Shown piece after piece: positions 1-64,000 of a stretch of 64,000 nt of DNA. Under the pieces are notes generated by a model. It did no database searches, had not been told where the DNA came from, and saw only the letters and a list, made by a program, of their open reading frames with translations. Each line of letters starts with the position of its first letter. Within the stretch, counting starts at the first letter, position 1. The translations under genes were made by a program, and so were the position numbers. The DNA is from Hoeflea marina (lineage in GTDB: Bacteria > Pseudomonadota > Alphaproteobacteria > Rhizobiales > Rhizobiaceae). The stretch is from contig NZ_QGTR01000001.1 in assembly GCF_003182275.1 (NCBI RefSeq), positions 410,130 through 474,129 of the forward strand, read 5' to 3'.

Positions 1-84
1 TCTTGGACTTGGAAAGCAGGCGCGCCTCGTGTAAAGAGCCGCCAACTGAAGTTGATTGCGCCCCTTTGGGGCAGGAAAGAACTC

Positions 85-555
85 ATGCAAACCGTATTGA
101 TCGTTATTCATCTCATGATCGTGCTGGCGCTTGTCGGCGTGGTGCTCATCCAGCGCTCGGAAGGCGGCGGTCTCGGCATCGGCGGCGGATCGGGCCTGAT
201 GTCGGCGCGCGGTGCCGCCAATGCGCTCACCCGCGCCACCGCCATCCTGGCGACCTTGTTCTTCGTCACCTCGCTGACGCTCGGCATCATGGCGCGCTAC
301 GGCGAGCGGGCGACGGACATCCTCGATCGCATCCCGACCACGACCGATGGATCCGGCACCGGCGTTCTCGACCAGCTCGGCGGCGCCGCCGCTCCGGCTG
401 AGGGAACCTCTGCTCCGTCGTCGGTGCCCAGCGATGCGCCCGCCGCGCCGGCTGCCGGTTCCAGCGCCCCTGCGCAGGGCACCACTGCCCCGGCGGCGGA
501 TGCCGCTGCGCCCGCCGCGCCGGCTCCCGAGACCGGCGTGCCCACCGGTCAGTGA
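85..555 (+). CDS. secG: Protein-export membrane protein SecG
   Basis: SecG is the small third subunit of the SecYEG translocon in the inner membrane. The 156-residue product has the family pattern of two hydrophobic helices (about residues 3-22 and 54-75) joined by a glycine-rich loop with the characteristic QRSEGGGLG stretch. The last 70 or so residues form an Ala/Pro/Ser low-complexity tail, longer than in enterobacterial SecG but common in rhizobia. The ATG at 85 is preceded by AGGAAAG and is preferred over an in-frame upstream start at 52. The next gene is pyrG, the usual rhizobial order. Confidence 0.95.
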   Translation: MQTVLIVIHLMIVLALVGVVLIQRSEGGGLGIGGGSGLMSARGAANALTRATAILATLFFVTSLTLGIMARYGERATDILDRIPTTTDGSGTGVLDQLGGAAAPAEGTSAPSSVPSDAPAAPAAGSSAPAQGTTAPAADAAAPAAPAPETGVPTGQ

Positions 556-593
556 TCGACAGGCGCCTTCAGGGCGCCCTCATGTCTCGTTCC

Positions 594-625
594 GGGCCGC
601 CCCGTTCTCTGGAACAGGGCGGCCC
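594..625 (+). terminator. Strong GC hairpin after secG
   Basis: A perfect 9-bp inverted repeat (GGGCCGCCC at 594-602 and GGGCGGCCC at 617-625) continues into GTTC/GAAC across one C-A mismatch, with a TCTG loop. It lies about 40 bases after the secG stop. No T tract follows, so it is a probable terminator or mRNA-end stabiliser rather than a textbook intrinsic terminator. Confidence 0.5.
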
Positions 626-2570
<1,945 letters not shown>

Positions 2571-2693
2571 CGCGCGGAGCCATGACGGCAATCGTCGGCT
2601 GACAAGAGACACGAAAAGCAAACCCGACGCACCGTGCCTGACCGCGATTGCGTGCGACGGCTTCGGTCGCCCCGCGCCGTCACCTGACCGGCT

Positions 2694-4718
2694 TTACAGC
2701 ACAGCCGGGGCACGCCTGAGTGCGCCTTCTCGCCATTTGTCCACATCGTTGAGCAGGATCAGCGCTGCCTCGCGCAGCAGCTCCTCGTCACGGCTCTGGT
2801 TGCGTTCCATCGCAATTCTCTCCGATACCCGGCTGAATTGCCCGGCGAGGCCTCGCGCCTTTGTCGAGCTCTCGTGAAGGTCGAACTTGGCTTCGATCGC
2901 CAGGCAGATGGCGGCAATGACCGGAATGACGGCGCTGGCGATCATCACGAGGCCGCCGACCCACGACGGGGGCTTGCCCCAGCCGGGTATCTGCGGGCCG
3001 AGCACATACCACGCCAGGAAGACGGCGAGACAGCCGACCAGAATCCGGAAGAGCCTGGTCTCCAGGCCATGAAGGCGGCGATGCAGCTTGCCCGCGCGCA
3101 GCGCGGTCAGGGTCTGGTAGTCGAACTGGTTGTTGACGATCCCTTCCGGATCGTGTTGCGCAAACCGGATCGCATTGCGCTTGCGATCGATATCGAGCAG
3201 CTTGCAGGGCGGGCCCGCCGCCCGCCGCACGGCCCGCGCCAGCCATTCGGTCCAGGTCTCCGGCGGGTCTGCCCTGGCGTCGGCGACGTCGAAGGCCAGC
3301 GGCCAGGTGGCGCGCAGAACCCGCAGACGTTCGGCCAGCCGCCGGACATCACTCCAGTAATGATGGCTGCCGTAGTCCACAAGGTTCTTGTGGAGGGTAT
3401 AAGCAAACCAGATCAGCAGCAGTTCGAGGAGCACATACCAGAATTTTCCGGCCGGATGAATGCCCGGCATGGTCGCCAGCAGCACCGCCAGCGGCGCCAC
3501 CATCAGGATGAAGATCTGGGTGCCCCTGTGCGCGTCCCCGATCACCGACGCCCTTTCGTCGGCGGTCCGGAATGCGGTTTCGATCACGGAATGGATGACG
3601 GGCCTGGACGCTCCGTGGTTTGCCGCGCCCGGCCCTGCGGCGGGTGGCTCGCCGCCGGGATGCTTGTAGAAGATCGACCAGAGTTGCTTGGAGATTGCCG
3701 CCATCAGCCGACCTCCCGGCAACGTCCGGTCTCCGTCCGACGCATATCGGTGCCGCAGGTCGGGTTCCTCTCCGTGCGCCGCCGCATGCAACATCCGCTT
3801 TGCGTCCGCGCTGTCGACTCCGGCCTCGTTTGCCCCGGATCGCGGGGGCTCATGATGGGCGGCGACGGGCTTGGGCGGCATGAAATCGGGCAGCAGTCGC
3901 CGCAGGAGGTCCGTGGTGTCGAGCGGCGGAGCATTGAGATCCAAAATCTCCGGCGTCCTCAGCGAATGCAGGAATTCACCGAAATGCACGTCCGACCAGA
4001 ACTCGTCGGGAAAGATCTGGCGGATCGGCACGCCCGCTTCGTTCGGATTGATCCAGATGATCGGCATCCTTCTGGCAAGACACAGCGCCACCATGTCTGC
4101 GGTGCCGCCGGGACCGGCCGCTGCCTCCCCATCCCATGCCACGACGGCCACGTCCGCCCAGCGCGCCAGGAAGCGGGTTTGCTCCAGATGTCCGTGACGC
4201 GGCGGCTTCTCCTTCGCACTTTCGGCGCCATCGAGCACGGTGTAGCGGTCAAAGCCGCCGTCGAGATCCCCGGGCGAATTGAGATCTACCCTATAGGCCG
4301 TGTCGGAGGTGTCCGGGCCGTGGGTCCAGGCATATGTCTCGCCGTTGACGGGTTCACCACCCGGCGGATCCCGGAAGGGGAACACCGCATGCAGGTCGCC
4401 GAGGCCGAGCCCGCGCCAGCGGCGTGCGGCAATCCGGTCCGCGCCATCGGCGAAGCCGGTGAGCAGTGTCAGGCCGATCACTCCGTCGCAGCCGGGCAGG
4501 GCGTCCGCGTGCGCCTGCAGCACGGTTTCGCCCTGACTGCCCTCCACTGGCGTTGACCCGATGCTGGCGGCGACAGCCGCCAGCGCCCGATAGGTTTCGT
4601 CGAGCCTCTGCGCGAAAAGTTCCCTCTCAGCGCCCATCTCGCGCATGCCGGCAAAGGCGATCCGGAGATTCATGGCAGCAATCGGGCCAGGGATGTCAGC
4701 GTCCGTCACGGCGTTCAT
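2694..4718 (-). CDS. SLOG-like domain fused to a four-helix membrane region (SLATT-like)
   Basis: A large protein of uncertain family, probably a membrane-linked nucleotide sensor/effector. Numbering from an upstream TTG at 4742 (682 residues), the N-terminal half (about 26-235) looks like a SLOG Rossmann-type domain: LTGFADGADRIAA at 94-106 and GPGGTADMVAL at 210-220 resemble its phosphate-binding loops. Hydrophobic segments lie at about 407-424, 432-450, 562-581 and 594-617, followed by a charged helix ending in the LNDVDKW pattern. Two helix pairs after SLOG resemble the SLATT architecture described for predicted conflict systems. ATG at 4718 has GGAG 7 bases upstream; the TTG at 4742 overlaps the stop of the broken upstream frame, so coupled initiation there is the alternative. 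It is convergent with pyrG. The fold call is by motif, not by search. Confidence 0.6.
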   Translation of the reverse strand: MNAVTDADIPGPIAAMNLRIAFAGMREMGAERELFAQRLDETYRALAAVAASIGSTPVEGSQGETVLQAHADALPGCDGVIGLTLLTGFADGADRIAARRWRGLGLGDLHAVFPFRDPPGGEPVNGETYAWTHGPDTSDTAYRVDLNSPGDLDGGFDRYTVLDGAESAKEKPPRHGHLEQTRFLARWADVAVVAWDGEAAAGPGGTADMVALCLARRMPIIWINPNEAGVPIRQIFPDEFWSDVHFGEFLHSLRTPEILDLNAPPLDTTDLLRRLLPDFMPPKPVAAHHEPPRSGANEAGVDSADAKRMLHAAAHGEEPDLRHRYASDGDRTLPGGRLMAAISKQLWSIFYKHPGGEPPAAGPGAANHGASRPVIHSVIETAFRTADERASVIGDAHRGTQIFILMVAPLAVLLATMPGIHPAGKFWYVLLELLLIWFAYTLHKNLVDYGSHHYWSDVRRLAERLRVLRATWPLAFDVADARADPPETWTEWLARAVRRAAGPPCKLLDIDRKRNAIRFAQHDPEGIVNNQFDYQTLTALRAGKLHRRLHGLETRLFRILVGCLAVFLAWYVLGPQIPGWGKPPSWVGGLVMIASAVIPVIAAICLAIEAKFDLHESSTKARGLAGQFSRVSERIAMERNQSRDEELLREAALILLNDVDKWREGALRRAPAVL

Positions 4719-4738
4719 CGGCATCTCCGGGGTGCTGG

Positions 4739-5040
4739 TCAACCTGTGGCTTCCCGCCCAGCTCTCAGGTGCTGCTGGTAGGCGGCGTGGCTGGCATCGA
4801 CGTTTTCGGCAATGAGGAAGTCGACTTCCTCGCGGATCTGCTCATAGAAGGGGCGGTTGAACTTGTCATAGCTGGCGCTTGAAGGCTTTGCGTCGATGCA
4901 CATTCCGGAATTGACCGACTCCGTATAGAACCGCAGGGCAAAGAACGCCCATTCTCTGTCTTGAGAACAGTCCGCTCGATGTGAATTACTCTCTCTTCAT
5001 CGGATCCATTTATGTTTCCAAACGGGCAAATCACAAACAT
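4739..5040 (-). pseudogene. Frame-broken small gene upstream of the SLOG/SLATT-like gene
   Basis: Two adjoining minus-strand frames look like halves of one protein of about 100 residues. The first starts at ATG 5040 (MFVICPFG..., then GSDEER and HIERTVLKTE). The second is open from 4996 to the stop at 4739-4741 and reads EWAFFALRFY, then YDKFNRPFYEQIREEVDFLI. The second half has no ATG before residue 35, and the 302-base span is not a multiple of three, so one indel near 4940-4960 would join them. FVICPFG followed by GS..R recalls small TIR-like or deoxyribosyltransferase-like proteins of conflict loci, but this is tentative. Its stop overlaps the TTG of the following gene. The stretch 4880-5180 is clearly more AT-rich than its surroundings, suggesting transfer. 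Confidence 0.4.
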
Positions 5041-5223
5041 TTCTACATCGGCGATCTCCGTCAATGCCGTATCTAATAAAATTAACCATATTGTTGTTGG
5101 AGACAAGCTGAAAATAAGTCTGCTTGCGCGACGGGCAGCCTGGGCGTCGAAAAGCCGGACGATCATGGTTAAGGCTTCATTAAGTCAATGCGGCGATCCT
5201 GCGGCAAAGCACGAGGGTCGCAC

Positions 5224-5469
5224 ATGGGCAAGATCTACAGATTTCCGGAACCGGTCGCCAAGTCGTCTGGGGCCGCGCGCGGCCATGCCGGGCCGGGAGA
5301 TCTGGTGCCAATCCGCGGAGGCGGGCTCGAAACCACGCTTGAGATGGTCGGTTTCCTGCGCTCTCTGGCCAACCAGTCCTATCTTGATCGCTACAACCGG
5401 GTTCAGCCATCCGCCCGCGACGGTCGGGACGATGCGGCGGCGCAATCGATCCCGGAAGAGTGGAGATAA
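5224..5469 (+). CDS. Small hypothetical protein, 81 aa
   Basis: Unrecognised 81-residue protein starting MGKIYRFPEP. It has no membrane segment or signal peptide; the middle contains a short predicted helix (LEMVGFLRSLANQSYLDRY). A GAGGG ribosome-binding sequence sits upstream of ATG 5224. It is followed by a 301-base gap. GC-rich codon use fits the host, unlike the AT-rich stretch just before it. Function unknown. Confidence 0.5.
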   Translation: MGKIYRFPEPVAKSSGAARGHAGPGDLVPIRGGGLETTLEMVGFLRSLANQSYLDRYNRVQPSARDGRDDAAAQSIPEEWR

Positions 5470-5770
5470 CCCAGGAAGCACAGGATCGATGCCGCCACGG
5501 CGGCATTGAGATTGGGCGCCGTCTTCGCTGACGGGACGGTGCCGCCGTGCGTCGATCAGGCCGGATGGTTTCGGCATGGGAGGATGATCCGGCAACATCG
5601 GCGTTCACGCTCGCGATGAGCAGAACCCCATGCCGGCATTTCGATCTCCAGGTGGCTTCGCTGCCCGGAAATGGTGCATTGAATCCCGCCGGGAAAGACG
5701 GTATTTTGTTAACAGAGTATGAATTCGATGCAATCCATCGGCACTGGCGGACCCTCCGGGAGGCGGCGCA
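5470..5770. other. Gap before the 145-aa paralogue
   Basis: No supported gene. A GTG-started frame (5547-5855) runs through it, but it overlaps the next gene by 85 bases and ends in low-complexity sequence. An AT-rich patch around 5700-5730 could hold a promoter; no clear -35/-10 pair can be defended. Confidence 0.4.
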
Positions 5771-6208
5771 ATGGCGAAGATCGTTCCCATCAGGACCTAC
5801 CGGCAGGCTGCGCCGGCTCTTCCGTTCGTGGTCGAGCAGGATGATTTCTCGATAAAGGTCAGTCTGCCCGACGATCCGATCTTCTGGGTCCGGCTGGAAA
5901 TGGCTGCGGCAGGCCCCGTGGTCTCGGATTTCAATCCGGGATCGCAGCAGGAGGAATCGTTGGCGCGTGCGCTGTCGAGGGCCCTTGACAAGGCAGCGGT
6001 CAAGCGCCTGTCCGGTCTGCCTTTTCTTGACATGGTGCGTGGCGGGCTTCAGCCCAACAACGGGCCGGCGCTGATCGAAGCGCGAAATCGTGTCCAGCGG
6101 GCGGCGGAGTTTCTTGCCGGCGAGCGCCGACAGACGATCGAAGGTGTTTCGATGCGCGAACGGCGGGGAAAGATGGACTTCATCGTCAGCTTCGGCGGCG
6201 GAAACTGA
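5771..6208 (+). CDS. Uncharacterised 145-aa protein, paralogue of the 8146-8583 product
   Basis: Soluble 145-residue protein without recognised domain. It aligns end to end with the product at 8146-8583: MAKIVPI against TKVIYL at the start, VVEQDDFSIKV against IVERDEFAITI, FWVRLEMAA against FFVRLEAES, VSDFNPG against VTDFHPG, and GKMDFIVSFGG against GKVDIIVSFSG at the end. The two are exactly the same length. GGGAGG lies just upstream of ATG 5771. The genes flank a histidine kinase. Family unknown to me; it looks like a short alpha/beta domain. Confidence 0.75.
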   Translation: MAKIVPIRTYRQAAPALPFVVEQDDFSIKVSLPDDPIFWVRLEMAAAGPVVSDFNPGSQQEESLARALSRALDKAAVKRLSGLPFLDMVRGGLQPNNGPALIEARNRVQRAAEFLAGERRQTIEGVSMRERRGKMDFIVSFGGGN

Positions 6209-6348
6209 CTGCGGAGCGTTGCTGAGCGAACGCAGGGCAGGAGCTTCCATATCGTCGGTCCGATCGCCGCATATTTCCGCCCGCCCGCCGAAAATCCGTG
6301 CTACAGCCGCCGCTGGACTGCACCCTTAACGCTCCCGGATCCGTATCG

Positions 6349-6492
6349 ATGAACCGCAACACGCTTTATATCGTCATCGCCGTTCTGGCCGTCGGCGTCG
6401 CCGTCATAGGCTTCCAGCTCTACAAGGAACGGCAGACCACCGGTGTCGAGATCAATCTCGGCGAAAACGGCATCTCCATCCAGCAGAAATAG
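6349..6492 (+). CDS. Small single-pass membrane protein, 47 aa
   Basis: A 47-residue protein MNRNTLYIVIAVLAVG... with one transmembrane helix (about residues 6-24), then a charged segment (YKERQ) and an acidic/polar tail ending GENGISIQQK. The shape is familiar from short conserved membrane proteins of Rhizobiales, but no function is known to me. The ATG at 6349 is chosen because it begins directly before the hydrophobic helix; the upstream in-frame start at 6298 would add unrelated residues. Confidence 0.7.
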   Translation: MNRNTLYIVIAVLAVGVAVIGFQLYKERQTTGVEINLGENGISIQQK

Positions 6493-6619
6493 GCTCGCCG
6501 CGGCAGCGGGTCCAGGGTTCGCTGGTTTTCAGCGGCCTTGTTAAGGTGTTCAACAGGCTTGGGCTGCTACAGTGGCCGCGCCAGTTTTTGGCCGCTCCAA
6601 ACCGGGTTCAATCAAAGCC

Positions 6620-7696
6620 ATGCTAGAGTTCGAGAACCTGGGATACGCGCAGACCCTCGCGCAGGCGATCGTCAACACCCTCCACGAACCGCTTCTGGTT
6701 CTCGACAGCGATTTCCGCGTGCTGGCCGCGAGCGTCTCGTTCTACCGCAGTTTTCAGGTCGAGCCGACGCAGACGATTGGTCGGATGCTGTTCTCGCTGG
6801 GCGACGGGCAGTGGGACATTCCGGCGTTGCGCACGCTGCTGGAGACCATCATTCCCGAACGCGCGGCGATGGACGGATTCGAGGTCGAGCATGATTTCCC
6901 TGGTCTCGGCCGCCGCACCATGCTGCTCAATGCCCGCCAGGTGGTCTATGAGCATGGCCCGAACACCACGATCCTGCTTGCCTTCATGGATATCACCGAC
7001 CGCCGGCGGATCGAGCGCGAGAAGGCGCTGCTCCTGGCCCAGACGGAGGAGTTGCTGCGCCAGAAGGATACGCTGCTCAAGGAAATGCAGCATCGAGTCG
7101 CCAACAGCCTGCAGATCATCGCCAGCATCCTGCTGCTCAAGGCCCGCGCCGTCTCGTCGGCGGAATCCCGCCAGCATCTTCAGGAGGCGCATCAGCGGGT
7201 CATCTCCGTGGCCGAGGTGCAACGCCACCTGCACGCCACCACCGCAATCGACCAGATCGATGTCGGCGCCTATCTGACGAAACTCTGCGCCAGCCTGGCG
7301 TCCTCCATGGTCGGAGAGAGCCAGCCGATCGGCATCGAGGTCAATGCGGATCCCGGCCAGATCGGCTCGGACACCGCCGTCAGCCTCGGCCTGATCGTCA
7401 CCGAACTGGTCATCAACGCGATCAAATATGCCTTTCCAGCGCCTCGGTCCGACGGGCTCATCCGGCTCAGCTACAAGGTCGATGGCGATGGCTGGCGGCT
7501 GACGGTCTCCGACAACGGTATCGGCAAGGGCGGGGCGGCGCCGGCCCAGCCGGGCTCCGGGCTGGGCACCGCGATCGTCCAATCGCTGGTCAAGCAGCTC
7601 GGCGCCGCCATCGAGCAGGCGAACTCTGCCGGCAACGGGCTGAAGATCGTCATCACAAGGCCAGGCAGCGTGGCCCTGGGCCCCACCGCGGCCTGA
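6620..7696 (+). CDS. PAS-domain sensor histidine kinase, HisKA_2/HWE type
   Basis: Soluble sensor kinase of 358 residues. A PAS-like domain covers roughly residues 12-128 (ending AFMDITDRR), followed by a short coiled linker and the HisKA_2 phosphoacceptor helix with His158 in KEMQHRVANSLQ. The ATPase domain has the N box (TELVINAIKYAF), G box (DNGIGKG) and GSGLGTAIV. There is no membrane segment, so the signal is cytosolic. Kinases of this class in rhizobia often feed the general stress response (PhyR-type partners), but no response regulator gene is nearby. ATG 6620 is preferred; an in-frame GTG at 6572 would add 16 residues. Confidence 0.88.
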   Translation: MLEFENLGYAQTLAQAIVNTLHEPLLVLDSDFRVLAASVSFYRSFQVEPTQTIGRMLFSLGDGQWDIPALRTLLETIIPERAAMDGFEVEHDFPGLGRRTMLLNARQVVYEHGPNTTILLAFMDITDRRRIEREKALLLAQTEELLRQKDTLLKEMQHRVANSLQIIASILLLKARAVSSAESRQHLQEAHQRVISVAEVQRHLHATTAIDQIDVGAYLTKLCASLASSMVGESQPIGIEVNADPGQIGSDTAVSLGLIVTELVINAIKYAFPAPRSDGLIRLSYKVDGDGWRLTVSDNGIGKGGAAPAQPGSGLGTAIVQSLVKQLGAAIEQANSAGNGLKIVITRPGSVALGPTAA

Positions 7697-8145
7697 AGCG
7701 GCCTTCGTGCGCTGCCTGCGCCGGGGCAGGCTCCAGAGGTCGCACTCGGTCCTGCCCCTGCAATCCGTCCGACTGCATGTGCCGTTGCCTTGAGCACGTC
7801 TCCTTTTCGCAGGTCCGGGGTCGTGCATCAGCTTGTCGGTTGTCGCGTTCCCGCGGCGACGACGATTCGCTTCGTCTGCGGTTCTCACAGGCGCCGCTCG
7901 CCGCCCCGGCACCCGAAGGGTAATTCCCGAGGGCTTTCCACCCGGGAACCGGATGCCGAAACGGCACAGCAGTCCGCAGCTTCGGTAACCGCTCATTGAC
8001 CATGTCATTGCAGTTGACGGGAAAAGCCCGGCAAGACCGGCGGCGCTTCGCATGCGGCCGGGGTCGGGGGGTTGAGCCTGCGTCCTGTGCGTGTGAAGGT
8101 CGCCTGATGCAATCCAATACCCATGGGTTTAAGGGGGTTTTGACG
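7697..8145. other. Gap between kinase and second 145-aa paralogue
   Basis: Nearly 450 bases with no frame that looks protein-coding. It presumably holds the kinase gene's 3' end and the promoter for the next gene. No RNA gene or palindromic repeat was recognised. Confidence 0.4.
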
Positions 8146-8583
8146 TTGACAAAGGTCATCTATCTGAACGCGGATTTTCAGCTGCCGGAGGAGTATCGAT
8201 ATATCGTCGAGCGCGATGAATTCGCCATCACGATCCGGGTCGAGGACCACAACCTCTTCTTTGTTCGCCTCGAAGCCGAATCGCGCACGCCGCTGGTGAC
8301 AGACTTTCACCCCGGCGGGATCGGTGATGCCGCCCTCAACACCGCGCTGTCGATGGGGCTGCGCGAGGCCCGCATCGGGGAACTCGGTTCGCTGGTGTTT
8401 CGCGACGTGATCTCCAACGGCAGCCGTCCCGCCAACCGCGCGGCATTGCTGGCCGCCCGCGCCAGGGCCCAGCGCGCGGCCAATCATGTGGCCCTGGAGC
8501 GCGGCCAGCTGGTTGACCGCCTGGCGTTCAGCGAATGCAATGGCAAGGTCGACATCATCGTCTCCTTTTCCGGCCGCTGCTGA
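8146..8583 (+). CDS. Uncharacterised 145-aa protein, paralogue of the 5771-6208 product
   Basis: Second copy of the 145-residue family seen at 5771-6208. The conserved core includes YIVERDEFAITI, FFVRLEAES, VTDFHPGG, an alanine/arginine-rich helix (ALLAARARAQRAAN) and the C-terminal GKVDIIVSFSG. The TTG at 8146 is chosen because it gives exactly the paralogue's length and N-terminal alignment and is preceded by AAGGGGG about 9 bases upstream; the ATG at 8107 would add 13 residues without counterpart. TTG usage suggests modest expression. Function unknown. Confidence 0.72.
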   Translation: MTKVIYLNADFQLPEEYRYIVERDEFAITIRVEDHNLFFVRLEAESRTPLVTDFHPGGIGDAALNTALSMGLREARIGELGSLVFRDVISNGSRPANRAALLAARARAQRAANHVALERGQLVDRLAFSECNGKVDIIVSFSGRC

Positions 8584-8823
8584 GCAGTCCCGCCACCATT
8601 TCCGTGGTTTGGTCTCGGAGCCTGCCGCCGCGGAGGTCCCTGGCTGGCGGTGCCACGAGCATTGCGGGGCACAGAGCATTACGGGGCACAAAGCATTGGC
8701 GGCATGATCGTGGCCGGGTTAGCTTGACCGGCCGGAACACTCACGCGGCCGGAGGCGCTGCAGCCGTCGCAACGGCCGATGGTGCAGTTCCGGCCCAACC
8801 GCCACCAGTTCGGGGATCGAGTC

Positions 8824-10236
8824 ATGCCGTTCATTGTTTCATCTTTCCGCACTTTGCTGCTGCTGGCGGTGCTCGGCCTGGCCGGACCGTGGCCGGCGGT
8901 GGCGCAGGAAGCGGTGGCGCCCGCCGGGCCGGTCATCGAGATCGGCGAGGCGGTGACGGCCGACACGGAGATCCGCAGCCGCATCGAGGCGATCTTCTCG
9001 CAGATCGAGGGTCTGGGCGGCATCCGCGTCGATGTCAGCTCCGGCGTGGTCACGCTCGGCGGCCAGGTGGAGGAGGCGGCACTGGCGAGAAAGGCGGAGG
9101 ATCTGGTCAGCCGGGTTGCCGGCGTCGTCGCCATCGAGAACGCGCTGACCGAGCAGACGGCCGTTTCCGAGCGGCTGAGACCGGTGATCGGCCGTTTCGA
9201 GCGGCGCCTGCAGCAGAGCCTCGACTACCTGCCGCTGGTTCTCTTTGCCGGCTTTGCCTGGCTGCTGATCGGCTTTGCCGGCTGGATTCTGGCCTCGCGC
9301 AGGCAGCCCTGGACCTGGCTCACGCCCAATGCCTTCATCGCCGACCTGCTGCGCCAGAGCGTATGGCTCGCCTTCGTCGTGCTGGGCGCGGTGGTGGCGC
9401 TCGACATACTTGGCGCCACTGCGGTGCTGGGCACCATCATCGGCGCAGTCGGCATCATCGGCCTTGCCATCGGCTTTGCCGTCAAGGACACGGTCGAGAA
9501 CTACATCGCCTCGATTCTGCTCTCGGTGCGCCAGCCGTTCCAGCCACGCGACATCATCGCGCTGGAAGGCGTCCAGGGCTATGTCATCCGGCTGACATCG
9601 CGGGCGACGATCCTGATGGATGCCGACGGCAACCATATCCGCATTCCCAATGCCACGGTGTTCAAGGCCAACATCACCAACTACACCCGCAACCCCGAGC
9701 GCCGCTTCACCTTTCAGCTCGGCATCGATGCCGACAGCATGCTGCACCAGGCGCTGGAGGTCTGTCATCGGGCGCTCGCAGGCCTCGGCTTCGTGCTTCC
9801 CCAGCCCGAGCCCGCGGCCTGGATCGAGGAAGTGGGTGATTCCAACGTGCTCATCGGTGTCGCGGGCTGGATCAACCAGACCGAGACCGATTTCGTCAAG
9901 GCGCGCTCGGAGGCCATCCGGACGGTCAAGACGGCGCTGGAAGAGGCCGGGTTTGCGTTGCCCGAGCCGATCTACAGGTTGCGGCTCGACGCCGGGGCGG
10001 CGCTGCCGGACATCAAGCCGGAGGCCGGCCGTGCACCGGCGCCGCGAGCGGGCGCGCGGCCGGCGACGGGCTCTGCCGGTACCGCCCGGTCTGCCGCCGG
10101 GACGGCGGCGGTCACCGACACCGCGGTCGACACCGCGGTGCTGCGCAAGATCGACAATGAGCGCCGGCAGGCGCCCGAGGCCGACCTGCTCTCCGAGAGC
10201 GGGGCCGACGAGCTGGGCGCAAGGCCGGAGGCCTGA
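8824..10236 (+). CDS. BON-domain mechanosensitive channel, MscS family
   Basis: Inner-membrane small-conductance mechanosensitive channel of 470 residues. A signal peptide (about 1-26, ending PAVAQE) is followed by a periplasmic BON domain (about 40-110, with IRVDVSSGVVTLGGQVEE). Transmembrane helices begin near residue 137, and the MscS pore helix and beta domain include GLAIGFAVKDTVENYIASILL and RATILMDADGNHIRIPNATVF. The C-terminal 80 residues are Ala/Pro/Arg-rich and probably disordered. ATG 8824 is preferred over 8779 because it starts the signal peptide. BON-MscS fusions are usual in Rhizobiales. Confidence 0.9.
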   Translation: MPFIVSSFRTLLLLAVLGLAGPWPAVAQEAVAPAGPVIEIGEAVTADTEIRSRIEAIFSQIEGLGGIRVDVSSGVVTLGGQVEEAALARKAEDLVSRVAGVVAIENALTEQTAVSERLRPVIGRFERRLQQSLDYLPLVLFAGFAWLLIGFAGWILASRRQPWTWLTPNAFIADLLRQSVWLAFVVLGAVVALDILGATAVLGTIIGAVGIIGLAIGFAVKDTVENYIASILLSVRQPFQPRDIIALEGVQGYVIRLTSRATILMDADGNHIRIPNATVFKANITNYTRNPERRFTFQLGIDADSMLHQALEVCHRALAGLGFVLPQPEPAAWIEEVGDSNVLIGVAGWINQTETDFVKARSEAIRTVKTALEEAGFALPEPIYRLRLDAGAALPDIKPEAGRAPAPRAGARPATGSAGTARSAAGTAAVTDTAVDTAVLRKIDNERRQAPEADLLSESGADELGARPEA

Positions 10237-10282
10237 GCCGGAGCCATTCTGCGCTGGCGCCATTGGCCACCCCCCGCCGGTC

Positions 10283-11089
10283 TCAGCCGAGGTCCAGCAG
10301 CAATGGCCGGTGGTCGGAGACTTCCGGCTCGGCCACCACCTCGAATCGCTTCACCCCCACATTGCTGCTGACCAGCATGTAGTCGGCGAAGCGGCCCGGC
10401 TTGGTGTAGTGGGAGGTGCGCGTGTCGTCGAAGCCGCCGCCGGTGACGAGGTCGGCGAGCCCGAGGTGCTCTTGCAGATGCGCAAAGGTCCGGCTGTCAG
10501 GCAGGAGGTTGAGGTCGCCGCAGACGATGAGCCGGTCGCCGGGGCGCCGGACGCGGCCGATTAGTTCGATCAGTCTGTCGCACTGGACGGCGCGCGCCGC
10601 CGTGTCATGCTTGCCCGCGGGGTCGCGCAGTCCGTGCAGATGGGTGAGCGTGACCGGAGATCCGCCCGCATGGTCGCAAAGCCGCATGCAATGGGCATTG
10701 CGGGGGCGGGGATGGTCGCCGAAGCCGTCGGGCGAATAGCCGCCGTGGACGAAGTCGAGCGCCTGTGCAGTCACCGCCAGCTCCTTGCGGATGAAGCTCG
10801 CCAGCCCGAAGTGCTGCCAGCGGGGCGTGTCGCCGTCCATAAGAAGACCGCGCGCCGCCGGCGCGAAGATGCCGTCATGGCCGGGCAGGGCGGCGGCGAT
10901 CTCCTCGAACAGATGTGCCCGCTGCTGCAGCTCGACCGCGCCGTCGCGATAGGTGAGCCACTGACCGCGGGCGGAGGGCGCGCGCGAGATCTCCTGCAGG
11001 CAGATGACGTCGGCGTCGACGGTCGGCAGCCAGTCGAGCAGCGGCCCGTGCAGCATGCCGCCCCAGGCGTTGAGGGAAAGGATACGCAT
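10283..11089 (-). CDS. Endonuclease/exonuclease/phosphatase-fold protein
   Basis: A 268-residue protein of the EEP superfamily (DNase I/exonuclease III fold), which cleaves phosphodiesters or phosphomonoesters with a divalent metal. Visible motifs are MRILSLNAWGG at the start, CLQEIS (metal-binding Glu), CGDLNLLPDS (catalytic Asp-x-Asn) and SDHRPLLLDL at the C-terminus (catalytic Asp-His). No signal peptide. ATG 11089 gives the usual strand-1 start. The substrate cannot be told. It lies downstream of sthA on the same strand. Confidence 0.85.
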   Translation of the reverse strand: MRILSLNAWGGMLHGPLLDWLPTVDADVICLQEISRAPSARGQWLTYRDGAVELQQRAHLFEEIAAALPGHDGIFAPAARGLLMDGDTPRWQHFGLASFIRKELAVTAQALDFVHGGYSPDGFGDHPRPRNAHCMRLCDHAGGSPVTLTHLHGLRDPAGKHDTAARAVQCDRLIELIGRVRRPGDRLIVCGDLNLLPDSRTFAHLQEHLGLADLVTGGGFDDTRTSHYTKPGRFADYMLVSSNVGVKRFEVVAEPEVSDHRPLLLDLG

Positions 11090-11218
11090 GCGCCTGATGT
11101 AGCGGGACCGGAACGGATCGGTCAATCGGGGGGCTAGGCTCTCTCCTCCGCAATGGGTGAGACCGGCCTTGGCGCAAGCGGAGCCGCAGATGGTTCCCGC
11201 AGCACGCAGCTGCGCCCC

Positions 11219-12649
11219 TTACTCCGCCGCGGCTTCCGCTGCCGCCGGCTCGCGCACCAGTTCGCCCATCCGGTTCCAGGCGTCGAGGCCGGCGATCTTG
11301 TAGGCCTCGGCGAGCGTCGGATAATTGAAGGTGTTCTCCACGAAATACTCGACCGTGCCCTTCAGGTTGATCACGGCCTGGCCGATGTGGACGAGCTCGG
11401 TTGCGCCTTCGCCGACGATGTGGACGCCGAGGAGCCGGCGGGTCTTGAGCGAGAAGATCAGCTTCAAGAGCCCCGAATCGAGCCCCATGATGTGGCCGCG
11501 CGAGGTCTCGCGGAAATGCGCGATGCCGCATTCATAGGGGATCTTGCGCTCGAGGACCTCCTCCTCGGTGAGCCCGCAGGTCGAGATCTCCGGCACCGCA
11601 TAGATGCCATAGGGGAAAAATTTCTGCGGCTCGTTGCCGGGCACGCCCACCGCATGGCGGGCGGCGATGCGGCCCTGTTCCATCGAGGTCGAGGCGAGCG
11701 AGGGAAAGCCGACCACGTCGCCGGCGGCATAGATGTGAGCCACCTCGGTCTGGAAGGTTTCCGGATTGACCTTGATGCGGCCGCGGCTGTCGGCGGCAAG
11801 CCCGCAGGCAGGCAGGTCGAGCGTGTCGGTGGCGCCGGTGCGCCCGGCGCAGTAGAGCACCATCTCCGCCGACAGGCTGCGGCCATTGGCCAGCGTGACC
11901 CGGCACTTGCCGCCGGGATCGCGCTCGACCCGCTCCACCGTCTGCCCGAACACCAGTTTCATGTTGCGGTCGCGCAACTGGTAGGAGAAGTCGTCGACGA
12001 TCTCCTTGTCGATGAAATCGAGCATTGTCTCGCGCGGCTCGACCACGGTCACCGCGGTGTCGAGGGCGGAGAAGATGGTGGCGTATTCGATGCCGATGAC
12101 GCCGGCGCCGATGACAATCATCGAACGCGGCAGGTGCAGGATCTCGAGGATCTCGTCGCTGTCGATGATCGATACGCCGTCGAAGGGAATCGAATCGGGG
12201 CGGAACGGCCTGGTGCCGACGGCGAGCAGGATTGCGGTGGCGCCGACGCGGATGATTTCGCCGTCCTCGCGTTCGACCTCCAGCGTGTGGGCGTCCACGA
12301 ACCGCGCCGCGCCGCGCATCTGCGTCACGCGGTTGCGGGCGAACTGGTGTTCGAGCACATCGACCTCGTGGTCGAGCGTGATCAGCAGCCGCCGGCGCAG
12401 GTCGTCGGCGCTGATCTCCTGCTTGACCCGATAGGAGCGGCCGTAGAAGCCGCGCTCGCGCCAGCCCGACAGATTGAGTGCCGTCTCGCGCAGCGTCTTG
12501 GAGGGAATCGTGCCGGTGTGCACCGAGACCCCGCCGACGCGGCTGCCCTTTTCCACCACCAGAACCTTCTTGTTGAGCTTGGCTGCCTGGATGGCGGCGC
12601 GACGGCCGGCAGGCCCGCTGCCGATCACCACAAGATCGTACTGGTTCAT
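11219..12649 (-). CDS. sthA: Soluble pyridine nucleotide transhydrogenase
   Basis: SthA is a cytosolic FAD enzyme that moves hydride between NADPH and NAD+. The 476-residue product begins with the FAD dinucleotide fold (YDLVVIGSGPAGRRAAI). The site where lipoamide dehydrogenase has its redox disulfide reads GGVSVHTGTIPSKTLRE, with no cysteine pair, which separates SthA from Lpd and mercuric reductase. A second nucleotide fold (IVIGAGVIGIEYA) and the dimerisation domain follow. The C-terminus is Ala/Glu-rich. It is transcribed toward the EEP gene. Confidence 0.92.
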   Translation of the reverse strand: MNQYDLVVIGSGPAGRRAAIQAAKLNKKVLVVEKGSRVGGVSVHTGTIPSKTLRETALNLSGWRERGFYGRSYRVKQEISADDLRRRLLITLDHEVDVLEHQFARNRVTQMRGAARFVDAHTLEVEREDGEIIRVGATAILLAVGTRPFRPDSIPFDGVSIIDSDEILEILHLPRSMIVIGAGVIGIEYATIFSALDTAVTVVEPRETMLDFIDKEIVDDFSYQLRDRNMKLVFGQTVERVERDPGGKCRVTLANGRSLSAEMVLYCAGRTGATDTLDLPACGLAADSRGRIKVNPETFQTEVAHIYAAGDVVGFPSLASTSMEQGRIAARHAVGVPGNEPQKFFPYGIYAVPEISTCGLTEEEVLERKIPYECGIAHFRETSRGHIMGLDSGLLKLIFSLKTRRLLGVHIVGEGATELVHIGQAVINLKGTVEYFVENTFNYPTLAEAYKIAGLDAWNRMGELVREPAAAEAAAE

Positions 12650-13236
12650 GGATCTGCCCCGATGATTGATGCCGAATCACGCTGCACTGCAAAAGACTGT
12701 CTAGAAAGCCGTCCCGCAAGGCAATCCGCCGCGCCGGAAAACCCGGCCGGCCCGTGCCGCCACGGCCCACTCCCCATGACAGAATATCGTCACGGATGCT
12801 GCAGGCCATCTCGGTCGGACATGCCGAGCTGCGGGTCTCGATGTCGGCGCCGCCAATGGCGGCCATCGCAGCGCTGCCGATCCCGGCCATGTCGAGGCGG
12901 CGGGGCTTCCACGCATGCGGGATCTCGATCCCGCGAGCAGTCATAGGTTCCGCGGCGTTCTAACGGCGGCGCGGAGCGTCGTGGCGATCTGCAGCTTCAA
13001 GCCGGAGTTCATCTTCGGTTCGAAATGACTTCATCCGGATACGCGTTAGAGCCGCAGCGCACCTGCCGTCGCCGCAGATGCGCGCGTTCTGTGGACGCCG
13101 GTCGCGGACCGTCTCATGGCAGCATCGACACCACTCCAGGACTTGTCTGATGGCCTTGGAGGGCGAACTGGAGCTCGTGGACCCCGCCGCGGTGCATCAC
13201 CAATGGACGTTGCCAGGGCAATTTCCCAGAACGAAT
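12650..13236. other. 587-base gap between tctA and sthA
   Basis: No supported gene; the genes on both sides run on the minus strand. A minus-strand frame covering about 12730-12944 reads in a protein-like way for some 60 residues, but it runs on in frame-shifted register through sthA and has no clear ribosome-binding site, so I do not call it. The gap must include the sthA promoter and the tctA 3' end. Confidence 0.4.
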
Positions 13237-14745
13237 TCAGCTCGTCTTTCGAAGCGATCGAAGAACTTGCCAGCCCAAGATAATGGCGAGGATCGCCAGC
13301 AGGCTGCCGCTGATCGGGCGCGTCGCGAAGACTGAAATATCTCCTCCATTGGCAAGCAGGCCATTGCGAAAATTGGTTTCGATGATCGGTCCAAGCACCA
13401 ATCCGATGACGATCGGCGGCATCGGAAAGCGGAAGGCGAGCAGCAGGAAGCCGAGGATGCCCATCACCACCGCGAGAATGACGTCGAACGAGCTGCTGTT
13501 GACCGCATAAACCCCGGTGATGCAGAGGATCGCCACGATCGGCGTCAGGATCGGATACGGGATCGCCAGGATTTTGGGCAGGACGCGGCGCGCTGAAAGC
13601 CCGATGACGGTGATCAGGATCGCCGACAACAGCAGCACGCCCAGGATGACAACGAAGAGATCGGTGTTCTGGATGATGAAGAACGGCCCCGGATCGATAC
13701 CCTGGATCAGCAGCGCTCCCACCAGCACGGCCGTCACCGTGTCGCCGGGTATGCCGAGTGTGAGAAGCGGCACCAGCGCTCCGCCGGTGACCGCATTGTT
13801 GGACACCTCGGTGGCGATCAGGTGGCGGGTGTCCTGTTCGTGTTCGGCGGCCGCGTCATCACCGCCCGCGGCGGCCCGCCGGCCCTTGCCGACCATGCCA
13901 TAGGCGATCCAGGATGCGATGGTCGGTCCGGTGCCCGGCAGGATGCCGATGAAGGTGCCGACGGCGGCGCTCTGGATGACCACCCACCAGTTGCGCAGGA
14001 AAACCGGGACGAGACCGGCGACCGGAAAGCTCACCTGGGCAACGAGCGGCCTGTTGCTGGTATTGGTGTGGATCTGCGACAGGATCTCGGCGATGGCAAA
14101 AAAGGCGATGAGAGCCGGGATCAGCGGGATGCCCGCCTGCATGGCCGGAAAGCCGAAGGCAAAGCGCGTGGTGCCGTCGACCTGGTCGATGCCGACCGTG
14201 CTCAGCAGAATGCCGAAGGACGCGGCGATCATGCCCTTGATCATCGATCCGCCGGAGACCGCGGCGACGCACATCAGGCCGAACAGGCCGAGCGTGAAAT
14301 ATTCCACGGAAGTGAATTTCAGCGCGAAGGTCGAAAGCGCAGGGGCGAAGAACAGCAGGACGACCAGGGAGAGCAATCCGCCAAGCGATGACCCGACGGT
14401 GGACAATCCGATCGCGTAATCGGCCATTCCGCGCTGGGCCAGCCGATAGCCGGGCAGCGCCGTCGCCGCATTGCCGGGCGAGCCGGGCGTGTTGATAAGG
14501 ATCGCGGGGATGGACCCTGCATAATAGCCGGAGGCATAGATCCCCAGCAGCAGTGCCATGGCGGAATTGAAATCGACGCCGAAGGTGAGCGGTGTTGCAA
14601 TCGCAACGCCGGTGGTGGCGGTCAGGCCGGGCGAGGCGCCGAAGACGAAGCCGGCGATGACTCCGGCAAGGCACCAAAGCAGAATATGCGGTTCGAACAG
14701 TGTGGCGGCAGCAGCGCCCAGCGTGTCAAGCGAGATCAGATCCAT
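13237..14745 (-). CDS. tctA: Tripartite tricarboxylate transporter large permease, TctA family
   Basis: Large membrane subunit of a tripartite tricarboxylate transporter (TTT), which carries a carboxylate with an extracytoplasmic binding protein. The 502-residue product is hydrophobic with about 10-12 helices and the TctA hallmarks GVIAGFVFGASPGLTATTG and INTPGSPGNAATALPGY near the N-terminus, and LPGTGPTIASWIAYG in mid-protein. Its start overlaps the end of tctB by 10 bases. The substrate is unknown; the shared intergenic region with the HutC-like gene hints at an imidazole- or betaine-related carboxylate. Confidence 0.93.
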   Translation of the reverse strand: MDLISLDTLGAAAATLFEPHILLWCLAGVIAGFVFGASPGLTATTGVAIATPLTFGVDFNSAMALLLGIYASGYYAGSIPAILINTPGSPGNAATALPGYRLAQRGMADYAIGLSTVGSSLGGLLSLVVLLFFAPALSTFALKFTSVEYFTLGLFGLMCVAAVSGGSMIKGMIAASFGILLSTVGIDQVDGTTRFAFGFPAMQAGIPLIPALIAFFAIAEILSQIHTNTSNRPLVAQVSFPVAGLVPVFLRNWWVVIQSAAVGTFIGILPGTGPTIASWIAYGMVGKGRRAAAGGDDAAAEHEQDTRHLIATEVSNNAVTGGALVPLLTLGIPGDTVTAVLVGALLIQGIDPGPFFIIQNTDLFVVILGVLLLSAILITVIGLSARRVLPKILAIPYPILTPIVAILCITGVYAVNSSSFDVILAVVMGILGFLLLAFRFPMPPIVIGLVLGPIIETNFRNGLLANGGDISVFATRPISGSLLAILAIILGWQVLRSLRKTS

Positions 14746-15173
14746 GTCGGCACCAGAACGATGAAACCATAGCGGAAGATCATGAAGATGACGGCGGCAC
14801 AGGCAATCGGCATGATGGCCAGCATCAGGGGCCTGCGTTCACCCAGAAGCGCCATGCTGACCAGCATGAAAAGCCAGACCCCGAAGCGAAAATCCACGTA
14901 TCGGAAGGTCAGCGCGTAGACAAAGAGGAGTGCCACAAATGCCATGGCCTGGGGGCGCAACACCGGCGCCAGCGTCTCGCCGAGCAGGCGCGGCGACGGC
15001 CGCAGGATAAGAATGAGCGCGCCGAGCGCGATCACCACACCCACTGCAAACGGCAGGCTGCGTGTGGTCACCGTGGTGCTGCTGGATGGCAGGATACGAA
15101 GCTCGGAAGCGAACCACAACGTGGCCATTGCAAAGAGCAACAGCACGCCGCCCATGAACCGATCAGCGCGCAT
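14736..15173 (-). CDS. tctB: Tripartite tricarboxylate transporter small permease, TctB family
   Basis: Small membrane subunit of the TTT system, 145 residues with four hydrophobic segments (about 6-24, 38-56, 75-105 and 118-140 with breaks) and little sequence conservation, as is usual for TctB. The position between the binding protein and TctA makes the call. ATG 15173 (MRADRFMGG) starts just before helix 1; the upstream start at 15212 adds polar residues. The stop lies inside tctA. Confidence 0.85.
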   Translation of the reverse strand: MRADRFMGGVLLLFAMATLWFASELRILPSSSTTVTTRSLPFAVGVVIALGALILILRPSPRLLGETLAPVLRPQAMAFVALLFVYALTFRYVDFRFGVWLFMLVSMALLGERRPLMLAIMPIACAAVIFMIFRYGFIVLVPTWI

Positions 15174-15292
15174 GGCTGATTCTCCTGAAGGCTGGGCGCC
15201 GAACGGCACCAATGGTCTGACTGGCCGAATTGCCGCCGAAACGTCGGCCGCGAAAGGCGCCGGGGTCTGCTCCGGCGCCCGAGTGCTGCGCG

Positions 15293-16252
15293 CTACTTGG
15301 CGAGGCCGAGATCGTTCAGGATGCGCTTGTTCTGTTCCGTCGAGGCGGCGATCACCTTGCCGAAACCGTCGGCATCGAGGAAGGCATCCGTGTAGCTGTA
15401 TTTCGCATAAAGGGATTTCAGTTCGTCGGAGACTGCAATTTCCTTCAGCGCCGCGTCGAGGCTGGCCAGGACATCGTCCGGCGTGCCCTTTCTGGCGACC
15501 AGGCCGAACCAGACACTGGCGTTAAAATCAAAGCCCTGGTCCTTGAAGGTGGGAGCGTCGGGCAGATAGGAAACCTGCTGGTCCGCCGCCACGCCGATCA
15601 CGCGGATCTGACCGGCCTTGGCAAGGCTTGCGTAGACCGGAGCGCCGACGAAGGAAAAGTCGACTTCTCCCGACAGGGCCTTGGTGACGGCGCCCTTGCC
15701 GCCGTTGCCGCTGATATGGGTGAGCTTGGCGCCCTGGCTGGCGGCAAAATCGGACATGCTGACATGCTGGCTCGAGCCGGGACCGGGCGTGGCGAAGGTG
15801 GCTCCGCCATCCTTTGCCTTGGCAATGATGTCCTCGATGGATTTCAGCGGGCTGCCGGCAGCCACCGCAACCGCAATCGGCGTTTCCACGAGTTGGGCAA
15901 GCGCGACGAAATCATCCGTTTCGTAGCCCGCATCCGCCATGATCGGGCGGGCCGTCAGTGCGCCGGTCGACGCGACGAGAAGCGTATAGCCGTCCGCGGG
16001 AGCCCGTGCGGCCTCGGCCGTCCCCACGCTGCCGCCGGCACCGGCGGTATTGCGCACCACAAATGGGACGCCGAATTTCTTCTGCAAGAGCTGGGCGATC
16101 ACACGCGCGGTTCCGTCGATCGCGTCTCCAGCACCGAAGGGCACTATGATCTGCACCGGCTTTTCCGGATATTGTGCGTGGGCGGTGGCGGGAGCGAGCG
16201 CCAGCGCTACAATCGCTGCCAGTGCGAACCGTGTCTTCGTGAGCCAAACCAT
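15293..16252 (-). CDS. tctC: Tripartite tricarboxylate transporter substrate-binding protein, TctC/Bug family
   Basis: Periplasmic solute receptor of 319 residues. The signal peptide (about 1-26, ending ATAHAQ) is followed by the family opening YPEKPVQIIVPFGAGDAIDG and NTAGAGGSVGTAEAARAPADGYTL. The C-terminal lobe includes YLPDAPTFKDQG. Bug-type receptors bind di- and tricarboxylates or aromatic acids; the ligand here cannot be read. It is first in a tctC-B-A operon whose predicted promoter overlaps a HutC-type operator, so it is probably controlled by the divergent regulator. Confidence 0.93.
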   Translation of the reverse strand: MVWLTKTRFALAAIVALALAPATAHAQYPEKPVQIIVPFGAGDAIDGTARVIAQLLQKKFGVPFVVRNTAGAGGSVGTAEAARAPADGYTLLVASTGALTARPIMADAGYETDDFVALAQLVETPIAVAVAAGSPLKSIEDIIAKAKDGGATFATPGPGSSQHVSMSDFAASQGAKLTHISGNGGKGAVTKALSGEVDFSFVGAPVYASLAKAGQIRVIGVAADQQVSYLPDAPTFKDQGFDFNASVWFGLVARKGTPDDVLASLDAALKEIAVSDELKSLYAKYSYTDAFLDADGFGKVIAASTEQNKRILNDLGLAK

Positions 16253-16386
16253 GGTATGTTCCTTGTTCTCTGGAGTCCAAATGCCGAACGGGAGGCTGTT
16301 GCGGCGTTGCGACCGGGAGCTTCCGACTTTCCGAACGGACCTCGTCGTCGGTAACGACCACGGAGATGCGCCGGGCAGGGGCTTTG

Positions 16387-16415
16387 CTTGTTTTTATCGT
16401 TGGCGGCCGTATAGT
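16387..16415 (+). promoter_or_regulatory. Candidate promoter of the HutC-like gene
   Basis: CTTGTT (16387-16392) and TATAGT (16410-16415) are separated by 17 bases, about 40 bases before the ATG at 16456. The palindromic operator begins three bases downstream of the -10 element, consistent with autorepression. Inferred by eye. Confidence 0.45.
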
Positions 16416-16417
16416 GC

Positions 16418-16427
16418 AGTATATACA
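16418..16427. promoter_or_regulatory. HutC/GntR-type operator in the tctC-regulator intergenic region
   Basis: AGTATATACA contains the perfect dyad GTATATAC (16419-16426), matching the HutC-subfamily consensus GT-N-TA-N-AC. It differs by one base from the operator before the lyase gene (17335-17344). It sits between two divergent candidate promoters and could control both. Confidence 0.6.
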
Positions 16428-16445
16428 ACTGAGGGAACGGGTCAA
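16418..16445 (-). promoter_or_regulatory. Candidate promoter of tctCBA overlapping the operator
   Basis: Read on the minus strand, TTGACC (plus 16440-16445) and TATACT (plus 16418-16423) are 16 bases apart. The -10 element lies within the GTATATAC dyad, so repressor binding would block it. The resulting leader to tctC would be roughly 155 bases. Confidence 0.45.
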
Positions 16446-16455
16446 ATCAGCTGTG

Positions 16456-17187
16456 ATGTTCAAAGCTCCGGTACCGCGCTATGCAGCGCTGAAGACATAT
16501 GTTTGCGAGCAGATCGAGAAGGGAAAGTGGCAACCCAACGATAAGATCCCCTCGGAAACCTCGCTGGCCGAAACCTTCGGAATCTCGCGCATGACGGCCA
16601 ATCGTGCCATCCGCGAACTGACGGACGAGGGCCGGCTGATCCGCATTGCCGGCGTCGGCACCTTTGTGTTGCCGCCAAAGGTGCGCGGCACCATTCTCGA
16701 GATCCGCAGCATATCGGAGGAGATAATCGCACGCGGGCATATCCACAGCAGCCGCCTGCTGACCATCGAAAAAATGGAGGCCTCCGCCTTCGTGGCCCGT
16801 TCGCTTGAACTTGAAGAGGGCGCCGAGATTTTTCACGCCGTCTTCGTGCATTTCGAAAACGACGAACCGGTGCAGTTGGAAAACCGCTTTGTCAATCCGG
16901 CCGCCGCCCCGGATTTCCTCAGCCTGGATTTCACCAATCGGACACCCAGCGACTATCTGTTGGGCCGCTTGCCGGTCACCGAAATCGAGCAGACGATCGA
17001 GGCGCGGCTTCCCAGCAAGCAGGAGGCGGCGCATCTGGCCATCGATCTTGCCGAACCGTGCCTGGTGCTGGAGCGGACGTCGCGGACGGGACAGATGGTC
17101 GTGACCCATGTTCGCCTGGTCCATCCCGGCAAGCGGATGACGCTCGGTGGCCGCAATTCCTTCGACAACACGCCGTCGATCGGCTGA
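16456..17187 (+). CDS. GntR-family repressor, HutC subfamily
   Basis: Transcriptional regulator of 243 residues. The N-terminal winged helix-turn-helix has the GntR signature PSETSLAETFGISRMTANRAIRELTDEG, and the C-terminal effector domain (about 90-240) is the UTRA/HutC type with ERTSRTGQMVVTHVRLVHPG near the end. HutC proteins sense urocanate in histidine utilisation; here the neighbours are not hutU/hutI/hutG, so the inducer may be a modified urocanate. ATG 16456 is chosen because the helix-turn-helix N-terminus (VPRYAALKTYV) follows directly. It is divergent from tctC and is probably autoregulated through the 16418 operator. Confidence 0.9.
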   Translation: MFKAPVPRYAALKTYVCEQIEKGKWQPNDKIPSETSLAETFGISRMTANRAIRELTDEGRLIRIAGVGTFVLPPKVRGTILEIRSISEEIIARGHIHSSRLLTIEKMEASAFVARSLELEEGAEIFHAVFVHFENDEPVQLENRFVNPAAAPDFLSLDFTNRTPSDYLLGRLPVTEIEQTIEARLPSKQEAAHLAIDLAEPCLVLERTSRTGQMVVTHVRLVHPGKRMTLGGRNSFDNTPSIG

Positions 17188-17310
17188 GCCTGCCTGCATT
17201 CGACCGCAAGGTTTCTCGGTCGGGAGGCGTGGCCGGGATGGCTTGCGCGGCGAGGGTCCGAACCATAGATAAGGCTGCCGCCTAAATTTCAGCCGATGCA
17301 GTTTTCTGCC

Positions 17311-17340
17311 TTGCACGTAAGCATTTTGCGTGGTTGTATA
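17311..17340 (+). promoter_or_regulatory. Candidate promoter of the lyase-transporter operon
   Basis: TTGCAC (17311-17316) and TGTATA (17335-17340) are spaced by 18 bases, about 57 bases before the lyase ATG. The -10 element is the left half of the TGTATATACA operator, so repressor and polymerase would compete. Confidence 0.5.
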
Positions 17341-17344
17341 TACA
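17335..17344. promoter_or_regulatory. HutC/GntR-type operator before the lyase gene
   Basis: TGTATATACA is a perfect 10-bp palindrome fitting GT-N-TA-N-AC. It lies 53 bases upstream of the lyase start, and its near-copy at 16418 precedes the regulator gene. Confidence 0.65.
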
Positions 17345-17396
17345 GGTACAGACATCAAAGAGCCTGCCTCGTTGATGTCCTTGAAAGGTCCACGCG

Positions 17397-18902
17397 ATGA
17401 CTTCGGACAGAGCCGTCACACTTGCACTCCGGGCGCCCACGGTCAGCGATATCGTGGCCGTGGCCCGCAATGGTGCGCGCCTGTCGATCGCTCCCGAGCT
17501 GATGACGGAAGTGGCCAGGGGGCGATCCGTCATCGACAAGTATATTGCCTCCGATGTCGCCGTCTATGGGCTGACAACCGGCCTCGGGGCCGGAGTGGAT
17601 ACACGGTTGGACGCAGCGGATCTGATCAGCTTTCAGCGGCGTGTGCCGCAGGCGCGATCAGTGGGCGTGGGGCCCGCCCTGTCAAGGGAAGAGACCCGCG
17701 CGGTCATGGCTGTGCGGGCCGCCGGCTTTGCCGCCGGCGGGTCCGGCGTTTCGCCGTCCGTCTTTGCCGCGCTGGTCGACGCCCTCAATGCGGATTTCGT
17801 TCCGGTCGTCCCGTCGTTGGGCTCGATCGGGGCGGCCGATCTTGCGCCGCTCGCCCATATTGCCGGCGCGCTGATGGGGGCTGGCGAGGTGGCGCTCGCT
17901 GGTGAGATATTGCCGGCGGCCGATGCTCTGGCAAAGGCCGGCCTTCGGCCGGTGGAGCTTGCTGCCCGCGATGGTCACGCCCTGGTGGTCGGCAATGCGC
18001 TGTCGACCGGGCTTGCCTGTCTGGCCCTCGACGATCTCGAACGGCTGATCGAATGGTCGCTTGCGGCAATAGCGCTGAATTTCGAAGCCTTCCGGGCCAA
18101 TGTCTCGGCCTTTGACGAGCGGGCGCTTTCGCGCCGTCCCGCCTTCGGACAGGTCGAGGCCGCAGCGCGCCTGCGGGCATTCTTGACCGGCAGCGCGCTC
18201 AACGATGAAGGCGCCGCGCGCCGTCTTCAGGATCCGCTGAGTTTTCGCTGCACGCCGCAGATATGGGGCGCGCTTCTGCATGCGGCGGACGAGGCCCGGC
18301 AGGCGACCGAAATCGAACTCGCCGGAGTGGGCGACAATCCGGTCATCCTGGTCGACGAAGGCCTCATTCTCGCCAACGGCAATTTCGACACCACCGCATT
18401 TGCGCTTTCCTTCGAGCGGCTAGGCCTGGCCATCGCTCATTGCGCCGCCGCGACCGCCCACCGCACGATGAAGATCATGTCGCCGGGCATTTCCGAACTG
18501 CCGCGCTTTCTCACCCCGCTCGGCGCCAGCCGCAACGGCTTTGCCACCGCGCAAAAGACGGTCTCGGCGCTCGAGGCGGAGATCCGCCACCTTGCCAATC
18601 CGGTGTCCTTTTCTCCCATTCCCGTGGCCGATGGGATCGAGGACCATGCCTCGCTTGCGCCAAGTGTCGTGGCAAAGACGGCCGCCATCATCGAGCGCTT
18701 CACCTATCTTGTCGCGATCGAGCTCCTTGCAGCGGCGCAGGCCGTGGATCTGCGCGGGGTCGAAGACAGGCTGGGAGCGGGCGCGTCTTTCGCCTACCGG
18801 CGGATACGCGACTGCGTATCGCCTCTTGCCGAAGACCGGGCGCTGGGTCCGGACTTTCAACTGATGGCCGATGTCATGCGCACTCATTCTCCTGGCGCCT
18901 GA
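17397..18902 (+). CDS. Histidine ammonia-lyase-family protein lacking the MIO triad (possible ergothionase-like lyase)
   Basis: A 501-residue protein of the aromatic amino acid lyase family. The fold motifs are present: the catalytic-tyrosine loop AVYGLTTGLGAG (Tyr57), FRANVSAFDERALSRRPAFGQ, DPLSFRCTPQIWGALL, GDNPVILV, GNFDTTAFAL and IPVADGIEDHASLAP. The segment that should read GASGDLAPLAH and cyclise to the MIO cofactor reads GSIGAADLAPLAH (about 142-154): one residue shorter and without the Ser-Gly. It is therefore unlikely to be a standard HutH. Ergothionase, which eliminates trimethylamine from ergothioneine, belongs to this fold and works without MIO as I recall, and the following genes encode a quaternary-ammonium-type ABC importer. 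The specific function is inference; automated tools would probably label it hutH. AAAGG precedes ATG 17397. Confidence 0.85.
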   Translation: MTSDRAVTLALRAPTVSDIVAVARNGARLSIAPELMTEVARGRSVIDKYIASDVAVYGLTTGLGAGVDTRLDAADLISFQRRVPQARSVGVGPALSREETRAVMAVRAAGFAAGGSGVSPSVFAALVDALNADFVPVVPSLGSIGAADLAPLAHIAGALMGAGEVALAGEILPAADALAKAGLRPVELAARDGHALVVGNALSTGLACLALDDLERLIEWSLAAIALNFEAFRANVSAFDERALSRRPAFGQVEAAARLRAFLTGSALNDEGAARRLQDPLSFRCTPQIWGALLHAADEARQATEIELAGVGDNPVILVDEGLILANGNFDTTAFALSFERLGLAIAHCAAATAHRTMKIMSPGISELPRFLTPLGASRNGFATAQKTVSALEAEIRHLANPVSFSPIPVADGIEDHASLAPSVVAKTAAIIERFTYLVAIELLAAAQAVDLRGVEDRLGAGASFAYRRIRDCVSPLAEDRALGPDFQLMADVMRTHSPGA

Positions 18903-18996
18903 GCAGGCTATTCCAACCATAAGAGTCAAAAAGACCGCAAACCGTGAATGACAGCAATCAAGACCCGCGACCGCGGCTCAACCCAGAGGGAATAAA

Positions 18997-19881
18997 ATGA
19001 AGCCTTCCATCCCGACATCCATTCTTGCCGCCGCCATCGCGCTCGCCGTTTCGTCGCCGGCCTCCGCCGATCCGATTAAGGTCGGCAGCAAGAATTTTAC
19101 CGAGCAGTATATTCTCGGCGAAATGTACGCCGCCCTTCTTGAAAACGCCGGCTTCGAGGTCGAGCGCAAGATCAATCTCGGCGGCACGCTGATCGCCCAT
19201 CAGGCGCTGGTCAACGGCGATATCGATCTTTATCCGGAATATACCGGCACCGCTCTTTCCGCGGTCGTGAAGGGCGACATCTCGCCGGACGCGCAGAAAG
19301 TCTATGAGACGGTCAAGGATTTCTACTCGAAGGAATTCAAGCTGACCTGGCTGAAGCCGACCGGCATCAACAATGGCTATGCCATGGTCGTGCGCAAGGA
19401 CACCGCCGATGCCGACGGCCTGAAGACCTTGTCGGACCTCTCCAAGGTCGCCGGCACCCTCGTCATGGGCGGCGGCCCGGAATTCCCAGACCGTGCCGAC
19501 GGCCTGCCGGGCCTGAAGAGTGTCTACGGCATCGAGTTCAAGGAGTTCAAGCAGTTCGCCAAGCTCGGCCTGCGCTATGACGCTCTCGATCAGAAGAGCA
19601 TCGATGTGGCCAATGGCTATGCCACCGACTGGCAGATCGGCGCCAAGGGTCTTGTCGCGCTCGAAGACGACAAGGGCCTGTTTCCCCCCTATTTCGTGGC
19701 GCCCGTGGTGCGTCAGCAGGTGCTCGACGCCAATCCGAAGGTCACCGAGGTTCTGGAATCCCTGGGCTCCCACCTCGACAATGGAACGATGCGCAAGCTG
19801 AATGCCCAGGTTGAGGTCGACCATCAGGAGCCCGAGGACGTCGCCAAGGCGTTTCTCAAGGAAATCGGCCTGATCAAGTAG
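18997..19881 (+). CDS. Glycine betaine/osmoprotectant-type ABC substrate-binding protein (OsmF/ProX-like)
   Basis: Periplasmic receptor of 294 residues with a signal peptide (about 1-24, ending SPASA). It opens with the OpuAC/OsmF hallmark KVGSKNFTEQYILGEMYAALLE and has DIDLYPEYTGTAL, typical of receptors for choline, betaine and related quaternary amines; ergothioneine receptors (EgtU) belong to this fold. The next components are separated from it by the cyclodeaminase and PhnD-like genes. Betaine-binding aromatic residues cannot be assigned without a model. Ligand inferred as a trimethylammonium compound. Confidence 0.9.
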   Translation: MKPSIPTSILAAAIALAVSSPASADPIKVGSKNFTEQYILGEMYAALLENAGFEVERKINLGGTLIAHQALVNGDIDLYPEYTGTALSAVVKGDISPDAQKVYETVKDFYSKEFKLTWLKPTGINNGYAMVVRKDTADADGLKTLSDLSKVAGTLVMGGGPEFPDRADGLPGLKSVYGIEFKEFKQFAKLGLRYDALDQKSIDVANGYATDWQIGAKGLVALEDDKGLFPPYFVAPVVRQQVLDANPKVTEVLESLGSHLDNGTMRKLNAQVEVDHQEPEDVAKAFLKEIGLIK

Positions 19882-19890
19882 GACTGAAAC

Positions 19891-19925
19891 GGCTTGCGGC
19901 GGCGCCTCTCGCCCTGCCGCAAGCC
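19891..19925 (+). terminator. Hairpin after the binding-protein gene
   Basis: A perfect 10-bp stem (GGCTTGCGGC at 19891-19900 and GCCGCAAGCC at 19916-19925) with an inner GGCG/CGCC pair, just after the binding-protein stop. No T tract. Hairpins here often protect the receptor part of an ABC operon mRNA or attenuate downstream expression. Confidence 0.5.
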
Positions 19926-19999
19926 TATGCCCGAGGCACCGCCCGACCCGGGTCGCGCGCTTCAAACACAATGCTGCCGGCAACACGTGGAGACATCAC

Positions 20000-21004
20000 A
20001 TGCAGGAAATCTGGATCGACTATCTCAATGGACCCGACGTTCATGCGCTGGCCCTGACCGACGCGGAAATTCTGTCCGCCGTTGAACAGGCGCTCGCTGA
20101 TCAGGGGCGCGGCGAGACGGTGATCGAACCGCGCGTGCATCTGGTGCCGGAAAGCTCCGACAAGGGGCATTTCAACGTGCTGCGCGGCTATGTCAAATCG
20201 CTGGGTTATGCCGGCGTGAAGGTGGTCGGCGACTTCGTCGACAATTACAAGGTCGACCTGCCCTCAGAACTGGCGGTGCTCAATCTCTTCGATCCGCACA
20301 CGGGCGTGCCCAAGGCGATTGTCGACGCCACGGCCATCACCGACATGCGCACCGGCGCCGTCACCGCGATAGGGGCAAAATATCTCGCCCGCAAGGACAG
20401 CAAGATACTGGGCCATATCGGCGCGCGCGGCACCTCCTACTGGAATGTCCGGCTGCTCGACCATCTGTTTGACTTCGAGGAAATTCGCGTGCACTCGCGC
20501 CGCCCGGAAAGCCGCAACGCCTTTGCCGAACGGCTCGAACGCGATCTCGGCAAGAAGATCGTCGTGACGGACAATTGGGAGGACTGCCTGAAGGGTGCCG
20601 ACATCCTGGTGGAGGCCAGCCGTCTGCCGGAACCGACGCCGCTGTTCAAGACCGAGTGGGTCAAGAAGGGCGCCTTCGTCGTTCCCTACGGCACGATGAG
20701 CGCGCTCGAATTCGACCTGACCGACATCATGAGCAAGGTTGTCGTCGACGACTGGGGTCAGTGCGGTCCCGGCCGGCCGTATGGCGCGCTTCGCCGCCAC
20801 GTCGATGAAGGCAAGGTGACCGCCGAAAACCTGCATGCCGAAATCGGCCAGATCGTCTGTGGCGCCAGGCCCGGTCGCGAAAACGACGAGGAATCGATCC
20901 TGTTCTGGCATCGCGGCCTCTCCACCACCGACGTTGCGCTGGGCGCGGCGATGGTCGACAAGGCTGCAAAGCTCGGCATCGGCCAGCGCCTTCGTTTCGC
21001 CTGA
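20000..21004 (+). CDS. Ornithine cyclodeaminase/mu-crystallin family protein
   Basis: A 334-residue cytosolic NAD(P)-binding protein. The N-terminal half carries the substrate-site pattern (VIEPRVHLVPESSDKGHFNVLRGYV) and IVDATAITDMRTGAVTAIGAKYL; the Rossmann segment is KILGHIGARGTSYWNVRLL. Members include ornithine cyclodeaminase, alanine dehydrogenase and ketimine reductases, so the reaction cannot be fixed from sequence. It lies inside the lyase/ABC operon, where it may reduce or deaminate an intermediate. The initiation region has GGAGACATCACATG. Confidence 0.9.
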   Translation: MQEIWIDYLNGPDVHALALTDAEILSAVEQALADQGRGETVIEPRVHLVPESSDKGHFNVLRGYVKSLGYAGVKVVGDFVDNYKVDLPSELAVLNLFDPHTGVPKAIVDATAITDMRTGAVTAIGAKYLARKDSKILGHIGARGTSYWNVRLLDHLFDFEEIRVHSRRPESRNAFAERLERDLGKKIVVTDNWEDCLKGADILVEASRLPEPTPLFKTEWVKKGAFVVPYGTMSALEFDLTDIMSKVVVDDWGQCGPGRPYGALRRHVDEGKVTAENLHAEIGQIVCGARPGRENDEESILFWHRGLSTTDVALGAAMVDKAAKLGIGQRLRFA

Positions 21005-21013
21005 GGCCGCGGA

Positions 21014-21823
21014 ATGACGCCTTCGCCGATCGCCAATGCGCGGATGTACACTGTCGGCCCCGAGGTTCAGGCCCTCTGGGCCGGGCTGTTCGACCATGTC
21101 TCCGACCTATCGGGCGTCCCTCTGGAAGTGATTGCCCATCCCGCGCCGGCGCCGCTGGCTGACCTCTGGGCAAGGCCCGACCTGGGTGCCGTCTTCATGT
21201 GCGGGTATCCGTTCTCGATCCTTCCCGTCGAACAGAGGCCGCGGCCGCTGGCGGCGCCGGTCTCGATCAGGGAGTGGTCAGGCGACGGCCCCTGTTATGC
21301 CAGCCATGTGGTGGTCAGAAAGGGCGAAGCCCCCGAGGCGAACGGGCTTGGCGATTTGCGGTGGGGATGGACGGTTCGCGATTCCCAGTCGGGATACAAC
21401 GCCCTGCGCGAATATCTGGCCGGCTTGCCCCTTATGAACCGGGCTGTCGCGACCGATGGACCCCATCTCAATCCGGACGGCATTGGCGCAGCGCTCACCG
21501 AAGGCCGGATCGATATCGGCGCCATCGACGCCTATGCGTTCCAGCTGATGCAGATGCATGATCCCAGGCGGGTGGAGGCGGTCGACATCATCGCGACCAC
21601 GAAACGAGCGCCCGCACCCATGCTTGTGGCAGGCCGCACTCAACCGCAGGACATGATTGCCGCTTTGAAAATTGCCCTGCTAGGCCTTCACCAAAAGCCT
21701 GAGGGCCTTGCCCGGCTTGCTGCGCTGGGCCTTTCCCGCTTCGCCGATCCGGACCTTGCCGCGGTGGACGAACTGCCGGCGCGCGCGGCCGGCGCCGCCG
21801 AAACCCTGGGGGACGCATGGTGA
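21014..21823 (+). CDS. PhnD-like substrate-binding-fold protein without signal peptide
   Basis: A 269-residue protein resembling the phosphonate/phosphite-type periplasmic binding domain (PhnD): ANARMYTVGPEVQALWAGLFDHV at the start, DLGAVFMCGYPFSIL, VRDSQSGYNALREYL and LTEGRIDIGAIDAYAFQLM. No hydrophobic leader is seen, so the product should remain in the cytosol, unusual for this fold. It starts 9 bases after the cyclodeaminase stop. It may be an enzyme or sensor that uses a binding-protein fold, or an importer part exported by another route. Confidence 0.75.
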   Translation: MTPSPIANARMYTVGPEVQALWAGLFDHVSDLSGVPLEVIAHPAPAPLADLWARPDLGAVFMCGYPFSILPVEQRPRPLAAPVSIREWSGDGPCYASHVVVRKGEAPEANGLGDLRWGWTVRDSQSGYNALREYLAGLPLMNRAVATDGPHLNPDGIGAALTEGRIDIGAIDAYAFQLMQMHDPRRVEAVDIIATTKRAPAPMLVAGRTQPQDMIAALKIALLGLHQKPEGLARLAALGLSRFADPDLAAVDELPARAAGAAETLGDAW

Positions 21824-21866
21824 CGCAACAAGCGACAAGGTCGCCGACACATCAGGGAGCAGGACG

Positions 21867-22496
21867 ATGAAGTGGGTTCCCAAACATCTTGATACCTTGC
21901 TGGAAGCGCTGCTTCAGCATCTCTATCTCGTCGTCACGTCCGTGGGCATCGCGCTGGTGATCTCGCTGGTGATCGGCATCGCCAGCGCCCGCCACCCGCG
22001 CAGCTTCGGCCTGATCATCATCATCACCGGCGTGCTGTTTGCCATTCCGAGCCTGGCGCTGTTTGCGCTTTTCATTCCGGTCATGGGGATCGGCACGGCG
22101 CCGGCGATCACCGGTCTTTCGCTCTATTCGCTCATGATCCTGATCCGCAATATCGGCCTGGGCTTCCAGTCCATTCCCGACGACGTGATGGAAGCGGCCC
22201 ATGGCATGGGCTATGGCCGGGTCCGGCGCATCTGGGAGGTGGAACTGCCGATTGCCATGCCGTTCATCGTCGGCGGCATCCGCATTGCCGTCGTCACGGT
22301 GATCGGGATCGCCACGGTCGCCGCCTATATCAATGCCGGCGGGCTGGGCACCATCATCTTCCAGGGCATCGATCAGCGCTTTCCGGAAAAGATCATTGCC
22401 GGCGGCCTGATGACCTCCGCGCTGGCCTTGTCCGCCGACTATCTGCTCTCCTCGGCCGAAAAATATCTGCGCCGCAGAAATGGGAGGCCGGCATGA
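21867..22496 (+). CDS. Osmoprotectant-type ABC transporter permease 1 (OpuCB/YehW-like)
   Basis: A 209-residue inner-membrane permease with about five or six helices. The cytoplasmic coupling loop reads PDDVMEAAHGMGYGRVRRIWEVELPIAMPFIVGG (only its EAA core matters: EAAHGMG, ELPIAMP). The C-terminal helix pair includes VAAYINAGGLGTII, a hallmark of betaine-class permeases. ATG 21867 has GGAGCAGGA upstream and begins before helix 1. Its stop overlaps the next permease start (ATGA). Confidence 0.92.
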   Translation: MKWVPKHLDTLLEALLQHLYLVVTSVGIALVISLVIGIASARHPRSFGLIIIITGVLFAIPSLALFALFIPVMGIGTAPAITGLSLYSLMILIRNIGLGFQSIPDDVMEAAHGMGYGRVRRIWEVELPIAMPFIVGGIRIAVVTVIGIATVAAYINAGGLGTIIFQGIDQRFPEKIIAGGLMTSALALSADYLLSSAEKYLRRRNGRPA

Positions 22497-23128
22497 TCGT
22501 TGTCGAAGCGTTCAACTGGATCCTCGCACATCAGACCGAGTTTTTCTCCGCGTTCAACCGCCATCTGGCGCTGTGCCTGATCTCGCTTGCGATTGCGTCG
22601 GCAATCGCCTTGCCGCTCGGCTTTTGGGTTGCCCGCTCGCAAAAGGCGTCTTTCGTTGCGATCAACATCGCCGGGTCGCTGCGCTCCATCCCCAGCCTGG
22701 CGATCCTGGCAGGGACGATGCCTTTTCTCGGCATTGGCCTGCTGCCGTCGGTGGTGGCGCTGGTGGTGCTGGCCGTGCCACCGCTTCTGCTCAACACGGT
22801 GGTCGGTATCCGCGAGATCGAGCCGTCCATCATCGACGCCGCCGATGGCATGGGCATGGGCCGGCGCGAGATCCTCTGGCAGGTCGAATTGCCGCTGGCC
22901 GTTCCCTCCATCATCGCCGGAATTCGCACGGGCGCGATCCAGGTGATCGGCGGAGCCGCACTTGCGTCCTTTATCGGCGGCGGCGGTCTCGGTGATTTCA
23001 TCAATGCCGGCATCGCCATCATGAACATGCCACGACTTGTCGTCGGCGCCCTGCCTATCGCTCTGCTCGCCATTTTCGCCGAAGTTTTCTTCGGTTGGCT
23101 GCAGCGCTGGCTCACCCAGAGACGCTGA
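22493..23128 (+). CDS. Osmoprotectant-type ABC transporter permease 2 (OpuCD/YehY-like)
   Basis: A 211-residue permease, partner of the previous one. EAA-loop elements: DAADGMGMG and ELPLAVPSIIAG; the conserved stretch GGAALASFIGGGGLGDFINAG follows. Starts on an ATGA overlap with permease 1, indicating coupled translation. Two different permeases plus one ATPase match the Yeh/Opu-type importers of quaternary amines. Confidence 0.93.
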   Translation: MIVVEAFNWILAHQTEFFSAFNRHLALCLISLAIASAIALPLGFWVARSQKASFVAINIAGSLRSIPSLAILAGTMPFLGIGLLPSVVALVVLAVPPLLLNTVVGIREIEPSIIDAADGMGMGRREILWQVELPLAVPSIIAGIRTGAIQVIGGAALASFIGGGGLGDFINAGIAIMNMPRLVVGALPIALLAIFAEVFFGWLQRWLTQRR

Positions 23129-23147
23129 TCCCGGAAGGTCACATTGG

Positions 23148-24095
23148 ATGATTAAGCTCGAGCATGTAACCAAGAATTACGAAGGCAGCGGCCGCCACGC
23201 CGTCGATGGCCTCGATCTCGACATCGAGAATGGCACCACGGTCGCGCTGATTGGCCCTTCCGGCTGCGGCAAGACGACGACGATGCGGATGATCAACCGG
23301 CTGGAGCAGCCAAGCGCCGGTCGCGTTCTCGTCAATGGCGAGGACATTTCCGGGATCGACCCGCGCGATCTTCGCCGCCGCATCGGATATGTGATTCAGC
23401 AGGTCGGTCTCTTCCCCCACATGACCATCGAACGCAATGTGGCGACCGTGCCGCGGCTGCTCGGCTGGGACAAGGCCAGGACCGGTCGCCGTATCGACGA
23501 ACTGCTCGATCTGGTGGGCCTGGATCCCGCCGTGATGCGCAAGCGCCTTCCGCACGAACTGTCGGGCGGCCAGCGTCAGCGTGTGGGTTTCGCCCGCGCC
23601 TTGGCCGCCGATCCCGAAATCATGCTGATGGACGAACCCTTCGGGGCGATCGACCCGATCACCCGTGTCAAGCTTCAGGACGAGTTCCGCCTGATCCTGA
23701 AAAAGGTGAGCAAGACCGTCGTCATGGTCACCCACGATCTCGACGAGGCGATCAAGATGGGCGACCGCATCGCCATCATGCGCGACGGAAGGCTTCTGCA
23801 ATATGATACGCCGCAGGCGATTCTCGCCAAACCGGCTGATGATTTCGTGCGCAGCTTTCTGGGCAAGGATCGCGCCATAAAGCGCCTGAGCCTGATTGAA
23901 GTTGAAAGCATGATGTCCCCCGCTCGAGAGAATCCGAAAGGCGCGACGGTCTATCCGGGGGACAGCCTTCATATTGCCCTGTCCACGATCATTGCGGACG
24001 ATCTGGAAGGTGTGGACGTGGTTACCGTCGATGGCCATCGGGTCGGGTATCTCTCCCGTGACGCCCTTTTCGCGGCCCATACTGCGGCAGGATAG
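23148..24095 (+). CDS. Osmoprotectant-type ABC transporter ATP-binding protein
   Basis: A 315-residue ATPase: Walker A GPSGCGKTT, Q loop VIQQVGLFPHMT, signature LSGGQRQRV, Walker B IMLMDEPFGAID and H-loop VTHDLDEA. The C-terminal 60 residues form a short CBS-like regulatory segment (GDSLHIALSTI, VDGHRVGYLSRDAL), as in OpuCA/ProV-type ATPases. ATG 23148 is preferred over an earlier in-frame start at 23037 that lies inside permease 2. Last gene of the predicted lyase-transporter operon. Confidence 0.93.
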   Translation: MIKLEHVTKNYEGSGRHAVDGLDLDIENGTTVALIGPSGCGKTTTMRMINRLEQPSAGRVLVNGEDISGIDPRDLRRRIGYVIQQVGLFPHMTIERNVATVPRLLGWDKARTGRRIDELLDLVGLDPAVMRKRLPHELSGGQRQRVGFARALAADPEIMLMDEPFGAIDPITRVKLQDEFRLILKKVSKTVVMVTHDLDEAIKMGDRIAIMRDGRLLQYDTPQAILAKPADDFVRSFLGKDRAIKRLSLIEVESMMSPARENPKGATVYPGDSLHIALSTIIADDLEGVDVVTVDGHRVGYLSRDALFAAHTAAG

Positions 24096-24323
24096 TTGGC
24101 ACGACAGCCCAGATCTTGCAGTGCAAGCCTGGCCCGCCGGCCGCCAATGCGGCCAGGGAACGGCAATCACCCATGCGCGCCGGTCCGGATCGGTGTCCAT
24201 GTGGCCGCGCATTCGCGTCGGAGATTGACATCGGCGGGAGGAGGGGGATGCTGGGCCACTCCCATGATTTCCCGGCCGGAGGGCCGGCGCGGATCTCACT
24301 CCTCTCGAATAGTGAACTTTGGC

Positions 24324-25268
24324 ATGAATTCCAGCCGGCAAGGCTATCTGTTCGCGATCCTGGCGATCGTCATTTTCGGCATCCAGGACGGCATCTCCAA
24401 GCATCTGGGCGGGCTGTATCCGCCGGTCTTCATCACCTTCATGCGCTACATCGCCTTCGGCGCCTTCGTGCTGGTGATCTCGGCGCGGGCGCCGGGCGGC
24501 ATCCGCGAGGCGGCGCGCACCAGGCGGCCGCTGCTGCAGTGGTTCCGCGGCGTGCTGCTGGCCGTGCAGATCATCGTCGCCATCTACTGCTTCACCCGCG
24601 TCGGGCTGATCCAGAGCCAGGCGATCTTTGCCGGAGCGCCGATCTTCGTGGCCCTGCTGTCGATGCCCGTGCTGGGCGAGAAGGTGGGCTGGCGGCGCTG
24701 GCTGGCCATTCTCATCGGCCTGGCCGGCGTTATGATCCTGCTCGATCCCGTCCGGGTCTGGGCCGCCAGCGGCACGGCCGGCTGGACCGCGCTGCTGCCT
24801 GTGCTCGGCGCCTTCCTGCTCGCCATCTACGGCATCGCCACGCGGCTCGCCTCGCAGACCGACAGCGCCCGCACCAGCTTCTTCTACACCGGCGTTCCCG
24901 GCGTCGTCGTCATGGCGCTGATCGGACCCTTCTTCTGGGTCTGGCCCGATCCCCAGGGCTGGTTCTGGATCGGCCTGCTCTGCATCACCGGAATGAGCAG
25001 CCACTTCCTGCTGATCAAGGCCTATGCCGTGCTCGACGCCGTGGCCGTGCAGCCGATCAGCTATCTGCAACTGGTGGCGGGCGGTGTCATCGGCGTGTTC
25101 GTGTTCGGCGAGGCGCTCGGGCTGAACCTCATCGTCGGCGCGCTGATCGTCGTGGCCTCCGGCGTCTTCACGGTCTGGCGCGAGCATGTGGTCAGCCAGC
25201 GCCGCAGGCAGCAGGTGTTGGCCGAGGCGCGCGAGCCGGAGATCAGTGCCGGGCCCTTACAGCCCTGA
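24324..25268 (+). CDS. DMT-superfamily permease (EamA family)
   Basis: A 314-residue inner-membrane protein with ten predicted helices in two five-helix repeats, the EamA/RhaT-type drug-metabolite transporter layout. Family cues are IQDGISKHLGG in helix 1, FRGVLLAVQIIVAIYCFTRVG, the end of repeat one at LLSMPVLGEKVGWRRW, and FLLIKAYAVLDAVAVQPISYLQ with FVFGEAL in repeat two. ATG 24324 is the first start before helix 1. A 228-base leader separates it from the ABC operon. Substrate unknown. Confidence 0.88.
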   Translation: MNSSRQGYLFAILAIVIFGIQDGISKHLGGLYPPVFITFMRYIAFGAFVLVISARAPGGIREAARTRRPLLQWFRGVLLAVQIIVAIYCFTRVGLIQSQAIFAGAPIFVALLSMPVLGEKVGWRRWLAILIGLAGVMILLDPVRVWAASGTAGWTALLPVLGAFLLAIYGIATRLASQTDSARTSFFYTGVPGVVVMALIGPFFWVWPDPQGWFWIGLLCITGMSSHFLLIKAYAVLDAVAVQPISYLQLVAGGVIGVFVFGEALGLNLIVGALIVVASGVFTVWREHVVSQRRRQQVLAEAREPEISAGPLQP

Positions 25269-25321
25269 CCGGCGGCGCGCACGCGCACCGGACCTCGATG
25301 CAATGCCGGACCTGCTTCGAA

Positions 25322-26215
25322 CTAGGCGCCGGCGTTCAGGGCGTCGATCCTGCCGAAGGCGGCGGCGATGAAATCCATGAATACCCCGGCGCGGCGCGGC
25401 AACAGGCGGTGGCCGCCGTAAAGAATGTGAATCGGGACGAGGGGGGCCTCGAAGCCCGTGAGCAGCCGTTGCAGCCGTCCGGTTCTCAGCCCGCCCTCGA
25501 ATAGCCATGAGGGTCCGAGCGCGATGCCGAGGCCGGCCATGGCAGCCTCGCGCACGGCGTGCGGGGAATCGACGCGGAACCGGCCCGAGACACGCACCTC
25601 GGTTCCCGCAAAGCTCCATGAGGCGCCGGTCGACAGCAGGGAGTAGACGATGCAGTCGTGGCCAGCGAGATCCTCCGGCGTTTGCGGCACGCCACGGTCG
25701 TGCAGATAGCCGGTTTCCGCCACGCAGATGCGGCCGAATAGGCCGACGCGGCGCGCCCGCAACGCGCTGTCGCCGAGGTGCCCGATGCGCAAGGCAAGTT
25801 CCGCGCCCTCGTCGATCAGGTTGACGAAGCGGTCGGAGACCTGCAGGTCGAGGTCGAGGCCCGGATAGGTCTTGAGAAAGGTGGGGACCAGCGGCATGAC
25901 AAAATCATGCGCCAGCGCGGTCGGACAGGCCACCCGCAACAGGCCGGAGGGCGCCACCTCGCTGCCGATGGCGGATTCCGCCTCGTTGACCGCGTCGAGA
26001 ATGCGGCGTGCTTCGGCATAGTAGCGCTCGCCTTCGGGCGTGAGATTGAGCGTCCGCGTCGAGCGCTGCAGCAGCCGGATGCGGAGATGCTCCTCGAGCG
26101 CTGCGACGTAGCGGCTGACATTGGGCTGGCTGAGGCCGAGGTCGCGCGCGGCGGCGGAAAAGCTTCCCGTTTCCACCGTCCGGGCAAAGCACTGCATCAG
26201 AACGAAGCGATCCAT
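25322..26215 (-). CDS. LysR-family transcriptional regulator
   Basis: A 297-residue regulator. The N-terminal helix-turn-helix reads FARTVETGSFSAAARDLGLSQPNVSRYVAALEEHL (key turn SQPNVSR), followed by LLQRSTRTLNLTPEG, and the remaining 200 residues form the LysR effector domain. ATG 26215 (MDRFVLMQC) fits the family N-terminus; a start at 26239 would add eight residues. It is divergent from a short-chain dehydrogenase gene, which it probably controls from the 130-base gap between them. Inducer unknown. Confidence 0.9.
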   Translation of the reverse strand: MDRFVLMQCFARTVETGSFSAAARDLGLSQPNVSRYVAALEEHLRIRLLQRSTRTLNLTPEGERYYAEARRILDAVNEAESAIGSEVAPSGLLRVACPTALAHDFVMPLVPTFLKTYPGLDLDLQVSDRFVNLIDEGAELALRIGHLGDSALRARRVGLFGRICVAETGYLHDRGVPQTPEDLAGHDCIVYSLLSTGASWSFAGTEVRVSGRFRVDSPHAVREAAMAGLGIALGPSWLFEGGLRTGRLQRLLTGFEAPLVPIHILYGGHRLLPRRAGVFMDFIAAAFGRIDALNAGA

Positions 26216-26346
26216 CATCGGATCATTTATACGGTGCATGTATGAATATTATGCAAAACGACTGGCTTATAGCGAAGGACGCATAGGTGCATGGTCGGGG
26301 CAGAGAAGACGACACATCCGTCGCCTTCGGTTCCCAGGAGTTTTCC

Positions 26347-27099
26347 ATGTCACGACTTACCGGCAAACGCACGCTGATCACCGGCGGCACCAGCGGCATC
26401 GGCCTCGCCACCGCCAGGCGCTTTCTCGAGGAGGGCGCCCGTGTCATCGTCACCGGCGTCAATCCCGACAGCCTGGCCCGGGCGCGCGAGGAACTGGGGT
26501 CCGAGGTCCTGGTGCTCGGCGCCGATTCCGCCAGCGTCGAAGCGCAACGCGATCTCGGCCACAGGGTCGCCGCCGAATATGGCGCGCTCGACATCGCTTT
26601 CCTCAACGCCGGGGTTTCCGTCTGGCAGTCGATCGAGGACTGGTCGGAGGAGGGGTTCGACCGGTCCTTCGCCGTCAACGTCAAGGGGCCGTATTTCCTG
26701 ATCCAGGCCCTGCTGCCGGTGTTCGCCAACCCGGCCTCCGTCGTCCTCAACACATCGATCAACGCGCATGTCGGCGCTGCGCGCTCGTCGGTCTATGCCG
26801 CCACCAAGTCCGCCTTCCTCTCCATGAGCAAGACCCTGTCGACGGAACTGCTCGGGCGCGGCGTGCGCTTCAACGCCGTCAGCCCCGGTCCGGTGGACAC
26901 GCCGCTCTACGACAAGCTCGGCATACCCGACGGCTACCGCGCCCAGGTCGACAGCGACATCCGCGCGGGCATTCCCGCCGGCCGCTTCGGAACGCCCGGC
27001 GAGGTCGCCGACGCCGTGGTCTATCTCGCCTCCGACGAGTCGCGCTGGACGCTGGGCGCGGAAATCGTGGTCGACGGCGGACGGACGCTCAACGGCTGA
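26347..27099 (+). CDS. Short-chain dehydrogenase/reductase
   Basis: A 250-residue classical SDR. The NAD(P) fold starts ITGGTSGIGLATARRFL; LNAGVSV follows, and the catalytic motif is YAATKSAF (Tyr-x3-Lys) with INAHVG upstream as the serine-region variant (the usual Ser is replaced in NTSINAHVG by nearby residues). SPGPVDTPLY and the C-terminal GAEIVVDGGRTL complete the family. CCAGGAG lies upstream of ATG 26347. Substrate unknown. Confidence 0.9.
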   Translation: MSRLTGKRTLITGGTSGIGLATARRFLEEGARVIVTGVNPDSLARAREELGSEVLVLGADSASVEAQRDLGHRVAAEYGALDIAFLNAGVSVWQSIEDWSEEGFDRSFAVNVKGPYFLIQALLPVFANPASVVLNTSINAHVGAARSSVYAATKSAFLSMSKTLSTELLGRGVRFNAVSPGPVDTPLYDKLGIPDGYRAQVDSDIRAGIPAGRFGTPGEVADAVVYLASDESRWTLGAEIVVDGGRTLNG

Positions 27100-27113
27100 G
27101 GCTTCGGCCAAAA

Positions 27114-27150
27114 CCCGGTGCGGCAGGCCGGCAGCGCCCGCCGCACCGGG
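27114..27150 (+). terminator. Hairpin after the SDR gene
   Basis: A perfect 11-bp inverted repeat (CCCGGTGCGGC at 27114-27124, GCCGCACCGGG at 27140-27150) beginning 15 bases after the SDR stop. No T tract. It probably isolates the SDR gene from the sit operon. Confidence 0.6.
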
Positions 27151-27189
27151 GTGAACGCGGCCATTTCGCGCGCCGTGTCGAATTCTTAT

Positions 27190-27210
27190 TGCAATTCACT
27201 CGCATTTGCA
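27190..27210. promoter_or_regulatory. Fur/Mur-type dyad upstream of sitA
   Basis: A 21-base imperfect palindrome with outer arms TGCAA (27190-27194) and TTGCA (27206-27210), about 107 bases before sitA. Rhizobial sit operons are known targets of Mur (manganese-responsive Fur), whose sites carry TGCAA/TTGCA arms. The mur gene lies at the other end of the operon. Confidence 0.55.
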
Positions 27211-27316
27211 GAATAACTTCAGCCTTGGATGTTGTCCTCGTAGCGGTGGTTTCGATCCCGTGACGGAAAGTCTGCCGACAGATGCAATTCAGTCTCATTG
27301 GCCAGAGGAGTGAAGA

Positions 27317-28225
27317 ATGCTCGATAGGGTAAGGCGGTCGGTCATGGCCGGACTGGTGAGCGCCGCGGCGGCAACCATGCTCCCGGCGGCTCCGGTCGCG
27401 GCGCAGGAGAAGTTCAAGACGGTCACGACCTTCACTGTCATTGCCGACATCGCCCGCAATGTCGCCGGCGAGGCGGCGACCGTCGAATCGATCACCAAGC
27501 CCGGCGCCGAGATCCACAATTACCAGCCGACCCCGGGCGATATCCAGCGGGCGCAGGGCGCCCAACTGGTGCTGTGGAACGGGCTCGGCCTCGAGCTCTG
27601 GTTCGAGCGCTTCTTCCAGAACCTCAGCGACGTGCCGAGCGCGGTCGTCTCCCAGGGCGTCGAACCGATGGGAATCTCCGAAGGCCCCTATGCCGGCAAA
27701 CCCAATCCGCATGCATGGATGTCGCCGCAGGCGGCGCTCATCTATGTCGACAACATCCGCGACGCCTTCGCCGAGCACGATCCGGCCAACGCCGAGACCT
27801 ACCGGGCCAATGCGGAGGCCTACAAGGCGAAGATCACCGCCACTGTCGAGCCGATCCGGGCGGAGCTCGCCGCCGTGCCCGAGGACAAGCGCTGGCTGGT
27901 GTCGAGCGAGGGCGCCTTCTCCTATCTCGCCCGCGATTTCGGCTTGAGCGAGCTCTATCTCTGGCCGATCAACGCCGACCAGCAGGGCACGCCGCAGCAG
28001 TTTCGCAAGGTGATCGATGCCATCCGCAAGCACGGCATCGCGGTGGTCTTCTCCGAGAGCACTGTCCCCTCCGCTCCGGCCGAACAGGTGGCGCGCGAAA
28101 CCGGCGCGCGCTACGGCGGCGTCCTCTACGTCGATTCGCTCACCGATGCCGACGGCCCGGTGCCCACCTATCTCGACCTGCTGCGCGTGACCTCCGACAC
28201 CATCGCCAAGGGGCTTACGCAATGA
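27317..28225 (+). CDS. sitA: Manganese/iron ABC transporter substrate-binding protein
   Basis: Cluster 9 metal-binding receptor of 302 residues for periplasmic Mn2+ (or Fe2+) capture. A signal peptide (about 1-32, ending PVAAQE) precedes the mature protein. Metal ligands expected in the family are visible: His in [11 protein letters not shown], His in NPHAWMSP, Glu in SSEGAFSY and an acidic residue in the [11 protein letters not shown] region. AGAGGAG precedes ATG 27317. First gene of sitABCD; the stop overlaps the sitB start (ATGA). Confidence 0.95.
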
Positions 28226-29127
28226 CCGTTCCCGTGGTTCCCCAGGTCCGGGCAGCATCCGCCGATGCCGGCTCGGGCATCGCGGTGACGGGTGCGACCG
28301 TCGTCTACCGCAACGGCCATACGGCGATCCGGGACGCGACATTCGCGATTCCGACCGGCACCATCGCCGCTCTGGTCGGCGTCAACGGATCGGGAAAGTC
28401 GACGCTGTTCAAGGCGATCATGGGCTTCGTGCGGCTCGCCCGGGGCGACATCCGGGTGCTCGGCGGGCCGGTCGAGGAAGCGCTGCGCCGCAGGCTCATC
28501 GCCTATGTGCCGCAGGCCGAAGAGGTCGACTGGAACTTCCCCGTCCTGGTCGAGGACGTGGTGATGATGGGCCGCTACGGCCACATGGGCATGATGCGCA
28601 TCCCCCGCAAGGCCGACCACGAGGCGGTGGCCGCGGCGCTGGCGCGGGTCAACATGAGCGAGCTGCGCAAGCGCCAGATCGGCGAATTGTCCGGCGGCCA
28701 GAGGAAGCGCGTGTTCCTCGCCCGCGCGCTGGCCCAGGACAGCCGGGTGATCCTGCTCGACGAGCCCTTCACCGGCGTCGACGTCAAGACCGAGGACCAG
28801 ATCGTCACGCTTCTGAGGGAACTGCGCGACGAGGGCCGCGTCATGCTGGTCTCCACCCACAATCTCGGCTCGGTGCCGGAGTTCTGCGACCAGACGATCC
28901 TGATCAAGGGCACGGTGCTCGCCTACGGCCCGACGGTCGAGACCTTCACCCAGGCCAATCTGGAAATGGCTTTCGGCGGCGTGCTGCGCCACTTCGTGCT
29001 CAACGGCGACCCGGGCGGCAAGCCGCAGGCGATCGGCGTCTTCAGCGACGACGAAAGGCCGCTGGTGTTCCAGGACGGCAGGGCGACGGCGCGGACGCCC
29101 GACACGGGCAACGGGGACAGGCACTGA
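28222..29127 (+). CDS. sitB: Manganese/iron ABC transporter ATP-binding protein
   Basis: A 301-residue ATPase of the Sit/Mnt importer. Walker [13 protein letters not shown] loop [14 protein letters not shown], signature LSGGQRKRV, Walker [13 protein letters not shown] and switch His in STHNLG. The Q-loop wording ([11 protein letters not shown]) is typical of metal-type ATPases. A C-terminal extension of about 50 residues ends in a polar tail. ATG 28222 overlaps the sitA stop, and its own stop overlaps the sitC start. Confidence 0.95.
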
Positions 29128-29984
29128 TGGCCATTCTGCTCGAGCCCTTCGGCTACGGCTACATGGTCAACGCCATGTGGGTCTCGGCGCTGGTCGGCGG
29201 CGTCTGCGCCTTTCTGTCGTGCTACCTGATGCTCAAGGGCTGGTCGCTGATCGGCGACGCGCTCTCGCATTCGATCGTGCCGGGCGTGGCAGGAGCCTAC
29301 ATGCTGGGCCTGCCGTTCTCGATCGGCGCCTTCTTTGCCGGCGGACTGGCCGCTGCCGCCATGCTGTTTCTCAACCAGCGCACCAAGCTCAAGGAAGACG
29401 CCATCATCGGCCTGATCTTCTCGGCCTTCTTCGGCCTCGGCCTGTTCATGGTCTCGATCTCGCCGACCTCGGTCAACATCCAGACCATCGTGCTCGGCAA
29501 CATCCTGGCGATCACGCCCGGCGACACGCTTCAGCTCGCCATCATCGGCTTCGTCTCGCTGGCGATCCTCATCGTCAAATGGAAGGACCTGATGGTGGTC
29601 TTCTTCGACGAGAGCCACGCGCGCTCGATCGGACTCAATCCGACGGCGCTCAAGATCATGTTCTTCACGCTGCTTGCGGCCTCGACGGTGGCCGCGCTGC
29701 AGACAGTCGGCGCCTTCCTCGTCATCTGCATGGTGGTCACGCCGGGCGCCACCGCCTACCTGCTCACCGACCGCTTCCCGCGGCTGCTGGTCATCGCGGT
29801 GGCCATCGGCACCGTCACCAGCTTCACCGGCGCCTATGCCAGCTACTTCCTCGACGGCGCCACCGGCGGCATCATCGTCTGCCTGCAGACCCTGATCTTC
29901 CTCGCGGTGTTCGTGTTCGCCCCCAAGCACGGCATGCTCGCCGCCCGCCGCCGCGCCGCCCGCGCGCTGGAGGCAGGGCTGTGA
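29127..29984 (+). CDS. sitC: Manganese/iron ABC transporter permease C
   Basis: A 285-residue ABC-3-type permease with about eight helices. Family motifs: LKGWSLIGDALSHSIVPGVAGAY after helix 2, and VGAFLVICMVVTPGATAYLL near the C-terminal coupling region. The ATG at 29127 shares one base with the sitB stop. It pairs with sitD as a heterodimeric channel. Confidence 0.95.
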   Translation: MAILLEPFGYGYMVNAMWVSALVGGVCAFLSCYLMLKGWSLIGDALSHSIVPGVAGAYMLGLPFSIGAFFAGGLAAAAMLFLNQRTKLKEDAIIGLIFSAFFGLGLFMVSISPTSVNIQTIVLGNILAITPGDTLQLAIIGFVSLAILIVKWKDLMVVFFDESHARSIGLNPTALKIMFFTLLAASTVAALQTVGAFLVICMVVTPGATAYLLTDRFPRLLVIAVAIGTVTSFTGAYASYFLDGATGGIIVCLQTLIFLAVFVFAPKHGMLAARRRAARALEAGL

Positions 29985-30826
29985 GCGTGATCGATACCCT
30001 GCTGGCTCCGTTCCAGTTCGCCTTCATGGTCAACGCGCTGGTGATCTCGGTGCTGGTGGCCATTCCCATGGCGCTGCTCTCCTGCTTCCTCGTGCTCAAG
30101 GGCTGGTCGCTGATGGGCGACGCCATCTCGCACGCCGTCTTCCCGGGCGTCGTCATTGCCTACATCGTCGGCTTCCCCTATGCGATCGGCGCCTTCGTCG
30201 CCGGCATGGTCTGCGCCGTGGCGACGGGCTTTCTGGCGGAGAACAGCCGCATCAAGCAGGACACGGTGATGGGCATCGTCTTCTCCGGCATGTTCGGCTT
30301 CGGCCTGGTGCTCTTCGTCAACATCCAGTCCGAGGTTCATCTCGACCATATCCTGTTCGGCGACATGCTCGGCGTCTCATGGGCCGACATCGCCCAGTCG
30401 GCGCTGATCGCCGTCGTCACAGCCGGCGTCATCGCCGTCAAGTGGAAGGATTTTTTGCTGCACGCTTTCGATCCGGCGCAGGCGAGGGTGCTCGGCCTGC
30501 CGGTGAGGGCGCTGCATTACGGACTGCTGTGCATGATATCGCTCACCATCGTCGGCGCGTTGCAGGCCGTCGGCATCATCCTGGCCATCGCCATGCTGAT
30601 CGCCCCGGGGGCCATCGCGTTCCTGCTCACGCGCAGGTTCCGCACCATGCTCGCCACCGCCGTCGCCATCGCCGTCGTCGGTTCGTTCCTCGGCGTCTAT
30701 CTGTCGTTCTTCATCGACAGCGCGCCGGCGCCGACGATCGTGCTGCTCATGTCCATCGTCTTCGTGCTGGCCTTCATCCATGTCACGCGAAAGGCGGCGC
30801 GGGTCGAAACCCCCGAGGCGGTCTGA
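29981..30826 (+). CDS. sitD: Manganese/iron ABC transporter permease D
   Basis: A 281-residue permease, paralogue of sitC (LKGWSLMGDAISHAVFPGVV; VGIILAIAMLIAPGAIAFLL). The start is GTG 29981, overlapping the sitC stop as GTGA; the in-frame longer frame from 29177 is antisense-like readthrough of sitC and not a gene. Ends 89 bases before the convergent mur gene. Confidence 0.94.
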   Translation: MSVIDTLLAPFQFAFMVNALVISVLVAIPMALLSCFLVLKGWSLMGDAISHAVFPGVVIAYIVGFPYAIGAFVAGMVCAVATGFLAENSRIKQDTVMGIVFSGMFGFGLVLFVNIQSEVHLDHILFGDMLGVSWADIAQSALIAVVTAGVIAVKWKDFLLHAFDPAQARVLGLPVRALHYGLLCMISLTIVGALQAVGIILAIAMLIAPGAIAFLLTRRFRTMLATAVAIAVVGSFLGVYLSFFIDSAPAPTIVLLMSIVFVLAFIHVTRKAARVETPEAV

Positions 30827-30914
30827 TCGGAATGCGCCGGCCTTTCGGCGGTGCGGCGCCACCAGCCGTTCGGGGCAAGCGCCCGCGGCCGGTCAGCGGC
30901 GATCAGCCGCTCGG

Positions 30915-31367
30915 TCAGGCCTTGGCGCGGCCGGCGCGCCGCTGCGGCTTCTCAAGCGGCCTGACATAGATCTCGAGCCGGTGGTTGACGATCTCGAAGC
31001 CGTGGGCGCGGGCGATCTCCTCCTGCAGCCGCTCGATCTCGTCGGAGCGGAATTCGACCACGTCGCCGGTTTCGACATTGATCAGGTGGTCATGATGCTC
31101 GTTGTCCGTCGTCTCGTAGCGGGCGCGGCCGTCGGCGAAGGTGTGGCGCTCGAGCACGCCCTTGTCGCGCAGCATGTTGAGCGTGCGGTAGACGGTGGCG
31201 ATGGCCACGCGGGAATCGATCTTGCTCACCCGCCGGTGCAGTTCAACCGCGTCGGGATGGTCGTTGGACTTGAGCAGCACCTGCATGATGATCTTGCGGG
31301 CTCCGGTCAGCCGCAGCCCGTGCTCCTTGCAGAGCCTGGCAATGTCGCTGTTGGCAGAATTGGTCAT
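30915..31367 (-). CDS. mur: Fur-family metalloregulator, probably Mur
   Basis: A 150-residue Fur-family repressor. The winged-helix DNA-binding part includes CKEHGLRLTGARKIIMQVLL and VAIATVYRTLNML; the metal-binding and dimer part has NEHHDHLINVETGDVVEF. In Rhizobiales this orthologue is usually Mur, which responds to manganese and represses sitABCD, with iron control handed to Irr and RirA. The convergent position next to sitD supports that reading. Sequence alone does not distinguish Fur from Mur. Confidence 0.85.
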   Translation of the reverse strand: MTNSANSDIARLCKEHGLRLTGARKIIMQVLLKSNDHPDAVELHRRVSKIDSRVAIATVYRTLNMLRDKGVLERHTFADGRARYETTDNEHHDHLINVETGDVVEFRSDEIERLQEEIARAHGFEIVNHRLEIYVRPLEKPQRRAGRAKA

Positions 31368-31522
31368 CTGATCGGTCCGTTCGCCGGCATTTCACGGCGA
31401 TCCCCCGATGCCGAAACATGGCGCAACCCATACTCCAATTGCGTCGCAATCGCAATAACGCCAGGGCTGATGGGGGAGAGCAGCGGGGTCACGTCAGGGC
31501 GCCGGTCGAACCGCTCCTCCCG

Positions 31523-32329
31523 TCAGATCAGCTTCAGCCCCTTCAGGCTGGCATGGCCGTCGCGGCCGATGATGATGTGGTCGTGCACGGTGATGCCGAG
31601 CGGCTTGGCCGTGTCGATGATCAGCCGCGTCATCTCGATGTCGGCGCGGGACGGCGAGGGGTCCCCGGAGGGGTGGTTGTGGACCAGGATGACGGCCGTG
31701 GCCGAGAGTTCCAGCGCCCGCCTGACCACCTCGCGCGGATAGACCGGGGTGTGGTCGACGGTGCCGGTCTGCTGCACCTCGTCGGCAATCAGCGCGTTCT
31801 TCTTGTCGAGAAACAGTATCCGGAACTGCTCACGCGCCTCAAACGCCATCGCCGCGCGGCAGTAGTCGATGACCGACGACCAGGAGCCGAGCACCTGGCG
31901 GCCCCTGAGATCGCCCCTGAGCATGCGGTGGGCGATCGCCGCGATCAACTTGAGATCGGTGGCGACATTCCCGCCGACGCCGCTAACCTCGGTGAGCAGG
32001 TGGACGGGCGCGCCGATCACCTCCGACAGCGAGCCGAAGCGGGCGATCAGCGCCTTGGCGATCGGCTTGGTGTCGCGGCGCGGAATCAGCCGGAAGAGCA
32101 GCAGTTCGAGCAGCTCGTAGTCGGCCAGCGCCGCGTCGCCACCGTCGCGAAACCGCGCGCGCAGCCGCTCGCGGTGACCGTGATAATGCTCGGCGCCGGA
32201 GTTCGTCTGCTCCGGCTCGGCGCGGGTCCTGCCCTTTGCCGGCGCCTGATCCGAAAAGAAATCCCGCTCGTCGGGCAAGCCCGTGTCGCTTTCCTCGTCT
32301 GGGAAACCGGAGCGGGGGGTGGAGCTCAT
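31523..32329 (-). CDS. radC: RadC-family JAB/MPN-domain protein
   Basis: A 268-residue member of the RadC (UPF0758) family. The N-terminal helix-hairpin-helix-like region ([25 protein letters not shown]) precedes a JAB metalloprotease-like domain with the signature [22 protein letters not shown] (metal ligands His-x-His and Asp). Despite its name, a role in DNA repair is not established. Last in an sfsA-map-radC run, 25 bases after map. Confidence 0.92.
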
Positions 32330-32354
32330 CTGCGGATGCCGATCACGCGGCCGC

Positions 32355-33188
32355 TCACGGGGCCGGGGGCAGGCCGGGGCGGTCGAGGCCCGCGGGCGAC
32401 AGGGTGAAGATCTCGCAGCCGTCGCGGGTCACGCCGACCGTGTGCTCGTACTGGGCCGACAGCGAGCGGTCGCGGGTGACCGCGGTCCAGCCGTCGGACA
32501 GCACCTTCACATGCGGACGGCCGAGATTGATCATCGGCTCGATGGTGAAGATCATGCCCTCGCGCATTTCCGGACCGTCCTCGGGCCGGCCGTAATGGAC
32601 GATGTTGGGCGCGTCATGGAACAGCCGGCCGAGCCCGTGGCCGCAGAAATCGCGCACCACCGAGCAGCGCTCGGCCTCGGCGAAGGACTGGATGGCGTCG
32701 CCGATGGCGCCGATGCGCGCGCCCGGCTTGACCGCCCGGATGCCGAGCATCAGTGTCGCATGGGTGATTTCCATCAGCCGCTCGGCGGCGCGCTTGATCT
32801 CGCCCACCGGATACATGCGGCTGGAATCGCCATGCCAGCCGTCGAGCACGTAGGTGACGTCGATGTTGACGATCTCGCCCTCGCGCAACGGCTTGTCGTT
32901 GGGGATACCGTGGCAGACCACATGGTTGATCGAGGTGCAGCAGGATTTGGTGTAGCCGCGGTAATTGAGCGTGGCGGGCAGGGCGCCGTTGTCCATGCCG
33001 AATTCGAACACGAACCGGTCGATGGCGTTGGTGGTCACGCCCGGCTGGACGATCGGCACCAGCGCGTCCAGGCAGCGCGCCGTCAGCTGGCACGCCTTGC
33101 GCATGCCCTCGAAGTCGTCTGGGCCGTAGAGGCGGATCTGGCCTGTGTTCTTCAGCGGTGCGGATGCGGCGTCGATATAGGTGACCAT
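32355..33188 (-). CDS. map: Methionine aminopeptidase, type I
   Basis: Removes the initiator methionine from nascent proteins in the cytosol. The 277-residue product has the metal ligands in order: Asp in [17 protein letters not shown] (both Asp), His in FCGHGLG, Glu in FTIEPMI and Glu in QYEHTVG. Substrate-pocket His is seen in [14 protein letters not shown]. It is slightly longer at the N-terminus than E. coli Map, as is usual in alphaproteobacteria. Confidence 0.96.
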
Positions 33189-33239
33189 GGTCTGGCTCGT
33201 TTCGATTGTCTGGCGGCACCCGCATCGGCGGGCGGCTCA

Positions 33240-33959
33240 TCATATGCTTGAGGCGGGCAGTTCCTCAATGGGAACCAGAGAGTCCGGCGCAATTTCGTTG
33301 AGGCTGATCTTGCACCGGACGGCGAGGGCTTCAACCCCGCGTTTCATGGCACGCACATAGGCTAATGCGTAGGCCGGATCAAGATCGCCGCAGATCGACA
33401 GCCGCTCGCAGTCCCCGCGCTGGATCAGATAGACCATCACTGCGCGGTGGCCAGCCTCGGCCATGGCGCCCAGTTCCTCGAGATGCCTGGCGCCGCGGGC
33501 GGTCACCGTATCGGGAAATTCCACAAGTCCGGGTTGACGGCGGAAATGCACGTTCTTGACCTCGACATAGGCGCGGCCGCGGACCGGATCGTCGAGTTGC
33601 AGGTCGATGCGCGACCTGACACCGTAGTTCTGCTCGCGCCTGAGGGTCTCGTAACCCGCGAGGCTCGGGATGAGGCCGGACAGGATCGCCTCCTCGACCA
33701 GCGCATTGGGACGGCCGGTGTTGATGCCGACCAGGGTGCCGTCGGCCTCGACCAGCTCCAGGCTGTGCTTGTATTTGCGCGTGAGCGAGTCATGCAGCTG
33801 CACATGAACCCGCGAGCCGGGCTCGGACAGGCCGAGCATCGAGCCGGTGTTGGGGCAGGAGCCGGTGATGATCTCCCCGCTGTCGAGCTCGGCGTCGAAC
33901 AGGAAGCGCTTGTAGCGGCGGATCAGCGTTGCGGGCTTGAGCGGCTGGGCATATTTCAT
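33240..33959 (-). CDS. sfsA: SfsA family DNA-binding/nuclease-like protein
   Basis: A 239-residue SfsA homologue (sugar fermentation stimulation protein). Recognisable stretches are [37 protein letters not shown] (a PD-(D/E)xK-like Glu-x-Lys core), [16 protein letters not shown] and a C-terminal [14 protein letters not shown]. The biochemical role is poorly defined. ATG 33959 starts [19 protein letters not shown]. It precedes map on the same strand. Confidence 0.94.
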
Positions 33960-34136
33960 GGATGCCGATTAGCAGGCTTCGCGGAGTCCGGCAAACCGGC
34001 GGTCCGCGCCCTGATGCGAGGGATGTTCGCGCCGCAAGCTTTCCGGGCGTTCCATCGCGGTCGTTTTCCCCGCGTCGGATTCGTGTTATCGTTTTGCCGC
34101 TGTCTGACCACTCGGCCCCTGGTGTTCCATTTCACG

Positions 34137-34709
34137 ATGTCGCGCTTCGAGAAGCCCTTTACGCCTGACCAGGATATTGTCGCGCACCCGTATCGCGGAG
34201 AGGCGGAGCACCAGCTTGCCGCGGACGTGGTGGCGCTCTGCCAGGTCGGGGCGAGCATCATCTTCGGGGTGAGGGGGCTCGACGGCGCCCCGATCGCCGG
34301 TCTGGGCCTCGCCTGCCGGATCGTCGACAACCGGCAGGTCCGGCTGCTGGTGCTGCGCAAGCCCAATGACGACGCATTGATGGCGCTGACCCGGGACAGC
34401 CGCATCGCCGCCACCTTCACCAGGATCAGCGACCACAGGTCGATCCAGCTCAAGGGGCTCGATGCCGTCATCGGCGCCGTGCAGCCCGAGGATCTGCGCG
34501 CCGCCACCCGGCAGGCCCGCGCCTTCCGGGACATGATCATCGACCTGGAACTGGGCGATGCCTTCGCCGCCGCCTATTGCAGCTACGAGCCCGCCGAACT
34601 GGTGGCGATCCAGTATACCCCCGACCAGGCCTTCACCCAGACCCCGGGACCGGGCGCGGGCACCCGCGTCGCCATGGATGACGCGCGCGATGACCGTTCC
34701 GACGCTTGA
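34137..34709 (+). CDS. Flavin split-barrel (PNPOx-like) protein
   Basis: A 190-residue protein that looks like the pyridoxamine 5'-phosphate oxidase-type split barrel: IIFGVRGLDGAPIAGLGLACRIVDNRQVRLLVLRKPN, IAATFTRISDHRSIQLKG and a helix DLRAATRQARAFRDMI. It may bind FMN, F420 or haem. The last 20 bases overlap the next gene, itself a PNPOx-like protein, which points to coupled translation and perhaps a complex. ATG 34137 chosen from the first convincing family-like residues. Confidence 0.7.
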   Translation: MSRFEKPFTPDQDIVAHPYRGEAEHQLAADVVALCQVGASIIFGVRGLDGAPIAGLGLACRIVDNRQVRLLVLRKPNDDALMALTRDSRIAATFTRISDHRSIQLKGLDAVIGAVQPEDLRAATRQARAFRDMIIDLELGDAFAAAYCSYEPAELVAIQYTPDQAFTQTPGPGAGTRVAMDDARDDRSDA

Positions 34710-36021
34710 CCGAATCCGCAACTGCCTCGAGGGCATCATCCCCTCCTTCATGGCGACCTGCGACGACGACGGCCTGCCCAACGCCTCGGAGATTTCACAG
34801 GTGCAGTATATCGACTCCGGGCACGTGGCGCTGTCCTACCAGTTCTTCAACAAGACCCGCCGCAACGTGCTGGCGACGCGCAAGGCCTCGGTGATTGTCG
34901 TCGATCCGGACACCAACGCGCAGTACCGGCTTGATCTCGACTATCTCGAGACCCGGGAGACCGGGCCGGTGTTCGAGGCGATGCGCGCCAAGCTCGCCGG
35001 CATCGCCTCCTATTTCGGCATGCAGGGCGTCTTCAAGCTCCTGGGCGCCGACATCTACCGGGTGCGCTCGATCACCCCGTTGCAGTCGGTGCTGATCCCC
35101 GACCCGGCGGTCCGCAACCCGTTGTCCTCGGCCCGCCGCGTCACCCAGGAACTGGCGCTGGCCACCGATCTCGGCGATCTGTTCGACCGGCTGCTCGACG
35201 CGCTCGACACCCATCTCGGCATCCACCACGCCATGGTGCTGATTGCCGATGGCACCGATGGCCGGCTGTTCACCGTCGCTTCGCGCGGCTATCCCACAAG
35301 CGGCATCGGATCGGAAATCGCGCCCTGGCAGGGGGTGATCGGGGTGGCGGCCAACGAGGGAGTGCCGATCCGGATCGGGCATCTGGCGGGCGAATATTCC
35401 TACAGCGCGGCCATCCGCGACAGCGCCGAGCGCCAGGGGCTGCACTGGGCGGCGGCAAGCATTCCCTATCCGGGGCTGGCCGCGCCGCTGAGCCAGATCG
35501 CGCTGCCGATCCGGCCGCTCGGCAAGACCATCGGCGTGCTGTTTGCCGAAGCGCTCGAACCCAACCGCTTCGGCTATGACGACGAGGACGGGCTGGCGCT
35601 GGTCACGGGTGATCTCGGATTGCGCATCCTGATGGTACAGCAGGACGACCGGCCGGTTGCGCCGCCGGCTGTGCAGCGGCGGCGGGTGGCCGCCGGAGAC
35701 GCCGTCGTCCGTGTGCGCCATTATCCGCACGACAACAGCGTCTTCCTTGATCAGGCCTATCTGATCAAGGGGGTGGCGGGCGCCATCTTCTGGAGGCTGG
35801 TTAGCGTGTATCACGCCGAAGGGCGGACCGAATTTTCCAACCGCGAGCTGCGGCTCGACAAGGCGCTCAGGCTGCCCGACTACATCGACAATCTCGAGGC
35901 GCGGCTGCTGCTGCTGCAGCGAAGGCTTAGCGAACGCGGCGCCTGCATCCAGATCTGCAAGGCCGGGCGCGGCCGCTTCCGGCTGGCGACCGATGCAACG
36001 CTGCAGCTCGAAGAGGCCTGA
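34690..36021 (+). CDS. PNPOx-like plus GAF-domain protein
   Basis: A 443-residue two-domain protein. The N-terminal 130 residues resemble a pyridoxamine 5'-phosphate oxidase-like barrel (PSFMATCDDDGLPNASEISQVQYID, FFNKTRRNVLATRKASVIVVD). A GAF domain follows (about 150-320: DLFDRLLDALDTHLGIHHAMVLIADG, GVIGVAANEGVPIRIGHL, IALPIRPLGKTIGVLF). The C-terminal 110 residues end in a helix LLLLQRRLSERG and resemble a small DNA-binding or oligomerisation region, unassigned. Possibly a flavin/redox sensor; no output enzyme domain seen. Confidence 0.72.
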   Translation: MTVPTLDRIRNCLEGIIPSFMATCDDDGLPNASEISQVQYIDSGHVALSYQFFNKTRRNVLATRKASVIVVDPDTNAQYRLDLDYLETRETGPVFEAMRAKLAGIASYFGMQGVFKLLGADIYRVRSITPLQSVLIPDPAVRNPLSSARRVTQELALATDLGDLFDRLLDALDTHLGIHHAMVLIADGTDGRLFTVASRGYPTSGIGSEIAPWQGVIGVAANEGVPIRIGHLAGEYSYSAAIRDSAERQGLHWAAASIPYPGLAAPLSQIALPIRPLGKTIGVLFAEALEPNRFGYDDEDGLALVTGDLGLRILMVQQDDRPVAPPAVQRRRVAAGDAVVRVRHYPHDNSVFLDQAYLIKGVAGAIFWRLVSVYHAEGRTEFSNRELRLDKALRLPDYIDNLEARLLLLQRRLSERGACIQICKAGRGRFRLATDATLQLEEA

Positions 36022-36222
36022 CCCGAAGGCCTTCCCGCGGCCTGCTGCAGTGATGCGCCGGCTGCCCCGACCAGACCGTCATCCTGGTTGAATAGCAATA
36101 TTTTAAGAAACCTTGGAGGGTGTTTTAGCAAGCGCCCGGGAGGGTGATCCCGTATCTCCATGCCGTGCCGCCCCGGTGGCGGATCGATGCAGCAGGGGCT
36201 GCACCAGCACAGGGAGATCATC

Positions 36223-36852
36223 ATGAACACCAATCCTTGCACGGCGTCTGTGCCGCTTATCGCTGCACTGATGGTCGCCACAATCGTGGGTCTTTCCACG
36301 GCCGGCGCCCATGAAGGCCATCACGACGTGGCCAAGGCGGTGGACGCGATCCGTGCCGCCGCTGCGCGCTATGCCGATGTCAATGTGGCGCTCGCCGAGG
36401 GCTTCATTCCCGATCCGTCGGGCCATTGCGTCGATGCGGCCATGGCCGGGCTGCCGGCTGAAGTCGGCGCCATGGGCATCCACTACATGAACATGGCCCG
36501 GCTCGGCGTCACCACCGACACGCCGCGCGTTGACGGCCACGGCATTCACACCGATTTCCGCGAGCCCGCCATCCTGCTCTACGAACCGCAGGCCGACGGC
36601 TCGCTCGAACTGGTGGGCGTGGAGAACCTGGTCTTCGAGAAGGCCTGGCTTGCTGCCGGCCATGACGGGCCGCCGAAGCTTGTCGGCCGCGACTGGGATC
36701 ACATGGCCGACGATCCGGCGACGCAGGGTGACGAGGCGCATGGCTTCGAGCCGCATTTCGACCACCATGTCTGGCTCCGCAAGAACCCGGCCGGCGACCT
36801 GATGCCGTTCAACCCCACGGTGACCTGCGCGCATGCGCACCACACCCACTGA
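36223..36852 (+). CDS. Exported histidine-rich protein of unknown function
   Basis: A 209-residue protein with a signal peptide (about 1-29, cleavage near STAGA-HEGHH). The mature part begins HEGHHD and ends HAHHTH, with FDHHVWL near the end, suggesting metal binding. The middle contains AEGFIPDPSGHCVDA, MGIHYMNMARLG and PAILLYEPQADGSLELVGVE. I do not recognise the family. AGGGAG lies upstream of ATG 36223. The FAD oxidase gene follows after 70 bases, so the two may be cotranscribed. Confidence 0.75.
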   Translation: MNTNPCTASVPLIAALMVATIVGLSTAGAHEGHHDVAKAVDAIRAAAARYADVNVALAEGFIPDPSGHCVDAAMAGLPAEVGAMGIHYMNMARLGVTTDTPRVDGHGIHTDFREPAILLYEPQADGSLELVGVENLVFEKAWLAAGHDGPPKLVGRDWDHMADDPATQGDEAHGFEPHFDHHVWLRKNPAGDLMPFNPTVTCAHAHHTH

Positions 36853-36922
36853 ACCCGTTCCTCCGCAATTCCGCCGTGCTCGACGCATGGCGACGGAATC
36901 AAACCTCTGAAAGGACCTTGAA

Positions 36923-38308
36923 ATGAACATCGAGATGCTTGAGCGACAGGTCAGGGGAGCTGTTATCTCCCAGACCGATCGCGACTATCGCGCCCTGAAG
37001 GACGCACTGATCTGGAACGGCCGCAAGAGCGCGAAGACGCCGCGAACCGTGGTTCGCGCCGAATGCGCCGCCGACGTGCAGGCGGCGGTGCGCTATGCCG
37101 CCGCCAACGGATTGACGGTTTCTGCGCGCGGCAGCGGCCACCACTTCGCGCTCCTGTCGATGCAGGACGGTGTGCTTGTCGATCTGTCGCGGATCAACCG
37201 GGTGACGGTCGACGCGGATGCGATGACTGCGGTCATCGGGCCCGGCATCACCAATGGCGAACTCGCAGCCCAGCTGGCGGAGCTCGGCCTTGCATTTCCC
37301 GTCGGTCATTGCGCCAGCGTCGCCGTCAGCGGCTACATGCTGGGCGGCGGATTCGGCTGGAATTCCGGCGCGGTGGGCCTTGCCTGCCACAATGTGCTCG
37401 AGGTCGAGGTGGTGCTTGCCGACGGTTCGCTGGTCACCGCCAGCGAATCCGAGAACGCCGACATCTTCTGGGCCGCGCGCGGCGCGGGACCGGAGTTCTT
37501 CGGCATCGTCACCCGTTACCGGGTGCGTCTGTACACGCTGCCGCGCGCCATCCGCACCGCCGTCTGGGCCTATCCGATCGATCGGACGGACGAGGTCGAG
37601 CGCTGGATGACCGCCACCATGGCCACGGCGCCCAGCATCCTGGAGTTCACCGCGGTGATGACGGCCGCGCCGCCGCCGCTCGACGGCAAGGTCGCCAAGG
37701 TGGTCTCCGGCGTGGCGACGGTGTTCGCCGACAACGAGGCGGAGGCCGACGCCGTGTTGGCGAGTGTCGCAGCGCTTGCGCCGCGGGAACCGCTGTTCGC
37801 GCAGCCGGCCATGGCGACGCCCTTCGACACGCTCTACCAGATCATGGGCCAGTTTTTCCCGGAAGGGCTGCGGTTTGCCGCCGACACCCACTGGTCCGCC
37901 GATGGTCCGGCGCTGATGTCGGGGCTGGCCGAGGCAGTGGCTTCGGCGCCGACGCCGCAGTGCTTCGCGCTCGGCGTGGTGCTGCCGCCGCCGCCGGGTC
38001 CGATGCCGGATGCCGCCTTCTCGATGGCCGCACCGGTGTTCTCGGCACTCTATGCGGCCTGGTCGGACGCATCCGGGGATGCGGTGAACATGGGCTGGCT
38101 GCGCGAGACGAGCGAACGGCTGGCTCCGGTTTCGCTCGGCCACTACATCGGCGAGGCCGACCTCGAAAGGCCCGAGCGGACCCGCGACTGCTTCGCGCCC
38201 GATGCCTGGGCCCGGCTTGGCCAGCTGCAGCGCCGCCACGACCCCGAAAGCCGCTTCGACCGGCCGACCGCCGTGCGGGCGGAAGCGGCAAGCCGGCTCG
38301 CCGGCTGA
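36923..38308 (+). CDS. FAD-linked oxidoreductase, berberine-bridge-enzyme type
   Basis: A 461-residue flavin oxidase of the PCMH/BBE class. The FAD domain includes VSARGSGHHFALLSMQDG, where His corresponds to the usual covalent flavin site, and FPVGHCASVAVSGYMLGGGFGW, where Cys occupies the position used for a second covalent bond, so bicovalent flavinylation is likely. The C-terminus lacks the canonical BBE motif wording but has DAWARLGQLQRRHDPESRF, which is the family's end. No signal peptide. Substrate unknown; related enzymes oxidise sugars and alkaloids. Confidence 0.85.
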   Translation: MNIEMLERQVRGAVISQTDRDYRALKDALIWNGRKSAKTPRTVVRAECAADVQAAVRYAAANGLTVSARGSGHHFALLSMQDGVLVDLSRINRVTVDADAMTAVIGPGITNGELAAQLAELGLAFPVGHCASVAVSGYMLGGGFGWNSGAVGLACHNVLEVEVVLADGSLVTASESENADIFWAARGAGPEFFGIVTRYRVRLYTLPRAIRTAVWAYPIDRTDEVERWMTATMATAPSILEFTAVMTAAPPPLDGKVAKVVSGVATVFADNEAEADAVLASVAALAPREPLFAQPAMATPFDTLYQIMGQFFPEGLRFAADTHWSADGPALMSGLAEAVASAPTPQCFALGVVLPPPPGPMPDAAFSMAAPVFSALYAAWSDASGDAVNMGWLRETSERLAPVSLGHYIGEADLERPERTRDCFAPDAWARLGQLQRRHDPESRFDRPTAVRAEAASRLAG

Positions 38309-38413
38309 GCACCGCTGACAACACCCAAGCATCGCCCGGCGGCGGGACGGATGTCCGCCCCGCCGACAGGCGCCAATTTCCCGACATCAACCCCACCCCA
38401 TGAGGAGACCAGC

Positions 38414-39349
38414 ATGACCGCGATCACCACCCCCCGGCCGCGCAAGACGCGCGAATTGCACAGCCACCATTTCGATTCCACCATCTGGAACGATTTCACC
38501 TTCCGGGACGACGACATCGTCATCGGCACCTATGCCAAGTCCGGGACCACCTGGACGCAGCAGATCATCGCGCAGCTCATCTTCAACGGCGCCGAGGACC
38601 TGGAGGTGGCCGAGATGTCGCCCTGGCTCGACCTGCGGGTGCCGCCCAAGCACATCAAGCTGCCGGCCGTCGAGGCGCAGACCCACCGGCGCTTCATCAA
38701 GACCCATCTGCCGGTCGATGCGCTCGTCTTCTCGCCGCGGGCGAAATACATCTACATCGCCCGCGACGGCCGCGACGTGCTGTTTTCGCTGTTCAACCAC
38801 CATGCCAACGCCAACGCGGCCTGGTATGCGGCGGTCAACGATTCGCCCGGTCTGGTCGGCCCGCCGATTGCGCCGCCGCCGGCTTCGGTGCGGCAGTATT
38901 TCCGGGAATGGCTCGACGGCGACGGCTACCCGTTCTGGTCGTTCTGGGAAAACATCCGCACCTGGTGGCAGATCCGGCATCTGCCGAACGTGATGCTTCT
39001 GCATTTCGCCGACCTCAAGGCCGACATGCCGGGCGAGATCCGGCGCATCGCCGGGTTTCTCGGCATTGCCATCGACGAGGTGACCTGGCCGGCGATCCTC
39101 AGGCATTGCAGCTTCGACTACATGAAGGCCAATGCGACGAAGAGCGTGCCGCTCGGCGGTGCGTTCTGGGACGGCGGCGCGCAGACCTTTATCCACAAGG
39201 GCGTCAACGGGCGCTGGCACGACGTGCTCAGCGCATCGGAAAGCCGCGCCTACGAGGAACGGGCGCTGGCCGAGCTGGGGCCGGACTGCGCCGCGTGGCT
39301 GGCCCGGGGGACGGTCGCCGCCGTTTCGGGCCCGAGGGATGCCGCCTGA
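38414..39349 (+). CDS. PAPS-dependent sulfotransferase domain protein
   Basis: A 311-residue cytosolic sulfotransferase. The 5'-phosphosulfate loop is TYAKSGTTWTQQI, and the 3'-phosphate region is YIYIARDGRDVLFSLFNHH. The C-terminal part has FIHKGVNGRWHDVLS, equivalent to the conserved GxxGxW loop. GAGGAG precedes ATG 38414. Uncommon in bacteria compared with eukaryotes; similar enzymes sulfate small alcohols or amines. It is third in a run with the His-rich protein and FAD oxidase. Confidence 0.9.
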   Translation: MTAITTPRPRKTRELHSHHFDSTIWNDFTFRDDDIVIGTYAKSGTTWTQQIIAQLIFNGAEDLEVAEMSPWLDLRVPPKHIKLPAVEAQTHRRFIKTHLPVDALVFSPRAKYIYIARDGRDVLFSLFNHHANANAAWYAAVNDSPGLVGPPIAPPPASVRQYFREWLDGDGYPFWSFWENIRTWWQIRHLPNVMLLHFADLKADMPGEIRRIAGFLGIAIDEVTWPAILRHCSFDYMKANATKSVPLGGAFWDGGAQTFIHKGVNGRWHDVLSASESRAYEERALAELGPDCAAWLARGTVAAVSGPRDAA

Positions 39350-39434
39350 GCGCGGGATGCAGACGGCATGCAGGCCGTCTCCCCCCGAATCGGGCAGCGG
39401 TTTCGGGATCACGACATGTATGATCACAAAAGCT

Positions 39435-39474
39435 AAAGCACATCGCGTGAATCCGAATTCACGCGATGTGCTTT
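39435..39474. repeat. Perfect 18-bp hairpin between the sulfotransferase gene and ilvD
   Basis: Left arm 39435-39452 (AAAGCACATCGCGTGAAT), loop CCGA, right arm 39457-39474, with no mismatch. No T tract and far longer than a usual terminator. It may be a dispersed palindromic element of the species or a bidirectional transcription stop. The surrounding 39350-39625 has no gene. Confidence 0.7.
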
Positions 39475-39625
39475 CGGCCGCCGATGGCTGGACATTGGGG
39501 CGAAATTGCTCAGGAATGGGTTCCCGCCGCGCTGCCCGCTATGGTATCGGGCAGTGCGAATGTTTACTCATGCCCCGTGATCCCGCTCCGTTCAGAGCGA
39601 CATGCCAGTGAAAGTCGACAGCCCC

Positions 39626-41461
39626 ATGCCAGATTATCGTTCAAAGACAACCACCCATGGCCGCAACATGGCCGGCGCCCGCAGCCTCTGGCGGGCAACC
39701 GGCGTCAAGGACGGCGACTTCGGCAAGCCGATCATCGCCGTGGTCAATTCCTTCACCCAGTTCGTGCCCGGACACGTGCATCTCAAGGACCTGGGCCAGC
39801 TGGTGGCGCGCGAGATCGAGAAGGCCGGCGGCATCGCCAAGGAGTTCAACACCATCGCCGTCGATGACGGAATCGCCATGGGCCATGACGGCATGCTCTA
39901 CTCGCTGCCCTCGCGCGAGATCATCGCCGACTCGGTCGAGTACATGGTCAACGCCCATTGCGCCGACGCCATGGTCTGCATTTCCAACTGCGACAAGATC
40001 ACCCCCGGCATGCTCAATGCCGCCATGCGGCTCAACATTCCGTCGGTCTTCGTCTCCGGCGGTCCGATGGAGGCGGGCAAGGTGGTGCTCAACGGCAAGA
40101 CCAAGGCGCTCGACCTGGTCGACGCCATGGTCGTGGCCGCCGACGACAGCGTGTCCGATGCCGATGTCGACGCCATCGAGCGCTCCGCCTGCCCGACCTG
40201 CGGCTCCTGCTCGGGCATGTTCACCGCCAATTCGATGAACTGCCTGACCGAGGCGCTCGGCCTGTCGCTGCCGGGCAACGGCTCGGTGCTTGCCACGCAC
40301 TCCGACCGCAAGCGGTTGTTCCTTGACGCCGGTCATCTCATCGTCGACATCGCCAAGCGCTATTACGAGCAGAACGACACGTCGGTGCTGCCGCGCAATG
40401 TCGCCAACAAGCGGGCGTTCGAGAACGCCATGTCGCTCGACATCGCCATGGGCGGTTCCACCAACACCGTGCTGCACATCATCGCCGCGGCCTATGAGGG
40501 CGGGATCGATTTCACCCTCGACGACATCGACGCGCTGTCGCGCAAGGTGCCGTGCCTGTCGAAAGTGGCGCCGGCCAAGCAGGACGTGCACATGGAGGAC
40601 GTCCACCGCGCCGGCGGCATCATGGCGATTCTCGGCCAGCTCGATGCCGGCGGGCTGATTTTTCGCGACACGCCCACGGTGCACATGCCGACCTTGGGCG
40701 CCGCGATCGACCATTGGGCCACCGACCGCACCCGGAGCGACAGCGTCCGCGATTTCTTCAAGGCGGCACCGGGCGGCGTTCCGACGCAGACGGCTTTCAG
40801 CCAGTCGGCGCGCTGGGAAGAGCTCGATCTCGACCGCGAGAGCGGCGTGATCCGCTCGGTCGAGCATCCCTTCTCCAAGGACGGCGGACTGGCCGTGCTC
40901 AAGGGCAACATCGCGCTCGACGGCTGCATCGTCAAAACCGCGGGAGTCGATGAATCGATCCTGAAGTTCTCGGGCCCGGCGGTGGTGTTCGAGAGCCAGG
41001 ACGCGGCGGTCAAGGGCATTCTCGGCAAGGAAGTGGGCGAGGGCGACGTGGTGGTGATCCGCTACGAGGGCCCCAAGGGCGGCCCGGGCATGCAGGAAAT
41101 GCTCTATCCGACGAGCTATCTCAAGTCGATGGGGCTCGGCAAGGCCTGCGCGCTGATCACCGACGGCCGCTTCTCGGGCGGCACCTCTGGCCTGTCGATC
41201 GGCCACGCCTCGCCGGAAGCGGCGCAGGGCGGCACCATCGGTCTCGTCTGCAACGGCGACATCATCGAGATCGACATTCCCAACCGGACGATCCACCTGG
41301 CGGTGTCCGAGGAGGAGCTGGCGGTGCGGCGCACCGAGCAGGACACGCTTGGCTGGAAACCGGCCGCTCCGCGCCGGCGCAATGTGACCACGGCGCTCAA
41401 AGCCTATGCGGCCTTTGCTTCATCCGCCGACAAGGGCGCGGTGCGGATCCTGCCGGACTGA
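39626..41461 (+). CDS. ilvD: Dihydroxy-acid dehydratase
   Basis: Converts 2,3-dihydroxy-isovalerate (or methylvalerate) to the keto acid in valine/isoleucine synthesis. The 611-residue product starts [19 protein letters not shown], matching the family N-terminus, so ATG 39626 is preferred over 39602. Iron-sulfur cysteines are visible in [13 protein letters not shown] and [20 protein letters not shown]. The C-terminus has [22 protein letters not shown]. Intact. Confidence 0.97.
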
Positions 41462-41472
41462 GGCAAGCCGTC

Positions 41473-41516
41473 GCGGAGCCTGGATGGCCGGGCTCCGCAG
41501 CCCCATCAGGGGCTGC
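41473..41516. terminator. Double hairpin between convergent ilvD and phaC
   Basis: Two adjacent perfect 8-bp stems: GCGGAGCC (41473-41480) with GGCTCCGC (41491-41498), and GCAGCCCC (41497-41504) with GGGGCTGC (41509-41516, loop ATCA). They share two bases and end 8 bases before the phaC stop. Placement in a convergent gap suggests a two-way terminator. Confidence 0.65.
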
Positions 41517-41523
41517 GGGCGGC

Positions 41524-43359
41524 CTACACCTTGACCTGGACATAGGAGCCGGGAGCATCCTCGATCGGCTCGAGCCTGCCGCCGCCGGGTTCGCGGACAG
41601 GGACCTTGCTGCCTGCCAGGTCGCTCACCCAGGCGTGCCAGTGCGGCCACCAGGAGCCGGGCGTTTCTTTGGCGCCGTCCACCCATTTGTCGAAATCGCC
41701 GTCCGCCGGGCCGTCGCTCCAGAACTGGTACTTGCCCGCCGCCGGCGGATTGACGACGCCGGCGATGTGGCCTGAGCCGGCCATCACATAGGTCACGGGT
41801 CCGCCAAGCATCCGGCCACCGATATAGGCCGAGCGGGCGGGTGCGATGTGGTCCTCGCGTGCGGCGAGATTGTAGGCCGGGATCTTGATGTCCTTCAGAT
41901 GCAGCGTATGGCCGGCGAGCTGCATGCGGTCATGCGAGAGGTTGTTCTCGAGATAGCAGTTGCGCAGATAGTAGGAATGGTTGGCCGCAGGCATCCGCGT
42001 GGCGTCGGAGTTCCAGTACAACAGGTCGAAGGGCATCGGGTCCTTGCCCTTGAGGTAGTTGTTGACGACGAAGGGCCAGATCAGGTCGGAGGCGCGCAGC
42101 ATGTTGAAGGCTGTCGCCATCTTCGAGCCGTCGAGATAGCCGTTCTTCTCCATCGCCGCCTCGATCGAGCCGATCTGGGCCTCGTCGGCAAAGACCTTGA
42201 GATCGCCGGCATGGGTGAAGTCGGTCTGGGTTGTGAAGAAGGTCACCGAGGCAATGCGGCGGTCCTTCTCCTGGGCGTGCAGCGCCAGCGTGGCGGCCAG
42301 CAGCGTGCCGCCGACGCAATAGCCGATGGCGTTGACCTTCTTTTCGCCGGTCACCGTCTCGATGGTGTCGAGCGCAAAGCCGATGCCTTCGCGCGCATAG
42401 GCCTCCCAGTCCTTTTTCGCGTGGCGCCTGTCGGGATTGACCCAGGAGATGACGAACACCGTGTGGCCCTGCTCGACGGCCCAGCGGATGAACGATTTCT
42501 GCGGGTTGAGATCGAGGATGTAGAACTTGTTGATCCATGGCGGCACGATCATCAGCGGCCGCTTGAGCACCTTGTCGGTGGCCGGCGCATACTGGATGAT
42601 CTGGCAGATGTCGTCCTGTGCAATCACCTTGCCGGGCGTCATGGCGATGTTTTCGCCGACCTTGAACTTGGACAGGTCCGACTGGCGCAGCTTGAGTTCG
42701 CCGTGGCCGGCCTCAATGTCCTCGGCCAGCATGTGCATGCCGCGAACCAGGTTTTCGCCGTTGGACGCGACGGTTTCCTTGTAGAGCTCCGGGTTGGTGA
42801 TCAGGAAATTGGCGGGCGACAGCGCGCTGGTAATCTGCTTGACGTAGAACTCGGCCTTGTGGCGGGTGTGCGCGTCGAGACCCTGGCTGTCGGTGACAAG
42901 CTTGTTGGCCCATTGCGAGGTGACGAGATAGGTGTTCTTGAGCAGGTCGAAGAACGGATTGGTCTCCCATTCCGGATCGGCGAATCGCTTGTCCGCGGGC
43001 CTGGGCGGTGGCGCGGCGGGGGTGTCGGCCTGATCGCCGGCAAGCTTGTGCATCGATTTCGACCAGAGATCGAAATAGCCCGACAACAGGCTGGTCTGCG
43101 CCTCGATGGCGCGCTTGGGGTCGGAGAGCCAGTATTCGCCGACCTTCGAGAAGGTCTTGACCATGTCGGCCATCGGCTCGGACATGGTGTCGCTGATCTC
43201 GCCTCGTTCGCGCGGCTCCACCCATGCCGAGGCGGCCTTTCCGAGCTCTTCGAGCATGCGCGCGATGTTGCGGGCCATGGCCTCGGGATCCTTGACGACA
43301 TAGGCCTCGGCGGGAGAGACCGTCGCGTCTTCCGGTTTCGCCTTGTCCTTGTCGGTCAT
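41524..43359 (-). CDS. phaC: Class I poly(3-hydroxyalkanoate) synthase
   Basis: Polymerises hydroxyacyl-CoA on the surface of PHA granules. The 611-residue product has the class I size and an alpha/beta-hydrolase core: [21 protein letters not shown], the lipase-like box GYCVGG (nucleophile Cys), REDHIAP (catalytic Asp) and GSGHIAG (catalytic His). ATG 43359 has GGGGAGAGG upstream; a much longer frame to 43908 has no support. No phaA/phaB or phasin gene is adjacent. Confidence 0.96.
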
Positions 43360-43534
43360 CGATACCTCTCCCCGGATGCCGGCTGTTGTGTCCGGCTGGC
43401 AGTTTGCCTTAAAACGGCTTGGATGGACTGCCAGACAATCATGATTGACCTTCGGCAAGCCCGCAACTCTGTGATAGGGCCTTTTGCGGCGGCTGTCATG
43501 ACCGTCAATGGATCGAGATCGGAAAACCGCTGCG

Positions 43535-44005
43535 ATGACCCTCATATGTCGAGCCTCTCTTGTCGGCCTGTTTTGTGGCGTGGTGATGTCCGCGGCCGGC
43601 TGCCAGACTGCGTCATTGGAAGATGCCGCCCCGACCCGGGCGCAACTGGCGGCGACCGCTCCGGCGGATGCGGGAACCGCGGCGGTCGAGCCGGCGCCGT
43701 CGGCTGCGACCCGGATGGGGCTGCCGACGGTGCTGCCGAGCGCCCGGCCGATTCCAGAGACACGGGATTTCGTTGCAACAGGCGCCAGCAGAACCGGCGA
43801 GTTCCCGCGGTTCGAGGCGCTGCAGTCGGCCAATTCCCAGTTGAGCGACGCCGAGAAACGGGCTGCAGAGAAGCAGATGGCTGATCTGCTGCGCGCCCGC
43901 GCGGGCACGCCCTCCGCGCAGATGACCTATGCGGAGCGGCGCGCCTATCTGCGCAAGGTCGCCGCCACCCATGCCGCCGAGGCGGAGGCGGAGATCGTCA
44001 AATAG
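43535..44005 (+). CDS. Small lipoprotein of unknown function
   Basis: A 156-residue protein with a lipobox: [23 protein letters not shown] (Cys23). The mature part is Ala/Pro-rich, then charged and helical ([44 protein letters not shown]). An in-frame ATG at 43508 would give a poorer signal peptide with charged residues first. Divergent from phaC by 175 bases. Probable outer- or inner-membrane lipoprotein; function not recognised. Confidence 0.75.
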
Positions 44006-44085
44006 CGCTTGCGTCCGGCTTGATTTGGACGCAAACCGATGAAATCCGGGTCTTGGCCGATGGGCCTGCAATTCTGGGGATGGTC

Positions 44086-45306
44086 ATGGAAGAGTTTCAC
44101 AAGGTCCGCCGCCTGCCGCCTTACGTCTTCGAGCAGGTCAACCGCCTCAAGGCCACGGCGCGCGCCGGCGGCGCCGACATCATCGATCTCGGCATGGGCA
44201 ATCCCGACCTGCCCACGCCGCAGGCGATCGTCGACAAGCTCTGCGAGGCGGTCCGCGACCCGCGCACCCACCGCTATTCCACTTCGCGCGGCATTCCCGG
44301 CCTGCGCCGGGCCCAGGCGGCCTATTACGAGCGCCGATTCGGGGTCAAGCTCGATCCGAACACCGAAGTGATCGCCACGCTCGGCTCCAAGGAGGGCTTT
44401 GCCAACATGGCGCAGGCGATCACCGCGCCCGGCGACGTCATCCTGTGCCCGAACCCGACCTATCCGATCCATGCCTTCGGCTTCATCATGTCGGGCGGAG
44501 TCATCCGCTCGCTCGACGTGGTGCCGGATGCGAGCTTCTTCGCGCCGCTCGAGCGCTCCGTGAAGCACTCGATCCCCAAGCCCATCGCGCTCATTCTCAA
44601 CTACCCGTCGAACCCGACCTCCTATGTTGCCTCCTACGAGTTCTACAAGGACGTCATCGCCTTCGCCAAGAAGCATGATCTGATCGTGCTGTCGGATCTG
44701 GCGTATTCGGAAATCTACTTCGACGGCACGCCGCCGCCGTCGGTGCTGCAGGTGCCGGGCGCCAAGGACATCTGCGTCGAGTTCACCTCGATGTCGAAAA
44801 CCTTCTCGATGCCGGGCTGGCGCATGGGCTTTGCCGTCGGCAACGAACGGCTGATCTCGGCGCTGACGCGGGTCAAGTCCTATCTCGACTACGGCGCCTT
44901 CACGCCGATCCAGGTGGCGGCGACCGCGGCGCTGAACGGCGACGGCTCCGACATCGCCGAGGTGCGTTCGATCTACAAGAAGCGTCGCGACGTGCTCGTC
45001 GACAGCTTCGGCAAGGCCGGTTGGGACGTGCCGCCGCCGCCGGCGACGATGTTCGCCTGGGCGCCGATCCCGCCGCAGTTCCGGGACATGGGCTCGCTGG
45101 AATTCTCCAAGCTGCTGATCGAGAAGGCCGACGTGGCGGTTGCCCCGGGGATCGGTTTTGGCGAGCAGGGCGATTATCACGTGCGCATCGCGCTGGTCGA
45201 GAACGAGCACCGCATCCGCCAGGCGGCGCGCTCGATCAAGAAGTTCCTTGCCACCACAGGCACCGGCGACGCCGCCAATGTGGTGTCGCTGTCGGCGCGC
45301 CGCTGA
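44086..45306 (+). CDS. PLP-dependent aminotransferase, class I/II (LL-DAP aminotransferase-like)
   Basis: A 406-residue fold-type I aminotransferase. Features: DIIDLGMGNPDLPTP at the substrate end, RYSTSRGIPGLRRA, NYPSNPTSYVASYEFY and the PLP lysine in SMSKTFSMPGWRMGFAVGN; arginine in HVRIALVENEHRI binds the carboxylate. Such genes upstream of hom are usual in Rhizobiales and are often annotated as LL-diaminopimelate or alanine aminotransferase (AlaC-like). Exact amino donor unresolved. ATG 44086 starts MEEFHKVRRL. Confidence 0.9.
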   Translation: MEEFHKVRRLPPYVFEQVNRLKATARAGGADIIDLGMGNPDLPTPQAIVDKLCEAVRDPRTHRYSTSRGIPGLRRAQAAYYERRFGVKLDPNTEVIATLGSKEGFANMAQAITAPGDVILCPNPTYPIHAFGFIMSGGVIRSLDVVPDASFFAPLERSVKHSIPKPIALILNYPSNPTSYVASYEFYKDVIAFAKKHDLIVLSDLAYSEIYFDGTPPPSVLQVPGAKDICVEFTSMSKTFSMPGWRMGFAVGNERLISALTRVKSYLDYGAFTPIQVAATAALNGDGSDIAEVRSIYKKRRDVLVDSFGKAGWDVPPPPATMFAWAPIPPQFRDMGSLEFSKLLIEKADVAVAPGIGFGEQGDYHVRIALVENEHRIRQAARSIKKFLATTGTGDAANVVSLSARR

Positions 45307-45458
45307 GGCCGGGCCGACCTCTCCTCCGCCATCGGCCCGCACGCGGCAAGTCGGCGCGGCGGGCCGTTGACCTTGGCGGCGGGGCGTTTTAAACCGCGCC
45401 ATCGCTTCCTGCTGTCCGCGGCTCTCGCGCCGGACGCCAATCTTCGGGTGACACAGAC

Positions 45459-46778
45459 ATGACTGAGGCCCTCAGAATCGGCATTGCCGGTCTTGGCACC
45501 GTGGGTGCGGCGCTGTTTTCGGCCATCACGGCCCGCCACACCATGCTCACCCAGATCTGCGGCCGTGAAATCCGCATCGTCGCCGTCTCTGCCCGCGATC
45601 GCGGCCGCGACCGCGGCATCGACCTGTCGGGCGTCACCTGGTTCGACGATCCGGTCGAGCTGGCGCGCTCGGGCGAGATCGATGTGCTGGTCGAGCTGAT
45701 GGGCGGCGATTCCGATCCGGCGCTGTCGACGGTGCGCACGGCGCTCGGCCGCGGCGTGCACGTGGTCACCGCCAACAAGGCGCTGCTCGCCCGCCATGGC
45801 GTGGACCTGGCGACGATCGCCGAGGAGCACGGCGTGCTGCTCAACTTCGAGGCGGCGGTGGCCGGCGGCATCCCGGTGATCAAGGCGATGCGCGAGTCGC
45901 TGACCGGCAATTCGATCAGCCGCGTCTACGGCATCCTCAACGGCACCTGCAACTACATCCTCACCCGCATGCAGCGCGAGAACATGGGCTTTGCCGATTG
46001 TCTCGCCGAAGCCCAGCGGCTGGGCTATGCCGAGGCCGATCCGGCCTTCGACATCGAGGGCAACGACACCGCCCACAAGCTGGCGATTCTGACCAGCCTC
46101 GCCTTCGGCACCAAGATCGCCTGCGACGAGGTCTATATCGAGGGCATCACCAACATCACCATCGACGACATCCATGCCGCCGACGAGCTCGGCTACCGCA
46201 TCAAGCTCCTCGGCGTCGCCCAGCGCACCGAGACCGGCATCGAGCAGCGGGTGCACCCGACCATGGTGCCGAAGGACTCGATGATCGCCCAGGTCGACGG
46301 CGTCACCAACGCCGTGACGATCGAGGCCGACATCCTGGGCGAGCTGATGCTCTCCGGTCCCGGCGCGGGCGGCGACGCCACCGCCTCGGCCGTGCTCGGC
46401 GACATCGCCGACATCGCCAAGAGCCGCCCGGGCCACCAGCACGGCCCGGCGCTCGGCCGTCCGGCCGCAAGCCTCGAACCCTACCGCCAGGCGGAAATGC
46501 AGAGCCACCAGGGCGGCTACTTCATCTCGCTGCGCGTCGAGGACCGCACCGGCGTTTTCGCCTCCATCGCCACCGAGATGGCGAAGAACGGCATCTCGCT
46601 GGAATCCATCGTCCAGCGCGGACAGCCGGCTGCCGCCAGGTCGGGGCAGACGGTCATCCTCGTCACCCACGCCACCACCGAGGCATCCGTTCGCAATGCC
46701 GTCGACGGCATTCGCGGCGAGGGATACCTTGCGGGCGCGCCGCAGGTGATCCGCATCGAGCGCACCGCCGCCGGCTGA
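45459..46778 (+). CDS. hom: Homoserine dehydrogenase
   Basis: Reduces aspartate semialdehyde to homoserine for methionine, threonine and isoleucine. The 439-residue monofunctional enzyme has an N-terminal NAD(P) fold (IGIAGLGTVGAALFSAI), the substrate region NGTCNYILTRM and AEADPAFDIEGNDTAHKLAIL, and a C-terminal ACT domain (about 355-435, FISLRVEDRTGVFASIATEM) that would bind threonine for feedback control. No S-box/SAM riboswitch was recognised upstream. Confidence 0.96.
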   Translation: MTEALRIGIAGLGTVGAALFSAITARHTMLTQICGREIRIVAVSARDRGRDRGIDLSGVTWFDDPVELARSGEIDVLVELMGGDSDPALSTVRTALGRGVHVVTANKALLARHGVDLATIAEEHGVLLNFEAAVAGGIPVIKAMRESLTGNSISRVYGILNGTCNYILTRMQRENMGFADCLAEAQRLGYAEADPAFDIEGNDTAHKLAILTSLAFGTKIACDEVYIEGITNITIDDIHAADELGYRIKLLGVAQRTETGIEQRVHPTMVPKDSMIAQVDGVTNAVTIEADILGELMLSGPGAGGDATASAVLGDIADIAKSRPGHQHGPALGRPAASLEPYRQAEMQSHQGGYFISLRVEDRTGVFASIATEMAKNGISLESIVQRGQPAAARSGQTVILVTHATTEASVRNAVDGIRGEGYLAGAPQVIRIERTAAG

Positions 46779-46991
46779 AAGGCGGCGGGTCCGCTCGCTG
46801 GCGGGCCGCGGCGCCTCGCATGGCGGCGGAGGGTGCATCGCAGCATGCGGGCCCTGATGATTCTACAATCGATTTAGTCGAAATTTCGCCAAAACTGCAG
46901 GGAAAACAGCGGTTTTCACGCCAGTTTCGCATTGCCTTGGTAGCTCTCGCCGCTGTAAGAGCAGCCTCGAACGACAGATCGGGAGCAGCGC

Positions 46992-47993
46992 ATGGCTGAC
47001 AGGCAGGCAGACGTAACCAGCACCACCGGCAACGGTCTCGACCGCATCCTCACGCTTGAGATCGCCCGGGTGACCGAGCGCGCGGCGGTGGCGGCGGCCC
47101 GGCTGAGGGGTCGCGGCGACGAGAAGGCCGCCGACCAGGTGGCGGTGGACGCCATGCGCGCCGAGCTCAATCGGCTGCCGATCGCCGGCACCGTGGTCAT
47201 CGGCGAGGGCGAGCGCGACGAGGCGCCGATGCTCTATATCGGCGAGGAGGTGGGCACCGGTCAGGGCGCCGATGTCGACATCGCGCTCGACCCGCTCGAG
47301 GGCACCACCATCTGCGCCAAGAACCTGCCCAATTCGCTCGCCGTCATCGCCATCGCCGAGAAGGGCAGCCTGCTCTACGCGCCCGACGTCTACATGGAGA
47401 AGATCGCCATCGGCCCGGGCTATCCGGCGGGCACCGTCCGGCTCGACATGAGCCCGGCCGACAACATCGCGGCACTCGCCCGCGCCAAGGGCGTGGCCGT
47501 CAGCGAGATCACCGCCTGCATTCTCGACCGGCCGCGGCATGCGCGCCTGATCGAGGCGGTGCGGGCGACGGGGGCTGCGATCCGGCTCATCGGCGACGGC
47601 GATGTCGCCGGCGTCATCCACACCACCAATCCCGACGAGACCGGCATCGACATCTATATCGGCATCGGCGGCGCGCCCGAGGGCGTGCTGGCGGCAGCCG
47701 CACTCAGATGCATCGGCGGCCAGATGCAGGGCCGGCTGCAGCTCAATACGCCCGAAAAGGTGGCCCGCGCCCTGCGGATGGGGATCGAGGATCCGAACCG
47801 CATCTACCAGATGGAAGACATGGCGCGCGGCGACGTTCTGTTTTCGGCCACCGGGGTCACCGATGGCAACATGCTCGACGGCGTCCGCTTCAACCGCGAT
47901 GCCATCGTCACCCACACCATCGTCATGCGCTCGTCCTCGCGCACCGTGCGCGAGATCAAGGCCCGGCACCAGGATCTCGACAAGTTCGGGTGA
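46992..47993 (+). CDS. glpX: Fructose-1,6-bisphosphatase, class II
   Basis: Gluconeogenic phosphatase of 333 residues. Metal-binding motifs: VVIGEGERDEAPMLYIGEEVG and DIALDPLEGTTICA; GVTDGNMLDGVRF is near the C-terminus. GGGAGCAGCG precedes ATG 46992. The 213-base gap from hom contains an AT-rich patch that could be a promoter, but the hom-glpX-recJ order is typical of the group and partial cotranscription is likely. Confidence 0.95.
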   Translation: MADRQADVTSTTGNGLDRILTLEIARVTERAAVAAARLRGRGDEKAADQVAVDAMRAELNRLPIAGTVVIGEGERDEAPMLYIGEEVGTGQGADVDIALDPLEGTTICAKNLPNSLAVIAIAEKGSLLYAPDVYMEKIAIGPGYPAGTVRLDMSPADNIAALARAKGVAVSEITACILDRPRHARLIEAVRATGAAIRLIGDGDVAGVIHTTNPDETGIDIYIGIGGAPEGVLAAAALRCIGGQMQGRLQLNTPEKVARALRMGIEDPNRIYQMEDMARGDVLFSATGVTDGNMLDGVRFNRDAIVTHTIVMRSSSRTVREIKARHQDLDKFG

Positions 47994-48150
47994 GGGGGAG
48001 CTCCTCCACCGGCTTCGGAAGGAGCGGGAACGGGCTCTTGATCACCGGACGTCTCGCACCTATCATTGCTCCCGACGGCGGGGTCTGCGCGGTGTCGCGG
48101 CATATGCGTCAGACATGGCGAGTCCGCAATGATCGTGTTCCATCGACGGG

Positions 48151-48471
48151 GTGGTGCTGGTGGCCGATGATTTCAAGACATTGCGGGAGGTCGGTCACGG
48201 CATCTCCGGCATCCGCCACGTGCTCAACCTCTACGGCGCGGTGTTCGCCACCTGCGTCGCAGCGTTCCTGTTCGGCGGCTGGCAGATGTTCGGCAAGATC
48301 GACCGGGTCGAGGACAGCACCGCACGCATCGACGAGCGGCTGGCGCGGATCGAGACGCTGCTGGCGGGCATCAGCGCAGCGCCGGATGCCGGCTCTGGAA
48401 AACAAGCCGGCAGTCCTGCCGATCTCGGTATTGATGACACGGCGACAACGTCCAACATTGATCCAGAGTAG
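48151..48471 (+). CDS. Small membrane protein, 106 aa
   Basis: Probable gene for a protein with one transmembrane helix (about 29-47, YGAVFATCVAAFLFGGWQMF) followed by a coiled-coil-like charged helix (DRVEDSTARIDERLARIETLL) and a disordered tail. The start is a GTG (48151 or the in-frame 48160); no good ribosome-binding site fixes it. The shape recalls holin-like or phage-adjacent membrane proteins, but no phage genes are nearby. Repeat elements begin just downstream. Confidence 0.5.
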   Translation: MVLVADDFKTLREVGHGISGIRHVLNLYGAVFATCVAAFLFGGWQMFGKIDRVEDSTARIDERLARIETLLAGISAAPDAGSGKQAGSPADLGIDDTATTSNIDPE

Positions 48472-48480
48472 CCGGCGCCT

Positions 48481-49140
48481 CCCTTCACCACCATGCCGAA
48501 GAGGCCGCGAAGCTGCCAACACGGCGCCTCCCTTCACCCTCATCCTGAGGCGGCCGCGAAGCGGCCCTCGAAGGGCGAGGGTGAAGCCACCGATCTTGCC
48601 GCAGTATCTGATCCGGGAGCTCCGTGGCCTTCCCTTGCCCTTCGAGGCGACCCTTCGCAGCGCTCAGGGTCGCACCTCAGGATGAGGGAAGCGGGAACGC
48701 CCGCGAATTGTCCATTCTTCCAATGATTTGGCGCCATTGGGGGACTGGACGGCGCCGCCCTCCGGGAGTGGCGGCGGCAGCGCGTCCCTTCACCCTCATC
48801 CTGAGGTGGCCGCGCGAGCGGCCCTCGAAGGGCGAGGGTGAAGCCACTGATCTTGCCGCAAATATCTGATCCGGGAGCTCCATCTGATCCGGGAGCTCCG
48901 TGGCCTTCCCTCGCCCTTCGAGGCGACCCTTCGCGGGGCTCAGGGTCGCACCTCAGGATGAGGGAAGGGGCGGCGCCCGCGAATTGTCCGTTGTTCCAAT
49001 CATTTGGCACGATAAGGGGAACTCCTATGCCGAAGAGGCCGCGAAGCTGCCAACACGGCGCTTCCCTTCACCCTCATCCTTAGGCGGCCGCGTGAGCCAC
49101 CCTCGAAGCGCGAGGGTGAAACCGCTGATCGCAGCGGTTA
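48481..49140. repeat. Cluster of palindromic repeats, first block
   Basis: Three L-type palindromes (about 48530-48588, 48786-48845, 49064-49123; outer arms CTTCACCCTC and GAGGGTGAAG, inner CATCCTGAGG and CTCGAAGG) and two R-type palindromes (48620-48690, 48896-48966; arms CTTCCCT and AGGGAAG, inner GCGACCCT and AGGGTCGC). R is an inverted relative of L with a longer centre. L and R alternate. A non-palindromic tag containing GCGAATTGTCC and TTCCAAT follows each R. The type CCTCATCCTGAGG is widespread in Rhizobiales. The hairpin ACCGCTG/CAGCGGT at 49121-49138 ends the block and may terminate the GIY-YIG gene. Confidence 0.85.
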
Positions 49141-49443
49141 ATCCCGGAGGTCTTCAACTTTGGATCGGCGCGAAAGTGCAGGCAGCCCTTCGTAATCCTG
49201 CGCGATCAGGGCTTCCTTCTTGCGGCGGGACCATCCCTTGATCTGCTTTTCACGCGCGATGGCGTCGAGCAGGCGGTCATAGGTTTCTGTGAACACCAGG
49301 GACACCGGTCTCCGTCTTGCCGTGAAGCTCTTTTCATCCGGCAGGTTGTTGTGCTCCCAGACGCGCGCCTCAACGTCCTGTCGGGTCAGGCCGGTGTAAT
49401 AGCTGCCGTCGGCGCATCGCAGTATGTAGACCGTCGCTTCCAA
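49138..49443 (-). CDS. Single-domain GIY-YIG nuclease-family protein
   Basis: A 101-residue protein that is little more than the GIY-YIG fold: VYILRCADGSYYTGLTRQDVEARVWEHN contains the YIL...YTG core, and ARRRPVSLVFTETYDRLLDAIAREKQIKGWSRRKKEALI the helical part with the catalytic Arg and Glu positions of the UPF0213/YhbQ group. Stand-alone proteins of this type are multi-copy in many Rhizobiales. It is enclosed by palindromic repeats on both sides, with a hairpin directly after the stop. Confidence 0.88.
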   Translation of the reverse strand: MEATVYILRCADGSYYTGLTRQDVEARVWEHNNLPDEKSFTARRRPVSLVFTETYDRLLDAIAREKQIKGWSRRKKEALIAQDYEGLPALSRRSKVEDLRD

Positions 49444-49509
49444 TTGCGCCCGTCTCCTGGGGCCCGGGAATGCTCATGACAATGCGCGAATGAATTCTGC
49501 GGTACAAGC

Positions 49510-49770
49510 AAAGATGCAGCTCCGTGGCCTTCCCTCGCCCTTCGAGGCGACCCTTCGCGGGGCTCAGGGTCGCACCTCAGGATGAGGGAAGGGGGAACGC
49601 CCGCGAATTGTCCGTTGTTCCAATCATTTGGCACCATAAGGGGACAAGACGACGCCCGCCTTCACCCCATGCCGAAGGGGGCGCGAAACGGCCAACACGG
49701 CGCCACCCTTCACCCCCATCCTTAGGCGGCCGCGATGCGGCCCTCGAAGGGCGAGGGTGAAACCGCTTTG
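49510..49770. repeat. Cluster of palindromic repeats, second block
   Basis: One R-type element (49520-49590) followed by the same tag as in the first block (about 49598-49644, near-identical to 48974-49020), and one L-type element (49706-49764). The R-tag-L order repeats the layout of the first block, so the GIY-YIG gene is inserted within, or framed by, an array of the same composite units. Confidence 0.85.
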
Positions 49771-49795
49771 GCGCGCGTCATGCCATGGATGCCCT

Positions 49796-50446
49796 CTAGG
49801 CAGGCCTGTCCGCGTCGTTCGTCTTCGCAGTTGCCCGCGGTCGCCGTTTTCCGGCGCGTGTGTATTTTTCCTGATAGGCGCGTCGCTGCCGGGTGATCTC
49901 GTAGAGGACAATTCCCGAGGTCGTGCCCAGATTCAGGCTCTCGATCATCCCGACCATGGGAATGCTCACGCACATCTCGCTGCGGTCGACGGCTAGGTCG
50001 CTTATGCCTGTGGATTCACTTCCGAACCAGACAGCCAGCTTGGTGTGGACGGTGTAATCGGGCTCATGCAGGACGGCGTTGTGTCTGCCCTTGATGTGGG
50101 GTGATGTGACGATCGACACGAAGCCGTTCTTCTCCAGATGCGCCAGACAATCCTCGGTGCTGTCGAAGCGCTTGACGAAGCTCCATTTGATCGCCGAGAC
50201 GGAGAGCTTGGACAGCGTCCGTCTTTCGCGCATCTCCTGCCAGTCGTCCGGAAGCGACCGGCGAGGATCGACCACATAGGCCTTTTCGACTCCGAGCGCG
50301 TTGACGTTGCGGATGACGGTTCCGATATTCTTGATATCGCTCGGATTTTCCAGAACGGCGATCAGGTTCTTGCAGCGGAACTGCCTGATCTCGTCGGCCC
50401 GGCGGCGCGCGGAACTCTTGGCCGCGGTTGTTTCGGCTGTATCCAT
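49796..50446 (-). CDS. RNA 2'-O-methyltransferase, TrmH/SpoU family
   Basis: A 216-residue SPOUT methyltransferase. Motif 1 region is LIAVLENPSDIKNIGTVIRNVNALG (Asn/Arg at the SAM-knot), motif 2 is VWFGSESTGIS, and motif 3 is SIPMVGMIESLNLGTTSGIVLYEI. The target is probably a tRNA ribose (TrmH-like), but family members differ in target. ATG 50446 (MDTAETTAAKSS) is preferred; the longer frame to 50647 reads into repeat-flanking sequence. The C-terminus is basic and probably RNA-binding. Confidence 0.88.
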   Translation of the reverse strand: MDTAETTAAKSSARRRADEIRQFRCKNLIAVLENPSDIKNIGTVIRNVNALGVEKAYVVDPRRSLPDDWQEMRERRTLSKLSVSAIKWSFVKRFDSTEDCLAHLEKNGFVSIVTSPHIKGRHNAVLHEPDYTVHTKLAVWFGSESTGISDLAVDRSEMCVSIPMVGMIESLNLGTTSGIVLYEITRQRRAYQEKYTRAGKRRPRATAKTNDADRPA

Positions 50447-50620
50447 TCTGCCTGCGTCCCCTGCTGTTCCTTCGCCAGGTTGTCGACGCGTGATGCAGCG
50501 CCACACCAACTCCGCGAATTCCGAATTCGCTGCCACACTAGATGATGGCAGATCGCTCTTCAAGCTGGTGGGCGCAAGACCGCGATTGATGCCAAGGCGG
50601 ACGCTCAGTGCCATCGCCGC

Positions 50621-50720
50621 CTTCCCTCGACCTTCGGGTCGACCCATCGCCAGGCTCAGGGCCGCGCCTCAGGATGAGGGAAGGGGCAGCGCCCGGATGA
50701 GGGAAGGGACAGCGCCCGGA
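50621..50720. repeat. Degenerate palindromic repeat upstream of recJ
   Basis: A diverged R-type element (about 50621-50683) with the end GGATGAGGGAAGGG duplicated directly a second time (about 50695-50710), each followed by CAGCGCCCGGA. It appears to be a decayed copy of the elements at 48481-49770. The remaining parts of 50447-50861 hold no supported gene. Confidence 0.7.
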
Positions 50721-50861
50721 GCCGACTGTCCCCAGCTTCCCAAGCCGGCCCCTCGTGGTTCGAGGCTCCTCTTCCTTGCTCCCCGACGCCATAACGGGCA
50801 AGGTGCGCCGCAGCGGGGCCGGCGTCTTCGGCCCGCACGGCACAGCGGAACCATTCCCAGC

Positions 50862-52661
50862 ATGAGCGACAGCAAACCGGCGGAAAAGATCTTTCTCGGG
50901 GTCGAGAATTCGCTCTCCGGCCAGGCCTGGGTGTCGCGGCTCGACCAGGCCGGCGAGAACAAGGCGCTGTCCATGGCGCAGGTCACCGGCATTCCCGAGA
51001 TCATCGCCCGGGTGCTGGCCGGCCGCGACGTGCCCCAGGGCGAGGCGCAGCGCTTTCTCGATCCCACCATCAAGGACCTGATGCCCGATCCGTCGCGGCT
51101 CACCGACTGCGACCTTGCCGCCGCCCGCATCGTGTCGGCGATCGATCGCGGCCAGCGCGTCGCGGTCTTCGGCGATTACGATGTCGACGGCGCCGCCTCC
51201 TCGGCGCTGATGCAGCGCTTTCTCGCCCATTTCGGCGTCGCCTGCGAGATCTACATCCCCGACCGCATCTTCGAGGGCTACGGTCCCAACCCGCAGGCGA
51301 TCGCCGATCTCGTCGGCCGCGGCGCGCAGTTGATCGTCACCGTCGACTGCGGCTCCACCAGCCATGAGTCGCTCGCCGAGGCCGCCCGCCTCGGCGTCGA
51401 CGTGGTGGTGATCGACCATCACCAGGTCGGCCCGGACCTGCCGGTCTGCCACGCGCTGGTCAATCCCAACCGCGAGGACGATCTGTCGGGCCAGGGCCAT
51501 CTGTGCGCCTGCGGCGTCGTCTTCATGGTGGTGGCGGGCTGCCTGCGGCTCTTGCGCGTGAGCCATCCCGACACCGTCCGCAGCTTCGATCTGCTGGGCG
51601 AGCTCGATCTGGTGGCGCTGGCCACCGTCTGCGACGTGGTGCCGCTCAAGGGTCTCAACCGCGCCTTCGTGGTCAAGGGGCTCATGGTGGCGCGCCAGAT
51701 GAAGAATGTCGGGCTGGCGGCGCTGGTGCGCAAGGCCGGCGTCAACGGCCCGCTCAGCCCCTACCATCTGGGCTTCCTCATCGGTCCGCGCATCAATGCG
51801 GGCGGTCGCATCAGCGATGCGGCGCTCGGCAGCCGGCTGCTGACGGTGACCGAGGTCGACGAGGCCGACGCCATCGCCGAGCGGCTCGACCAGCTCAACC
51901 GCGAGCGCCAGGCCATCGAGGTGGCGATGCTGGAGGAGGCCGAGGCCGAGGTGGCCGTGGAGATGGGTGCGGGCGAGGGCCCCCCGGTGATCGTTACCGC
52001 CCGGCGTGGCTGGCATCCCGGCATTGTCGGCCTGCTTGCCTCGCGGCTCAAGGAACGCTACCGCCGACCGGCCTTCGCCGTGGCTCTCGACAGCCAGGGC
52101 AAGGGCACCGGCTCGGGTCGTTCCATAGCCGGCTTCGACATCGGCCGCATGGTGCGCAAGGCGGTGGAAGACGGGTTGCTGGTCAAGGGCGGCGGCCATG
52201 CCATGGCAGCGGGGCTGACGGTTGAGGAATCGAAACTCGGCGCCATGCGCGGCTTCTTCGAGGATTCGGCGCGGTCAACCGTCGCCAGCCTCCGCGACAA
52301 TCACCGGCTCCGCATCGACGGCGCCGTTGCCGCCTCCGGCGCCACCATCGCGCTGGTCGACCAGGTGGAAAAGGCCGGCCCCTACGGCGCCGCGCATCCG
52401 CAGCCGGTCTTCGCCGTGCCTGCCCATGTGCTCGCCGATGTGCGCCTGGTGGGACAGAACCACGTCAAGGTGACGCTCAAGGGCCCCGATGGCGGTCGCC
52501 TTGACGGAATCGCCTTCCGCGCCATGGACACGCCGCTGGGCCAGGCGCTGATGGCCGGCCGCGGATTGAACTTCCATTTCGCCGGCACGCTCTCGGCCGA
52601 CCACTGGCAGGGCTCCCGCCGGGTGCAGCTGCGGGTGCTCGACGCCGCCGTGGCGCGCTGA
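50862..52661 (+). CDS. recJ: Single-stranded-DNA-specific exonuclease RecJ
   Basis: 5'-3' single-strand exonuclease of recombination and mismatch repair. The 599-residue product carries the DHH-family motifs AVFGDYDVDGAASSAL, VTVDCGS, VVIDHHQVG and NPNRED, then the DHHA1 part with GGGHAMAAGLTV and a C-terminal OB-like domain (VKVTLKGPDGGRLDGIAF). ATG 50862 is preferred; a frame starting at 50301 reads through repeats. The order after hom-glpX is typical of Rhizobiales. Confidence 0.95.
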   Translation: MSDSKPAEKIFLGVENSLSGQAWVSRLDQAGENKALSMAQVTGIPEIIARVLAGRDVPQGEAQRFLDPTIKDLMPDPSRLTDCDLAAARIVSAIDRGQRVAVFGDYDVDGAASSALMQRFLAHFGVACEIYIPDRIFEGYGPNPQAIADLVGRGAQLIVTVDCGSTSHESLAEAARLGVDVVVIDHHQVGPDLPVCHALVNPNREDDLSGQGHLCACGVVFMVVAGCLRLLRVSHPDTVRSFDLLGELDLVALATVCDVVPLKGLNRAFVVKGLMVARQMKNVGLAALVRKAGVNGPLSPYHLGFLIGPRINAGGRISDAALGSRLLTVTEVDEADAIAERLDQLNRERQAIEVAMLEEAEAEVAVEMGAGEGPPVIVTARRGWHPGIVGLLASRLKERYRRPAFAVALDSQGKGTGSGRSIAGFDIGRMVRKAVEDGLLVKGGGHAMAAGLTVEESKLGAMRGFFEDSARSTVASLRDNHRLRIDGAVAASGATIALVDQVEKAGPYGAAHPQPVFAVPAHVLADVRLVGQNHVKVTLKGPDGGRLDGIAFRAMDTPLGQALMAGRGLNFHFAGTLSADHWQGSRRVQLRVLDAAVAR

Positions 52662-52886
52662 CGCCCGCGACAGGCAGCGGCGAGCCCGATCAGATCGCAC
52701 CGTGAAGGACCGGGCAGTCCCGGGCGGGGGCTCGCCCGCGGCTGGAACGGGCATGGCTGCGCCTGCGCGGGACGCGGCCGCCCAACGTGGCGCGCTTGTT
52801 CCGGACCGCCGGCGCGCGAGCACGCCGAAACAGTCGGGGGTCCCATGAGGGAACGGCTGCAAATCTCTGAAAATGCGGGAGGATCG

Positions 52887-52961
52887 TGGTACGCCCTAGG
52901 GGAGTCGAACCCCTCTTTCCAGAATGAAAATCTGGCGTCCTAACCGATAGACGAAGGGCGC
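52887..52961 (-). tRNA. tRNA-Glu (anticodon TTC)
   Basis: Reads on the minus strand as a 75-base tRNA with encoded CCA. The acceptor stem pairs GCGCCCT with AGGGCGT (first pair G-T), the anticodon stem is CCAGA/TCTGG with loop TTTTCAT (anticodon TTC), and the T arm is AGGGG-TTCGACT-CCCCT. The D arm contains TCGGTTAGGA. Confidence 0.95.
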
Positions 52962-53122
52962 GTAACGCGATGTGGGCCTTATAGTCAGCCCGCCTTGTTC
53001 CCGCAAGCGGATAATGATCCGTCCCGGAAAAAAATGCAGCGCGCATCCGCAGCCGCGCGGACATCAAAAAACCGCGCCGGAATTGCGCGGTCGGGGTCGG
53101 GAAGGCGGGGACGGCCGAAGGG

Positions 53123-54316
53123 CTACTTGCGGCGGCGGCAGCGCCAGTTCCAGTCGCGTTCGACGCCGATGTCGACATGCACCGAATTGGTGTGGCAGTA
53201 GGTGCCGACGCCGCCGCGGCCCGGCATCGAGCGCACATATTTCGCCAGCTCCCACTTGGTCACGCCCGCCACCTGGATGTCGGCAGCCTCGCATGACGTG
53301 TGCTTGGAGCCGGTGGCGCCGCCGATTCGCCGGTTGTGCTTCGGGCTGCGGAAACCGGAGGTGACGACCACATCGCGGCCGTAGTGATTCTCGATCGATC
53401 TCAGTACACGCACGAGGTTCGGCTTCAGGCAGGCGACGTCGACCTTTTCCGTCTGCAGGTGCAGGCCGTTCGGCGACAGCCTGGCAAGACCTGCAGCGGA
53501 GGCGTATTCGACGCCGGCCGCGTTCTCGCCATCCTCGTCGGTGCCCGTGGTGATCTCGAACAGGGCGGAGGCGCGCACGCCGGGCAGGGCGTTGTCGCCG
53601 CCGGCGGCGGAGGCGACCTGCACCTGCGGCCGCTCGGCAACCTGCTTGCGGACCGTCGGCACGCTCTTGGGCGGCGTCGGCTGGGCGCTGAACAGGCGGG
53701 CGAAGATCGACTGCTTCTTTGGCGGTGCGACCACGGCAAGGGCGACCGGCTGGGGTTCGGGCTCGGCGGCGGCCGTTGCCGGCTCTTTCTGTGGCGCGGC
53801 TGCGGCGACCTGCGGCTGCGCGTTCGGCGAGGCGGTCGGGATCGGCGCGGTCTGGGGCGCATCGGGCAGCGCGGCCGTCCCGGTCGCTCCGGCGGCCTGC
53901 TGCGGCTCAGCCGGCGCTGCCTGCATCGGCTCCGACTGGGAATAGAGATTGGTGACCGGCTGGATGGCGGAGGACTGGGTGATGCCGCGGTTAAGCGCGT
54001 CAATTCCGGCGCCGCCCTCGGGCGCGGTGTCCAGCGACGCCGTCAGGGTGGCGTCGGCATTTGGCGAAGCGGTGGGTACGGGCAGGGAGCCATCGCCCTC
54101 GGTCATGGCCAGCGCGGCCGCCGCGCCCGGTGCCTGCGCCAGACCTGCGGCAGCGTCGACGGCCTGCACGTCGGGTGCGAAGCCGGGGCCGCCTGCGCCC
54201 ATGAACGTGGTGTCGGTGGAGGAAACGCAGCCAGAAAGGACCAATGCGGTGGCGGCAAGCAGGAGAGAACGCGTGGTGACGCCTCGCCCTGCTGTGTAAA
54301 AGCCGCCGGATTGCAC
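53123..54316 (-). CDS. Lipoprotein with M15-type peptidase (DUF882/YcbK-like) domain
   Basis: A 397-residue exported protein. The signal sequence ends in the lipobox LVLSGC (about Cys30). Residues 31-260 are Ala/Pro/Gln-rich, probably disordered. The C-terminal 120 residues form a peptidase M15-like domain: VVVTSGFRSPKHNRRIGG, then SKHTSCEAADIQVAG (zinc His and Asp) and NSVHVDIG (third ligand). It likely acts on or anchors to peptidoglycan in the envelope. The start is a GTG (54316). Base composition of the linker is unusually high in repeated GCC/CAG codons. Confidence 0.85.
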   Translation of the reverse strand: MQSGGFYTAGRGVTTRSLLLAATALVLSGCVSSTDTTFMGAGGPGFAPDVQAVDAAAGLAQAPGAAAALAMTEGDGSLPVPTASPNADATLTASLDTAPEGGAGIDALNRGITQSSAIQPVTNLYSQSEPMQAAPAEPQQAAGATGTAALPDAPQTAPIPTASPNAQPQVAAAAPQKEPATAAAEPEPQPVALAVVAPPKKQSIFARLFSAQPTPPKSVPTVRKQVAERPQVQVASAAGGDNALPGVRASALFEITTGTDEDGENAAGVEYASAAGLARLSPNGLHLQTEKVDVACLKPNLVRVLRSIENHYGRDVVVTSGFRSPKHNRRIGGATGSKHTSCEAADIQVAGVTKWELAKYVRSMPGRGGVGTYCHTNSVHVDIGVERDWNWRCRRRK

Positions 54317-54578
54317 GTGATAAGCCCCGCTTATTCCTGGAGACGCCCCCGAGCGTCAAAATCGATTCGTCGTCATTGAAGGCTATTTTGTAACCGAATG
54401 GCGAACATTAGCCAACTGCGCGAAAACAACCGGATATCATGCCCGGATGCGGGTCAAATACGGCAAAACCATGACCCGGCTACTGTGGCAGTGCAGCATT
54501 GTCCGGAGCTTGCGCCGCTCCCGTCCGGCGGCGGGACGGAAGCGGCCCGTGGCTATGCGGACGTCCGCGGCGAAGTGC

Positions 54579-55019
54579 CTACCACTTGCCCGTGTTCTGC
54601 ATCGAGGCCCATGGCTCCTGGCTGGGAAGGCGGTCGCCCTTCTGCAGCAGCTCGATGGAGATCCCGTCCGGCGAGCGCACGAAGGCCATATGGCCGTCGC
54701 GGGGCGGGCGGTTGATGGTGATGCCCGAATCCATCATCGACTGGCAGAGCGCGTAGATGTCGTCGACGACATAGGCGAGATGGCCGAAATTGCGGCCCCC
54801 GTCATACGCTTCGGGATCCCAGTTGTAGGTCAGTTCCACCATGGGCGCCTGATCTTTCCTCGCCCTCTCCTCGTCCTCGGGCGCGGCGAGGAAGATGAGC
54901 GTGAAACGCCCCGCTTCATTCTCCATTCGGCGGATCTCCACCAGCCCAAGCTTGTTGCAATAAAAGTCGAGCGACTTGTCCACATCCGTGACTCGGACCA
55001 TGGTGTGCAGGTAACGCAT
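54579..55019 (-). CDS. gloA: Lactoylglutathione lyase (glyoxalase I)
   Basis: Converts the methylglyoxal-glutathione hemithioacetal to lactoylglutathione. The 146-residue product is full length: MRYLHTMVRVTDVDKSLDFYCNKLGL (metal His), LTYNWDPEAYDGGRNFGHLAYVVDDI (Glu and His ligands), HMAFVRSPDGISIELLQ (Glu). ATG 55019 has GGAG 6 bases upstream; an ATG two codons earlier abuts that sequence, so it is disfavoured. Confidence 0.95.
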   Translation of the reverse strand: MRYLHTMVRVTDVDKSLDFYCNKLGLVEIRRMENEAGRFTLIFLAAPEDEERARKDQAPMVELTYNWDPEAYDGGRNFGHLAYVVDDIYALCQSMMDSGITINRPPRDGHMAFVRSPDGISIELLQKGDRLPSQEPWASMQNTGKW

Positions 55020-55208
55020 TGGCATCTCCTTGTTTTTCCTCCCGGAAGATAGGGGGAATTCCGAGATCGGCAAATAAATTCTTTTCAATGCGCCGATGCG
55101 CGCGCAAGTTTGGGGCAGGGGTATTGCGCGAAAAGGCGATTCCAATGCTATTGTTTCAAATGAGAATCACTTCGTTGGTGTGTGGCGCGTATCGGAGAGG
55201 TATCCGAA

Positions 55209-55784
55209 ATGGGGGAAAGTTCCTCGCATAAGTCCGAAGCTGCGGTGGATCCGACATCGGACGCTGTGGATCTGATGGAGATTACCGGCGTCATCAAGTG
55301 GTTTGACGTCGCAAAGGGTTTCGGCTTTATTGTTCCCGACAACGGCATGGAGGACATATTGCTTCATGTCACCTGCCTGCGTCGCGACGGGTACCAGACT
55401 GTTCTTGAAGGCACCCGCGTTGTCTGCGAGATCCAGAAGCGTGAGCGTGGCTACCAGGCCTTCCGCATCCTGTCCATGGACACATCGACTGCGGTTCACC
55501 CCTCGCAACTGCCGCCGGTTCGCACCCATGTCCAGGTCAAGCCCTCGAGCGGGCTCGAACGCGCGATCGTGAAATGGTTCAACCGCACCAAGGGCTTTGG
55601 CTTTCTCACGCGGGGCGACGGCACAGAAGACATTTTCATCCACATGGAGACGCTGCGGCGCTATGGCCTGGCGGAGTTACGCCCGGGCCAGGTGGTGCTG
55701 GTGCGGTTCGGCGACGGCGACAAGGGCCTGATGGCCGCCGAGATCCATCCCGACATCGATGCGCCACTTCCGAAGCCGCACTGA
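55209..55784 (+). CDS. Two-domain cold shock protein
   Basis: A 191-residue protein with two cold-shock domains: residues 22-90 ([31 protein letters not shown]) and about 118-182 ([31 protein letters not shown]). RNA-binding aromatic motifs KGFGFI and DIFIH are intact in both. Double-CSD proteins are characteristic of alphaproteobacteria and act as RNA chaperones or stress factors. GGAGAGG lies upstream of ATG 55209. The DUF192 gene follows after one base. Confidence 0.93.
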
Positions 55785-55785
55785 G

Positions 55786-56271
55786 ATGCGGAGGCTGTTG
55801 TCCGCTTGCATCGTCGCGGTCGCCGGTCTGGTCGCGCTGGCCGGCTCGAGCCTTGCCTTCGAGACCAGCCCCGAGCCGCTCGTCATCGAGACCCGGCAAT
55901 GCGCCGCGGCCCCTGCCACGGACGGCTGCCCGCTGCGGTTTTCGGTCGAGCTGGCGCTGACGCCGGCGGATCGCGAGCAGGGACTGATGAACCGCACGGA
56001 AATGGCGTCCGATCACGGCATGCTGTTCCGGTTCGATGCGACGCGCGACGTCTATATGTGGATGAAGAACACCGTCCTGCCGCTCGACATGGTTTTCATT
56101 GCCGAGGACGGGGCAGTGGCGGGCGTCGCGCATGACGCCGTGCCGTTTTCCGAGACCATCATCGCCTCGCCGGGTCCGGTGCGCTACGTGCTTGAGCTCA
56201 ATGCCGGCGTCGCCGCCGCAAGCGGCATCATGGCCGGCGACAGGGTCGTTCATCCCGCGCTCGAGCCGTGA
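55786..56271 (+). CDS. DUF192 (UPF0127) exported protein
   Basis: A 161-residue protein with a signal peptide (about 1-27, ending SSLAFE). The DUF192 core has VELALTPADREQGLMNRTEMASDHGMLF, VYMWMKNTVLPLDMVFI and YVLELNAGVAAASGIMAGD. The biochemical role is not known. It starts one base after the cold shock gene's stop, indicating coupled translation. tRNA-Pro lies 104 bases downstream. Confidence 0.9.
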   Translation: MRRLLSACIVAVAGLVALAGSSLAFETSPEPLVIETRQCAAAPATDGCPLRFSVELALTPADREQGLMNRTEMASDHGMLFRFDATRDVYMWMKNTVLPLDMVFIAEDGAVAGVAHDAVPFSETIIASPGPVRYVLELNAGVAAASGIMAGDRVVHPALEP

Positions 56272-56375
56272 TCCGGCCTTGATTCGATCCTGATCCGAAA
56301 TGGTTTTGGACAGGCGGCGCTTTTGTGTTGCGGCCCTGCCATGAACCGTGTATCCGGACCCTGCCTTGTGAAATT

Positions 56376-56452
<77 letters not shown>

Positions 56453-56850
56453 CAAAGCCCCTGATCCCCGGTGATCTTCCCACTTCGACGACCCAGAAGC
56501 TGTCCGAGACTGATGTCCCGGCCGCCGGCGAAGCCATGACAGCGCCATTGCGAGCGCCGCTCTGCCGATGCGGTCATCGCGGTCCGCCGCCTCTGGCCGA
56601 TACGAAAGGCCGGGGGCCGGCAGATGATCCCGGCGCTGCCGTCCGCCGGCGATGACGCCGAGCGGTTGGTGCGACCGCCCGCAGGCGGGATGGCTCCGGC
56701 ACCCGGCACCCGGCACGCGGCACGCGGCACCCGGCAAAATGCATTGCGGCCCTTTGACTTTCCCTGCCGGGACAGCAGACTGCGCGTCGCGACGCCGCGA
56801 GGCGAATCCGGCGCACCTGAACAGGGCCGGCGCCTGCGAGAGGACACCAC
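56453..56850. other. Gap after tRNA-Pro with heptamer tandem repeats
   Basis: No supported gene. A tandem array of the heptamer GGCAC(C/G)C runs from 56698 to 56732 (five units: CCC, CCC, CGC, CGC, CCC variants), followed by a partial GGCAAAA. It may be a variable-number locus or a relic of slippage. The DmpA-type gene's promoter must lie here. Confidence 0.55.
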
Positions 56851-57888
56851 ATGACGACAGCACAGGACCTGGGCCTCTGGAGCGAGGGGCCGAACTGCCT
56901 TCCGCCGGGATCGCTGAACGCGATCACCGATGTGCCGGGCATTCGCGTGGGTCATCGGACCATGAGCGGCGCCGGGCTCGCGACCGGCGTGACCGCGATC
57001 CTGCCGCATGACGGCGACCTGTTCCGGGACAGGGTTCGCGCCGCCGTCGAGGTCTTCAACGGCTTCGGAAAATCGGCGGGGCTCGTCCAGGTGGCCGAAC
57101 TGGGGACCATCGAGACGCCGATCCTGCTCACCAATACCTTCGGTGTCGCCGCCTGCACGCTGGCGCTCGTCCGCCGCGCCATCGCCGCCAATCCGGGCAT
57201 CGGCCGGAATCTTTCGACCGTCAATGCCGTGGTGCTGGAATGCAATGACGGCGCGGTGAGCGACATCCAGGCGCTGGCCGTGACGGAGGCGGACGCGTTT
57301 GCGGCCCTGGATTCGGCAGCGACCGGACCGGTCGCCCAGGGTGCGGTCGGCGCCGGCACCGGGATGACCGCCTTCGGCTTCAAGGCCGGGATCGGCAGCG
57401 CCTCCCGCCGGATGTCGATCGGGACCCAGGTCTTCACGCTCGGGGCGCTGGTCCTCGCCAATTTCGGGCGCGCCGGCGATCTCGTTCTCCCCGACGGCCG
57501 CCGTCCCGATCCGCGCCGGCCGGCCGAAGCCGAGAAGGGATCGGTCATCGTCATCCTGGCCACCGATCTGCCGCTGTCCGACCGGCAGTTGCAGCGGGTG
57601 ACGCGTCGGGCCGGCGCCGGGCTTGCCCGGCTCGGGGCCTACTGGGGACACGGGTCCGGCGACATCGCGCTGGGATTCACCACCGCCGACCGGCTGGCGC
57701 TCGACGCGCCGGCCTTCCAGGAGATCCGCAGGCTCGGGGACCAGCATATCGACCTGCCCTTCCGCGCGGCGGCGGAGGCGACGCAGGAAGCGGTGCTCAA
57801 CGCGCTCTGCGCGGCCCCGGCCACCACAGGTCGAACCGGCCTGGTCCATCCGTCGCTGGCCGACTGGGCAAGGCGCAGTCCGAAGTGA
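56851..57888 (+). CDS. P1-family (DmpA/S58) peptidase
   Basis: A 345-residue self-processing aminopeptidase-like protein of the DmpA/P1 family. Features: GSLNAITDVPGIRVGHRTM at the start, GAVGAGTGMTAFGFKAGIGSASR, LGALVLANFGRAGDL and EKGSVIVILATDLPL, whose Gly-Ser is the expected autocleavage site and nucleophile. Ends YWGHGSGDIALGFTTADRL. No signal peptide. Members release N-terminal D- or beta-amino acids; the substrate is open. GAGAGG lies before ATG 56851. Confidence 0.9.
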   Translation: MTTAQDLGLWSEGPNCLPPGSLNAITDVPGIRVGHRTMSGAGLATGVTAILPHDGDLFRDRVRAAVEVFNGFGKSAGLVQVAELGTIETPILLTNTFGVAACTLALVRRAIAANPGIGRNLSTVNAVVLECNDGAVSDIQALAVTEADAFAALDSAATGPVAQGAVGAGTGMTAFGFKAGIGSASRRMSIGTQVFTLGALVLANFGRAGDLVLPDGRRPDPRRPAEAEKGSVIVILATDLPLSDRQLQRVTRRAGAGLARLGAYWGHGSGDIALGFTTADRLALDAPAFQEIRRLGDQHIDLPFRAAAEATQEAVLNALCAAPATTGRTGLVHPSLADWARRSPK

Positions 57889-58313
57889 TGGGCGCCGGCC
57901 GGCCCCTCGTGACCGCTCTGCTTGCCGCACCCAGTGTGCAGGCCGAGCAGGCCGTCGACAGCCTTGATGTCGGATTGGCGAGGAAGCTGTGCATGGCGCG
58001 ATGCTGCACCGGCGATTCGGCCCCCCGCGCGTCGCCCGGCGCCGTAACACGGGAGCGCGGCGCCCGCTGCGGGGCGGATGCCTTGCGCCGCTCCGCGCCC
58101 CACAGGGGCAGGGACTGCGGCGGTCCCGGCGGGGCAGGCCTTTGGAACGGCGCGGGGTCGCGCGAGCGCAAAAGGCCCGGCGGTGACGAGAGATAAGCCG
58201 GCGCGGTCAGGTGCTGGAGCGCTTCGCTTTTCACTGAACCGCAGAAGCACTTAGGTTCTTGAGTTGTCGCATTTTCCTGTGACGAAGTGAAATTCACTTC
58301 GTCTGCAAATGCT
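57889..58313. other. Gap between peptidase and methyltransferase genes
   Basis: About 425 bases separating convergent genes. I see no supported gene, RNA or repeat in it. Confidence 0.4.
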
Positions 58314-59492
58314 CTACAGGCCGAGCAGGTCTTCGAGATGATGGCGGCGGATGCCGAACATCGTCTTGATTGCCGCGATCTGCCTGAGAACGGCGTCGGG
58401 ATCGCGGGCGGCGCGCAGATCCCGCTCGGCCACGATGAGGTTGTTCTTCGGCGTGTGCGCGTCGGAGACGAACTCGAACACCTTGGTGCGGTAGCCGTTG
58501 AGCTCCAGCAGCAGCGCCCTGAGGGTGTCGGTGACCATCTCGGCCTGCCGCTCGACGAAGATACCGTGCCGGAGCAGGGCGTTGAGGCGCTGGTCGGGAT
58601 GACCGTCCGCCATCTGCCGGCGGATCTGCTTGTGGCAGCACGGCGCCACCGCGATCAGCGAGGCCTCCGCGCCGATGCCCTTGAAGATCGCGTCGTCGGT
58701 CGCCGTGTCGCACGCATGCAGCGCGATCACCGCATCGGCGCCGGTTGCGTCGAATTCCATGATGCTGCCGGACTGGAAGCTGAGCGCCTCAAACCCGGAT
58801 GCGCGCGCCGTGGCATTGCCGTCGGCGACCAGCTGGTGGCGCATTTCGACGCCGACGATGCGGACCGGCCGCCGGGCCACGGTGGCGAGAAAGTCATAGA
58901 GCGCGAAATCGAGATATCCCTTGCCCGCGCCCATGTCGACGATCAGCGGTCGCTCGGCCCCGATCGCCTTGATGAGTGGCGCGAAGATCTCCACCATCTT
59001 GTTGATCTGGCGGAACTTGTCCTGGGCGTTGTGGCGCACCGCCCCGTCCTTGCCGACAATGCCGAGCGCCTTGAGCCAGGGCTTGTCGGTGGCGGTTAGA
59101 GGACGGTTCTTGGCCCGGTTGTGATCGGTCGAGGGAGCCGCGCGCCCGCTCACCTCTGTGCGATTGACCAGCATCTGATCGCCGGTGCGCTCGAAATCCA
59201 TGTCGAAGCCGGTGGTCGCCAGTTGCGCGCTGCGGAAGTCCCGCGAGAGCGCGGTGCGCAGCAACGCCAGCGCCTCCGGCTCGACGAAGTTCTTGATGAT
59301 GTCGCGCGTCTTGTAGTGATAGGTGAAGGATAACCGGTCCCCGCCCTTGACCGTGATCTTCTTGATCTCGACCGACTTCAGGTCGGAATCCGCGCCGTGA
59401 TAGGCGCCGAGCCGGAGCCGCACCAGCGCGCCGTCGGCAAACGCGGTCCTGGTGGCGCTCAACAGGTCTTCAAGGTGATCGGCGGGGGGCAA
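58314..59492 (-). CDS. Class I SAM-dependent methyltransferase (Methyltransf_32 type)
   Basis: A protein of about 392 residues. The Rossmann methyltransferase part has IVDMGAGKGYLDFALYDFL (motif I), VGVEMRHQL (motif II), ALHACDTATDD and VAPCCHKQIRRQM. The PCCH stretch and this order match the GSTCD/METTL25-like bacterial group. The N-terminal 200 residues are an unassigned domain (SFTYHYKTRDIIKNFVEPEAL). The start is uncertain: TTG 59492 has GAGGA upstream, while an ATG at 59549 lacks a ribosome-binding site. Target unknown. Confidence 0.82.
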   Translation of the reverse strand: MPPADHLEDLLSATRTAFADGALVRLRLGAYHGADSDLKSVEIKKITVKGGDRLSFTYHYKTRDIIKNFVEPEALALLRTALSRDFRSAQLATTGFDMDFERTGDQMLVNRTEVSGRAAPSTDHNRAKNRPLTATDKPWLKALGIVGKDGAVRHNAQDKFRQINKMVEIFAPLIKAIGAERPLIVDMGAGKGYLDFALYDFLATVARRPVRIVGVEMRHQLVADGNATARASGFEALSFQSGSIMEFDATGADAVIALHACDTATDDAIFKGIGAEASLIAVAPCCHKQIRRQMADGHPDQRLNALLRHGIFVERQAEMVTDTLRALLLELNGYRTKVFEFVSDAHTPKNNLIVAERDLRAARDPDAVLRQIAAIKTMFGIRRHHLEDLLGL

Positions 59493-59659
59493 CAGCGTTC
59501 CTCGTGCTCGGATGGCGGACCTGCGACAGACCCGCACCGCACCGGCCATGCTGCGGATTGCGGGCCGCGCGGCTTCCTTCTACCCGTCCGGCCCGCAAAT
59601 GCAAATCGACGCCGTCAACTTCCGGCGCCGCGCCGCCGGCCGCGCCCCGCACGGGCGGT

Positions 59660-60673
59660 TCAGGGCGTGTTGAGATGGCAGGCAGAAAGGTGCCCGGGCG
59701 CCACCTCGAGCCGCGCCGGAACCTCCACCCTGCAGCGATCCATCGCAAACGGGCAGCGCGGATGAAAATGGCAGCCGGACGGCGGCGACAGCGGGCTCGG
59801 CAGTTCCCCGCCCACCGGCTTGAAGCGCCGGCGCGCGGTTTCGATGCGCGGCACCTCCGACAGCAGCGCCTGGGTGTAGGGGTGGTTCGGCCGCGCATAG
59901 ATGTCCCCGACCGGTGCCTCCTCGACGATGCGGCCCAGATACATGATCGCCACCCGGTCGGAGATGTGCTCGACCACGCCGAGATCGTGGCTGATGAACA
60001 GATAGGTGAGATCCAGCTGCTCGCGCAGGTCCATGAAAAGGTTGATGATCTGCGCCTGGATGGAGACATCGAGCGCCGCGACGCTCTCGTCGCAGACGAG
60101 GAACTCCGGCTGCACGGCGAGCGCGCGGGCGATGTTGACCCGCTGTCGCTGGCCGCCGGAGAATTCATGCGGGTAGCGCTGCTTCATCGCCGGATCGAAG
60201 CCCGCCATGCGCATGTAGCGGTCGGCATAGGCGCGGCCTTCCGCCTTCGACAGGCCGTGGGCGCGCGGCGCCTCGGCGACGATTTCCTCGATGCTCATGC
60301 GCGGATTGAGCGCCGCCATCGGGTTCTGGAAGATCATCTGGGTGGCCAGGCCCGCCGCATGGCGCTCCGCCTTGTTCATCTCCGATTGCAGCCTGCCGCG
60401 CCAGCGCAACTCTCCCTCGCTCGGCTCGACGATGTTGGCGACGATGCGGCCGAGCGTCGACTTGCCGCAGCCGCTTTCGCCGACCAGCCCCATCACCTCG
60501 CCCTTGCGGATGACGAGATCGACGCCATCGACGGCATGGACGATCGGCGGCGTCCGGGCGAGGCCGAGCGCGATGGCCGCCCGCGCGGCCAGGTCGGGCG
60601 TTGCCCCGAAGCGGCGGGTGATGTTGCGGGCCTCGACCAGCGGCTCGCCGACAGAAGTGGGATTGGCGTCCAT
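59660..60673 (-). CDS. dppF: Dipeptide/oligopeptide ABC transporter ATP-binding protein (DppF-like)
   Basis: A 337-residue ATPase of the peptide/nickel importer class. Walker A VGESGCGKSTL, signature FSGGQRQRV, Walker B FLVCDESVAALD (Ser where the usual Pro stands), H loop ISHDLGV. The C-terminal oligopeptide motif CHFHPRCPFAMDRC completes the family. Its ATG shares one base with the dppD stop. Last gene of the operon. Confidence 0.94.
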   Translation of the reverse strand: MDANPTSVGEPLVEARNITRRFGATPDLAARAAIALGLARTPPIVHAVDGVDLVIRKGEVMGLVGESGCGKSTLGRIVANIVEPSEGELRWRGRLQSEMNKAERHAAGLATQMIFQNPMAALNPRMSIEEIVAEAPRAHGLSKAEGRAYADRYMRMAGFDPAMKQRYPHEFSGGQRQRVNIARALAVQPEFLVCDESVAALDVSIQAQIINLFMDLREQLDLTYLFISHDLGVVEHISDRVAIMYLGRIVEEAPVGDIYARPNHPYTQALLSEVPRIETARRRFKPVGGELPSPLSPPSGCHFHPRCPFAMDRCRVEVPARLEVAPGHLSACHLNTP

Positions 60674-61650
60674 CAGGCTTGGGCCTCCATGACCGGATTG
60701 ATGCAGCGGTAGCTGCGCCCGGCCTCGGGAACCTGCGGCGGCACCGACAGGCAGCCCGGCAATGCGCGATCGCAGCGCGGACGGAAGCTGCAGCCCTGCG
60801 GCAGATCGGCCATGTTGGGAGACACGCCCGGGATCTGGCGCAGCCGCTCGCCGCGGCGGTTCTGGCTCGGCACCGAGGCGATCAGGCCCCTGGTGTAGGG
60901 GTGGCGCGGAGTGTTGAGCACCTCGGACACGCCGCCGGTCTCCACCAGCCGCCCGGCATACATCACCGCCAACTCGTCGGCGAGGCGCGAGACGATGGCA
61001 AGGTCGTGGGTGATCCAGATCACCGCGGTGTTGCTGACCTCGGCGAGCGTCTGGAACTCGGCGATGATCTGCGACTGGATGGTGACGTCGAGCGCCGTGG
61101 TGGGTTCGTCGGCAATGATCAGGTCGGGCTTGTGCAGCAGGGCGATGGCGATGGCGACGCGCTGGCGCATGCCTCCGGAAAACTCGTGCGGATAGGAGGC
61201 CAGCCGCTCCTCGGGACTGGGGATGCCGACCTGGCCGAGCGCGTCGCGGGCGCGCTCGTGCGCGGTCCGCTCGGAGACATCCTCATGCGCGTGGATGGCC
61301 TCGACCATCTGGGTGCGGATCGACAGCACCGGGTTGAGCGTCATCATCGGATCCTGGAACACCATGGCGATGCGGCGACCGCGCAGCCGCCGCATGGCGT
61401 CCGGATCGAGCCCGACCAGGTCGACGCCGTCGAACAGGATCTGTCCTCCGGTCACCTTGCCGGGGCGGTCGACCAGCCCCATAATCGAGAAGCCGGTCAC
61501 CGACTTGCCCGAACCAGATTCTCCGACGAGACCCAGTACCTTGCCGCGCTCGAGCGAGAAGGAGACGTCGTTGACGGCGCGCAGGCCGGGACGGTCGGGC
61601 TTGGCGGCAAATTCCGTGACCAGGTTTCTGACTTCCAGCAGACTGCTCAT
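60673..61650 (-). CDS. dppD: Dipeptide/oligopeptide ABC transporter ATP-binding protein (DppD-like)
   Basis: A 325-residue ATPase, partner of the DppF-like protein. Walker A VGESGSGKSVT, signature FSGGMRQRV, Walker B IIADEPTTALD, H loop ITHDLAI and the C-terminal CSFRPRCDRALPGC, a cysteine pattern of this subgroup. One base separates it from the upstream permease stop. Confidence 0.95.
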   Translation of the reverse strand: MSSLLEVRNLVTEFAAKPDRPGLRAVNDVSFSLERGKVLGLVGESGSGKSVTGFSIMGLVDRPGKVTGGQILFDGVDLVGLDPDAMRRLRGRRIAMVFQDPMMTLNPVLSIRTQMVEAIHAHEDVSERTAHERARDALGQVGIPSPEERLASYPHEFSGGMRQRVAIAIALLHKPDLIIADEPTTALDVTIQSQIIAEFQTLAEVSNTAVIWITHDLAIVSRLADELAVMYAGRLVETGGVSEVLNTPRHPYTRGLIASVPSQNRRGERLRQIPGVSPNMADLPQGCSFRPRCDRALPGCLSVPPQVPEAGRSYRCINPVMEAQA

Positions 61651-61651
61651 G

Positions 61652-62572
61652 CTAGCTGTTCCTCGGATTGAGAATGTCGCGCAACCGGTCGCCGACGAGA
61701 TTGATGGCGACGATGGTGATGAGCAGGGCGATGCCCGGGAAGAAGCTGATCCAGTAGAGGCCTGAGAGCAGGTACTGGTAGCCGTTGGAGATGAGCATGC
61801 CGAGCGACGGCTCCGTCACCGACGCGCCGAGCCCGAGGAAGGACAGCGTCGCCTCCAGGCCGATGGCGCGCGCCACCTGCATGGTGCCGATGACGATCAC
61901 CGAGGCCAGGCAGTTGGGCAGGAGATGCCGGAACAGGATGCGCCAGCCGGGCAGGCGCAGGCAGCGCGCCGCCTCGATATACTCCTTCTCGCGCTCGACG
62001 AGCGCGGTGGCCCGCACCGTGCGGGCATAGGTGGCCCATTCGGCGATGATCAGAGCGATGACGACATTGATGACGCCCTTGCCGAGGACGGCGAGCATCA
62101 TCAGCGCCATCAGGATGGTCGGAAACGACAGCTGCAGATCGACCAGCCGCATCAGCAGCGTTTCGGTGCGGCCGCCCAGATAGGCCGCCAGCAGGCCCGC
62201 GGCCGTGCCGATGATCGCCGCCGCGATTGCCGAGACCACCCCGACCATGAGCGAGGTGCGCAGGCCGTAGAAGATGCCCGAAAGGATGTCTCGGCCCTGC
62301 GAATCGGTGCCGAGCAGGTACGGCAGGCCGTCGAACGACTGCGACCCCGGCGGCAGCCGGCTGTCCATGATGTCGAGCTGCATCAGGTCGTAGGGGTTCT
62401 GCGGCGAGATCAGCGGCGCCAGCACGGCCACCAGCACGATGACGGCGAGGGCGATGAGCCCGACCACGGCGCCGGGCGATTCCGCGAACTGGCGCAGCCG
62501 CTTGCGGAAGCGGGCAGGGGGCGCCTCGGCGTGAACCGGCAGGTCTTCGGAGGGGACGGGCAGGTCGGTCAT
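61652..62572 (-). CDS. dppC: Dipeptide/oligopeptide ABC transporter permease (DppC-like)
   Basis: A 306-residue permease with about six helices. The N-terminal cytoplasmic segment precedes helix 1 (VVGLIALAVIVLVAVLAPLI); LLGTDSQGRDILSGIFYGLRTSLMVG is typical of the C subunit, and the coupling loop has EYIEAARCLRLPGWRILFRHLLPN. A 3-base gap follows dppB. Confidence 0.94.
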   Translation of the reverse strand: MTDLPVPSEDLPVHAEAPPARFRKRLRQFAESPGAVVGLIALAVIVLVAVLAPLISPQNPYDLMQLDIMDSRLPPGSQSFDGLPYLLGTDSQGRDILSGIFYGLRTSLMVGVVSAIAAAIIGTAAGLLAAYLGGRTETLLMRLVDLQLSFPTILMALMMLAVLGKGVINVVIALIIAEWATYARTVRATALVEREKEYIEAARCLRLPGWRILFRHLLPNCLASVIVIGTMQVARAIGLEATLSFLGLGASVTEPSLGMLISNGYQYLLSGLYWISFFPGIALLITIVAINLVGDRLRDILNPRNS

Positions 62573-62575
62573 GGC

Positions 62576-63550
62576 TTAATCCCGCGCATTCAGCCGGACC
62601 CGCGGGTCGAGCAGGGTGTAGCAGATCTCGATGACGAAATTGAGCACCACGAACAGCACCACCATCATCATCAGGTAGGCGACGATCACCGGGCGGTCGA
62701 GCAGATTGATGCTGTCGATGATGAGCTTGCCCATTCCCGGCCAGGCGAAGATGCTCTCCGTCACCACGGAAAAGGCGATCAGCGAGCCGAATTCGAGGCC
62801 GACGATGGTGATCACCGGGATCATCAGGTTCTTGAGCACATGCACGAAGATCACCCGCCGCTCGGTGAGCCCCTTGGCGCGGGCGAACTTGACATATTCC
62901 TGCGGCAGCACCTCCTGCACTCCGGCGCGCGTCAGCCGCAGCACCAGCGAGGTCTTGAACAGCGCCAGGTTGAAGGCCGGCAGCAGCAGGTGGCGCAGCC
63001 CGTCGCCGGTGAGGAACGACCAGCGGACGCCGAACAGTTCCACCGTGTCGCCGCGGCCGTTCGACGGCAGCCAGCCCAGTTCCACCGAAAACACCAGCAC
63101 CAGCATCAGCCCGACCCAGAATGTGGGCAGCGAGAATCCGAGGATCGAGCCCGACATGATCACCTTGGAGGACACGCGGTTGGGATAGAGGCCGGCATAG
63201 AGGCCGAGCGGCAGCCCGACCGCGAGCGCGATGAAGAGCGCCGTGAAGGCGAGTTCCAGAGTTGCCGGCATGCGCTCGAGGATCAGCCCGAGCGCCGGCT
63301 TGTTGTAGACGAAGCTGGTGCCGAAATCGCCCTGCACGATGCCGCCGAGAAAGCGCAGATATTGCTCCCACAGCGGCTTGTCGAGGCCGAAATGGGCGAT
63401 CACCCGTGCCTTCTCGGCCGCATTGGCATCCGGATTGATCAGGATGTCGACCGGATTGCCGATGACGTTGACGCCGACAAAGACGATCGCCGTCATGGCG
63501 AACAGGACGATGAGGGCCTGGAATGTGCGGCGGATGAGGGACGTCACCAT
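62576..63550 (-). CDS. dppB: Dipeptide/oligopeptide ABC transporter permease (DppB-like)
   Basis: A 324-residue permease with six helices. Motifs: GVNVIGNPVDILINPDAN, GLDKPLWEQYLRFLGG, GDFGTSFVYNKPALGLILERMPATLELA and the loop EYVKFARAKGLTERRVIFVHVLKN. It starts 18 bases after the gamma-glutamyltransferase stop on the same strand. No solute receptor gene is in the window; it may lie beyond the right edge. Confidence 0.94.
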   Translation of the reverse strand: MVTSLIRRTFQALIVLFAMTAIVFVGVNVIGNPVDILINPDANAAEKARVIAHFGLDKPLWEQYLRFLGGIVQGDFGTSFVYNKPALGLILERMPATLELAFTALFIALAVGLPLGLYAGLYPNRVSSKVIMSGSILGFSLPTFWVGLMLVLVFSVELGWLPSNGRGDTVELFGVRWSFLTGDGLRHLLLPAFNLALFKTSLVLRLTRAGVQEVLPQEYVKFARAKGLTERRVIFVHVLKNLMIPVITIVGLEFGSLIAFSVVTESIFAWPGMGKLIIDSINLLDRPVIVAYLMMMVVLFVVLNFVIEICYTLLDPRVRLNARD

Positions 63551-63568
63551 GACGAGGGTCCTTGCTGG

Positions 63569-64000
63569 TCAGTCGACGGACAGGGAAAGTCCGTCGCGCT
63601 GCGGGTCTGCCGCACCCTTCGACACACCGTTTTCGATCTTGATGGCATGCAGCGCCGCAAACGCGAAGGTCTGCGCCGTGCGTGCCACGTCATAGCCGTT
63701 CGCCCTCAGTCCCGCTTCGACCGAGCGGCGGATGCGGTTGCAGATGTCGACCTTGTTGGACACGCCGACGATCCGCGGCGCCACCACGGCCTCGAGCACC
63801 GACATGTCGAAATCGATCATGTTGACGATGCACTGCGCGACCGTCGGAGCGATATAGCTGCCGCCGGGCGCGCCGACAACGATATACGGGTCGTCGCCGC
63901 GAAAGACGATTGTGGGTGCCGCCGAACTCGGCCGCCGCTTGCCGGGCGCGATCGAGCCGGGCCTGCCCGGACGCGGGTCGAAGCGGCTCATCGTGCCGTT
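63569..64000 (-). CDS. ggt: Gamma-glutamyltransferase, C-terminal part (cut by window edge)
   Basis: The C-terminal 143 residues of a gamma-glutamyltransferase; the 5' part lies beyond 64000 and the frame stays open to the edge. Diagnostic sequence is NGTMSRFDPRPGRPGSIAPGKRRPSSAAPTIV with GGDDP... and VGAPGGSYIAPTVAQCIVNMIDFDM, the Ntn-hydrolase core following the cleavage site. It precedes a dipeptide-type ABC transporter, suggesting use of gamma-glutamyl compounds such as glutathione. Confidence 0.9.
   Translation of the reverse strand, partial: NGTMSRFDPRPGRPGSIAPGKRRPSSAAPTIVFRGDDPYIVVGAPGGSYIAPTVAQCIVNMIDFDMSVLEAVVAPRIVGVSNKVDICNRIRRSVEAGLRANGYDVARTAQTFAFAALHAIKIENGVSKGAADPQRDGLSLSVD

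Follow-up and report, generated by a model that had tools for sequence, protein, structure and literature searches.

In Hoeflea marina, a gene cluster in the 64,000-nucleotide stretch of DNA analysed here (the window) probably encodes a side route under HutC control that joins histidine catabolism and in which ergothioneine sulfonate would be converted by way of 2-sulfourocanate to urocanate and passed to the hut pathway; we put the probability of this reading at roughly 0.55. The proposal in a first-pass annotation of this DNA that the cluster takes up and degrades a trimethylammonium derivative of histidine is well supported, since the lyase of the cluster is ergothionase-like and lacks the MIO triad, a quaternary-amine ABC cassette is conserved with it, and the operator is of the HutC type. 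Ergothioneine is an antioxidant of fungi and bacteria. If the proposed branch exists, oxidised ergothioneine would be linked to histidine catabolism through a common operator, and rhizobia would have a possible source of trimethylamine and sulfite.

Organisation of the cluster

All genes of the cluster are real. Family profiles bear out the names they had been given, and the forward strand carries, in order, a GntR/UTRA repressor of the HutC type (16456-17187, with a possible upstream start at 16366; 274.6 bits for TIGR02018, which has its cut-off at 220), a PF00221 lyase (17397-18902), a quaternary-amine receptor of the OpuAC / ProX-OsmF class (18997-19881; PF04069, matching ProX, EgtUC and other chains), an enzyme of the ornithine cyclodeaminase (OCD)/mu-crystallin family (20000-21004; PF02423), two ABC permeases (21867-22496, PF00528, choline/ProW-like and under the curated cut-offs; 22493-23128, PF00528, ProW-like and under the curated cut-off) and an ABC ATPase of the ProV type (23148-24095; TIGR01186, 316.7 bits, slightly under the cut-off of 326.6). 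One gene had been overlooked. Located between the OCD gene and the permease genes, on the same strand, it codes for a PhnD/AioX-fold protein with no signal peptide (21014-21823; PF12974, Foldseek). Divergent TctA (13237-14745), TctB (14736-15212) and TctC (15293-16252) genes are present on the reverse strand, as Pfam matches indicate, but at 13237-16252 they fall outside the region first assigned to the system, and because none of 47 close relatives carries TctABC (E 1e-10) we retain it as a neighbour only. The gene identities, the MIO-less lyase and the operator of the first-pass annotation stand; its placement of TctABC and its omission of the PhnD-like gene are corrected, and its statement on missing hut genes applies to the window alone.

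An ergothionase-like lyase with an altered pocket residue

The description of the lyase as MIO-less is correct: alignment with histidine ammonia-lyase (HAL) of P. putida shows that the MIO triad has been lost through a one-residue deletion in the ASG loop, giving GSIGA-ADL in place of GSVGASGDL. A PF00221 fold without this triad is characteristic of ergothionase, and ergothionase (6s7j) is the best PDB match both in sequence, with 272.6 bits, ahead of the top HAL chain (7tqr, 256.9 bits) and of P. putida HAL (238 bits), and in fold, at Foldseek rank 1 with a TM score of 0.91. In a tree of 32 rows the lyase groups with 6s7j rather than with HAL, in a 16-row group with support of 99/97, to be read with caution given the long branches flagged there. 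With the Treponema denticola enzyme (6s7j/6s7q) it has in common the fold, a MIO loop shorter by one residue, the loss of HAL Asn195 and the motifs QDPLSFRC, NF[DE], QKT and IEDHAS. The two differ in that overall identity is 32%, and in that the pocket histidine of 6s7j, at the position of HAL His83, is replaced by Arg87.

Arginine at HAL-83 is found in the window lyase and in 46 of its 47 close relatives. Its presence where both ergothionase and HAL have histidine favours the sulfonate route. The one exception (L043) has His83; no OCD match occurs there, and the neighbouring genes code for a hydantoinase, a carbamoylase, S-methyl thiohydantoin desulfurase (S-Me-THD) and a urocanase paralogue. 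Beyond the close clade, Arg83 does not strictly mark OCD clusters, and this use of it was rejected: 7 of 10 distant MIO-less lyases have it with no OCD gene in the stretch fetched, several of these being on short contigs, and histidine occurs in one lyase that is linked to OCD (L096/L125). Both observations count against the sulfonate route. If that route is right, the HAL-83 residue and the partner gene would together re-sort the genes annotated 'histidine ammonia-lyase' within this clade.

That the closest solved relative in sequence and fold is ergothionase could mean that the lyase is an ordinary ergothionase, cleaving ergothioneine to thiourocanate and trimethylamine, with the OCD enzyme removing the sulfur by unspecified means. 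We consider this rather unlikely. Apart from the replacement of His by Arg, in clusters resembling the ergothioneine type the lyase, which has His83 in L043 and L088, is accompanied by S-Me-THD, a hydantoinase, a carbamoylase and a urocanase paralogue, whereas the conserved partner here is the OCD enzyme. The H. marina genome has one urocanase, and a search of it found no S-Me-THD; a local ergothioneine route was rejected on these grounds.

An operator in common with the hut operon

The HutC operator consensus is TGTA-N2-TACA, and urocanate is the effector of HutC in Pseudomonas (PMC12977541). The window cluster has this operator at its promoter, together with a HutC-type repressor, as in the HutC regulon described there. 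A perfect site, TGTATATACA (17335-17344), lies 52 bp before the lyase start, and a site with one mismatch, AGTATATACA (16418-16427), lies between the starts of the hutC-type gene, 28 bp away, and the divergent tctC, 165 bp away; the region does, as claimed, have one operator type. Scanning with TTGTATATACA at up to two mismatches gave four strand matches (two places), compared with a shuffle mean of 0.57, and none of 100 shuffles reached four. Exact TGTATATACA occurs at only two places in the 5.26 Mb genome, one before the window lyase and the other between hutF and hutI of the genome's hut operon, hutC-hutF / hutI-hutH-hutG-hutU, on another contig (hutF, hutI and hutG were named by eye).

The reported lack of hutU, hutI and hutG is therefore a local feature. 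The genome's own hutU, hutI and hutF used as queries match nothing beside the lyase or elsewhere in the window, but the operon exists elsewhere in the genome. The further suggestion of a pathway distinct from hut finds no support: since cluster and hut operon have their operator in common, we see no bypass, and urocanate is most likely delivered to hut. What distinguishes the two is that the HutC-type system of the window appears, from its gene content, to control a betaine lyase cluster and not HAL and urocanase.

Across 13 other genomes TGTATATACA occurs at 28 places (7 for a reversed control); it lies at the hut operon in 11 of the 13, and at the lyase cluster in the 7 that have a hutC within that cluster. 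Among the relative loci, 26 of the 27 whose cluster includes a hutC have the site, as against 0 of the 20 whose cluster does not. Urocanase is present in all 13 chosen genomes, a count taken among genomes with the lyase. In G428 a distance of 0.7 kb separates the end of the cluster from the C-terminal end of a hutU that shares 85.8% identity with that of H. marina. The cluster HutC is 41-44% identical to the cluster HutCs of relatives and only 32% identical to the HutC of its own hut operon, so that its effector may differ; the low identity speaks against the sulfonate route.

Conservation of the cluster in relatives

Lyase and OCD genes occur together in 46 of the 47 close relatives, which are mostly Rhizobium and are not independent; of 10 MIO-less lyases further removed, 3 are likewise paired with an OCD gene. 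The PhnD-like gene is present in 45 of the 47. The betaine receptor is present in 26, along with both permeases and the ATPase, and the ABC genes recur with lyase and OCD in Methylobacterium (L042), where their order is changed, and in G428. The first-pass annotation had named a lyase cluster unconnected with ABC genes in other genomes as grounds for refuting it, and the 26 relatives with receptor, permeases and ATPase do not bear this out. Within its own genus, family and order the cluster is sporadic, as none of 60 other genomes gave a close orthologue at E 1e-120.

The OCD protein, whose nearest solved chain is alanine dehydrogenase (1omo), is 71-90% identical across 11 aligned relatives. 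This conservation bears on a second alternative, in which hercynine is cleaved directly to urocanate and trimethylamine, the OCD enzyme and PhnD-like protein being accessory. Its product would be urocanate itself, consistent with the operator common to hut, but the strongly conserved OCD enzyme and the arginine would have no role, and we regard it as unlikely. A better fit for hercynine is a second MIO-less lyase of R. rhizogenes (L049, 554-2104), which has a GSVGY loop, His83 and no OCD in its operon, is beside a second operator, and lies with its own quaternary-amine ABC genes back to back with the first lyase cluster.

In 24 of the 47 relatives the lyase gene is preceded by genes for a CoA-transferase, an SDR and a MaoC protein. 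They have no place in the sulfonate scheme and count against it. They would suit another aromatic betaine, such as plant tryptophan or tyrosine betaine, with the aryl-acrylate oxidised via CoA esters in Rhizobium, yet this seems improbable: the relatives' CoA-transferase has no match in the window, the nearest in the genome being 40% identical and located elsewhere, and a regulator and operator of the HutC type argue for imidazole acrylates. In favour of the sulfonate route, a putative sulfate exporter of the YeiH type adjoins 14 of the 47 clusters (84-100% identical to that of L022); the only YeiH homologue of H. marina is away from its cluster. Among the window cluster genes none was recognised as handling sulfite or trimethylamine, a further point against the sulfonate route.

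Specificity of the importer

The importer had been placed in the class that includes EgtUV. This likeness holds only at the superfamily level, because the two EgtU specificity determinants tested (PMC9732360) are absent: the equivalent of Gly244 is Phe, aligned to AfProX F15, and that of Phe293 is Tyr, aligned to AfProX Y63. Membership of EgtU is accordingly rejected, and these AfProX-like residues weigh against the sulfonate route. Residues that form the aromatic cage and contact the carboxylate in this class may be common to the window receptor and EgtU, some being placed by alignment with AfProX and the rest by motif only. Receptor and permease are separate proteins in the window, whereas EgtUBC is a single protein (PMC9732360). 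The AfProX-like Phe and Tyr might suggest that the ABC genes form an ordinary importer of glycine betaine or choline beside an unrelated lyase. This is very improbable, because in 26 of the 47 relatives, in altered order in L042 and again in G428, lyase and OCD genes are interleaved with this receptor and its ABC partners.

A proposed route to urocanate

In the sulfonate route, the ABC importer (18997-19881 with 21867-24095) would take up a trimethylhistidine betaine, with ergothioneine sulfonate (2-sulfohercynine) as the likeliest candidate by inference. Elimination of trimethylamine by the MIO-less lyase would give 2-sulfourocanate, and the OCD-family enzyme, a putative 2-sulfourocanate reductase, would transfer a hydride to imidazole C2 with release of sulfite, a reductive desulfonation yielding urocanate. 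The enzymes of the hut operon would then degrade urocanate as far as glutamate, and repression at both promoters could be lifted by urocanate or by its sulfo form.

A route described by Yan, Huang and Zhang in 2022 reportedly comprises a lyase and a reductase. Three genomes labelled R. rhizogenes, which we take to be the species of A. radiobacter K84, carry orthologous lyase, OCD and PhnD-like genes, one of them (L045) without the receptor. An ergothioneine sulfonate pathway is cited for Agrobacterium radiobacter (reference 43 in PMC13405746: Yan, Huang, Zhang 2022, ACS Catal 12:4825), and the likeness drawn to it here is by title and genes only. The window cluster looks like a relative of this published route, with some parts unexplained; it differs in having TctABC alongside and in lacking the CoA-transferase, SDR and MaoC genes of many relatives. 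Literature searches with few subscription journals in scope gave nothing on urocanate-2-sulfonate or S-methyl thiohydantoin desulfurase, no bacterial pathway in a title among the matches listed for ergothioneine sulfonate, and nothing beyond a cyanobacteria review linking ergothioneine with ornithine cyclodeaminase.

The PhnD-like protein, aligned over 38 sequences, gives a confident model (AF2 pLDDT 90.8) whose top Foldseek matches are AioX, ArrX, PhnD and PtxB. We know of no use of the PhnD fold for binding sulfite or sulfonate in the cytosol. A broader and more tentative reading is that HutC operators tie together several MIO-less betaine lyases, each acting on one trimethylhistidine form and all leading to urocanate: those with Arg83 and OCD might serve the 2-sulfonate, with the conserved cytosolic PhnD-fold protein as a sulfite or sulfonate binder, and those with GSVGY and His83, which have no partner enzyme, might serve hercynine.

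Gene content of the cluster

On its plus strand the region encodes a HutC-type GntR/UTRA regulator (16456-17187), a PF00221 lyase (17397-18902), an OpuAC receptor (18997-19881), an OCD/mu-crystallin protein (OCD; 20000-21004), a PhnD-like protein (21014-21823) that is absent from the first-pass annotation, two permeases (21867-23128) and a ProV-type ATPase (23148-24095); TctA, TctB and TctC (13237-16252) are divergent to it on the minus strand. HutC-type sites lie on both sides of the regulator gene: the lyase is preceded at 52 bp by an exact TGTATATACA, and hutC at 28 bp by a copy with one mismatch.

Active site of the lyase

The top solved match of the lyase in sequence searches is Treponema denticola ergothionase (272.6 bits), with lower scores for chains annotated as histidine ammonia-lyase (HAL; 256.9 bits for 7tqr, 238 bits for P. 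putida). Foldseek with its AlphaFold2 model (pLDDT 84.6) also ranks ergothionase first (TM 0.91), followed by HAL and tyrosine aminomutase (0.88-0.89). Loop alignment shows that the MIO triad is lost through a one-residue shortening, the sequences being GSIGA-ADL in the window, SSIGE-GDI in ergothionase and GSVGASGDL in HAL. In a 32-row tree, for which the tool warns of long branches, the lyase falls in a 13-row clade (100/100), and this clade comes together with ergothionase and two other, divergent lyases with support of 99/97.

The pocket differs, however, at HAL position 83, which we take to be equivalent to position 89 of tyrosine ammonia-lyase: ergothionase and HAL have His, whereas the window lyase has Arg87, and Arg is also found in 46 of its 47 close relatives. 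In tyrosine ammonia-lyase the substrate ring is selected by such a residue, His89Phe switching the substrate from tyrosine to phenylalanine (PMC9002059).

Conservation of the neighbourhood

A scan of other genomes gave 63 loci, in 47 of which (L004-L050) the lyase is 57-70% identical to that of the window. These are mostly from Rhizobium, so that the counts are not independent: 46 have OCD and 45 the PhnD-like gene, 27 encode a HutC within the cluster, 26 have the OpuAC receptor, and none (at E 1e-10) has TctABC, which the first-pass annotation included in the system. OCD is the most conserved member (83-90% identity, 70-71% in L042). At E 1e-120 the lyase is found in none of 60 relatives of Hoeflea marina picked by kinship (17 of the same genus); in a class-wide sample at least 27 of 385 genomes, its own included, pass E 1e-76, a lower bound since at most four candidates were scored per genome.

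The 26 other class-wide lyases comprise ten with the one-residue deletion, three with a GSVGY loop and 13 with a HAL-like triad (ASG; ACG in one). The pocket residue of the ten is Arg in nine and His in one (L096), and OCD (64-70%) adjoins three. L096 is of the His type although OCD lies next door, and OCD was not seen in the stretches examined around the other seven, all Arg and some on short contigs; Arg at this position is therefore no strict marker of OCD beyond the close clade.

The lyase of L043 (R. setariae) lies in the window's clade at 57% identity, yet has His at position 83. It is accompanied by genes with Pfam-assigned names, a hydantoinase, a carbamoylase, S-Me-THD and a urocanase paralogue (48% to H. 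marina HutU); OCD had no match in the locus data, which stop 1.3 kb downstream of the lyase and so limit this absence. This set of four recurs in R. rhizogenes (L088), with a different, His-type lyase, and in R. laguerreae (L090), again with a lyase. All three are presumably ergothioneine or S-methyl-ergothioneine clusters.

Proposed reaction and link to the hut operon

Ergothionase lacks MIO and produces trimethylamine and thiourocanic acid (PMC13405746); we reason that departure of the trimethylammonium group needs no MIO activation. The product of the window lyase should be a urocanate. With ergothioneine sulfonate as proposed substrate this would be 2-sulfourocanate, and OCD would deliver a hydride onto C2 of the 2-sulfoimidazole, with loss of sulfite, giving urocanate for the hut pathway. 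Solved relatives of OCD include alanine dehydrogenase, pyrroline-2-carboxylate reductase and iminosuccinate reductase and, more weakly, cyclodeaminases. A YeiH-type putative sulfate exporter adjoins 14 of the 47 clusters, plus one more at 48% identity; the H. marina copy lies elsewhere, away from the window cluster. This exporter and the pocket Arg are compatible with a sulfonate substrate.

The ergothioneine sulfonate pathway of Agrobacterium radiobacter, strain K84 of which we take to be R. rhizogenes, reportedly comprises a lyase and a reductase. Three genomes labelled R. rhizogenes (L004, L045, L049) contain the lyase together with OCD and the PhnD-like gene; as each has four or five PF00221 genes, the gene of the published route may be one other than the cluster lyase.

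A separate contig of H. marina encodes an ordinary HutH and the genome's one urocanase, in the order hutC-hutF (minus) and hutI-hutH-hutG-hutU (plus), with hutF, hutI and hutG named by eye. Within the 5.26 Mb of the genome TGTATATACA has two sites, one in the hutF-hutI gap and one before the window lyase; the reversed control pattern has none. In 13 other genomes, picked because the lyase is present, the palindrome has 28 sites and the reversed control 7. Of the 28, 11 belong to hut operons (one each in G001-G011, none in G012 and G013), ten to the lyase cluster, all in the seven genomes with hutC in that cluster and three of the ten at a divergent second operon, and seven lie elsewhere. Of the 27 loci, among the 47, that have a cluster hutC, 26 carry the exact palindrome and the remaining one (L014) a one-mismatch copy; the exact form is in none of the 20 loci that lack a cluster hutC. 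On the G428 contig 0.7 kb separates the end of the cluster from a hutU; the contig includes the final 120 residues of this hutU, which are 85.8% identical to H. marina hutU.

HutC binds TGTA-N2-TACA, with urocanate as effector in Pseudomonas (PMC12977541). The window HutC is nearer to the cluster HutCs (41-44% identity) than to the hut HutC of its own genome (32%), and its effector may thus be urocanate or a substituted urocanate.

In the 6.5 kb upstream of the lyase, 24 of the 47 relatives have CoA-transferase, SDR and MaoC genes, and another four have MaoC alone; the sulfonate scheme offers no role for these genes. This CoA-transferase has no match in the window, its nearest in the H. marina genome being 40% identical and elsewhere.

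PhnD-like protein and receptor

Conservation among 38 aligned PhnD-like sequences, their starts chosen by script, begins a few residues past the start codon, and the window frame, 9 bp after the OCD stop, has no earlier start; judged by eye, the protein should therefore be leader-free and cytosolic. Its model (pLDDT 90.8) matches AioX, ArrX, PhnD and PtxB. Cys63 and Ser124-x-Ser126-Gly127 are invariant in all 38 sequences, suggesting an oxyanion-binding role; that the oxyanion is sulfite is a guess.

The ligand determinants of EgtU include Gly244 and Phe293 (PMC9732360), replaced in the window receptor by Phe and Tyr. AfProX has the same Phe and Tyr, whereas chain 8dp6, a Helicobacter pylori receptor, has Ser and Tyr. 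We take the latter to be EgtV. The first motif is kept in 26 of 26 relatives and the second in 25, and the ligand cannot be read from these residues.

Other loci

A second TGTATATACA in L049 stands beside a divergent operon (554-5636) of quaternary-amine ABC genes plus a further MIO-less lyase gene. This lyase, which is also present in L004, L006 and L050, has His83 and a GSVGY loop that is three residues shorter than in HAL, and comes without OCD; it is a candidate hercynine lyase. GSVGY-loop lyases also occur in Shinella (L052-L055, L057), close behind ABC permease and ATPase genes and about 4 kb from a HutC homologue (45%). Further MIO-less lyases, in L075 and L078-L081, have a GSAGY loop; in R. 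rhizogenes and R. laguerreae, the L075 and L078 members are some 4-8 kb away from hutH. In L120 (7533-9969) OCD adjoins the lyase and a glutaminase-like gene, assigned by eye, follows 34 bp on. L005 (4150-9697), with neither cluster hutC nor OpuAC, has an RbsB-like sugar-type ABC system and a LacD/DeoC-type aldolase gene upstream of the lyase, and several similar loci have a similar ATPase match there. Within the window, the stretch 39623-41457 is 81-83% identical to plasmid-borne ilvD (dihydroxy-acid dehydratase) of Haematobacter and Paracoccus, exceeding other window stretches among the ten matches listed.
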